DNA of 38,225 nt, taken from positions 1 through 38,225 of IMG/VR virus record IMGVR_UViG_3300030202_000868. One strand, written 5' to 3'. The notes below the pieces were generated by a model. That model was not told the origin of the DNA and searched no databases. It was given only the letters and a program-made list of their open reading frames with translations. This document shows, one piece after another, positions 1 through 38,225 of this stretch (within the stretch, counting starts at the first letter, position 1; each line of letters begins with the position of its first letter). The position numbers and the translations under genes were made by a program. Origin of the DNA: a virus.

Positions 1-1
1 T

Positions 2-2329
2 ATTGAAAATGCAGCTTCCGCTCCAGGCTCACCAGTTGAAGGGCAGATGTATTATGACACAACTGCTGGTGACAAAACAATGTACTTCTATAATGGAACT
101 GCATGGGTAGAAATGGACGGATCTGGTTCTGGTGTTACAAGCGTAACAACTTCGGATGGTACATTTATTGATCTAACTCCAAACTCTGCAACCTCAGGTG
201 CAGTAACTGTTACAGCTGATCTTTCAGCAACAGGAACACCTAGTGCTACTAAATTCCTTAGAGGTGATAACACATGGGCTACTCCTGCTGGAGCTTACTC
301 AAACTGGGTAATTGGCGCTGATGCAACTAGTGGTACCAATACGGTAGCTGATGGTCAAACCGCAACTTTCACAGGAGGTACAGGTATTGATACATCAGTA
401 TCAACTAGAACTATAACATTTAGTCTAGATCTTAACGAATTAAGTACAGTAACTGCTGTAGCATCAGATTTTGTAGCAATAGTAGATGCAACTGATAACT
501 CTAGCAAAAAAGCATTAATCAGCGATATTGTTGCATTAGCTCCTCAAGGAGATGTAACAGGTGTTGCAGCTGGTGATGGTATTGTTGTTACAAACTCAAG
601 TGGTCCAATACCTAGTGTAGCTGTTGATTATGCTGGAACTGATAACGTAATACTTGATTCTGGTTCTGCTGCGTCAGGAACATTATCTACAAGTGACTAC
701 ATCATGTTTAGCCAAAACTCAACAAACGATGTTAAATATGCTAGTTTAAGTCTTTTACCTTTTGATAGCTATGCTAGCTGGACAATAGGTGGTGACAGTG
801 GAACTAGTACGGTAAGTTCAGGTCAAACAGTAACAATTGCTGGTAATTCAGTAACTGGTAAAGAAGGTATTGATACAGTAGAAAGTTCTAGAACAGTAAA
901 TATTAACTTAGATCTTAATGAAATAACTACTATAACTTCTATGGCGGTTGGAGAGTTCTTAGTTGGTGTTAATTCATCTGGTGCTAACGAAAAAATAGCA
1001 ATTAGCAACCTTCATTTAAATCAATTTGGTGATGCAGAAGGAACTATTGATATGGGTGGTAACAAAATTCTTGATGTTGCTGATCCTACTCTAGCGCAAG
1101 ACGCTGCTACAAAAGCTTACGTAGACGGACTTGTTTCTGGAGGATTAACATTTAAAGGAACATTTAGAGCTGATAGCGGTTTAATATTATCAGGTAGTGA
1201 TAGTGGTTCTTATCTATATAATTGTCCAGGTGGTGCAGGAACAAGAGTTGCTGTAGCTGTTGGAGATTATTATGTAGTAGCAACAGCTGCTGGTTCTTTC
1301 TATTGTTCAGGTGATACATTAGATATTGGTGATTCAATTATAGCTGTAAGTGCCGCTAATGCTGATTCTTCTGTAGTTGGTGACTGGTCTGTAGTTCAAT
1401 CTGACGAAGGTGTCACTGATTTATCAGCTACTTTTGGAACATATATTTCAGGTAATGATAAGTCAAACGCTGTAGGTTCAGTTAACCTTGGAGGTATTGA
1501 TTTATCTGCAAGTGGTACAGCTAGTAGTTCTACTTTCTTACGAGGAGATAATACTTGGGCAACTCCAGCAAATACAACTTACACAGCTGGTACAGGTTTA
1601 ACTTTATCAGGTACTACATTTAACGCTAATGTTGATGGTACAAATACTGAAGCTGCTCAAAGTTCCACAACAACATCTGCTAGAACATATAAAGTACAAG
1701 TTGATGCTTCAGATAATTTAGTAGTTAATGTTCCATGGGTAAATACAAATTCTGGTGGTACTGTAACTACTGTAAGCGCTTCAACCGCTGGTGACGCATT
1801 AGATGTAGCTGTTACAAATGCTACAACTACACCGGCAATAGCATTAACATGGGCTGGTTCTTCATCTCAGTATATAGATGGTGAAGGTAACTTAACAACG
1901 TTCCCAACTATACCACAAGGTGATGTAACTGGTGTTAGCGCTGCAACTTCAAATTCTTTATTAGGTATTAATGTTGCAAGTGGATCAGGACCAGTTCCTG
2001 TAGTTGGACTTAATATAAATGGTTTAACTGAAGCTTCAGTAGATATAACAGATGATGATTTTGTAGTTGTTTATGATGCTAGTTCTGGTACAAATATAAA
2101 AACTAAAGTACGAAACTTAGTAGATCCAGTTCATTATAAAGAGACAATAACAAGTTTTGGAACTGTAACTCACAACTTAGGATCATATGATGTATCAGTA
2201 CAGTTATATGACAATACAACTAAAGAAACTGTTTATGCTTGTGTAGATAGAACATCTACAAATGCTGTAGCAATATCTGGTAACTCTTTCCCAGCTGGTG
2301 ATATAAGAGTACTAGTTTCTCTAGTGTAA
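2..2329 (+). CDS. tail fibre-like repeat protein, 5' end outside window
   Basis: Partial gene. The frame is open from base 2 through the ATG at 47 without a stop, and the residues before that Met (ending in PGSPVEGQ) continue naturally into the protein, so the true start lies to the left. At least 775 residues are visible. The protein is rich in Ser, Thr, Gly, Asn and Val and has fibre-type repeats: LRGDNTWATP occurs twice, a block holding LDLNE(L/I) occurs twice (DNA near 424 and 910), and there is a DAATKAYVDG motif typical of phage fibre shafts. The C-terminal part, from HNLG to DIRVLVSLV, resembles the terminal domain of many marine phage fibres. It probably forms a trimeric beta-structured fibre used in host recognition. 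It lies 23 bp before a second fibre-like gene, suggesting a joint tail module. The fibre class is well supported; the receptor is unknown. Confidence 0.75.
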   Translation: MENAASAPGSPVEGQMYYDTTAGDKTMYFYNGTAWVEMDGSGSGVTSVTTSDGTFIDLTPNSATSGAVTVTADLSATGTPSATKFLRGDNTWATPAGAYSNWVIGADATSGTNTVADGQTATFTGGTGIDTSVSTRTITFSLDLNELSTVTAVASDFVAIVDATDNSSKKALISDIVALAPQGDVTGVAAGDGIVVTNSSGPIPSVAVDYAGTDNVILDSGSAASGTLSTSDYIMFSQNSTNDVKYASLSLLPFDSYASWTIGGDSGTSTVSSGQTVTIAGNSVTGKEGIDTVESSRTVNINLDLNEITTITSMAVGEFLVGVNSSGANEKIAISNLHLNQFGDAEGTIDMGGNKILDVADPTLAQDAATKAYVDGLVSGGLTFKGTFRADSGLILSGSDSGSYLYNCPGGAGTRVAVAVGDYYVVATAAGSFYCSGDTLDIGDSIIAVSAANADSSVVGDWSVVQSDEGVTDLSATFGTYISGNDKSNAVGSVNLGGIDLSASGTASSSTFLRGDNTWATPANTTYTAGTGLTLSGTTFNANVDGTNTEAAQSSTTTSARTYKVQVDASDNLVVNVPWVNTNSGGTVTTVSASTAGDALDVAVTNATTTPAIALTWAGSSSQYIDGEGNLTTFPTIPQGDVTGVSAATSNSLLGINVASGSGPVPVVGLNINGLTEASVDITDDDFVVVYDASSGTNIKTKVRNLVDPVHYKETITSFGTVTHNLGSYDVSVQLYDNTTKETVYACVDRTSTNAVAISGNSFPAGDIRVLVSLV

Positions 2330-2352
2330 ATAAAATTTAATAATCAACATTC

Positions 2353-5300
2353 ATGGCAATAAACTATTGTAATCAAGACATAAAAGGTACGTTAACTACC
2401 ACTGGAACTATAACATCTGGTGGTAGCATATATGTACCAGATTATATAATTCATACAGGAGATGCTGATACGAAAATTGGTTTCAATACTAATGACAATG
2501 TAGAAATAAGAGTTGGAGGTAATTTACAAATAAGCGCAAGCTCAAGTCGAGCTTATTTAAGGTATCAAGGTAGTAATAAATTACAAACTGATAGCGCTGG
2601 TGTTAATGTAACTGGAGGAGTTACAGCAACTGGAAATATAGTTTTAGATGACGGTAGTGGTGCTTCACCTAATATACAATTTCAAAATGAAGATGATGAC
2701 TCTTGGTATATTTACAATGATTCGAATGGTAAATTTCAAGTTCAACAATCTGGAACTATTAGAGCTACTTTTAGCAGTGGTGATTTAGAACTAACTAATG
2801 ATTTAAAAGTAAGTGGTGGTGGTATAACATTATTAGGTACTGGTAGAATACAAGGTATTGATACAGTATCTGCAGGAACAGACGCTGCTAGTAAAACATA
2901 TGTAGACAACGCTGTGTCAGGCGCTGGTTCAGGTACTTATTTACCTTTAGCTGGTGGAACAATGACAGGTGATATTGCTATGGGCGATAATGATATTACA
3001 GGTCTTAATAAAATAACATATACAGATGGTATAGAATTATTTGGAGCTAGTAATAATAATTATTTAAAATTTAAATCATTAAACGCTAACAATGGAGGTA
3101 TATTATTTCAAGATGGCGATAGCACTATACAAGGTTATATATATTATGATGGGGGCGCTACCTCTGCAATTGGTTTTTTAAGTGGCGCAGGAGAATGGGC
3201 TGTAAGATGTATAGAAAACGATGCTGTAGAGTTAAGATATGATAACAGTATAAAATTAACCACTGCAAGTGGAGGTGTTAGTATAACGGGAGATGTTATG
3301 CTAGATGATAATGAAATGATAACATGGGGTGGAAACTCTATATTACAACATACAGGCGCTATTACATATATTGGAGATAATAGTTCTGGATCTGTAATTA
3401 GTATCACTAATAGTAATACAACTTTAGCAGGAAATTTAGTTGTTGGAGGTGTTGATGTTACTATAACAGCAAATATAATTCATTCGGGTGATTCAAATAC
3501 TTATTTTGGATTTAACGCTGCTGATACATGGAGAGTTGTTACAGGTGGATCACAAAGATTAGAAGTTAACAATAGTGGTGTAAAAATAGGTAGTGGCGCT
3601 AGAGTTACAACAATATTAGACGAAGACAATATGTCTAGTGATAGTGCAACAGCGCTAGCTACACAGCAAAGTATTAAAGCATACGTTGATGCATCTACGA
3701 CAGGAGTATTAACATATCAAGGAACATGGAACGCTGATACAAACTCACCAACATTAAGTAGTGGATCTGGAACCCCAGGTTATTACTATATTGTTTCAGT
3801 TGCAGGTTCTACAAATTTAGATGGTATTACAGATTGGGCTGTAGGTGACTGGGCAGTATTCTCAGATCAAGCTACAGATGCTTGGCAAAAAATAGATAAC
3901 ACAGCTGTAGGTAATGTAAGTGGATCAGGTGTTAATAATAGATTAGTATTATGGAGTGGTACAAGCACAGTAGATTCTGATTCAGATTTCTATGTAGATG
4001 CTGATACAATTTTTACAACAAATTTAGAAGCAAGTGGTAAAGTAGTAACTCCTGAAATAGAATCTTCAGGAATTATTGTTTTAGATGCAGCTGGAGATAT
4101 TACTTTAGACGCTGATGGTGGTGATATTGTCTTAAAAGATGCTGGTTCTACATTTGGTAAAATTACAAACAGTAGTCAAGATTTACAACTTTGGGCTTCA
4201 ACAAGTGATAAAGATTTAGTATTTAAAGGTTATGATAGTGGTTCAGCTGTAACGGCTTTAACTTTAGATATGTCAGCAGCTGGTTATGCTACATTTAATT
4301 CAGGTGTAACTTTTGGAGGTAATGTAACAGCTCCTGCTTTTTATATTTCAGGAGGTACAGGTAGTGATTATCTTGATGTTATAAGTAACGATTTATATAT
4401 TGTTGCTGCTCAAAAAAATATTTTATATTCAGGCGGTGCAGAAACTGTAAGATTAGAAACTACAGGTCAAATAGAGTTTAGCTTGTATGGTTCACAAACT
4501 TATACAGGTACTTCTGCATCATACTTAATTGCAACATCTGCAGGTGACATAATAGAAAAAACTCCAGCTCAAGTATTATCTGATATAGGCGCTGCGTCTT
4601 CTGGTTCATTAGGTAGTTATTTACCACTCGCTGGTGGTACTATGACTGGTAATGTTATTTTTAACGATAATGTAGGCGCGCTGTTTGGTACAAGTTCTGA
4701 CATGAATATAAAACATGATGGATCTAATAGTAAGATAGAAAATAATACCGGACATTTAAATATTACACAAGAAGCTGCTGATAAAGATATTACATTTTAC
4801 AACGATGATGGTAGTGGTAATACTACTGAATATTTTAGAGTTGACGGTGATACATTAGATGTAAGATTTTCTAAACCTATACTTTTATTTGATAATGTAA
4901 ATTTAAAACTAGGTGCAGGCCAAGATTTAGAACTATTTCATAATGGCACAGATTCTTATATTCAAAATAGTACAGGACATTTGTACTTTCTAAATTACGC
5001 TAATGATAAAGATATTATTTTCAAGTCTGATGATGGTAGTGGTGGTTTAGCTACATATTTTTATTTAGATGGTAGCACGGTTACAACAGTTGCTAGTAAG
5101 CAATTTAAGTTTGAAGATGGTATAAAATTGTTTTTTGGAACAGGTGCAGATTCTGCACTTTATTCTTCAAGTGATAATTTAATTATTGAACAAACAACAG
5201 ATGATAAAGATATAAAGTTTCTGTGTGATGATGGTTCTGGCGGCACAACAGAATATTTTAGACTTGATGGTAGCGCAACATTAAATAGGTTTTATAAAAA

Positions 5301-6813
5301 CACAAGGTTTGATGATAATGTTCAAGTTCAAATAGGATCAGGTGCAGATTTACAAATAGTACATAATGGTACAGATAGCCAAATAAATAATACAACTGGG
5401 AATTTACAATTTACTCAACTTGCAAACGACAAAGATATAAGTTTTGCTTCAGACGATGGTAGTGGTGGAGATACTATATATATGACTGTTGATGGTGGTA
5501 ATGAAGATATTGATTTTTTCAAAAGCCCACATGTTTTAGATAGTGTTACACTTAAAATAGGTAGCGCATCTGGTGGAGATTTACAGATATATCATAATGG
5601 TTCTCATTCATTAATATCTAATCAAACTGGTAATTTATATATTAGAAATCAAACAAATGATGGGGATATTTTATTACAAGCTGACGATGGAAGTGGTGGT
5701 GACACAACATATATTAGAATTGACGGTGGTGCAGAAAATATATCAATAGCTAAAAATACAGTACATCCAGATAGTGTTGCTACTTATTGGGGAGATGCTA
5801 ATGATTTACAAATATATCATGATTCAAATAATTCTTATATAGTTGATAGTGGTGATGGTAATATGATTATAGCAGGTGATCAGGTTTATATAACAAACGC
5901 AGCTGGTAGTGAATATAAAGCTCAATTTACAACTGACGGCGCTGTAAACTTATACTATGATAATTCTAAAAAGTTTGAAACTACAAGCGCGGGTGGAACA
6001 CTTACAGGAAGACTTATAATATCAGATGTACCTAATATCATGTCTGATCCTGATAAGTTTTTAGCTGTTGGCACTGATGGTACAGTTAGTTATAGAACTG
6101 GATCTCAATTATTAAGTGATATAGGCGGTGGCGCTGGTACTGTAACAAGTGTTTCTGTAGGTACTGGTTTAGATATAACTAACTCTACAACTACACCTAA
6201 TATAACAATGGATTTAACAGAGCTTACATTAGGCGCTGGTATAGATTCATCTGCAACTGGTCTTAGTTTAGATTTTAGTGAGTTCGGCACAGCAACAACA
6301 GATGAAGTTACAAGTTTTATAGTTTATAACAACGGTGATAGTCAAGCAGAAAGATTACTTTTAGCAGATGTACACGATATAGATGCTTATTGGAAATATA
6401 CACCAGTTGTATTTAATGGTGCTTTTAATGATGGTACTAGTAGTACAAGTACTTTTTATATTCCAATTGCTGGTTCTACTACTGAAACAACTTCAAACCA
6501 AGAATATCAGTTTGCAGCAATGCCTTTTGCAGGAAGAATAAGAACGCTTATGATGCAAAATACAGGAACAACTCCAACTACTACTAATTCAACAAGAATG
6601 AAAATATACAAAAATGGATCATTAGCTTACACAACTAGTTATCAAGTTCCAACAAATGGTGGTAGTGTTGGTGCATATATTTTATTTGACAATAACACAG
6701 CTTATACATTTGCAGCTGGAGATAGAATACAGTTTGCATATAATAAACAATTTACATCAGATTATTGGAGAGATGTAGCATTTACTGCAGTAGTAGAATT
6801 CCAGCAAATGTAA
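2353..6813 (+). CDS. large tail fibre / appendage protein with 75-residue tandem repeats
   Basis: A 1486-residue protein dominated by beta-repeat sequence. Fibre motifs recur: YLPLAGGTMTGD twice, TDAASKTYVDNA and ALATQQSIKAYVD. The central part has six tandem units of about 75 residues beginning with D-L-Q-I-Y-H-N-G or variants and each carrying DDGSGG. The last 140 residues (after YWKYTPVVFNGAF) are non-repetitive and look like a globular tip. Such proteins are common in marine phages as tail fibres or tailspikes. No catalytic motif is visible, so I cannot say whether it degrades polysaccharide. The start at 2353 follows an AT-rich 23 bp spacer with no Shine-Dalgarno sequence. Confidence 0.75.
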   Translation: MAINYCNQDIKGTLTTTGTITSGGSIYVPDYIIHTGDADTKIGFNTNDNVEIRVGGNLQISASSSRAYLRYQGSNKLQTDSAGVNVTGGVTATGNIVLDDGSGASPNIQFQNEDDDSWYIYNDSNGKFQVQQSGTIRATFSSGDLELTNDLKVSGGGITLLGTGRIQGIDTVSAGTDAASKTYVDNAVSGAGSGTYLPLAGGTMTGDIAMGDNDITGLNKITYTDGIELFGASNNNYLKFKSLNANNGGILFQDGDSTIQGYIYYDGGATSAIGFLSGAGEWAVRCIENDAVELRYDNSIKLTTASGGVSITGDVMLDDNEMITWGGNSILQHTGAITYIGDNSSGSVISITNSNTTLAGNLVVGGVDVTITANIIHSGDSNTYFGFNAADTWRVVTGGSQRLEVNNSGVKIGSGARVTTILDEDNMSSDSATALATQQSIKAYVDASTTGVLTYQGTWNADTNSPTLSSGSGTPGYYYIVSVAGSTNLDGITDWAVGDWAVFSDQATDAWQKIDNTAVGNVSGSGVNNRLVLWSGTSTVDSDSDFYVDADTIFTTNLEASGKVVTPEIESSGIIVLDAAGDITLDADGGDIVLKDAGSTFGKITNSSQDLQLWASTSDKDLVFKGYDSGSAVTALTLDMSAAGYATFNSGVTFGGNVTAPAFYISGGTGSDYLDVISNDLYIVAAQKNILYSGGAETVRLETTGQIEFSLYGSQTYTGTSASYLIATSAGDIIEKTPAQVLSDIGAASSGSLGSYLPLAGGTMTGNVIFNDNVGALFGTSSDMNIKHDGSNSKIENNTGHLNITQEAADKDITFYNDDGSGNTTEYFRVDGDTLDVRFSKPILLFDNVNLKLGAGQDLELFHNGTDSYIQNSTGHLYFLNYANDKDIIFKSDDGSGGLATYFYLDGSTVTTVASKQFKFEDGIKLFFGTGADSALYSSSDNLIIEQTTDDKDIKFLCDDGSGGTTEYFRLDGSATLNRFYKNTRFDDNVQVQIGSGADLQIVHNGTDSQINNTTGNLQFTQLANDKDISFASDDGSGGDTIYMTVDGGNEDIDFFKSPHVLDSVTLKIGSASGGDLQIYHNGSHSLISNQTGNLYIRNQTNDGDILLQADDGSGGDTTYIRIDGGAENISIAKNTVHPDSVATYWGDANDLQIYHDSNNSYIVDSGDGNMIIAGDQVYITNAAGSEYKAQFTTDGAVNLYYDNSKKFETTSAGGTLTGRLIISDVPNIMSDPDKFLAVGTDGTVSYRTGSQLLSDIGGGAGTVTSVSVGTGLDITNSTTTPNITMDLTELTLGAGIDSSATGLSLDFSEFGTATTDEVTSFIVYNNGDSQAERLLLADVHDIDAYWKYTPVVFNGAFNDGTSSTSTFYIPIAGSTTETTSNQEYQFAAMPFAGRIRTLMMQNTGTTPTTTNSTRMKIYKNGSLAYTTSYQVPTNGGSVGAYILFDNNTAYTFAAGDRIQFAYNKQFTSDYWRDVAFTAVVEFQQM
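4699..5880 (+). repeat. six tandem ~75-codon fibre repeats
   Basis: Within the large fibre gene, units start at 4699, 4924, 5149, 5347, 5578 and 5803, so the spacings are 75, 75, 66, 77 and 75 codons. Each unit opens with a D-x-x-I-x-H-x-G-like core (degenerate in the third unit), passes a T-G-x-L segment, then DKDI or DGDI, then DDGSGG and a TxYxxxDG strand. Copies have diverged in DNA but kept the same protein pattern. This indicates old duplication under selection, not a recent slippage repeat. Confidence 0.8.
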
Positions 6814-6844
6814 ACTTGATGAAAAACGAGTAATAATAAAAACA

Positions 6845-6864
6845 TACCCTGCTCGGGTAGAGCA
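6845..6864 (+). other. interlocked hairpin element in intergenic gap
   Basis: The sequence reads TACCC-TGCTC-GGGTA-GAGCA. TACCC pairs with GGGTA around the loop TGCTC, and TGCTC in turn pairs with GAGCA directly downstream. This is an A-B-A'-B' arrangement with no linkers. A full pseudoknot would be sterically strained, so two alternative hairpins are more likely. There is no T-tract after it, so it is not a classical terminator. It sits 31 nt after the fibre stop and 32 nt before the next start. Confidence 0.45.
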
Positions 6865-6896
6865 ATAAACCAAATATAAACTTAAAACCAAAAACT

Positions 6897-7184
6897 ATGA
6901 CGTTTTATTACCAGACTCAGTCGTGGACTAGTCGCCCACAAATTTCAGAAGAAACCCTTAACCTTTGGAAACATCTCTCAGAAAAGAAAAACTGGAGAAT
7001 AACCCAATTACCTAACGGTTTTTATCAAACTGAATACCAAGATCCCAATGAAGATACTTGGCACGACGTAACTCGTAGAGAAACTATTGAAGGAGCAGAA
7101 CAAGCTATTGATGGATCAGTAGAACATTATGCTAAAAAAGTAGAGTTCTTAAAAGGTCCTAAAGTCGTGAAAACTTTTAAATAA
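6897..7184 (+). CDS. small protein of unknown function (95 aa)
   Basis: A 95-residue soluble protein rich in Trp, Tyr, Glu and Lys, starting MTFYYQTQSW. I recognise no domain. It is the first gene after an 83 bp gap holding a compact hairpin element, so it may begin a new transcription unit that continues into groEL 20 bp downstream. Its 5' half uses CGC, CTC, ACC and CAG codons that are rare elsewhere in this AT-rich window, which may mean a different recent history. The start has no Shine-Dalgarno; an A-rich leader precedes it. Uninterrupted frame and tight packing make it a real gene. Confidence 0.65.
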   Translation: MTFYYQTQSWTSRPQISEETLNLWKHLSEKKNWRITQLPNGFYQTEYQDPNEDTWHDVTRRETIEGAEQAIDGSVEHYAKKVEFLKGPKVVKTFK

Positions 7185-7204
7185 ATTTTAAATTAAATTA
7201 AATT
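7185..7204 (+). promoter_or_regulatory. A/T-only leader of groEL (TTAAA-type repeat)
   Basis: The 20 bases before the groEL ATG contain only A and T and are built of repeated TTAAA/AAATT units, with no Shine-Dalgarno. Related leaders stand directly before the genes at 14518, 31684 and 33805. This fits SD-independent initiation on unstructured A/U-rich RNA, known in Bacteroidota. Confidence 0.5.
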
Positions 7205-8761
7205 ATGTCTAATGCAATTGTAAAAAATCTTAACTTTGGAAACGAAGCTAGGGAAAATGTATTTAAAGGTATAATTAAACTTACACAAGCTGTTAGCTCC
7301 ACTTTAGGAGCTAGCGGTAAGTGTGTAATGTTAGAAGACGCAACAGGTAAACCAATTATAACTAAAGATGGTGTAACTGTAGCTGATTCAATTATACTAA
7401 GAGATCCAGTAGAAAACATGGGCGCTACATTATTAAAAGAAGCAGCTCGTAAAACAGTAAAAGAAGCAGGTGATGGCACAACCACTGCTACAATATTAGC
7501 ACATGCTATATTGAATGAAGCTTATAAAGTTTCAGATAAAAGTAATTCTAGAGAATTAAAAGATGGAATTAATAGTGCTGTTGAAAAAGTAGTTAAATAT
7601 CTAGAATCTATAGCTGTTCCAGTAAAAGGTAACATGATAGATCAAATAGCTACAATATCAACTAACAATGATAAAAAATTAGGAGAAATTATTGCTAATG
7701 CTTTTAGATCAGTAGATAACACAGGTGTTGTTATGATGGAAGTTTCACCATCGGGTAAAACAGAAGTGGAGGTTATTGAAGGAGTTCAATATGATAAAGG
7801 ATTAACAAATTCTCATTTTATAACAAATAAGCAGAATAAAACTGCTGAATTAGAAAACCCATTAGTATTATTGGTTGAATCACCTATTGAAACTATAAGA
7901 CAAATTCAATCGGTGCTAGAGTACGTAATAAAAAACAATAAACCTTTGCTTATTATAGGCGATTTAGAACAAGGTGTTTTATCAGCTCTAGCAATGAATA
8001 AAATGAAGGGTAATATAAAGATAAACGTTATTGATGCACCTACATATGGTATTAATAAAAAACAAACATTAGATGATTTATCTTTATTAACAGGCGCAAC
8101 TATTGTAAATGAAGATTTAGGTGATGACATGGACTTAATACAAGTGGAATATTTAGGTTCTTGTTTAAAAAGTGTTACATCGCACTCTGAAACAATTTTA
8201 CAAGTAGCTGATACTTCTAACGAAGTAAAAGAAGTAATACATAGTATAAAAACAAAACTTCAACAAGACAATCCTAGTCATGAGGTTATAAAGCTAGAAA
8301 AAAGATTAGCAATGTTAGCAGCAAAAATAGCTGTAGTTAAAGTAGGTGCAAATTCTGATATAGAGTTAAAAGAAAAACAAGATAGAGTAGAAGATGCTAT
8401 ATGTGCTACTAAAGCAGCTATAAAAGAAGGTATTGTTCCAGGTGGTGGAGTTGCTTTATTAAATGCAGCTATGAAACTAAAAGATAAAAATCAAGGTGAA
8501 ACTGTTTTAGGAAAAGCCATATTATCTCCATATAAAACAATACTAGATAACGCTGGTTATGAAGGATACAGAATAGCTGGTGATGATGGAAATGGTATTG
8601 ATGTAGTTACAGGAAATATGGTAAATATGATTGATGCTGGGATTATAGATCCTTTGTTAGTTACAAAAAGTGCTTTAAAAAACGCGGCTAGTGTAGCAAC
8701 AACAATATTGTCAACCGATTGTGTAATTAATAATTTAAGAATCGATGAAGGCAGTAGGTAG
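7205..8761 (+). CDS. groEL: phage-encoded chaperonin GroEL (Hsp60)
   Basis: A 518-residue group I chaperonin. E. coli GroEL has 548 residues, and the Gly-Met tail is missing here. By hand alignment with E. coli GroEL I see the ATP site: TLG at 33-35, ITKDGVTVA around D55 (E. coli D52), GDGTTTAT with D90 (D87), RVEDA with the catalytic Asp D397 (D398), GGGVAL at 413-418, and a DP motif near the end. Equatorial and intermediate domains are therefore intact and ATPase activity is expected. Differences are a P-K to A-S change after TLG and several changes in the apical polypeptide-binding groove (Y199 to L200, Y203 to H204, L234 to Q235). It overlaps groES by 17 bp, so the two are translationally coupled. 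Its likely job is folding phage virion proteins in the host cytoplasm, alone or in mixed complexes. Confidence 0.95.
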   Translation: MSNAIVKNLNFGNEARENVFKGIIKLTQAVSSTLGASGKCVMLEDATGKPIITKDGVTVADSIILRDPVENMGATLLKEAARKTVKEAGDGTTTATILAHAILNEAYKVSDKSNSRELKDGINSAVEKVVKYLESIAVPVKGNMIDQIATISTNNDKKLGEIIANAFRSVDNTGVVMMEVSPSGKTEVEVIEGVQYDKGLTNSHFITNKQNKTAELENPLVLLVESPIETIRQIQSVLEYVIKNNKPLLIIGDLEQGVLSALAMNKMKGNIKINVIDAPTYGINKKQTLDDLSLLTGATIVNEDLGDDMDLIQVEYLGSCLKSVTSHSETILQVADTSNEVKEVIHSIKTKLQQDNPSHEVIKLEKRLAMLAAKIAVVKVGANSDIELKEKQDRVEDAICATKAAIKEGIVPGGGVALLNAAMKLKDKNQGETVLGKAILSPYKTILDNAGYEGYRIAGDDGNGIDVVTGNMVNMIDAGIIDPLLVTKSALKNAASVATTILSTDCVINNLRIDEGSR

Positions 8762-9005
8762 AAATCTAATAATTAAAAAAGTAAAAGAAGGAACCACCAA
8801 AACAAAAGGTGGTTTGCTTCTTGCAGAAACTCATCGAGATGACATTAGATATGTAGAAGCTAGTGTTGTATCTTCAGGTGAAGAAATTAAAGGAATAAAA
8901 GAAGGTTCAAAAATATTTTTTGATAGACATGCTGGTCATAAAATAGAAATAGAAAAACAAACTTATCATGTTATAAAAGTTCAGGATGTAGTTGTTGTAT
9001 TATGA
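8745..9005 (+). CDS. groES: phage-encoded co-chaperonin GroES (Cpn10)
   Basis: An 86-residue GroES-fold protein (E. coli GroES has 97). The N-terminus, VGRNLIIKK, matches the first beta strand. It is followed by a mobile loop with GGLLLAE, where LLL corresponds to the E. coli GroEL-contacting IVL tripeptide. The segment between VVSSG and the KIFF strand is about nine residues shorter than in E. coli, removing most of the roof hairpin. The C-terminal strand HVIKVQDVVVVL is typical. The start overlaps the groEL end by 17 bp, and the stop shares ATGA with the next gene. The order groEL then groES is the reverse of the bacterial operon. Confidence 0.92.
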   Translation: MKAVGRNLIIKKVKEGTTKTKGGLLLAETHRDDIRYVEASVVSSGEEIKGIKEGSKIFFDRHAGHKIEIEKQTYHVIKVQDVVVVL

Positions 9006-9445
9006 GATTAAGCGCTAGTGATCTTAAAGATTTACAAATTCTTAAACATTATAGAATAATTAGAAAATGGGCTTGTAAAAATAATGGTTTAACAGATGCT
9101 GATTTAGAAGTTTTAATATATCTTGATTGCATGGATCTTTTTACTAAACATGATTTTGAACAAGGTGTTTATTCTTATAGTTGGGATAATAGAAGATGGA
9201 ATAGATTAATTTCAAATGGTTGGATAGTTGTATGGAGACATAGAAACAGAACAACTCAAAAATATAACATATATAAAGTTTCATTTAAGTGTAAACAACT
9301 TATTATGAGAATGTATAAAATTATGTTAGGCGAAGAAAATATACCAACAAGTGCAAGAAGAAATAAATTAATAAAAGGTAATAGCTATACAGATAAAGTA
9401 TTAACAAAAGCTATTTATAATGTAAATAAAGATAAAACAAGATGA
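9002..9445 (+). CDS. winged-helix-like DNA-binding protein (tentative)
   Basis: A basic 147-residue protein. Residues about 13-75 form a helical region (LKHYRIIRKWACKNNGLT, then ADLEVLIYLD), followed by WDNRRWNRLISNGWI and a strand-turn-strand WIVVWRHRN that looks like the recognition helix and wing of a MarR-type winged helix. The C-terminus is Lys/Arg-rich. No cofactor site is seen. It overlaps groES and the next gene by ATGA, so it belongs to the same operon and could be a late-gene regulator. The fold is a guess from sequence pattern; the function is unproven. Confidence 0.5.
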   Translation: MRLSASDLKDLQILKHYRIIRKWACKNNGLTDADLEVLIYLDCMDLFTKHDFEQGVYSYSWDNRRWNRLISNGWIVVWRHRNRTTQKYNIYKVSFKCKQLIMRMYKIMLGEENIPTSARRNKLIKGNSYTDKVLTKAIYNVNKDKTR

Positions 9446-9831
9446 GTAAAAGTCCGTTAAAATTTTTCAATAATTTAGCTGCAAGTCTGGGTGGTAACGC
9501 CTTATCAACTCTAACGCAAAGAATAAAAAATAGAGCTGGAAGAAATAGTGGTGGTAATCACGGCCAAATCATGTCTAAATTAAATGAAATTAGTAATAAA
9601 TTAAGCGGTGGTGCTAATACTACTTCACCAGCACCAACAACTCCAGCTACAGGTGGAACTCCTGGTTTACAAAATAATATGGACGACGTACAACCAACAA
9701 TGATAGATCCAACACAAGTAGATGAATCAATGATGGGTAATAACGCGGTTATTAATAGAGGTGGAAGCGCGTTAAATAAAGTCAAGAAGTATAAAGGTAA
9801 ATGTAAAATTAAAAAACCATATAAAAAATAA
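9442..9831 (+). CDS. small protein with N-terminal SPLK motif
   Basis: A 129-residue protein of unknown function. It begins MSKSPLKFF, has an Asn/Gly/Ser-rich helical stretch to about residue 52, a low-complexity Pro/Thr/Ala linker (near 57-72), and a very basic C-terminus with KKYKGKCKIKKPYKK. The basic tail suggests binding to nucleic acid. The SPLK start links it with six other small proteins in the following 3 kb. ATGA overlap with the upstream gene supports the start. Confidence 0.6.
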   Translation: MSKSPLKFFNNLAASLGGNALSTLTQRIKNRAGRNSGGNHGQIMSKLNEISNKLSGGANTTSPAPTTPATGGTPGLQNNMDDVQPTMIDPTQVDESMMGNNAVINRGGSALNKVKKYKGKCKIKKPYKK

Positions 9832-9835
9832 AGTT

Positions 9836-10057
9836 ATGCATCATAAAAAATATGATCCTTCAATGGAAAAATTAAAGCCAGGAACTAAAGTTGGTATAGT
9901 AGGTGAGTCTCATATATGGGACGGTCCACTAGATCAAGAAGGTAGACTACACGGTGTAGGTTCTAGTTCAGGTATTACTGGTAAACAAGTTTTAAAAGCT
10001 CCTACTTATTACAAAGGTATGCCAATAACACAATGTGCTAAAGTATATAAAAAATGA
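9836..10057 (+). CDS. small protein of unknown function (73 aa)
   Basis: A 73-residue basic protein beginning MHHKKYDPSM. The middle has the turn-rich stretch GTKVGIVGESHIWDGP and LHGVGSSSGITG, and there is one Cys near the C-terminus (TQCAKVYKK). I recognise no family. It is the only member of this cluster without a Ser-Pro-aromatic/aliphatic motif, although it has a DPSM at residues 7-10. It starts 4 bp after its neighbour and shares ATGA with the next gene. Confidence 0.55.
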   Translation: MHHKKYDPSMEKLKPGTKVGIVGESHIWDGPLDQEGRLHGVGSSSGITGKQVLKAPTYYKGMPITQCAKVYKK

Positions 10058-10254
10058 GGTCGCCATTTTATAAAGAAGGATTTCCTGAAATAAAAAAGGA
10101 AAACAAAGGAAAATTTACAGCTTGGGCTAAGAAAAACGGATTTAAAGACGCTTGTTCTGCGGCAGATGCTGTGATGAGTAAAAAAGATAATTATAGTGAC
10201 GAAGTAGTTAAAATGGCAAACTATGCTAAAAACTTCGGTTGCGCAGCTAAATAA
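10054..10254 (+). CDS. small SPF-start protein of a viral KFTAxAKK-type family
   Basis: A 66-residue basic protein. After MRSPFYKEGF it reads GKFTAWAKKNGFKDACSAA and ends with ANYAKNFGCAAK. This spaced pattern (KFTxxAKK at the front, Y..(E)VVK.ANYAKNFG at the back) recurs in short proteins of many marine phages and some large eukaryotic viruses. I cannot attach a reliable family number from memory. Two Cys residues might form a disulfide or bind metal. ATGA overlap with the preceding gene fixes the start. Function unknown; a DNA-binding or virion role is possible. Confidence 0.55.
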   Translation: MRSPFYKEGFPEIKKENKGKFTAWAKKNGFKDACSAADAVMSKKDNYSDEVVKMANYAKNFGCAAK

Positions 10255-10260
10255 AAAAAC

Positions 10261-10536
10261 ATGAGAAGTAAATCACCATTTAAACAAGATAAATGTACTA
10301 CTGCCTGGGCAAAGTGGGAAGAAGGGTATAGAAAAGTAGGTAAAGATAAACCTGAAGAAAAATTTAAAGGTCGCTCTGAGATGGAAGTTGAAAGAGGAGA
10401 ATTTGAGTGTAGAGACGGTAAAATCAAGTTGAAAAAGACTGATGATGCTGAAAGACCAATTGAAACTAAAAAAGAAGAAGAAAGTCCAGCTAAAAAAGTA
10501 TTTTCAGTAAGCGTAGGACCAAAACATAAATACTAA
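10261..10536 (+). CDS. small Lys/Glu-rich protein with SPF and SPAK motifs
   Basis: A 91-residue, highly charged protein. It opens MRSKSPFKQDKCTTAWAKWE and has a second Ser-Pro motif, S75-P76-A77-K78, before a hydrophobic-polar C-terminus VFSVSVGPKHKY. The TTAWAKW segment may be related to the TAWAKK segment of the preceding gene, suggesting that part of this pair arose by duplication. It probably consists of helices with disordered charged linkers. No enzyme motif. It follows the previous stop by 6 bp. Confidence 0.55.
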   Translation: MRSKSPFKQDKCTTAWAKWEEGYRKVGKDKPEEKFKGRSEMEVERGEFECRDGKIKLKKTDDAERPIETKKEEESPAKKVFSVSVGPKHKY

Positions 10537-10540
10537 AACT

Positions 10541-10804
10541 ATGAGTTCACCATTCCAAAAACAATTTAGTTCCAAATCTCCACTTAACGAGTTAAAAAGA
10601 GGAGAAGCTGGCTTTGAACAAGATCCTCAAGAAGCTATGTATGAGAGAATGTCTGACCAAATGGATAGACAAAAAGAAACAGATAGCAAACCATTGAGTA
10701 AAGAGGAAAGCAAAAGACTACATGCTGTATCTTCTATTAATTATGATAAAGTTGTTTCATCTGGTGGTGTAGATTTAGGTATAATTAAAAATAAAAATAA
10801 ATAA
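10541..10804 (+). CDS. small protein with SPFQ...SPLNE N-terminus (copy A)
   Basis: An 87-residue acidic/charged protein. The first 18 residues (MSSPFQKQFSSKSPLNEL) are nearly the same as in the next gene. The rest (Met-, Gln- and Glu-rich, then VSSGGVDLGIIKNKNK) differs completely. The double motif SPF and SPL within 15 residues is the clearest form of the shared tag in this cluster. The stop overlaps the next start as TAATG. Function unknown; the tag may target it to the virion. Confidence 0.6.
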   Translation: MSSPFQKQFSSKSPLNELKRGEAGFEQDPQEAMYERMSDQMDRQKETDSKPLSKEESKRLHAVSSINYDKVVSSGGVDLGIIKNKNK

Positions 10805-11565
10805 TGAGTTCACCATTTCAAAGAGCGTTTAGTAGCAAAAGTCCATTAAACGAGCATAAAAAAATCCAAAGGCAAATAAACATGCTTAGAAAGAATCCTG
10901 AAAGAGCTGAAAGAAAAGGATTAAGTTCAGAAGGACAAGGAGGTATTGATTTTGAAAAAATATCTCAGTTAGAAGCTAAACTTGCAGATGCTAAAGAAGC
11001 TCATAATAAAAATAGAACTGAAGAAGAAAGTTCTCAAGTTAGAGAAGATGAAGATGCTGCTCAAGGATCTGCTGCTGAAATGCGTAGTCCTTTAAATGGT
11101 AGTTATACTAGTCCTGCGGGTGAACCATATGTATCACATGTGGGAATGATACAACAAGCTGCTGGCGCTATTCAAGGAGCTTTAGATTCTTATATGAATG
11201 AAAGCGAAGCTAATAAAGCAAAAAGATTATCAGCTAGAGCACAAGGGAGAATGAACAGACTTGATCATTCAGGTGTTCAAAAATATGAAAAAGACGGTAA
11301 ACTGGTAGAGCTTAAAGAAAGTGATTTTTATGATGATATTAAAACAGCTACTGAGGATCAAAAGAAAGCTTTTGCAGATGCTAAAGCAAATGCTAGTTAT
11401 TATAATGAAGATAATGTAAATATAGATCATATCATGAATAAAACAGCTGATATACAAGGTAGAGCTATTAAGGCTGGTCAAAATGCAACTGCACAAGCTA
11501 CTGCTGAAAAAGATGCTGAAATCGAAGAACTTAAAAAGAAAATAGAATTATTAAAAACAAAATAA
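10804..11565 (+). CDS. coiled-coil protein with SPFQ...SPLNE N-terminus (copy B)
   Basis: A 253-residue protein sharing the tag MSSPFQRAFSSKSPLNEH with its neighbour and carrying a further motif R-S95-P96-L97-N98. The sequence is Ala/Lys/Glu-rich, with predicted coiled coils around 40-75 (ISQLEAKLADAKEAHNKN) and at the C-terminus (AEIEELKKKIELLKTK). A small hydrophobic patch, GMIQQAAGAIQGALDSYM, follows the third motif and resembles the membrane-active helices of phage ejection proteins. It may be a virion-internal protein. No enzymatic motif seen. Confidence 0.6.
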   Translation: MSSPFQRAFSSKSPLNEHKKIQRQINMLRKNPERAERKGLSSEGQGGIDFEKISQLEAKLADAKEAHNKNRTEEESSQVREDEDAAQGSAAEMRSPLNGSYTSPAGEPYVSHVGMIQQAAGAIQGALDSYMNESEANKAKRLSARAQGRMNRLDHSGVQKYEKDGKLVELKESDFYDDIKTATEDQKKAFADAKANASYYNEDNVNIDHIMNKTADIQGRAIKAGQNATAQATAEKDAEIEELKKKIELLKTK

Positions 11566-11567
11566 AA

Positions 11568-12146
11568 ATGGGACACAAAGGACATTGGGGCGAATATACT
11601 GGTAACGCAAAATGGTCAAAAGATCACGCTCATACAAAAGTTACTGACAGTAATTATAAAGCTTCAGAAAAAGACGATGCTGCTCATATTGATTACTTAA
11701 AAAGAGATATTAAAGACGATCAAAAATTTCATGTTAAAGATAAAGATGAAAAGCAAACAGCTGATGAAAAACATATATCTAAACTAGCAGGAGATATGAA
11801 GTATGATAAAGAACATCATGGTTCACCAGCTAAAAATGTAGGTATGGTAGCAGACGCTGGGTTAAAAGCAAGACGTCTATATGAAGATGCACACAATTAT
11901 GCATATGAAGATGATGGTTATATACATGATCCAAAATTTACACCAGGTCAAAAATTTGGTTATGAAGATTATAGAAAACCAGGTGGTTATGAATATGAAA
12001 ATCTACAGGCAATGGCTAGACATGCTGACATGAGAAATAGATTAGGTTATGATACTACTATGCAAAAAGAAGAAATAGATATGATGAATTATGATGACAT
12101 GCCTATTGAACCAACAGGACATGATGACTCAATGTTTAAACAATAA
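11568..12146 (+). CDS. His/Asp/Lys-rich hydrophilic protein with SPAK motif
   Basis: A 192-residue, very hydrophilic protein. It starts MGHKGHWGEYTGNAKWSKDH, and the first 80 residues are dense in His, Asp and Lys. The motif S86-P87-A88-K89 comes after HHG. The second half is Tyr/Glu/Asp-rich (YEDDGYIHD, FGYEDYRKPGGYEYE) and ends with Met/Asp-rich sequence. It is probably largely disordered. The start lies 2 bp after the previous stop. No known family; the His-rich part could bind metal. Confidence 0.5.
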   Translation: MGHKGHWGEYTGNAKWSKDHAHTKVTDSNYKASEKDDAAHIDYLKRDIKDDQKFHVKDKDEKQTADEKHISKLAGDMKYDKEHHGSPAKNVGMVADAGLKARRLYEDAHNYAYEDDGYIHDPKFTPGQKFGYEDYRKPGGYEYENLQAMARHADMRNRLGYDTTMQKEEIDMMNYDDMPIEPTGHDDSMFKQ

Positions 12147-12172
12147 TACAACAACTAATAAAAATTAAAAAA

Positions 12173-12439
12173 ATGGCTTATAACGACGATCCAATAATGA
12201 ACCAAAATAAAGGTTACGGACAAGAATCAGTAAAACAAGAAAGACATAACTTAATGAACGATAACCCAGTAGCAAAAGACGCTAGTGGTGGAAGAGATGG
12301 TTCATGGATGTCTAAACACTCACAATCAAGAATGGGAGGTGGCTCACCTTTAAAAGCTGCTAAACCAGATTATATTGATATTGATGGTGATGGTGATAAA
12401 AAAGAGTCTATGAAAAAGGCTGCTCAAGAGAAAAAATAA
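12173..12439 (+). CDS. small protein with SPLK motif and Asp-rich calcium-loop-like end
   Basis: An 88-residue polar protein. After a disordered Asn/Gln/Met-rich start it has GGG-S58-P59-L60-K61, then the Asp loop D69-I-D71-G-D73-G-D75 followed by KKESMKKAAQEKK. Short proteins ending in this DIDGDGDKKE pattern recur in marine phages. The Asp spacing resembles the first half of an EF-hand or dockerin loop, but position 12 is Met, not Glu, so calcium binding is uncertain. It closes the Ser-Pro motif cluster. Confidence 0.55.
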   Translation: MAYNDDPIMNQNKGYGQESVKQERHNLMNDNPVAKDASGGRDGSWMSKHSQSRMGGGSPLKAAKPDYIDIDGDGDKKESMKKAAQEKK

Positions 12440-12460
12440 CAGTAGGGAACTGTAAAACCC
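12439..12460 (+). other. small hairpin with possible pseudoknot after stop codon
   Basis: ACAGT pairs with ACTGT (5 bp) around the loop AGGGA. The GGG of the loop can pair with the CCC at 12458-12460 after an AAAA linker, giving an H-type pseudoknot with sensible loop lengths. The hairpin begins on the last base of the upstream stop codon and precedes a CAA-rich leader. Confidence 0.4.
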
Positions 12461-12473
12461 AAGTCAAACAATA

Positions 12474-12502
12474 ACAACAACAACAACAAAAACAACAACA
12501 AA
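12474..12502 (+). promoter_or_regulatory. CAA-repeat leader upstream of structural gene
   Basis: Twenty-nine bases consisting only of A and C, mostly CAA units, run directly into the ATG at 12503. No Shine-Dalgarno is present. CAA-repeat RNA is unstructured, and such leaders raise initiation in several systems, so this is probably a translation enhancer for an abundant virion protein. Confidence 0.5.
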
Positions 12503-12949
12503 ATGGCAAAATTTATTAAATTTAAAATTTCTAACAGTACTACTCTAGCTGCTGGTGGAAACTATGCAAGAGACGTACTCGTTAATATTGACGATATTGA
12601 AAACGTAGCTGATGCTGTAAATGGTGGTGTTTACACTGCAATTGTAACACTAAAAGGTATTGTAGGATTAGAAGCTGGTCATGCTAATGGCGCTACTGTT
12701 CCTGCTGGTACTATTGGTGGTAGAATACTTACTTTACGTGTATCTACTTCTGCTACTGCTGCTGCAAACCCAACTGCTATTACAGTAAGTGGAAACATGC
12801 CTTCACAAGCTATTATTAAAGCAATGACTGCTAACCCAGGTGGTGTAGCTGCTACTGCTCAACTAGGTTTAGATGGTGGTGGTGTAAGAGGAACTGATGA
12901 GCAAATGTACTGGGATAGTGCAGTATTTAGTTCTGATAACACTTTATAA
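12503..12949 (+). CDS. putative virion structural protein (148 aa)
   Basis: A 148-residue Ala/Gly/Val/Thr-rich protein starting MAKFIKFKISNSTTLAAGG. Alternating hydrophobic residues point to a beta-sandwich. Its composition and its stretch of GCT, GGT and ACT codons resemble the major capsid gene, as expected for a highly made virion component such as a head decoration protein. The CAA leader supports strong translation. No named family is recognised and the exact position in the virion is inference. Confidence 0.55.
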   Translation: MAKFIKFKISNSTTLAAGGNYARDVLVNIDDIENVADAVNGGVYTAIVTLKGIVGLEAGHANGATVPAGTIGGRILTLRVSTSATAAANPTAITVSGNMPSQAIIKAMTANPGGVAATAQLGLDGGGVRGTDEQMYWDSAVFSSDNTL

Positions 12950-12957
12950 ACTAAATT

Positions 12958-13113
12958 ATGAAATCAAAAGGTTTAGGCGACGATATAGAAAAGTTTACTA
13001 AAGCTACTGGTATCAAAAAAATGGTAGACACAATGAGCAAGGGACTTAATATCCCTTGCGGTTGTGCTGCTAGAAAGGGAGCATTAAATAAAATGTTTCC
13101 ATATAAAAATTAA
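12958..13113 (+). CDS. 51-residue Cys-containing miniprotein
   Basis: A short gene in a tight gap, 8 bp after the previous stop and 3 bp before the next start. The product begins MKSKGLGDDIEKFTKATGIK and ends P-C34-G-C36-A-A-R-K-G-A-L-N-K-M-F-P-Y-K-N. The layout, with GLGD-IEKFTKATGIKK first and then C-G-C, R, LN and FPY, recurs as very small proteins in many phages. The CGC could coordinate metal or form a disulfide. Conserved pattern and packing make it a real gene; the function is unknown. Confidence 0.65.
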   Translation: MKSKGLGDDIEKFTKATGIKKMVDTMSKGLNIPCGCAARKGALNKMFPYKN

Positions 13114-13116
13114 AAT

Positions 13117-13431
13117 ATGGCTTTTAAACTAGGACCACCACCTTACACTAAAAAAACTCCTGTATATCATGTACCAATGGAAGAAGGCGTAATGGGTAAA
13201 GCTAATAATAATGGAACAATTATTATAAATAAAGACGTGGATCCTGAGCAAGCTAAAAAAGTTATTGCTCATGAAGAAGTTCATATTGACCAAATGCAAA
13301 GAGGCGATTTAGATTATGATGATGATAATGTTTATTGGAAAGGAAAAGTATTTCCAAGAGACAAAATGAATGAAGGTGACTCAGCGTTACCTTGGGAAGA
13401 TGAAGCATATAAAAAAGTACCTAATGAGTAA
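13117..13431 (+). CDS. small HExxH zincin-like metallopeptidase
   Basis: A 104-residue protein with the zinc-protease motif H52-E53-E54-V55-H56 in the helix KKVIAHEEVHIDQMQRG. A candidate third ligand is E94 or E96 in the downstream PWEDEAY segment. The N-terminal GPPPYTKKTPVYHVPM and a short strand TIIIN come first. This is about the smallest size at which a zincin fold is possible. Related small HExxH proteins occur in phage structural regions, where processing of virion or cell-wall proteins is suspected. It overlaps the holin-like gene by 8 bp, which may hint at a lysis role. Activity is inferred from the motif only. Confidence 0.65.
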   Translation: MAFKLGPPPYTKKTPVYHVPMEEGVMGKANNNGTIIINKDVDPEQAKKVIAHEEVHIDQMQRGDLDYDDDNVYWKGKVFPRDKMNEGDSALPWEDEAYKKVPNE

Positions 13432-13882
13432 AAAGAAATTTAAAGATACAACTGTTGGACAATTATTGTTTGGAGCAGCTTCTGTAATAAATCCTACATT
13501 AGGAAATGTATTACAAGGCGTAACTTCACCAAAAGAGGCTATTGAAGCCATTACTAAAGCCGATGCTCCTGCTGAGGATAAGGTAAAATTACAACAAATA
13601 ATATACGAACAACAAACAAAAGAAATTGAAGCTATCACATCAAGATGGCAAGCAGACTCTATGTCAGATTCATGGATGTCAAAAAACGTGCGTCCACTAG
13701 TATTAGTGTGGTGTATTTGTATATTTTCACTAGCTGGTATTTTAGACAGTGTTGAAACTATACCGTTTCATATAAATGAATTATGGAACGACACTTTCGA
13801 GAAGGTTATGATGGCGGTTGTCCTAGCCTATTTCGGAGGACGAACGACAGAAAAAGCAAGTAATATATTTAAACAAAAATAA
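13424..13882 (+). CDS. holin-like protein, GTA-holin / 3TM type
   Basis: A 152-residue protein from the ATG at 13424, inside the overlap ATGAGTAA with the upstream gene. A longer frame from 13370 would overlap by 62 bp and is less likely. A moderately hydrophobic stretch (GQLLFGAASVINPTLGNVL) is followed by a charged amphipathic region. Then W-M-S-K-N-V-R-P precedes membrane segment 89-108 (VRPLVLVWCICIFSLAGIL), and a second runs about 125-139, ending in AYFGGR. The WxxxxVRP and AYFGGR marks match the phage/GTA holin family with three membrane segments. Its role would be to permeabilise the inner membrane at lysis. No endolysin is visible nearby unless the small HEEVH protein serves. Confidence 0.7.
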   Translation: MSKKKFKDTTVGQLLFGAASVINPTLGNVLQGVTSPKEAIEAITKADAPAEDKVKLQQIIYEQQTKEIEAITSRWQADSMSDSWMSKNVRPLVLVWCICIFSLAGILDSVETIPFHINELWNDTFEKVMMAVVLAYFGGRTTEKASNIFKQK

Positions 13883-13893
13883 AAAACAAAAAC

Positions 13894-14451
13894 ATGGGAT
13901 ATTTTAGCAGAGCAAAAGCTATAACAAAAAGCGATACAATAAATCCTCTTCCAGCATGGGAATTTATGAATCAAACTGGAACTTTAGGTACAAACCTTAA
14001 AGGTTCTTTAATTTATGTTGGAGGTGCAGGAGATGTTAATGTTATCCCTGCAGGAACAGAAGGTGCACAAAATACAGTAGTTGCCTTAACAGTATCTGAT
14101 GGAGGTAGTGGATATACTGCTGCAAATAATGTAGCTACCACAACAACTGGTAATGGTTCAGGTTTAACAGTTAATACAACTGTTGTTGCTGGTGCAGTTA
14201 CAGCGGTTGCTATAGGTAACAGTGCTGGTACTGGATATAAAGTAGGAGATACAATAACAATTTCTGGTGGTGGAGCTGACGCTACTTTAACAGTAGATGA
14301 AGTATTAAGTTTAGCACCTGTAGTAGGTGATGGAGTTGAATTTGCTGGATTAGATGCTGGAGATATTATACCTATATATGTTGACTATGTATTAAGCACA
14401 AACACTACTGCTACATTGTTAGTAGCTGGTAGAGAATCATCTTTAGGGTAA
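13894..14451 (+). CDS. putative virion protein with Gly-rich beta repeats
   Basis: A 185-residue protein. After MGYFSRAKAITKSDTINPLP it has a repeated beta motif: SDGGSGYT in the first copy and GTGYKVGDTITISGGG in the second, a pattern common in phage structural proteins. The C-terminal GVEFAGLDAGDIIPIYVDYV looks like a further strand pair. No catalytic residues are apparent. It is likely a head decoration or fibre-associated protein, though its exact place is not supported by the sequence. It starts 11 bp after the holin-like gene. Confidence 0.55.
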   Translation: MGYFSRAKAITKSDTINPLPAWEFMNQTGTLGTNLKGSLIYVGGAGDVNVIPAGTEGAQNTVVALTVSDGGSGYTAANNVATTTTGNGSGLTVNTTVVAGAVTAVAIGNSAGTGYKVGDTITISGGGADATLTVDEVLSLAPVVGDGVEFAGLDAGDIIPIYVDYVLSTNTTATLLVAGRESSLG

Positions 14452-14453
14452 AT

Positions 14454-14476
14454 ACCTGATATACAGGTGACTATAT
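14454..14476 (+). other. small hairpin with pseudoknot potential
   Basis: ACCTG pairs with CAGGT around the loop ATATA, and TATAT at 14472-14476 is complementary to that loop after a GAC linker. The element begins 3 nt after the upstream stop and is not followed by a T-tract. It lies in a 66 bp gap that ends in a TTAAA-repeat leader. Confidence 0.4.
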
Positions 14477-14517
14477 AACTAAGAATATATATTAACAAAT
14501 TAAATTAAATTAAAATT

Positions 14518-14769
14518 ATGAGTAAAGAAGTTAAAAAAATTACTGACGAACAGTTAGAAAAAGTAAACAAACAACAAACTGAACTTAGTGAATTACTAAG
14601 ATCATTAGGTGTATTAGATGTTCAAAAGAATAACGTACATCAAAAAATTAATGATCTTTCTAAAGTCATTGAAGAAACTAAAAAAGAATTAGAGGAAGAG
14701 TATGGTTCTGTCAATATTGATTTAAAAGACGGATCATATACTGACATTGAAAAAGAAGATGCAAAGTAA
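14518..14769 (+). CDS. small coiled-coil protein (83 aa)
   Basis: An 83-residue, strongly helical charged protein beginning MSKEVKKITDEQLEKVNKQQ, with heptad-like Leu/Ile spacing through about residue 62. Similar short coiled-coil proteins stand near the packaging genes of many marine phages; I know no function for them. It follows an A/T-only leader of TTAAA repeats, which suggests a well-translated first gene of the packaging module. The C-terminus overlaps the next gene by 11 bp. Confidence 0.6.
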   Translation: MSKEVKKITDEQLEKVNKQQTELSELLRSLGVLDVQKNNVHQKINDLSKVIEETKKELEEEYGSVNIDLKDGSYTDIEKEDAK

Positions 14770-14986
14770 TATTAGAAAAATCAGTATTGGATCTGATTAT
14801 AAAAATGACGCTATGCATTATGCTATTGGCCAAAACGTTTATGGTGGTCATGAAATAGCGTATATTATATTTGATGATTCTGATAATTCTTATAATATTT
14901 ATATAAAGAAAAACAGCGAGGTATTGCCGTGGAAAAAATTTAATTCTAACATGGCTATATCCGTTGAGTATGATTTAGAATATTAA
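14759..14986 (+). CDS. small protein of unknown function (75 aa)
   Basis: A 75-residue protein from the ATG at 14759 (MQSNIRKISIGSDY). A TTG twelve bases upstream in the same frame is possible but unnecessary. The end reads EVLPWKKFNSNMAISVEYDLEY, a pattern I associate with short proteins next to phage terminase genes. Alternating hydrophobic residues suggest a small beta fold. It overlaps both neighbours (11 bp and 1 bp). No enzymatic motif. Confidence 0.6.
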   Translation: MQSNIRKISIGSDYKNDAMHYAIGQNVYGGHEIAYIIFDDSDNSYNIYIKKNSEVLPWKKFNSNMAISVEYDLEY

Positions 14987-15591
14987 TGAAAAGTTTATAT
15001 GATTTTATTATACAACCTTTAGGTGATAAATATAGTAATACAGTAAAAATTGGTGGTAAAGATGTTGTTGTAAATACTAAAATTGAAAACTGGAAGTTTG
15101 TAAATAGATTAGCTATAGTACAAGAAACTCCTTTAGCTTTTGAAACTAAAATTAAAAAAGGAGATATTGTAGTTATTCATCAAAATGTTTTTAGAACTTT
15201 TTATGATATAAGAGGCGAAAAAAAGAAAAGTAGATCTTATTTTAAAGATGATTTATATTTTTGCGCTATAGATCAATTATATTTATATAAAAATTCAGAA
15301 GGTTGGCATAGTTTTGGCGATAGATGCTTCATTAAGCCAATAAAAAATATTGATGATCTAACGTTAGATAAAGAGCAGGAGCTTATCGGTATACTAAAAT
15401 ACGGTAATAACTCCTTAAACGCACTTAATATTAACCCAGGAGACCTAGTAGGTTATACACCAAACGGTGAGTGGGAGTTTTTAATTGAAGGTGAGCGTTT
15501 ATATTGTATGAAATCAAATGATATTGTTATAAAGTATGAGCACAAAGGAAACGAAGAAGAATATAATCCAAGCTGGGCGAGTAGCAGTTAA
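14986..15591 (+). CDS. putative double GroES-like (gp31-like) co-chaperonin
   Basis: A 201-residue protein that looks like two GroES-type beta barrels in one chain. In part 1 (about 18-118), FVNRLAIVQETPLAF leads to KKG59-D60-IVVIHQNVFR, the usual strand-GD-strand of Cpn10, and ends in a YFCAIDQLYLY strand. In part 2 (about 130-190), LIGILKYG leads to PG152-D153-LVGYTPNGEWEF and IEGERLYCMKSNDIVIKY, which matches the end of Cpn10 barrels. The family is conserved beside packaging genes in marine phages. It may cap the phage or host GroEL, as T4 gp31 does, for head assembly. The fold is inferred by eye. The last 56 bp overlap the next gene. Confidence 0.5.
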   Translation: MKSLYDFIIQPLGDKYSNTVKIGGKDVVVNTKIENWKFVNRLAIVQETPLAFETKIKKGDIVVIHQNVFRTFYDIRGEKKKSRSYFKDDLYFCAIDQLYLYKNSEGWHSFGDRCFIKPIKNIDDLTLDKEQELIGILKYGNNSLNALNINPGDLVGYTPNGEWEFLIEGERLYCMKSNDIVIKYEHKGNEEEYNPSWASSS

Positions 15592-15811
15592 AGAGTTAAT
15601 TAAAGTTGCTAAAGAGCCAATTATAGATTTTGGACCAGACATTTCAGCGGATAGATTAAAAAATGCCGCAGCTACAAAAAAACTAGCAATATTTGATGCT
15701 TTTGAAATATTAAGTAGAATACAAGAAGAGCAAGACATGTTAGATGATAAACCAAAAGAAAACAAGAAGCAAAGCAATTTTAAAGGTTTTGCGGAAGGGA
15801 GATCTAAGTAA
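15536..15811 (+). CDS. putative terminase small subunit
   Basis: A 91-residue charged, helical protein with RVAVKELIKVAKEPI in the first third and DRLKNAAATKKLAIFDAFEILSRIQEE in the middle, then a disordered Lys/Gln-rich tail. This family stands directly before the large terminase in many marine phages, which is the main reason to call it the small terminase (DNA recognition at packaging). No helix-turn-helix is certain. Its first 56 bp lie inside the end of the upstream gene in another frame, and its stop touches the terL start. Confidence 0.5.
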   Translation: MSTKETKKNIIQAGRVAVKELIKVAKEPIIDFGPDISADRLKNAAATKKLAIFDAFEILSRIQEEQDMLDDKPKENKKQSNFKGFAEGRSK

Positions 15812-18024
15812 TGTACGAGCAAAGTTTATATAAAGTTTTAGATAACTACATAAAACCTAAAGTACTTAAAGATTTTAATAGATTAAAAAAGTGGAAGTAC
15901 GGTTACAATGAAGATCATGATATGATAGTTATTAGTAAAGATGGTACTGTAGGTGAAGTATATGAAATACAAAATCTTAAAATAGCTTTACCTAAAGCAA
16001 AAAATGTTCATAAATTTGAAAAAAATACATGGACAAAATTTGAATATCCAAAAATTTTAAGTAAAATAAAAACTGTTTTTGACTGGAAACAATACCCACA
16101 AGATTTTAAAGAAAAGTGGTATGATTATATAGATACAGAATTTACAAGAAGAGAAGATGGTTTTTGGTTTTATAATAAAAATAAAGCAACTTATTTAACA
16201 GGTACGCATTACATGTATTTACAATGGAGTAAAATAGATGTTGGTGCTCCAGATTATAGAGAGGCAAATAGATTATTTTTTATATTTTGGGAAGCTTGTA
16301 AAGCCGATTATAGATCATACGGTATGTGTTATTTAAAAAATAGACGTTCTGGTTTTTCATTTATGGCTTCAGGTGAATCAGTTAATTTAGCAACAATATC
16401 AAGTGATAGTAGATATGGTATATTATCAAAGTCAGGTGCTGATGCAAAAAAAATGTTTACTGATAAAGTAGTTCCTATATCGGTTAATTATCCTTTCTTT
16501 TTTAAACCTACACAAGATGGTATGGATCGTCCTAAAACAGAGTTAGCTTATCGTGTACCAGCTAGTAAGTTTACACGTAGAAAACTAACAGCTATAGATG
16601 ATTTAGATGAAGAATTAAAAGGATTAGATACTACAATTGACTGGAAAAATACAGGTGATAACGCTTATGATGGTGAAAAATTAAAATTATTAGTTCATGA
16701 TGAAAGTGGTAAATGGGAAAAACCTAATAATATTTTAAATAATTGGCGTGTAACTAAAACTACTTTAAGATTAGGTAGTAGAATTATTGGTAAATGTATG
16801 ATGGGTTCAACATCTAATGCATTAGACAAAGGTGGTAGAAATTTTAAAAAACTATATGATGATTCAGATGTTACAAAAAGAAACAGCAACGGACAGACTC
16901 GCTCAGGACTCTATTCTTTATTCATTCCTATGGAATGGAATTACGAAGGATACATTGATTCTTACGGAATGCCTGTATTCGAGACCCCATCAAAAAAAGT
17001 GTGTGGACCTCATGGAACGCCAATTAAGCTCGGGGTTATTGAGTACTGGGATAACGAAGTGGAGGGTTTAAAAGATGATCAAGATGCTTTAAACGAATTT
17101 TATAGACAGTTTCCACGAACAACAAAACACGCTTTTAGAGATGAATCTAAATCATCTTTATTTAATCTTACAAAAATATACGAACAAATAGACTTTAATG
17201 AAGATTTAAAAAATTCATTAGGTGTTACACAAGGTAGTTTTCAATGGGAAAATGGACACAAAGACACAAGAGTTATTTTTATACCAAACAAACAAGGTAG
17301 GTTTTATGTAACTTGGGTTCCACCAGTAGAACTACAAAATAAAAGATATTTAAAAAATGGAATAAATTATCCAGGTAACGAGCATTGTGGTGCTTTTGGA
17401 TGTGATCCATATGATATATCAGGAACAGTAGATAAAAGAGGTTCCAATGGATCTTTACATGGTTTAACTAAATTTAGCATGGAAGAAGTTCCACCTAATC
17501 ATTTCTTTTTAGAATACATAGCTAGACCACAAACAGCTGAAATATTTTTTGAAGATGTATTAATGGCATGTGTATTTTATGGTATGCCAATATTAGCAGA
17601 AAACAACAAACCAAGATTACTTTATTATTTTAAACGTAGAGGTTATAGAGGTTTTGCTATGAATAGACCAGATAAAAGAAGAAATAAATTATCTGTAACA
17701 GAAAGAGAAATAGGTGGTATACCTAATTCAAGCGAAGATATTAAACAAGCTCATGCATCTGCAATAGAAACTTATGTAGAACATTATGTAGGATTAAAAG
17801 AAGCAGGTTATGGGGATATGTATTTTCAAAGAACACTAGAAGACTGGGCTAGATTTGACATAAATAATAGAACAACTCATGATGCTTCTATTAGCTCTGG
17901 ACTTGCTTTAATGGCTTGTAATAAACATAGGTATTCACCTGTAAATAAAAGAGAGTTAAAACCAGTTGATTTAGGTATAAAAAAATACAATAATAAAGGA
18001 ACTTTATCAAAAATTATAAATTAA
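15811..18024 (+). CDS. terL: terminase large subunit
   Basis: A 737-residue DNA-packaging motor. The ATPase half has a degenerate Walker A, K176-N-R-R-S-G-F-S183, and a Walker B, LLVH-D297-E298. The nuclease half has an RNase H-like layout: G-C-D532-P-Y-D in a strand, E597 in ILAEN, and D691 in THDASISSG. These fit a metal-dependent nuclease that cuts concatemers. It docks to the portal encoded next (TAATG overlap). Bases 16861-17060 (between Walker B and the nuclease) have higher GC and TTC, TAC, CGC and GGG codons rare elsewhere in the gene, a possible recombination patch. Function is secure; exact catalytic residues are from motif reading. Confidence 0.9.
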   Translation: MYEQSLYKVLDNYIKPKVLKDFNRLKKWKYGYNEDHDMIVISKDGTVGEVYEIQNLKIALPKAKNVHKFEKNTWTKFEYPKILSKIKTVFDWKQYPQDFKEKWYDYIDTEFTRREDGFWFYNKNKATYLTGTHYMYLQWSKIDVGAPDYREANRLFFIFWEACKADYRSYGMCYLKNRRSGFSFMASGESVNLATISSDSRYGILSKSGADAKKMFTDKVVPISVNYPFFFKPTQDGMDRPKTELAYRVPASKFTRRKLTAIDDLDEELKGLDTTIDWKNTGDNAYDGEKLKLLVHDESGKWEKPNNILNNWRVTKTTLRLGSRIIGKCMMGSTSNALDKGGRNFKKLYDDSDVTKRNSNGQTRSGLYSLFIPMEWNYEGYIDSYGMPVFETPSKKVCGPHGTPIKLGVIEYWDNEVEGLKDDQDALNEFYRQFPRTTKHAFRDESKSSLFNLTKIYEQIDFNEDLKNSLGVTQGSFQWENGHKDTRVIFIPNKQGRFYVTWVPPVELQNKRYLKNGINYPGNEHCGAFGCDPYDISGTVDKRGSNGSLHGLTKFSMEEVPPNHFFLEYIARPQTAEIFFEDVLMACVFYGMPILAENNKPRLLYYFKRRGYRGFAMNRPDKRRNKLSVTEREIGGIPNSSEDIKQAHASAIETYVEHYVGLKEAGYGDMYFQRTLEDWARFDINNRTTHDASISSGLALMACNKHRYSPVNKRELKPVDLGIKKYNNKGTLSKIIN

Positions 18025-20411
18025 TGAATATATATACTAATACCAATAGTGCTTTCCCTAGTCAAGTAGTGAGTGATGCTGAAAAAGCTAGTATTGAATA
18101 TGGGAGTCAGGTTGCTATGGCTATTGAATATGAGTGGTTTAAATCAGGAAGAACTCAAGGTAATAGATATTTAACTAACTGGAATCAGTTTCACCAATTA
18201 AGACTGTATGCTCGTGGAGAACAAAGTATACAAAAATATAAAGATGAATTATCTATAAATGGTGATTTGTCTTATCTTAATTTAGACTGGCAACCAGTTC
18301 CTATATTATCTAAATTTGTAGATATAGTAGTAAACGGTATATCTGCAAAAACATATGACATAAAAGCTTTTGCTCAAGATCCATCTTCTATAAAGAAAAG
18401 AACTGAATATGCTTCTAAGATTCAAGAAGATATGCTTGCTAAACAATATCTTGATTCGTTAAAAGATTCATTACAAATAGATTTATATCAAAGCAAAAGT
18501 CCTGAGTTGTTACCAGAAACTCCTGAAGAATTAGAACTTCACATGCAGTTATCTTATAAGCAGAGTATAGAAATAGCTGAAGAAGAAGCTATAACATCTG
18601 TTATGGATCACAACAAATACGACTTAACAAAGCGAAGATTAAACATGGACTTAGCCGTGTGTGGTATTGCAGCGTGTAAAACAAACTTTAATACAGCTGA
18701 AGGAATAACAGTTGATTATGTAGATCCAGCTTATATGGTATATTCATACACAGAAGATCCTAACTTTGAAGATATATATTACGTTGGTGAAATTAAAGCT
18801 ATAACTATACCAGAGCTTAAAAAAGAGTTTCCAAATATATCAAATGAAGAATTAGAAAGAATACAAAAAATGCCTGGCAATAGAAATTATATTACAGGTT
18901 GGGGTGGTTATGATGAAAATACTGTACAAGTAATGTATTTTGATTATAAAACTTATCATAATCAAGTATTTAAAATAAAACAAACAGATCAAGGATTAGA
19001 AAAAGCATTAGAAAAACCTGATACTTTTAATCCTCCAGCTAATGATGGTTTTGAAAGAGTTAGTAGAAGTATAGAGGTTTTATATAGTGGAGCTAAAGTA
19101 TTAGGAACAGACACTATGTTAAAATGGGAGTTAGCAGAAAACATGTCTAGACCAGTATCAGATACTACAAAAGTAGAAATGAATTATGCTATATGTGCAC
19201 CACGTATGTATAAAGGTAGAATAGAATCACTTGTAAGTAAATGTATTGGTTTTGCTGATATGATACAGTTAACTCATTTAAAGTTACAACAAGTATTAGC
19301 TAAGATGGTACCAGATGGTGTTTACTTAGATATGGACGGACTTGCTGAAGTAGATCTAGGTAATGGAACTAATTATAATCCAGCAGAAGCACTAAACATG
19401 TATTTCCAAACAGGTAGTATTGTTGGTAGATCACTTACTCAAGACGGTGATATGAATCCTGGTAAAGTTCCTATTCAAGAATTAACATCTAGTTCTGGTC
19501 AAGGTAAAATACAAAGTTTAATATCCACATATCAATATTATTTACAAATGATAAGAGATGTGACCGGATTAAACGAAGCTAGAGATGGAAGCACACCTGA
19601 TAAACAAACTTTAGTTGGTTTACAAAAAATGGCAGCTAATGCTTCTAATGTAGCTACTAGACATATAAAACAAGCTGGTCTATACATAACATTAAGAATA
19701 GCAGAAAATATTGCTTTAAAAATAGCAGATGCTTTACAGTTTCCATTAACAGCAGAGTCTTTAGCTAATAATATATCTAATTACAATGTAAATACTTTAG
19801 TAGAAATACAAAATTTAAATTTACATGATTTTGGAATATATTTAGAATTAGAACCAGACGAAGAACAACAAGCTCAGTTAGAACAAAATATACAAATGGC
19901 GTTACAACAAGGTGATATAAATCTTGAAGACGCTATAGATTTAAGACAAATTAAAAATCTTAAACTAGCTAACCAATTACTTAAAGTAAAACGTAAATTA
20001 AAAGCTAGAGAAGATCATAAAAGAGCAATTGAACAAACTAAAGCTCAAGCAGAATCTCAAGCTCAAGCAGCTGAAGAGATAGCAATGGCTGAAGTTCAAA
20101 AACAAGAAGCTATTTCAAGTTCTAAAGTACAATATGAGCAAGCTAGATCTCAAATGGAAATACAACGTATGCAAACAGCTGCACAAATAGAACAAGAAAA
20201 AATGCAAGCTCAGTTCCAGTATGACATGCAGTTAAAGCAAATGGACATGCAGGCTATGGAGCAAAAAGAAAATAGAATAGAAGATCGTAAAGATAAGCGT
20301 ATAAAAATGGAAGGTACGCAACAAAGCAAGATGATAGATCAAAGAAAAAATGATCTAGCACCTATAGATTTTGAAGATAAAGACGTGGCTAGTGGAATGC
20401 TACCCGTTTAA
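18024..20411 (+). CDS. portal protein
   Basis: A 795-residue protein right after terL and before scaffold and capsid genes, the usual place of the portal. It has an N-terminal helical part with LYARGEQSIQKYKDEL and LDWQPVPILSKFVDIVVNG, a central region with VDYVDPAYMVYSYTEDP, and a long stem-like helical region. The last 180 residues are Gln-rich coiled coil (EQQAQLEQNIQMALQQG, AQAESQAQAAEEIA), typical for portals of podoviruses and crAss-like phages. It forms the dodecameric DNA channel and binds terminase and connectors. The identification rests on position, length and architecture. Confidence 0.85.
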   Translation: MNIYTNTNSAFPSQVVSDAEKASIEYGSQVAMAIEYEWFKSGRTQGNRYLTNWNQFHQLRLYARGEQSIQKYKDELSINGDLSYLNLDWQPVPILSKFVDIVVNGISAKTYDIKAFAQDPSSIKKRTEYASKIQEDMLAKQYLDSLKDSLQIDLYQSKSPELLPETPEELELHMQLSYKQSIEIAEEEAITSVMDHNKYDLTKRRLNMDLAVCGIAACKTNFNTAEGITVDYVDPAYMVYSYTEDPNFEDIYYVGEIKAITIPELKKEFPNISNEELERIQKMPGNRNYITGWGGYDENTVQVMYFDYKTYHNQVFKIKQTDQGLEKALEKPDTFNPPANDGFERVSRSIEVLYSGAKVLGTDTMLKWELAENMSRPVSDTTKVEMNYAICAPRMYKGRIESLVSKCIGFADMIQLTHLKLQQVLAKMVPDGVYLDMDGLAEVDLGNGTNYNPAEALNMYFQTGSIVGRSLTQDGDMNPGKVPIQELTSSSGQGKIQSLISTYQYYLQMIRDVTGLNEARDGSTPDKQTLVGLQKMAANASNVATRHIKQAGLYITLRIAENIALKIADALQFPLTAESLANNISNYNVNTLVEIQNLNLHDFGIYLELEPDEEQQAQLEQNIQMALQQGDINLEDAIDLRQIKNLKLANQLLKVKRKLKAREDHKRAIEQTKAQAESQAQAAEEIAMAEVQKQEAISSSKVQYEQARSQMEIQRMQTAAQIEQEKMQAQFQYDMQLKQMDMQAMEQKENRIEDRKDKRIKMEGTQQSKMIDQRKNDLAPIDFEDKDVASGMLPV

Positions 20412-20420
20412 TTATTAATT

Positions 20421-20438
20421 ATTTAATTATATTATATT
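20421..20438 (+). promoter_or_regulatory. 18-base A/T leader, copy 1 (before scaffold)
   Basis: ATTTAATTATATTATATT lies directly before the scaffold ATG. The same 18 bases plus ATG stand before the gene at 23205. No Shine-Dalgarno is present. The exact repetition suggests a functional leader for strong translation or a late promoter part. Confidence 0.5.
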
Positions 20439-21653
20439 ATGTCAGAAGTAAAAACAAATGAACCTGTTAAGCAGGAAGGTGACTTTAAAATTAAATCTAA
20501 AAAACCAAAACAATTGGTAAGTACTGAAGAAACAGTAAAAAAAGTTAGTTTAAAAGAGCCATTAGTAGAAATACCTAACGATGTTACTAAGGTTACAATA
20601 CCTAAGGAAGCATTTAAAAAAGAAGAGGAAAATGCCATTCAAATCGGAGAAACAAAGGAGATACCTGTGGAAGAACCATCCGGAGATAGCGCAGAGGTGG
20701 GAGAACCTGTACAAGAGTCCGACGAGACTACTGAAGGGTTTTCTCCGATCAAAGAAGTAACCGAAGAAAAGGTTGAAAAAGTAGAACAAGAAGTAAAAGA
20801 AGCTATTAGAGATGAAAAAGTATTAGGTAAGGAATTACCTGATAACATTCAAAAACTTGTTTCATTTATGGAAGATACTGGTGGATCAGTAGAAGATTAT
20901 GTAAGATTAAATGCTGATTACAGTAATGTAGATGATACTACTTTATTAAAAGAATATTATAAGCAGACTAAACCACATTTAGATGCTGAGGAAATAGATT
21001 TTATCATGGAAGATAAATTCCATTTCGATACAGATATTGACGAAGAGCGTGACGTCAAAAAGAAAAAACTCGCTAAAAAAGAGGAGATTGCAAAAGCTAA
21101 AAACTTTTTAGAAGAAACTAAGAAGAAATATTACGACGAAATCAAGTTGAGACCCGGCGTATCTGAAGATCAACAAAAAGCTATGGACTTTTTCAATCGA
21201 TACAATAAGCAGCAAGAAATAGCTGAACAGCAACATAAAGTTTTTCAAGAAAATACTAATAAATTTTTTACTGAAAATTTTGAAGGTTTCGATATTAAAG
21301 TAGGAGATAAACAATATAAGTATAATATTAAAGACGTAAATAAAGTTGCTGAAAACCAATCAAACATTAATAACTTAGTTAAGAAGTTCTTAGATAGTGA
21401 AGGTAATGTTAGTGATGCGGCTGGTTATCACAAAGCAATTTATGCAGCTGAAAATGTAGATAGAATAGCGTCTCATTTTTATGAGCAAGGAAAAGCAGAT
21501 GCGGTTAAAGACGTGGTGAATAAATCTAAAAATTTATCACCAACAAAAGCTAGAACCCAACAAGGTGAAGTTTTTGTAAACGGCTTTAAAGTTAAATCTA
21601 TTTCTGGAGCTGATTCTACAAAATTGAAAATTAAGAAAAGAAAATTTAACTAA
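20439..21653 (+). CDS. scaffolding-like head assembly protein
   Basis: A 404-residue, highly charged helical protein between portal and major capsid genes. The N-terminal 130 residues are acidic and probably disordered (Glu/Val/Lys repeats). The centre has coiled-coil helices (EEIAKAKNFLEETKKKYYDEI, FFNRYNKQQEIAEQQHKVF), and the C-terminus is basic (LKIKKRKFN), as scaffold ends that bind capsid protein are. No protease motif is seen here, so head maturation may not use a linked prohead protease. Bases 20641-20760 are nearly half GC, unlike the surrounding sequence. Function is from position and composition. Confidence 0.75.
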   Translation: MSEVKTNEPVKQEGDFKIKSKKPKQLVSTEETVKKVSLKEPLVEIPNDVTKVTIPKEAFKKEEENAIQIGETKEIPVEEPSGDSAEVGEPVQESDETTEGFSPIKEVTEEKVEKVEQEVKEAIRDEKVLGKELPDNIQKLVSFMEDTGGSVEDYVRLNADYSNVDDTTLLKEYYKQTKPHLDAEEIDFIMEDKFHFDTDIDEERDVKKKKLAKKEEIAKAKNFLEETKKKYYDEIKLRPGVSEDQQKAMDFFNRYNKQQEIAEQQHKVFQENTNKFFTENFEGFDIKVGDKQYKYNIKDVNKVAENQSNINNLVKKFLDSEGNVSDAAGYHKAIYAAENVDRIASHFYEQGKADAVKDVVNKSKNLSPTKARTQQGEVFVNGFKVKSISGADSTKLKIKKRKFN

Positions 21654-21669
21654 TTAAAAATTACAAATT

Positions 21670-23127
21670 ATGAGTTTATCTCCACAATTTGGTAGTATTG
21701 TACCAAGTCCTATTCAAACTCCAAGTCCTTCAAACTACTTAGTATTTGATGGTGCGGCGGGCGGAAACTTTGCGCAACAATATTTACCAGAAATTTACGA
21801 ACAAGAAGTAGAGCGTTATGGAAACAGAACGTTATCTGGCTTTTTGAGAATGGTTGGTGCAGAAATGCCAATGACCTCAGATCAAGTAATCTGGTCTGAA
21901 CAAAATAGATTACATATATCTTACGACAACTGTAGCGTAGCTGCAGGAGGAGGAGCTGGTGCGGCTTTAGCATCAGTTGTTACAATTCCAGTTGGTGCAG
22001 GTATAACTAACGTTATATCTATTAATGATACTGTAGTTCTTCTAGACCCAGCAAATGGTGCAGAAGCTAAAGGTATCGTAACTAACAGAGCTGCTGGTAA
22101 CGTAACAGTTATGCCATTTGCAAACGCAACATTTGATGCACAAGGAATTAGTATTGCTTCTGCAACAATTAAAATGTTTGTTTATGGTTCTGACTATACT
22201 AAAGGATCAAGTATTGGAGCAGGAGTAGGAAACTCTGCTGCTAGAGTAAGTATCGATCCTTCTTTCACGCAGTTTTCTAACTCACCAGTGATCATAAGAG
22301 ATCAGTACGTTGTTACTGGATCTGATATGGCACAAATCGGTTGGGTTGAAGTTGCTACTGAAGATGGTCAATCTGGATACCTTTGGTATTTAAAAGCTGA
22401 GTCTGAAACTAGATTAAGATTTGAAGATTACTTAGAAATGGCAATGGTAGAAGGTGAATTAAATGCTAACGCTAACGGTGCTGCAGGGCAATATGCTACT
22501 GCTGTTTTACCAGGTACACAAGGTTTATTTGCTGCTATTAGAGACAGAGGTAATGTAGAAGTAGGATTTACTGCTGCTAACGGTCTTGATGAGTTTGATG
22601 CAATACTTAAAAACCTAGATACTCAGGGAGCTATCGAAGAAAACATGTTATTCTTACAAAGACAAACTGCTCTTGATTTTGATGATATGTTAGCTTCTAT
22701 CTCTGGTGGATTTGCTGGTGGTACTGCATTTGGTTTATTTGAAAATTCAGAGGAAATGGCACTTAACTTAGGTTTCTCTGGTTTTAGAAGAGGTTCTTAT
22801 GACTTCTATAAAACTGACTGGAAATACTTAAACGATGCTTCTACAAGAGGTGCTATCGTAGGTGTTAATTCAATCGAAGGTGTATTAGTTCCTGCTGGAA
22901 CAAGCACAGTTTATGATCAAATCTTAGGTACTAACATTAGAAGACCTTTCTTACACGTAAGATATAGAGCTTCTCAAGGTGACGACAGAAGAATGAAATC
23001 ATGGTTAACTGGTTCTGCTGGTGGTGCATTTACTTCAACTCTTGATGCTATGGAAGTTAACTTCCTATCTGAAAGATGTTTAGTAACTCAAGCTGCTAAC
23101 AACTTCGTTTTATTCCAAGGATTATAA
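21670..23127 (+). CDS. major capsid protein (HK97-like)
   Basis: A 485-residue protein after scaffold and before a strong terminator. The N-terminal arm is Pro/Ser-rich (SPQFGSIVPSPIQTPSPSN). It is followed by LPEIYEQEVERYGNRTLSGFLR (an N-arm/E-loop-like helix), a variable Ala/Gly/Val domain at about 85-190, and conserved-looking core segments PVIIRDQYVVTGSDMAQIGWVEV, FEDYLEMAMVEGELNANAN and FLHVRYRASQGDDRRMKSW. Size and place fit the HK97-fold capsid proteins of Bacteroidota podoviruses. Codons ending in C (AAC, TTC) are more frequent than in neighbours, which fits very high expression. It is a likely client of the phage chaperonin. Confidence 0.85.
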   Translation: MSLSPQFGSIVPSPIQTPSPSNYLVFDGAAGGNFAQQYLPEIYEQEVERYGNRTLSGFLRMVGAEMPMTSDQVIWSEQNRLHISYDNCSVAAGGGAGAALASVVTIPVGAGITNVISINDTVVLLDPANGAEAKGIVTNRAAGNVTVMPFANATFDAQGISIASATIKMFVYGSDYTKGSSIGAGVGNSAARVSIDPSFTQFSNSPVIIRDQYVVTGSDMAQIGWVEVATEDGQSGYLWYLKAESETRLRFEDYLEMAMVEGELNANANGAAGQYATAVLPGTQGLFAAIRDRGNVEVGFTAANGLDEFDAILKNLDTQGAIEENMLFLQRQTALDFDDMLASISGGFAGGTAFGLFENSEEMALNLGFSGFRRGSYDFYKTDWKYLNDASTRGAIVGVNSIEGVLVPAGTSTVYDQILGTNIRRPFLHVRYRASQGDDRRMKSWLTGSAGGAFTSTLDAMEVNFLSERCLVTQAANNFVLFQGL

Positions 23128-23145
23128 CATCCAATTATTAATAAC

Positions 23146-23183
23146 TATCCCTGTCTTTGGGCAGGGATAATTATTATTTTTTA
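23146..23183 (+). terminator. intrinsic terminator after major capsid gene
   Basis: TATCCCTG pairs with CAGGGATA (8 bp), the loop is TCTTTGGG, and the stem can be extended by four A-T pairs past one mismatch. It is followed by TTATTATTTTTT. This is the strongest rho-independent terminator in the window and would end the capsid transcript. Confidence 0.75.
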
Positions 23184-23186
23184 ACT

Positions 23187-23204
23187 ATTTAATTATATTA
23201 TATT
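23187..23204 (+). promoter_or_regulatory. 18-base A/T leader, copy 2
   Basis: An exact second copy of ATTTAATTATATTATATT, immediately before the ATG at 23205 and just after the terminator. Being first in a new unit, it may combine promoter and translation functions. Confidence 0.5.
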
Positions 23205-23978
23205 ATGTCAAAAAAAGAACAAGTGGCTGTAAAACAGTCAAAACCCAAGTGGGAAATAAGAGATAGAGTTTATTATTTAAAAGGAAATAAATCTCCATTA
23301 ACTCTAACAATACCAGGTAAACATACTAAAAAACATGCTTTACTTTGGTTTGATGAACAACAAGGTAAACAAAGAGAAATAAGATATGCTACCAACCAAG
23401 ATTCACCACTAGTTGATGAACAAAAAGGTGAAGTAACAATGGGGCATATCATTTTTAGAGATGGATTTTTAAAAGTTCCTAAAAGTAAACAGAACTTACA
23501 GAAACTACTTTCACTATATCATCCGTTAAAAAATAAAATGTATGAAGAATATAGTCCTGTTGAAGAAGCTAAAGACGAATTAGTAGATTTAGAAATGGAA
23601 ATAGACGCTTTAAATGCGGCTAGAACTATAGATATTGATCACGCAGAGGCTATTTTAAGAGTAGAAAAAGGTTCTGAAGTTAATAGTATGAGCTCTAAAG
23701 AAATAAAAAGAGATTTATTATTGTTTGCAAAAAATGATCCAAGATTATTTATTGCTTTAGCTAATGATGAAAATGTACAACTAAGAAACTTTGCTATTAA
23801 AGCTCGTGAAGCAGGTATAATAAAGTTATCTCAAGATCAAAGAACATTTTTATGGGGATCAAATGATAGAAAATTAATGAATGTTCCATTTGATGAAAAT
23901 CCTTATTCAGCTTTTGCTGCTTTCTTAAAAACAGATGAGGGAGTAGAAATTTATAAATCTATAGATAAAAAGCTATAA
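23205..23978 (+). CDS. structural protein following major capsid gene (257 aa)
   Basis: A 257-residue protein. The N-terminal half is beta-rich (WEIRDRVYYLKGNKSPLTLTIPG, MGHIIFRDGFLKVP). The C-terminal half is helical and charged (VEEAKDELVDLEMEIDALNAARTIDIDH), ending in GVEIYKSIDKKL. It is first after the capsid terminator and is closed by another hairpin, so it is transcribed partly on its own. Proteins of this kind follow the capsid gene in related Bacteroidota phages; the role (head completion or decoration) is not established from sequence. Confidence 0.6.
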   Translation: MSKKEQVAVKQSKPKWEIRDRVYYLKGNKSPLTLTIPGKHTKKHALLWFDEQQGKQREIRYATNQDSPLVDEQKGEVTMGHIIFRDGFLKVPKSKQNLQKLLSLYHPLKNKMYEEYSPVEEAKDELVDLEMEIDALNAARTIDIDHAEAILRVEKGSEVNSMSSKEIKRDLLLFAKNDPRLFIALANDENVQLRNFAIKAREAGIIKLSQDQRTFLWGSNDRKLMNVPFDENPYSAFAAFLKTDEGVEIYKSIDKKL

Positions 23979-23997
23979 AAACAAGTGATATTAATAT

Positions 23998-24019
23998 AGG
24001 GGCAGCATTTGCTGCCTCT
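23998..24019 (+). terminator. GC-rich hairpin, weak terminator
   Basis: AGGGGCAGC pairs with GCTGCCTCT through a loop ATTT (nine pairs including one G-T). Only a mixed A/T sequence follows, so termination may be partial or the hairpin may protect the 3' end of the upstream message. Confidence 0.6.
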
Positions 24020-24041
24020 GTATTATAATAAAAAAAATATA

Positions 24042-24791
24042 ATGGCAGTAAACGTAAATACAGTATACACAACAGTCTTGTACATATTAAACAAAGAACA
24101 AAGAGGATATGTTACTCCAACAGAGTTTAATAGTATTGCTGCTCAAGTACAAAAAGAAATATTTGAATCATATTTTCCAGATGGTAATCAGTTAAATAGA
24201 TTCAACCAAAACAATCAACAAAACGATACAGAGTTCTTTAACATGTTTAAAGATACGGCTTATAAGTTATATCCATTTGAACAGGATGTAGCTTTTACTT
24301 ATGTTCCAGGTAACACGGCTTGGCAAAACAACACAGCTAACGCTATATATAAGTTAGGTCAAATAATATCTACATATAACACTACTAATGTTAACAACCC
24401 TGTACGTAACTCAATAACTCAATTAGCTAGTAAAAAAGATTTTGAACAAATAACTAGATCAAAACTAACTAGTCCTACCAATCAATATCCTATATGTTAC
24501 ACTACTAACAATGCAGGTTCATTAATAGTAAGAGTATCTCCAAACCCAGATACTTTAGTTATAAATTGCTTAACTGTACCAACTGATCCTGTTTGGGGTT
24601 TTACTACTGGTGCTGTAGGACAATATATATATGCGGCTGGTTCGTCTACTGATTTTGAATTAGATGTATCAGAGCAAACAAATATTATTACTAACATATT
24701 AAAGTATTGTGGTATAATAATTAATGATCCTACAATAATACAAACTGCAGAGCAAGAAGCAATGTCAGTTTCACAAAATGAAAAAGCATAA
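24042..24791 (+). CDS. head-tail connector / ring-type protein (249 aa)
   Basis: A 249-residue protein from the ATG at 24042. A TTG at 24009 in the same frame lies inside a stable hairpin and is rejected. It starts MAVNVNTVYTTVLYILNKEQ, followed by VTPTEFNSIAAQVQKEIFESYF, a pattern I associate with connector proteins of crAss-like and other Bacteroidota podoviruses. The centre is beta-rich, ending in a helix with ITNILKYCGIIINDPTIIQTAEQE. It probably forms part of the neck under the portal. It overlaps the next gene by 1 bp. Confidence 0.6.
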   Translation: MAVNVNTVYTTVLYILNKEQRGYVTPTEFNSIAAQVQKEIFESYFPDGNQLNRFNQNNQQNDTEFFNMFKDTAYKLYPFEQDVAFTYVPGNTAWQNNTANAIYKLGQIISTYNTTNVNNPVRNSITQLASKKDFEQITRSKLTSPTNQYPICYTTNNAGSLIVRVSPNPDTLVINCLTVPTDPVWGFTTGAVGQYIYAAGSSTDFELDVSEQTNIITNILKYCGIIINDPTIIQTAEQEAMSVSQNEKA

Positions 24792-26017
24792 TGGGACAAA
24801 TAACAGAAACTAACCAACAATATTATCAAGGCGTACAAGGCTTTAGAGGAACAGGTAATGCGTTAACAATAACAACTACATTTAACACAGATCTTGTATA
24901 TGGTAGTTGGAACCCAGCTGTAGCTGAATATGCTTTAAATAACTTTAAAATATACACTAGTACTACAGGTTTTCCAGGTAGTTGGACTGAATATGTATTA
25001 CAGTATTCTGTAACCGGAAACGCTATAACTTTCGCGGCTAATCCTGCTAACAATTTATACATAGTTGTACAGTTAAAAACATTAGACGGTGGTCAGTACG
25101 CAAATACTCCAGCTGAAGAAGCCTTAGGTGATGCTGTAGAAGAAAATTATGGTAGTTATCAATATATAAAACTAGGAGATGTTATAGATAACTATATGGT
25201 TGGTTATGTTGGCGATGGTAAAGTAATTCAAACAGCTAAAAAATCTGATGTATTATTTTTTGCTAAAAGATCATTACAAGAATTTAGCTATGATACATTA
25301 AAAAGTATAAAATCTCAAGAATTAACTGTACCAGATAGTTTATCTTTAGTTATACCTCAAGACTATGTTAACTATGTTGCTTTATCTTGGATAGATCAAT
25401 ACGGTGTAAAAAGACCGCTTTTTCCTAACAACAACTTAACTACTAATCCTTACACTAAATTATTACAAGATGATAAAGGTATACCAACACAAGATAATTT
25501 TGGTGAAGATTTAGAAGGAACATCGTTAACAGTAGAAAGATGGAGAGATGTAAATCCTAATAGAATATTAAATGAAGAAGCTTTATACGATCAAGATTTA
25601 TGGGCATATGGATATTATGCAAATGATTTTGGTTCAGGTCCATGGAACTGGGGAAGATTATATGGATTAGATCCTCAATATTCTAACGCAAACGGTTGGT
25701 TTGGTATTAATGAAAGAGATGGTAAATTTACTTTTTCAAGTAATTTAAGAGATAAATTAATTGTTTTAGAATATATATCTGATGGACTTGCTTATGATTT
25801 AGATACTAGAATACCTAAATTAGCAGAAGAAGCTATGTACATGAGTATATCATATAACTTATTAGCTGGTAGAGCAGGTGTACCAGAAGGACTTGTAGCA
25901 AGATTTAAAAAAGATAGAAGAGCCGCATTAAGAAATGCTAAAATAAGATTATCTAATATTAAACTTGATCAAATAGTTCAAGTAATGAGAGGTAAATCTA
26001 AATGGATTAAACACTAA
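24791..26017 (+). CDS. tail tubular / ring protein (408 aa)
   Basis: A 408-residue protein. The first 110 residues are a beta domain; a conserved-looking block follows with LGDVIDNYMVGYVGDGK, KSDVLFFAKRSLQEFSYDTL and VIPQDYVNYVALSWIDQYG. This block is typical of crAss-like ring proteins and comparable in role to T7 gp11 or P22 gp4 gatekeepers. The C-terminus is helical and basic (ARFKKDRRAALRNAKIRLS). It should sit between portal and tail nozzle. Assigned by pattern memory and gene order. Confidence 0.65.
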   Translation: MGQITETNQQYYQGVQGFRGTGNALTITTTFNTDLVYGSWNPAVAEYALNNFKIYTSTTGFPGSWTEYVLQYSVTGNAITFAANPANNLYIVVQLKTLDGGQYANTPAEEALGDAVEENYGSYQYIKLGDVIDNYMVGYVGDGKVIQTAKKSDVLFFAKRSLQEFSYDTLKSIKSQELTVPDSLSLVIPQDYVNYVALSWIDQYGVKRPLFPNNNLTTNPYTKLLQDDKGIPTQDNFGEDLEGTSLTVERWRDVNPNRILNEEALYDQDLWAYGYYANDFGSGPWNWGRLYGLDPQYSNANGWFGINERDGKFTFSSNLRDKLIVLEYISDGLAYDLDTRIPKLAEEAMYMSISYNLLAGRAGVPEGLVARFKKDRRAALRNAKIRLSNIKLDQIVQVMRGKSKWIKH

Positions 26018-26023
26018 AATTTA

Positions 26024-29000
26024 ATGGCAAAAATAACCAATAATTTCGTCAAAGGTAAAATGAATAAAGATCTTGATGATCGATTAATACCTCAGGGCGA
26101 ATATAGAAACGCAATAAATGCTCAGGTAAGTAGATCTGAAGGTCCTAATGTTGGAGCATTAGAAAATGTTTTAGGTAATGTTTTGTCCGCAGATTTTAGA
26201 GAACTAACTAATAATGATAATTTATTTTCTATAGGTTATTGCACTGATGAAATAAACAATAGAGTTTTTTTATTTTTAACAGACAACACAGGTTCTGCTT
26301 ATAAAAGATCAGCTGGTTCAGGTAAAACATCTTACATAGTAATGTATGATGCAAATAGTAACGCAGCTTCTATATTAGTTAATGGTGATTTTTTAAATTT
26401 TTCTACTTTATTTCCAATAACTGGTGTTAATATACTAGAAGATCTATTGTTTTTTACTGATAATAGAAATCAACCACGAGTTATAAATGTAAGTTTAGCT
26501 AATCCAAATAACAGTGCTAATCCAACATATTATACAACTGAAGATCAAATATCTGTTGCTAAATATAATCCTTATCAACCAATAGAGTTATATAGACCAG
26601 CTTCCAATACAGCAACTGATTACGAAACATCTATGTACGATGTTGTAAGTAGATATTATCCTGATGGTGGTGAAGGTGTTACTACACAAAATTATTCAAG
26701 TAGTGGTACTCAAATAAGAATTGCTAGAGCAGATTATAAAGGTGATTTACCTTATGGTGCTACTATAGCTTATATTAAAGACGGTGAATTTATTGAAACA
26801 GGTCAAACAGTAGCAAGTGTTACTGGAACTAATAACACTTATTTCACAGTAAATACTCAAACACAATCTCCTACATACACTATAAATACAGGTACAACGG
26901 TTATATTTAACTACAATCCTTATTATCAAATTGATTACAACGGTGATTCAGATTATTTAGAAGAATTATTTGTAAGGTTTGCTTATAGATATAAATTTGA
27001 AAACGGTGAATACTCTATAATATCACCATTTACTCAAGAATGTTTTATACCAAAACAAGATGGTTATTTTAGATACAAAGTAAACGAAGAAAGCGCTACA
27101 GCAGGTGTTGGGGATAAAAACAATAGTCCTATATTAGACGTTCAAGACGAAGAAGATACTTATAGAAGTACTGTTGTTGAATTTATGGAAAACAAAGTTA
27201 ATAAAATAATATTAAGAATACCATTACCAACAACATCTAGTCTTTTAAATAGTGCTTTTAAAATAACAGATATAGATATATTATACAAAGAATCTACTTC
27301 AAACAATGTTAATGTTATTGAAACAATTCCATTATCAAGAATAGGAAATGGATACGGTAGAGCAGAGGTAAACGGTGCTACAACTAGCACAACAGCTGTA
27401 GCTATAGATAACATTAGTGGATCTATTAAAGTAGGTGCTTTAGTTAGTGGAGATGGTGTAGTTAATAATCCTGTTGTAGTAAGTTATGATGGAGTAAGTG
27501 CTCTTGTATTATCAACTCCTCAGAGTTTAGCTAATAACGCTAATTTAACATTTGGTGATCATAATATTTTTGAATATGAGTATCAATCTACAAAACCTTA
27601 TAAAGTTTTACCAGCTAGTGATACAACAAGAACATATGATAAAATACCTGTAAGAGCTTTGTCTCAAGAAATTATAAGTAATAGAGTTGTATATGGTAAT
27701 TTTTTAGACAAACATACTCCTCCAGCTAGTATAGATTATAACGTTGCCGTTAGTCCAAAATCTGATTTTAATTTAGGTACAGCAACAACTACAACTACTG
27801 CTTTAGAACCACAAGGGGAAACTGTTATTGCTATAAATACAGCTACAGGTAATTTTGCTAATGGATACACGGTAACATCTAATGTTGTAGGAGCAATCCC
27901 AGCTAATACTGTTGTTGCTTCAAATACTGGTACTACAATTACATTATCTGCTGCGTTGGCTAGTGCTTTAGCAAATGGTTCAACACTTACTTTTACAGCA
28001 CCTAACAACGTAAGATATACAACAAGTAAAATAGAATATCCTAACCACTCGTTAAAACAAAATAGAAATTATCAAGTAGGTGTAGTATTATCAGATAAGT
28101 TTGGTAGACAATCAACTGTAATATTAGCTGATGGAGATAGTTCTGTTAAGTTTAACAATGAATCTTATTTAGGTTCTACTATTTTTTCAAGGTATCTAGC
28201 TTCAAGTGTAGAAGCTTTATCTTTTCCTGGAAACTCTTTAAAAGTTTTATTTAATAGTCCTATAGCTGGTGGTGTAACAGGTATATATAATGGTGATCCC
28301 ACTAGTGCAGATTATAATCCATTAGGTTGGTACTCTTATAAAATAGTTGTAAAACAAACTGAACAAGAATATTACAATGTATATTTACCTGGTGTAATGG
28401 CTGCTTATCCTACAGATCCGACTAAAGAATTAGGTAAAACATCTCATGCTGTATTATTTAATGATAATATTAATAAAGTCCCTAGAGATTTAATAGAAGT
28501 AGGACCAGAACAAAAACAATTTAGAAGTAGTGTTGTATTACATGGAAGAGTAGAAAATTTAAACAGCGTAGATGTTTGGCAGAATAATGCTCAATATTAT
28601 CCTGGAGATATTGCTCCTATAGTGAGCGTAATAGCTACAGACAATGATATGTTTAATGGTATATCTCAAACAGGTTATGTTGGTAGTGCTGATTTTTATA
28701 ATGTTATTTCAAATCCTTTAATTGGTAGAATAAATACACCTTCTGGAAAATTTGGAGTAGCACCTGTTATAGTAACTGGAACTGTAGGTTCTACTAGCTT
28801 AGGAGGTTTAGACACTCTTGGTTTAACAACTGCATCTATAAGTCCTACCCCTGCTACAGCCGCGGTAACAAGTGGTCAAACAGTTACTGGTCCTGGAATA
28901 GCAGATGGTACTTTAGTTCTTTCTGTTTCAAATGACAGTGGTTTTCGTAAAATAATATTAAATCAAAACACATCGGGTACTGCTGTTGGCGATGTTTTAA

Positions 29001-30181
29001 CATTCACACCAACACCTATAAATTCTAATAACTGGGTTACAATGCCTCAATTAGCTGTTATGGAAACAGATCCTGTAGAATCTAATCTAGATATATTCTG
29101 GGAAACAACTACAGCTGGTTTAGTAACTGATTTAAACCAAGCAATATCTGGTGGTACTGCTGAAGGTGTTTCATTTGGTTTTAATACTGATGATTTTGAT
29201 GAAGGACTTGTACCAGCAACAGCTAATGACGAAATGTGTTCATCAGATTTTCCTATATTAGATCAATTTGGTAACACTATAACTTATGTTGAAACTAATC
29301 CACCTCAATTTCAACTAGTAGAGGTTAAAGATTTTAATAATAATGTAATTACTAGTACTAATGATCCATCTGATAATACATCTGTTTTCAAACTAGTAAG
29401 AGATGGAAACAATTATAATGTAAAAGTTCAAGATTCTTTTTATTACAGTAATCAACATGCAACTAAAGACACCTACTCTTTTAAATTTGAAATTAATTAT
29501 GCTGGTGTGCAGACGTTTATTACAAAACAACCTGTTTCTTTAATAAATTTATCTCCTGTAATTTTAGGTAGTACATGTAGTAATCCTCCTATTTATGTTC
29601 CAGGAACTGGTAACGGTGTAAATCCATTAGGAACTTTTAAAGTTATTCAAGCAACTAACGGAGCAGCTTTTGGAATAGGAGTATCAAATCCTCAAGGTTG
29701 GAAAGATTTAACATGGAGACTTACAGTTACTAAAGGCGGTGTAGATTATGGACCTTTAGGTAACGGCTCTGTATTTATAAATCAATATCAAGCAAATCAA
29801 TATTGGACAGCTTCTTTTAATTTTACAGGAGGAGATACACCAAGCGGTATGCCTGATGGAACATATGCCTGTGTAGCTACAGTAGAAGATGCTGGTGCTT
29901 TAACTGATGTTTGTAATTTTAATCTTGTTGTAAATAGAACACCGTGTTATACTTATAAGCGTAATTATCAAGGTACTGGTAATGTTATCTCCGCTACATA
30001 TACAGATTGTAGTGGTGATGGAACTGCTGCTATTAGTTATGTTGATCCACCTTCTAATACATTCCCAGGTTATGATAGAGTTTGTGCAAGAGATAATCAA
30101 ACTAACTTAATAAATGCAGGTTACACTAAACTAGCTTTAAACAGTACAGATCCTGCCAACACGTGTAACGTAACTTTGTAA
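26024..30181 (+). CDS. tail stabilization-type protein, large (1385 aa)
   Basis: A 1385-residue protein opening MAKITNNFVKGKMNKDLDDR and continuing LIPQGEYRNAINAQVSRSEG, the signature start of podovirus tail stabilization or nozzle proteins (P22 gp10-like role, crAss-like stabilization protein). The body is beta-rich. Two inserted repeat domains carry Thr/Val/Ala motifs (TVVASNTGTTITLSAALASA; VTSGQTVTGPGIADGTLVLS). The end has paired Cys residues (TDVCNFNLVVNRTPCYTYKR), perhaps an adhesive Ig-like tip. It is followed 22 bp later by a partner protein that seems to complete the conserved family. Confidence 0.7.
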   Translation: MAKITNNFVKGKMNKDLDDRLIPQGEYRNAINAQVSRSEGPNVGALENVLGNVLSADFRELTNNDNLFSIGYCTDEINNRVFLFLTDNTGSAYKRSAGSGKTSYIVMYDANSNAASILVNGDFLNFSTLFPITGVNILEDLLFFTDNRNQPRVINVSLANPNNSANPTYYTTEDQISVAKYNPYQPIELYRPASNTATDYETSMYDVVSRYYPDGGEGVTTQNYSSSGTQIRIARADYKGDLPYGATIAYIKDGEFIETGQTVASVTGTNNTYFTVNTQTQSPTYTINTGTTVIFNYNPYYQIDYNGDSDYLEELFVRFAYRYKFENGEYSIISPFTQECFIPKQDGYFRYKVNEESATAGVGDKNNSPILDVQDEEDTYRSTVVEFMENKVNKIILRIPLPTTSSLLNSAFKITDIDILYKESTSNNVNVIETIPLSRIGNGYGRAEVNGATTSTTAVAIDNISGSIKVGALVSGDGVVNNPVVVSYDGVSALVLSTPQSLANNANLTFGDHNIFEYEYQSTKPYKVLPASDTTRTYDKIPVRALSQEIISNRVVYGNFLDKHTPPASIDYNVAVSPKSDFNLGTATTTTTALEPQGETVIAINTATGNFANGYTVTSNVVGAIPANTVVASNTGTTITLSAALASALANGSTLTFTAPNNVRYTTSKIEYPNHSLKQNRNYQVGVVLSDKFGRQSTVILADGDSSVKFNNESYLGSTIFSRYLASSVEALSFPGNSLKVLFNSPIAGGVTGIYNGDPTSADYNPLGWYSYKIVVKQTEQEYYNVYLPGVMAAYPTDPTKELGKTSHAVLFNDNINKVPRDLIEVGPEQKQFRSSVVLHGRVENLNSVDVWQNNAQYYPGDIAPIVSVIATDNDMFNGISQTGYVGSADFYNVISNPLIGRINTPSGKFGVAPVIVTGTVGSTSLGGLDTLGLTTASISPTPATAAVTSGQTVTGPGIADGTLVLSVSNDSGFRKIILNQNTSGTAVGDVLTFTPTPINSNNWVTMPQLAVMETDPVESNLDIFWETTTAGLVTDLNQAISGGTAEGVSFGFNTDDFDEGLVPATANDEMCSSDFPILDQFGNTITYVETNPPQFQLVEVKDFNNNVITSTNDPSDNTSVFKLVRDGNNYNVKVQDSFYYSNQHATKDTYSFKFEINYAGVQTFITKQPVSLINLSPVILGSTCSNPPIYVPGTGNGVNPLGTFKVIQATNGAAFGIGVSNPQGWKDLTWRLTVTKGGVDYGPLGNGSVFINQYQANQYWTASFNFTGGDTPSGMPDGTYACVATVEDAGALTDVCNFNLVVNRTPCYTYKRNYQGTGNVISATYTDCSGDGTAAISYVDPPSNTFPGYDRVCARDNQTNLINAGYTKLALNSTDPANTCNVTL

Positions 30182-30203
30182 AAAAACAAGTAATACTAAT
30201 AAT

Positions 30204-31673
30204 ATGGCTGCTATAATAGAAGTTAAATACTTCAATACATTTCTTCTAAAGAAAGTAAACCAAACAATAACGAATCCCAATTATGGAAATATTCCTTCTT
30301 GGAATGGTTCTATGGGTATACCTGCAGCTAAAGGAGGTTATCCTATATCTAATGCAGATGTTCCACAAAATTGGGTTATAGAAGAATCTAGAATTAATGG
30401 TGGTTATAACAATACCTCAGTATCTTTTGGTGCTAAAGCATATTTAGTAGAAGAAGAACCTAATGGATCTAGACGTGGAAACTCTTTAATATACTCAGGT
30501 ATATTCAACTCTAGAACAGGTATAAACAATACAAATGTGTTTTCAGTAGGAGAAGATATAATTAAATCACTAGATCCAGCTAATGGAAGTATACAAAAAC
30601 TTTATGCTGAAGATACTAATTTAAATATATTTCAAGAATTAAAAATTAGTAGAGCATTAATTGATAAAGACGCTATATATTCTGCGGAAGGTGGTGGAGC
30701 TGTTACAAGTGCTAATCTTGTTATTGGAGCTATTCAACCTTATGCTGGTAAATATGGTATTAGTGATGATCCTACAAGTTTTGCAGTATACGGTACTGAT
30801 AAATATTTTACTGATAGAAACAACGGAACTGTTTTAAAATTATCTGGAGGCTTAGTAGAAATATCTAGAGCCAACATGATAGATTATTTTAGAGATAGAT
30901 TAGGATCAGGTATTGTAGTAGGTGGAGTAACAGGAAGAGTTATAGGTGGTTGGGATATACATAATAAACAATATGTTCTTTCAACACAAGAGCCAGGTGC
31001 ACAAGCTGATACTTTAGAAGATGGTTATGAAACTCTAGCATGGGACAATATTGTTCAAGGTTGGACTAGCTTTTTTACATATAAACCAGAATTAATGTTT
31101 AGCTTAGGTAATAAGTTTTATAGTGCAAAATTTGGTAGTTTATATGAGCATTATTCTATAGCTGGTACAAGAAACTTATTCTATGAGAATGACGGTCAAA
31201 CAGTTAAACCCACTTCTATAACATTTGTTTTTAATCCTAATGTAAGTTTATCTAAAACTTTTAAAACAGTTGATTATGAAGGAAGTAATGGTTGGCAAAT
31301 AAATTCTTTTGTATCTGATCTTACAGGTATGAATAATGTTACTAATAATAACAACTGGGCAGAGTTTCAAGATGCAACTACTCAAGTATATAGCTATACA
31401 CAAGGACAGTATGATGCTGCAGGTAATGTATATCCTAATGCTAACCCACCGTTTTATTATGCTGGGTTTAATAGAAAAGAAAATAAATATGTGGCTAACT
31501 TGGTAAATAATAGTTTACCTATGCCTGGTGAAATTACTTATGGCGCAGCTATATCTGGTATAAAAGGATTTTTAGCCACTGTAACAATAGCTACAGATAC
31601 AGTTACAGAACCAGGTGGTGAAAAAGAATTATTCTCTGTTGGTAGTGAGTTTATAGCTAACAGCGGATATTAA
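30204..31673 (+). CDS. tail stabilization-type partner protein (489 aa)
   Basis: A 489-residue protein. After MAAIIEVKYFNTFLLKKV it carries LIYSGIFNSRTGINNTNVFS, the stretch SLDPANGSIQKLYAEDTNLN, then FQELKISRALIDKDAIYSAEG and FAVYGTDKYFTDRNNGTVLKLS. These blocks belong to the same tail stabilization family as the upstream gene; in other phages they can, as I recall, be part of one longer protein. So the nozzle is built from two chains here. The C-terminal part is beta-rich with PPFYYAGFNRKENKYVANL. No catalytic motif is seen. The A-rich leader lacks a Shine-Dalgarno. Confidence 0.65.
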   Translation: MAAIIEVKYFNTFLLKKVNQTITNPNYGNIPSWNGSMGIPAAKGGYPISNADVPQNWVIEESRINGGYNNTSVSFGAKAYLVEEEPNGSRRGNSLIYSGIFNSRTGINNTNVFSVGEDIIKSLDPANGSIQKLYAEDTNLNIFQELKISRALIDKDAIYSAEGGGAVTSANLVIGAIQPYAGKYGISDDPTSFAVYGTDKYFTDRNNGTVLKLSGGLVEISRANMIDYFRDRLGSGIVVGGVTGRVIGGWDIHNKQYVLSTQEPGAQADTLEDGYETLAWDNIVQGWTSFFTYKPELMFSLGNKFYSAKFGSLYEHYSIAGTRNLFYENDGQTVKPTSITFVFNPNVSLSKTFKTVDYEGSNGWQINSFVSDLTGMNNVTNNNNWAEFQDATTQVYSYTQGQYDAAGNVYPNANPPFYYAGFNRKENKYVANLVNNSLPMPGEITYGAAISGIKGFLATVTIATDTVTEPGGEKELFSVGSEFIANSGY

Positions 31674-31683
31674 ATTAAATAAA

Positions 31684-32018
31684 ATGAAATTAAAAAAAGC
31701 AACAGCTGTAGAGGCTTTGCAGAAATTAATATTTGAAGGTAAAGAAGAAGATGGATTCTAGGTGCAGTTCATAATCATCTACATGTTTGGTTTTTATTAA
31801 CAGGTTCAGTTATTATAAATAATAATGGTGAAAAGATAGAGCACATAGCTCCTTGCTATACTGTATCAGAACCTGGTTCGCAAAGAATTATTTTAGCTTT
31901 AGAAGATTCTATATTTGTAAATGTTCACAAAAACCCTACAAATACAAAAGATATAGCTGAATTAGAAAAAGAAATAGTCTCTATGACAAAAGAAGAATAC
32001 AATAATAAATATAAGTAA
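31684..32018 (+). pseudogene. frame-broken cupin-like gene
   Basis: The ATG at 31684 encodes 25 residues (MKLKKATAVEALQKLIFEGK then EEDGF) and meets TAG at 31759. The -1 frame is open from 31743 and reads WILGAVHNHLHVWFLLTGSV, then IEHIAPCYTVSEPGSQRIIL and VNVHKNPTNTKDIAELEKE, to a TAA at 32016. That second part has the H-x-H and turn pattern of a small cupin (beta barrel, metal by His) found in phages, but it has no usable start codon. Together the frames make one protein of about 111 residues with a single-base shift near 31743-31758. It is a disrupted gene, a sequencing or assembly indel, or recoded. No clear slippery heptamer is seen. Confidence 0.65.
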
Positions 32019-32019
32019 T

Positions 32020-32700
32020 ATGAGTTTTTTATTAGGATCCGCAGCTATAAGTGCGGGTACAAGCATACTCGGTGGTATCATTGGTGGTGGAAAAGCTAGA
32101 AGAGCAGCAAGAAGAGCTGCTAAGCAATTAAAAAAAATGAACGCTAAAATGGCACAACTAGAAGCTAATAGACAGGAAATAATTAATCCTTACGAGGATT
32201 CTACTAACTTAAGTAGTATGATGAGTAATCCTATGGCTAATCTAGCTGTTGCTACACAAGCAACTGAAATGCAGATCGAAGAAACTGATCAAGCATTAGC
32301 TAATACATTAGATACTATAAGACAAACTGGAGGTGGAGCTGGTAGCGCAACTGCTTTAGCTCAAGCTGCATTAAAATCTAAACAAGGTATTGCTGCTAGT
32401 ATTGAAGCTCAAGAAAAATCTAATGAACAAGCTAGACAAGCTGGTGAGCAAAGATTACAAGATGCTAAAATAGCTGAAGAGAAAAGAATGCAAGGTCTTG
32501 ATGCTGCTGGTAAACAATTTGTATTTGGTCAAAGAGAACAAAGAGAAATGCAACAACTAAATAGATTGCAAGCACAAATAGACAACATGCAAGGTGTTAA
32601 AGCACAGGCGCAGAGAGATCAAACAGCTGCTATTACTGGAGCTATATCAGGAGTTGCAGGAGCTGCTAGTTCATATTTTGGAGCTAAAAACGCTGGTTAA
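32020..32700 (+). CDS. internal virion / ejection protein, coiled coil
   Basis: A 226-residue protein. The N-terminus is hydrophobic and Gly-rich (LLGSAAISAGTSILGGIIGGG) and followed by a basic stretch (ARRAARRAAKQLKKM). A long Gln/Ala/Glu coiled coil follows, with LNRLQAQIDNMQGVKAQAQRD near the end and a second Gly/Ala hydrophobic segment (ITGAISGVAGAASSYFGAK) at the C-terminus. This matches the small ejection proteins of podoviruses (T7 gp14-like) that enter the host envelope. It sits directly before the large virion proteins. Confidence 0.7.
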   Translation: MSFLLGSAAISAGTSILGGIIGGGKARRAARRAAKQLKKMNAKMAQLEANRQEIINPYEDSTNLSSMMSNPMANLAVATQATEMQIEETDQALANTLDTIRQTGGGAGSATALAQAALKSKQGIAASIEAQEKSNEQARQAGEQRLQDAKIAEEKRMQGLDAAGKQFVFGQREQREMQQLNRLQAQIDNMQGVKAQAQRDQTAAITGAISGVAGAASSYFGAKNAG

Positions 32701-32711
32701 AAATATAGAAA

Positions 32712-33794
32712 ATGGAGAATAAAAATATATCAATAAACTTATTTATAAAGCAAATGTTACAGAGTGATAACATGGCTTATGTACCTGGATATTTAAGCTC
32801 TAGAGTAAACATTGACTATGGTGTTTTAAATAAAGCATACCAGAATACAGGTAGAATATATGCTAGACTAAAAGCAGAATTAGAAAGAGGAACATGTGGT
32901 GATTGTATATTAGAAAATAAAATGCTAGTACAATTAGAAGCTGCTCCTCAACTTTCATTAGAGTTTTTATCTAATGTAATGGGTGAATTACAAGTTGTAG
33001 AAACTGGTAACTACGATCCTAACAATTATTATGGATACATGGTTGCAAATTGTATTATTACTAAAAAACCTGGTTTTTCTAAAACAGATGGTTATGATGT
33101 TTCTTTACAACTACTAGACAATGGCTCACAACAATTAATGTTTACAGGTCCAATGTTAGATACACCTTTAGTTATAAATAGCTCTGCTTTACAAAGTTTA
33201 CTAGACGCAGATACATCTATGGTAGTTGAAACACCAGATCTTAATGCTGGTATGGATCAATTATTAGTAGAGTCTGGATTATTTACACCTGATTCAATAG
33301 GTGAAAACGGTAAATTATCTTCAGCTGCAAAAATATCAGAAGAATTTATATTAAAATTTAACGGTGAACCTGATTACGAAATAATAGATATTGGTGGTGG
33401 TAAAGGTAGAAACATATTAAAATTTGATTTAGATAAAATAGAAAGAAAACTACAACCATTTATAAACGCTGAAGTTGCTGGTATATTATCAGCAGAACAA
33501 GAAGCAGTTGCAGCTTGGAACGTTTATTTAGCTCAACTATCAAGTGATGAAGAAGATGATCAGATGGTTCAAAACGCTAATGCCGGTAGTTTATCATGGG
33601 ATTATCAAAGAGATTTACCTTTACATCAAAATAAAAAAATTATATTTGGAGAAAGATATAAGCAATTTTTTATAAAAAATTATTTAGTACAGTTTTTAAC
33701 TAACAAACTACCTTATGTAGAACAAGATGCCGCGGTATTTGATTTACAACAAGGCATTGCTGATAAAGCACAAAAAATAATGGGTAACCAATAA
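32712..33794 (+). CDS. putative virion protein (360 aa)
   Basis: A 360-residue protein beginning MENKNISINLFIKQMLQSDN. It has a CGDC pair (ERGTCGDCILENKM), acidic stretches (SSDEEDDQMVQNAN), a mixed alpha/beta body, and the turn IIDIGGGKGRN that superficially resembles a methyltransferase glycine loop but lacks the rest of that fold. It is located between ejection-type proteins and is probably packaged or a tail-assembly factor. No certain family. The last bases lead to a TTAAA-type leader for the next gene. Confidence 0.55.
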   Translation: MENKNISINLFIKQMLQSDNMAYVPGYLSSRVNIDYGVLNKAYQNTGRIYARLKAELERGTCGDCILENKMLVQLEAAPQLSLEFLSNVMGELQVVETGNYDPNNYYGYMVANCIITKKPGFSKTDGYDVSLQLLDNGSQQLMFTGPMLDTPLVINSSALQSLLDADTSMVVETPDLNAGMDQLLVESGLFTPDSIGENGKLSSAAKISEEFILKFNGEPDYEIIDIGGGKGRNILKFDLDKIERKLQPFINAEVAGILSAEQEAVAAWNVYLAQLSSDEEDDQMVQNANAGSLSWDYQRDLPLHQNKKIIFGERYKQFFIKNYLVQFLTNKLPYVEQDAAVFDLQQGIADKAQKIMGNQ

Positions 33795-33804
33795 ATTAAA
33801 TTAA

Positions 33805-36800
33805 ATGACTAGACAAGAATATGTAAAAAAGTTGATTGCTGATGGTGGTTACACTAGTGATCAAATATATCAAATGTCTCAAGCTGTTGCGGAAGCACCA
33901 GTAAAGACAAACGATCCTGCTGTAAAAGCGGAGACCAATGCAGGATCGACAAACGATATGGTCTCAGAATCGGAAAGTGGTTTATCGGAATCACCTATAC
34001 TACCGGGAACTGTAATAACAAAAGGGGGTTATGAATATAAATTCTATGTAGATGATGAAACGGGTCAAGGTGAATATTATAGAAGACCAGCAGGTGAAGA
34101 TGTAACATGGACAGATTTAGGTAAAGACGAAAGCGAAGCTGGTATGCTTGATAAAGCTTCTGCTGCTTACCATTTTGGACACTCAGATATGAGTCCAGAA
34201 AAAAGAAAAGAATATGAAGAGCAAATAAAAGCTCACGAACAGTATAAAAAAGATAAAGCTGCTGCTATAAAAAAATACAATGAAGATAATAAAAAAGGTG
34301 TATTAGGTATATTAGCAGGAGATGATAATAAGTTTTTTGGTAATTTTGGCTTAGGTGAAGGAAAAGAATTTACTTGGGATGCTTTTACTAAAGACATATC
34401 TGACATGAAGTTTGGAGAGTCAATAGCTAGAGCTGGGGGCGAAGGTGTAGAATTTATAATAGACGCAGCTGATTTTAAAATTAGTAAACTAGCTTTAGAA
34501 CCTATAGCTGGAGCTTTAAATGCTATGGGTATTTTAGATTTAAGTGATTATGAAGATGATTCATGGGACGGTGTTAGTTTTGACAATGTAGTTAATAATA
34601 TTGTAGCAGAGTTTGTAGTAGGTGATCCTGCTTATGAAGGTTCATATGATTTTGGTGAAGAAGTAGGTGATCTTGTAGAGTCTGGAATATTAAACATTGG
34701 TGCTGGTATGATGGCTGTACCAAAGCTATTAGCTGATACTAAAAAAATGATTGGAGATAGTATAGGTGAATATTTACCTCCTGGTGCACAAGCAGTTTTA
34801 AAATCTCCATTAATGAGAGCTACAATGCCTGGGTTATCTGCTATGAATGATATAAGTCAAAAAGGTTTAGTTGAAGCTGGCGAAGAAGGTTACAACGTGT
34901 TTAGTAAAAAAGCTGAACAATTAAACATGACATTAGCTGATTTTGGAGATGTAGGTATGGCTGAAATGATGGGTGATGCTTTTACAGGTGGTGACGAAGG
35001 AGATTATGATATGAAAAAAAGACTTGCTTCTTTTGTTGCTGGTAGTACTAGAATTACAGCATCAGCTTTAGGATCATTACCTTCAGTGGCTCAATCAATG
35101 ATACCTTATGTAGGTATTGCTTCTATTGTAGCAGGTGAAGCAGCTAGAACTAACATGGAAAGCGCACAAGATGGTAGACCATTAAACTGGGGAAGATTAG
35201 CACACGCGTATACAACAGGTGCTTCAGAAGGTTTACTAGAACTTGTTACTAAGAAAATTGGTGCAGGTATGTTTAAAGGATTACGTGGTGGTGGTAAAGA
35301 AGCAATTGAACAAAGTCTTAGACAGTATGGTACTAAAGTAATGAAAGAGTTTGGTCAAGAAGGTTTGTCAGAGGTTGGAACATTGCTTATAAATCAAGCA
35401 GCTGATTATATATATAAAGATGAAGTAGATCAGTTCTTACCTAAATGGGGTGAAGTAATAGATACGTTCTTAATTGGTGGTGTTATGGGTGGTGGTATGT
35501 CTGCTACAGGTGTTGGTGGACAATTAATAAGAAACACTATTTCAAGAAAAAATATTAAAGGTAATTTACAAAAAGCAGGTTTTAGTAATCTAGCTAGCAT
35601 GTTTGAGTCTGTTAATCCATTTACAGAAGGTGGTTTATCACAAGAAATAGGTAGTGGTATGGAAGACTCTACAACTCAAATAACTGAACCAGGACAAACA
35701 AACCAAGGAGATTTAAAAATAAAAGATCCTAAAGCACCTAATCAAAAAACAGATCAGGATACTAAGAAAAGTCTTACTCAAACAGAAATAAAACAAACAC
35801 AAGAAACAGCTCAAGAACAAGCTGCTAGAGAAGCAGTTTTAACAGAAAGACCTAACGATATTGGTCAACAAAATGAAGCTAAAACTGTTACTATAAAAGA
35901 TGGTAAACCAGTAAGTGAGTTAACAACTGATGAAAAAGCTGATGCTTACTATGATGTTCTTATGAATCCTTCAACAGAAACATTTTTAAATACCGATTTA
36001 AAAAGAAAAGTTGAAAGTGGTCAAATGACTACAACTGAAGCTGATCAAATAAAAGCTAATTTTAAAGCTCAACAAGGCGCAGCAAATAGAATGCAAAATT
36101 TAGGCTACAGTGGAGAGCAAAGACAAAAAGCTATAGGTTTGTTAGCTGAAAAACAAAATTTAGAAAACAAAATAAAAGACGTTAATGATAAATCTTTAAC
36201 TCAACCTGAGCAAGCTAGAATAGAAGAAATAAATAGTGAGCTTAGTGCTATACCTAGATCAGCAGATCAACAAGCTAATATAGATGCGCAGGTAGAAAAA
36301 GATATAGAGTTTACTCAAAAATTCGGTAACGTTGGTAAAAAAGATGGAGAGTTTGAAAATGCTGTTGGTGAAAACAAAGCTGTACAAGTATTTGAAACAA
36401 CTCAAGAGTTTGAACAACTTGCTAAAGATAATGGCATAGATGTAGATGCTGATGTAGATGGATTTGTATTACCTAATGGTCAGATATTCTTGAACAAACA
36501 AAAAATGAGAGAAGCTGGAGCTATAGGTGTTGGTAGACATGAGTTGCTACATAAAGTACTTAAGCAACAATTTAGTGGACCAAATGGTGAAAAGCTAAAA
36601 GATGAGTTCTTAAAAATACTACAAGAATCAGATCCAGTAGGTTACGCTTTATTAATGGATAAAATGAAGTTATATTCAGAGCAAGAGTTGAAAGATGCTC
36701 CTGATGAATACTTAACAAACTATGCTTCATTATTAATGGAGAATCAAATACCTCTTGAAACGTTTGAAACAAAACCTTCATTAATAAAAAGATTAGGAAA

Positions 36801-38225
36801 CTTTTTCTCTAGAATATTCTCTGATGCTGCTAATGAAAATCCAGTTGGACAAAATGTTAAACCAAGTGATATAGGTTTTGAAAGTGGTAAAGATTTATAT
36901 GATTTTGTTAGAGGATATGTAAAAGATTCTGAAGCAGGTGTTTTATCTGATAGAGCTCAACAGTTAGCTGAACAAGGTGCGGCACAAGGTGTTGCTGTTA
37001 TTGATAATTTAATAGAGCAAAATCGAGAGATTGGTAATAGAGTATTACGTTCTAGAAATCAACAACAGCTTGAAGCAAGAAAGAAAAAAATACAAGATTT
37101 AGATACTCAAAATAGTGCTGATGAGTTAAGAACTAAACTTAAAAATGCAAAAGGTGAAAACAAACAAGACATAGAACTTGCATTACAAGAAAAATTTAAA
37201 AACTTACCACAAGCTGTTAAAGATGCAGAAATAGATATTTATACAGGAGAACCTTTAAATAAAGTTAAAAAATCTAAAACTAAAGCAGATCCACTAGATG
37301 CTATAAATGATTTAATACCAGCTGATATAAAAACTAAAAAGCAGTTTGATGACTTTATAAGTGATAATAGATCAGCACTTAAAATAGCTCAAGCATTAGA
37401 TCCAGGTGGTGTAATAAATAACTATATAAGATCTAAGCAAACAAGTCAAGAACAAGGTAATAAAATGCTTGATGAAGTCCGTCTTCGTATGTTTAATTTT
37501 GATCCTGAAGCTGTAAGAGCTGATGGTACAGTTGTTGGACCTAAAGGTTTTGGTGAATCAATATTTGCTAATACTAGGTTTGCTAAAATGGTAGCAAATA
37601 AAGATTTAGCTCTAGAAGGTGAAACTAGAAAAGCAACAAAAAGCATTGACAGTGAAGGTTTTGTAGAACCAACTACACGTAAAGACAAAAGTAAAAAAGA
37701 TACTAAACCTAAAGAAAAAAGAAAATCTCAACTACCAAGAAGTACTACAAAATTTACTACTAATTTTGCATCAAATCTAGGTATAAATGTAGAAGGAAAA
37801 ACACCTAAACAACTACAAGAAGAGATTCAAAAACAATTTGATAAAGCTATAGCTAAAGATTTAAAAGCTAATCCAGTTAAAACTTTTGGTGAAACTAGAA
37901 ACATCGGTCCAGCAGTAGCTGCTTTAATGGAAAAAGCAACTGGTATGCCTGCTAAAGTTTTTACAGATAAGTCTCAAAATATTCAGAAAAAAGATGCTGA
38001 TTCTGGTGCTTTAACCGCTGTTAAACAATATTTATATAACAATGCTCAAAGAGATTTTAATAATCTTCCTGATGCATCTGATACTGCTACTGGTAAAGCT
38101 AATTTTATACCAGAAAATATAAAAAGAGCATTCTATAAAAAAGACTCTAAAGGTAAATTTATTTTAGATAAAAGCAAAGGTCTTAAAGATTATCAAAATT
38201 TACTGGGTGACATGGATAAACCTGT
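33805..38225 (+). CDS. giant virion (ejection-type) protein with HELLH motif, 3' end outside window
   Basis: A frame open from the ATG at 33805 to the right edge, at least 1473 codons with no stop; the end is missing. Residues 217-245, 420-447 and 556-573 are hydrophobic/Gly-rich membrane-like segments. Between the last two, GASEGLLELVTKKIGAGMF and FGQEGLSEVGTLLINQAADY form a module I associate with giant polyvalent phage virion proteins. A long Gln/Lys/Glu-rich helical stretch follows. At 912-916 is H912-E913-L-L-H916, a zinc-protease motif, with E968 in DEYLTNYASLL as a possible third ligand. After about residue 1290 it is basic. It is likely an internal protein ejected with DNA, with a protease step. 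The start follows an A/T leader. Confidence 0.7.
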   Translation, partial: MTRQEYVKKLIADGGYTSDQIYQMSQAVAEAPVKTNDPAVKAETNAGSTNDMVSESESGLSESPILPGTVITKGGYEYKFYVDDETGQGEYYRRPAGEDVTWTDLGKDESEAGMLDKASAAYHFGHSDMSPEKRKEYEEQIKAHEQYKKDKAAAIKKYNEDNKKGVLGILAGDDNKFFGNFGLGEGKEFTWDAFTKDISDMKFGESIARAGGEGVEFIIDAADFKISKLALEPIAGALNAMGILDLSDYEDDSWDGVSFDNVVNNIVAEFVVGDPAYEGSYDFGEEVGDLVESGILNIGAGMMAVPKLLADTKKMIGDSIGEYLPPGAQAVLKSPLMRATMPGLSAMNDISQKGLVEAGEEGYNVFSKKAEQLNMTLADFGDVGMAEMMGDAFTGGDEGDYDMKKRLASFVAGSTRITASALGSLPSVAQSMIPYVGIASIVAGEAARTNMESAQDGRPLNWGRLAHAYTTGASEGLLELVTKKIGAGMFKGLRGGGKEAIEQSLRQYGTKVMKEFGQEGLSEVGTLLINQAADYIYKDEVDQFLPKWGEVIDTFLIGGVMGGGMSATGVGGQLIRNTISRKNIKGNLQKAGFSNLASMFESVNPFTEGGLSQEIGSGMEDSTTQITEPGQTNQGDLKIKDPKAPNQKTDQDTKKSLTQTEIKQTQETAQEQAAREAVLTERPNDIGQQNEAKTVTIKDGKPVSELTTDEKADAYYDVLMNPSTETFLNTDLKRKVESGQMTTTEADQIKANFKAQQGAANRMQNLGYSGEQRQKAIGLLAEKQNLENKIKDVNDKSLTQPEQARIEEINSELSAIPRSADQQANIDAQVEKDIEFTQKFGNVGKKDGEFENAVGENKAVQVFETTQEFEQLAKDNGIDVDADVDGFVLPNGQIFLNKQKMREAGAIGVGRHELLHKVLKQQFSGPNGEKLKDEFLKILQESDPVGYALLMDKMKLYSEQELKDAPDEYLTNYASLLMENQIPLETFETKPSLIKRLGNFFSRIFSDAANENPVGQNVKPSDIGFESGKDLYDFVRGYVKDSEAGVLSDRAQQLAEQGAAQGVAVIDNLIEQNREIGNRVLRSRNQQQLEARKKKIQDLDTQNSADELRTKLKNAKGENKQDIELALQEKFKNLPQAVKDAEIDIYTGEPLNKVKKSKTKADPLDAINDLIPADIKTKKQFDDFISDNRSALKIAQALDPGGVINNYIRSKQTSQEQGNKMLDEVRLRMFNFDPEAVRADGTVVGPKGFGESIFANTRFAKMVANKDLALEGETRKATKSIDSEGFVEPTTRKDKSKKDTKPKEKRKSQLPRSTTKFTTNFASNLGINVEGKTPKQLQEEIQKQFDKAIAKDLKANPVKTFGETRNIGPAVAALMEKATGMPAKVFTDKSQNIQKKDADSGALTAVKQYLYNNAQRDFNNLPDASDTATGKANFIPENIKRAFYKKDSKGKFILDKSKGLKDYQNLLGDMDKP

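Follow-up and report, generated by a model that had tools for sequence, protein, structure and literature searches.

A short, mostly N-terminal tag on otherwise unrelated small proteins of an uncultured crAss-related marine phage group and its possible role in virion loading

The window, the whole 38,225-nt stretch of DNA analysed here, was found to carry a cassette of eight consecutive small ORFs (9442-12439) within a lysis/packaging block; all genes described below are encoded on the plus strand. The upstream border is a phage GroEL gene (7205-8761), itself used for tblastn against relatives, which is followed by a GroES-like gene (8745-9005) assigned from sequence and position and found in the same order in the annotation of MW202828 ('chaperonin 10 kd subunit'). 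The downstream border is the terminase large subunit gene (15811-18024; phrog_6681), ahead of which lie a holin gene (13370-13882; phrog_3427) and the gene of a 104-aa zincin-like putative metallopeptidase (13117-13431; HEEVH). The cassette proteins had no significant match on a Pfam search, which also gave no homology to crAss cargo families, and PADLOC returned no match to known anti-phage defence.

The first cassette protein (9442-9831, 129 aa) begins with the tag MSKSPLK (9442-9462), which is retained in its homologues L002-L004, and has SPAP at residue 62. It is followed by a 73-aa protein of the VGIVGESxIWDGPL family without an SP motif (9836-10057) and by a 66-aa protein (10054-10254) in which the tag MRSPFYK (10054-10074) stands ahead of a small conserved domain, FPEIKxENKGKFTAWAKKNGFK. 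This domain is also present in gut crAss phages and is the only one that they have in common with the cassette. A 91-aa protein (10261-10536) carries MRSKSPFK (10261-10284) and SPAK at residue 75 (10483-10494). Double tags are found on the next two, namely MSSPFQKQFSSKSPLNE (10541-10591) on an 87-aa protein (10541-10804) and MSSPFQRAFSSKSPLNE (10804-10854) on a 253-aa protein (10804-11565) with further sites at residues 95 (SPLN) and 103 (SPAG). Sites in the last two are internal: SPAK at residue 86 (11823-11834) of a 192-aa protein (11568-12146) and SPLK at residue 58 (12344-12355) of an 88-aa protein (12173-12439; phrog_24078), where it immediately precedes a C-terminal segment, DIDGDGDKKE.

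In total, 13 SP[FLA] sites are present in seven of the eight proteins, five of which have a site within their first 10 residues, and in 11 of the sites the next residue is K, N, Q or Y. Residue shuffling of the eight ORFs (20,000 shuffles) gave means of 0.44 sites, 0.43 proteins with a site, 0.03 proteins with a site within the first 10 residues and 0.12 sites before K/N/Q/Y, with none of the shuffles reaching the observed values. The density of 13 sites in 979 aa compares with 3 sites in 10,010 aa for the other 26 genes of the window. The first-pass annotation had been right in describing a short tag on otherwise differing proteins, mostly near the N-terminus, and every motif position that it cited was found in place; the shuffle test that it proposed puts the motif far above chance both in the window and in relatives. 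Chance or composition as the source of the motif is ruled out by these shuffles together with a reversed-motif control (PS[FLAM]). The first pass had missed that the zincin-like protein, outside its interval, is tagged as well (MAFKLGPPPY), and that a homologue of the untagged 73-aa protein carries a tag (MKKSPLKMLEDK in L023, the one SP among 33 distinct homologous N-termini). It had also missed a 19-residue N-terminus shared by the proteins at 10541 and 10804. Sixteen of its residues are identical, four of the corresponding codons differing synonymously, and the bodies of the two proteins have no BLASTP match.

Downstream of the terminase, a portal protein (18024-20411; phrog_6547; P22_portal below cut-off) and a probable major capsid protein (21670-23127; phrog_13704; Crass_capsid below cut-off) flank a 404-aa protein, gp20439 (20439-21653). 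The first ~108 residues of gp20439 are predicted to be disordered and to be followed by helices (low confidence; pTM 0.32); on position alone it may be a candidate scaffold or docking partner, and it has no similarity to a crAss peptidase. By sequence, the capsid and portal proteins had no match in the PDB. The crAss muzzle C-terminal domain was detected at 30204-31673 (PF25729 crAss_MUZ_C, 34.7 bits, cut-off 27), and the crAss major capsid family PF23898 scored 22.1 bits, below its cut-off of 27. The start of a giant protein (33805-38223; LPD14 domain, below cut-off) remains open at the contig end. On these protein matches the window phage is called 'crAss-related' here, in preference to 'member' of Crassvirales.

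The GroEL-to-terminase interval was compared in two sets of relatives (71 and 64) chosen by terminase alone, blind to the tag. Within the first 25 residues, SP[FLAM] was found 34 times against 3.5 by chance in the 71 relatives and 13 times against 2.1 in the 64, while starts of the form M-[APGS]-[FY]-K-[MLQV] numbered 24 against 0.1 and 13 against 0, respectively. Neither pattern was above chance in the genes downstream of the terminase in the same relatives, and whole-protein SP sites were weakly enriched in sub-clade B (31 against 19.4). Across the clade the tag heads 133 BLAST-distinct clusters, and M-A-F-K-M-K starts occur at 80 database loci, nearly all with the same terminase or GroEL; of the 23 records for which the whole contig was checked, 18 had the terminase at 68-82% identity. 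The tag is absent from cultured relatives and from relatives with a terminase below 70%. It is also dispensable, since a 77-kb contig (G016) has no tagged gene by the pattern used. A tblastn search with a tag peptide in annotated phages gave no match, degenerate scans with the MSSPFQ pattern were uninformative owing to too few fixed bases, and a limited literature search for MAFKMKG, which is not proof of novelty, returned nothing. The MKSPFYFI-type start of a co-chaperonin-like gene before the terminase was rejected as a member of the tag group as it also occurs in tagless relatives. Mimicry of the capsid protein N-terminus (M-S-L-S/T-P-Q-F-G) was likewise rejected, with SP present in only 12 of 86 homologues.

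The commonest forms of the motif are SPF or SPL ahead of N, Q or K; NPF and PPY variants also occur, and the longer form is M-A-F-K-(M/L)-x-(S/P/A)-P-(F/Y), of which MAFKLGPPPY is a variant. Some proteins (L059, L068) contain runs of SPAK/SPMK. Synonymous codons within the tag vary freely (GCT/GCA/GCG/GCC, TTT/TTC), serine shifts between TCN and AGY, and the DNA upstream of tagged genes is not conserved; selection acts on the amino-acid sequence of the tag. Among 45 diverged zincins, F3 is as invariant as H52, E53 and H56, and the mean entropy of the family is 0.40 at residues 1-4 against 1.43 at residues 13-104. In this family the tag is conserved as strongly as the HExxH site, yet residues 1-10 are predicted to be disordered (pLDDT 48). 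Homologous cores also retain the tag while the remaining N-terminal sequence changes, as with MRSPFYKEG, MLSPFLKK, MYSSPFFKE and MSYIQYTSPFMQKE before the FPEIKxxNKGKFTAW core; SP stands ahead of the core in 18 of 24 distinct N-termini for DUF6321 and in seven of nine for DUF5872. The widely conserved cassette families GLGD and VGIVGES are essentially untagged. Outside the tag, tagged proteins are more basic than the rest of the cassette proteins (p = 4e-5), as would befit internal proteins packed with DNA.

A link to the virion is provided by gp080 of phages phi38:1/phi40:1, which is recorded for phi40:1 as a structural/virion protein by MS/MS and to which tagged proteins, MAFKMKSPLK... in L197 among them, are homologous (E 1e-10). 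As gp080 is present in phi40:1 virions though untagged, this family does not need the tag in that phage; untagged homologues within the clade are L184, L298, L289 and L180. Virions of crAss phages store protein cargo (PMC10172136). The suggestion of the first-pass annotation that the tag docks cargo in the capsid is plausible, with indirect support from the gp080 homology, this cargo storage and a tag that is conserved but disordered; that there is one common partner, that it belongs to the virion, the loading itself and any delivery are what we infer.

The reading preferred here, at a probability of roughly one half (0.5), is that of a virion-loading tag which acts like the capsid-targeting sequence (CTS) of T4 and arose independently of it in crAss-related phages with marine Bacteroidota as hosts. 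SP[FL]x, often after M-[AGPS]-[FY]-K-[MLQ]-x, would be a short linear motif that targets at the protein level and is carried, in one clade, on the flexible N-terminal arm of late proteins and at times again internally. It would dock small, basic and mostly accessory proteins on one shared part of the assembling virion (candidates are the scaffold or core, the portal, or the inner face of the capsid), and the docked proteins would enter the particle, possibly to be delivered with the DNA. A broader version, which we put forward tentatively and below even odds, is a general, T4-independent loading code of an abundant crAss-related marine group, whereby an M-A-F-K-M-K-x-S-P-F/L arm may admit any small gene to an open-ended, fast-changing virion payload delivered with the DNA.

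Alternatively, the tag could dock, inside the infected cell, to a partner that is not part of the virion, such as the neighbouring phage GroEL, a phage polymerase or a host complex, and concentrate accessory proteins there. In the window, as in many relatives, GroEL and GroES are neighbours of the cassette, the motif couples hydrophobic residues with Lys, and zincin-type peptidases resemble enzymes that act in the cell. However, GroEL also stands beside tagless late cassettes (MW202828, elemo), and the position in the lysis/packaging block together with the homology of one tagged family to a virion protein makes this explanation rather unlikely, although it is the best placed of the rivals. 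It is improbable that the motif is a site of proteolytic processing or N-terminal modification by one enzyme instead of a localisation signal. The motif is short, disordered, mostly N-terminal and at times repeated between segments, as such a site might be, but conservation spans the bipartite motif from residue 1, and internal copies stand before conserved domains with no obvious pro-region set off from a body. Moreover, no prohead/maturation protease family was matched among the examined structural proteins of the window, itself a 38-kb fragment. On these data a processing site or an ejection signal, both of which the first pass had offered, looks the same as a loading signal. S-P-K-K motifs of histone tails bind DNA, and SPxK-type motifs might similarly help basic proteins to coat packaged DNA. 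The Lys-rich character of tagged proteins and the SPAK/SPMK runs agree with such a role, but we give it equally little credence, as the commonest forms, the conserved aromatic/aliphatic residues and the NPF/PPY variants are better suited to a hydrophobic pocket than to the groove of DNA. Shared gene starts that arose when recombination reused a 5' gene segment, or a start sequence that enhances translation, either one without protein function, would suit hypervariable, modular cassette genes with A-rich starts and an N-terminus shared by two neighbours, but both are very improbable given motifs far from the start codon and the invariant F3, and a DNA-level signal is largely refuted by the codon data.

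If the tag does load proteins, it would single out immediately what a widespread group of marine phages delivers, in genomes where nearly every small gene is 'unknown', and would offer a short portable peptide for filling a crAss-type particle. It would also be a further phage loading code after those of T4 and P1 DarB, apparently unrelated in sequence. Even without loading, that more than 100 unrelated clusters at a single locus have a motif in common indicates one conserved partner, for which a direct search is possible.

Among known systems, the T4 CTS (IPI-III, Alt) is a peptide of ~10 aa at the N-terminus by which nearly any protein can be brought into the prohead (PMC7697877, PMC7411985), and like the marine tag it is common to otherwise different small accessory proteins of one phage. 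By eye the two do not resemble each other in sequence; the marine tag is also internal and repeated, heads far more families, and has no gp21-like protease or cleavage found for it, and loading is proven in T4 but would be presumed here. In P1, a phage of another lineage, the first 30 residues of DarB target a reporter protein to the capsid (PMC9024508), an N-terminal loading signal described for one large protein and not as a many-protein motif. The cargo of crAss001 (gp45, gp46, gp47, gp49, gp50) occupies the head and tail of a crAss-type virion, to which the window phage is tied by its muzzle domain and weak capsid match; that cargo consists of a few large conserved proteins, for which no short shared loading tag is described in the available part of the report (PMC10172136). 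Two small basic proteins of the phi40:1/phi38:1 virion, gp069 and gp080, lack the tag but share the genome neighbourhood. Finally, cyanophage T4-GC119 has one protein, without an SPF/SPL tag, in which DUF6321 and DUF5872-like domains are fused in a single chain, whereas in the marine clade these domains form separate tagged proteins.

Seven of eight consecutive small genes (9442-12439) within the cassette of small genes between GroEL and terminase had been reported in the first-pass annotation to carry a Ser-Pro-(Phe/Leu/Ala) tag, SP[FLA], and every site was found where it had been placed. The shuffle check which it proposed also came out in its favour, with 13 sites in the eight proteins against a shuffle mean of 0.44 and none of 20,000 shuffles as high. 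The remaining 26 genes of the window, at ten times the total length, hold three sites. Adjacent genes 10541 and 10804 (named by start) are identical at 16 of their 19 N-terminal residues, four of which are encoded by different synonymous codons, and their bodies have no common sequence. The small domain of gene 10054 also heads a glycine-zipper protein of gut crAss phage cr127_1 (L312:2992-4722) and forms a stand-alone 72-aa gene adjoining head genes in cr50_1 (L313:2971-3189). The gene at 14986-15591 occupies the place of the relatives' annotated co-chaperonin GroES, ahead of the terminase; in tagless relatives the gene in this position merely resembles a tagged one at its start (MKSPFYFI or MRSPHYFI).

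Enrichment was assessed in two sets of loci picked by terminase similarity alone, blind to the tag (cassette genes present in 71 and 64 loci; dereplication disregarded the first 12 residues). SP[FLAM] occurred within 25 residues of the start 34 times in the first set (expected 3.5, shuffle maximum 8) and 13 times in the second (expected 2.1, shuffle maximum 6). An M-[APGS]-[FY]-K-[MLQV] start was found in 24 and 13 cassette proteins, respectively (expected 0.1 and 0.0), and in set B this start is also found upstream of GroEL, in 5 of 20 genes. Residue shuffles are blind to dipeptide structure, for which the reversed motif and the genes downstream of terminase served as controls: in both sets PS[FLAM] showed no excess and no downstream gene had this start. 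Over whole proteins, SP counts in sub-clade B were barely above expectation. ORF calling was mechanical, from ATG with a minimum of 40 aa, and some starts are therefore wrong. In a smaller genome-bin set, relatives with terminase identity above 70% gave 4 SP[FLAM] against 0.55 and 3 M-[APGS]-[FY]-K-[MLQV] starts against 0.03; below 70% neither element was enriched.

A collection scan for M-A-F-K-M-K starts, made with no SP criterion, gave 80 loci, whose 87 distinct longer proteins contain 34 SP[FLAM] (expected 5.3); this type of start and the SP motif are elements belonging together. Nearly all 80 loci have the clade terminase or GroEL, so that the tag marks a single phage clade and a single locus. 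When 23 records were searched as whole contigs (15 in which the locus itself gave no clear match, and eight from elsewhere in the clade), terminase was found at 68-82% in 18; in the other five the M-A-F-K-M-K occurrence looks like chance. Of four large contigs viewed whole, three have tags chiefly in the cassette, and in the fourth (G016) no tags were seen. The tagged proteins form 133 clusters (BLASTP beyond residue 14).

The 38,225-base record encodes GroEL, a GroES-like protein, the run of small genes, a holin, terminase, portal and a probable capsid protein, and a later protein has a crAss muzzle C-terminal domain scoring above the Pfam cut-off. Terminase identity is 63% to the environmental genome MW202828, 44% and 41% to the closest cultured phages (Flavobacterium elemo and Maribacter Panino, respectively), 37-38% to the Cellulophaga phi13:2 and phi38:1 groups and 30% to Tenacibaculum Gundel. 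In the genome-bin scan, relatives turned up in bins whose labels name several Bacteroidota, and in other, probably contaminated ones. On the basis of gene content, terminase relatives and bin labels, this is taken as a crAss-related phage, probably of marine Bacteroidota. A 66% terminase relative inside a 1.05-Mb record titled Aenigmatarchaeota chromosome (L343, CP070801.1 861143-883347) is probably an assembly or binning error, and a split terminase match with one TGA and one TAG internal (G013:C1:15974-18188) reflects a frameshift, a sequencing error or a decayed gene. A giant ORF at 33805-38223, open at the contig end, matches the LPD14 (large polyvalent protein) domain at a score under the cut-off; in relatives the corresponding position holds proteins several thousand residues long, and the ORF possibly encodes another delivered protein.

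Among proteins with an FPEIKxxNKGKFTAW core, the arm (the tagged N-terminus) varies (MRSPFYKEG, MLSPFLKK, MYSSPFFKE, MSYIQYTSPFMQKE) with SP retained in each; more distant members begin MANQ or MANE. Of the 24 distinct N-termini of DUF6321 proteins, 18 have SP ahead of the core, as do 7 of the 9 from DUF5872-like proteins. The tag is family-selective, being all but absent from the GLGD and VGIVGES families of this cassette (SP in 0 of 37 and 1 of 33 N-termini, respectively). Whereas DUF6321 and DUF5872-like proteins are separate and tagged in the marine clade, they are fused in one chain, T4-GC119, in cyanophages S-SM1 and S-RIM8 (L308:1568-3055, L310:1013-2788); this protein bears the annotation label 'structural protein' in S-E7 and is hypothetical according to the main text of the S-SM1 paper. 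The SPxK Ser codons include both TCN and AGY, the tag Ala codons all four GCN forms, and the bases upstream of tagged genes are not conserved; selection on the tag acts at the protein level. In 45 zincin-like putative peptidases (13117..13431 in the window), Phe3 is as invariant as the HExxH residues, and mean entropy is 0.40 for residues 1-4, 2.09 for the next eight and 1.43 for the remainder. The predicted fold is confident save for residues 1-10 (pLDDT 48). It has a weak likeness to the minimal metallopeptidases selecase, abylysin and IrrE, with nothing below E 0.001 in the structure comparison. Conserved yet predicted to be unstructured, the zincin tag looks like a docking peptide. One zincin (L041:4721-5188) has an MGFKMKGSPY tag in mid-chain with a second SP-tagged segment ahead, being either two tagged proteins fused or a wrong start.

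The first-pass annotation had suggested cargo docking, ejection or processing; our preferred reading, at about even odds (roughly 0.5), is that the tag is a virion-loading signal. Virions of crAss phages hold several megadaltons of stored cargo (PMC10172136). For phage phi40:1, the annotation lists gp069, gp077 and gp080 as structural 'based on experimental MS/MS proteomics analysis', and gp069 and gp080 are, from their sequences, small Lys-rich proteins. Past the tag, tagged proteins have a more basic sequence than the rest of the cassette proteins (p = 4e-5). Homologues of gp080 exist in the tagged clade, most of them at E 1e-9 to 1e-13; L197 (MAFKMKSPLK...) and L101 (MNSSPIRLK...) are among those with a tag, and others are untagged. 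Against loading, however, gp080 itself reaches phi40:1 virions without a tag, and no tags were seen in at least one phage of the clade. If the tag is a loading signal, the arms would all bind the same surface on the head during assembly and thereby bring diverse small proteins into it. The model for such an arm is the T4 capsid-targeting sequence, which likewise loads proteins into the head (PMC7697877, PMC7411985).
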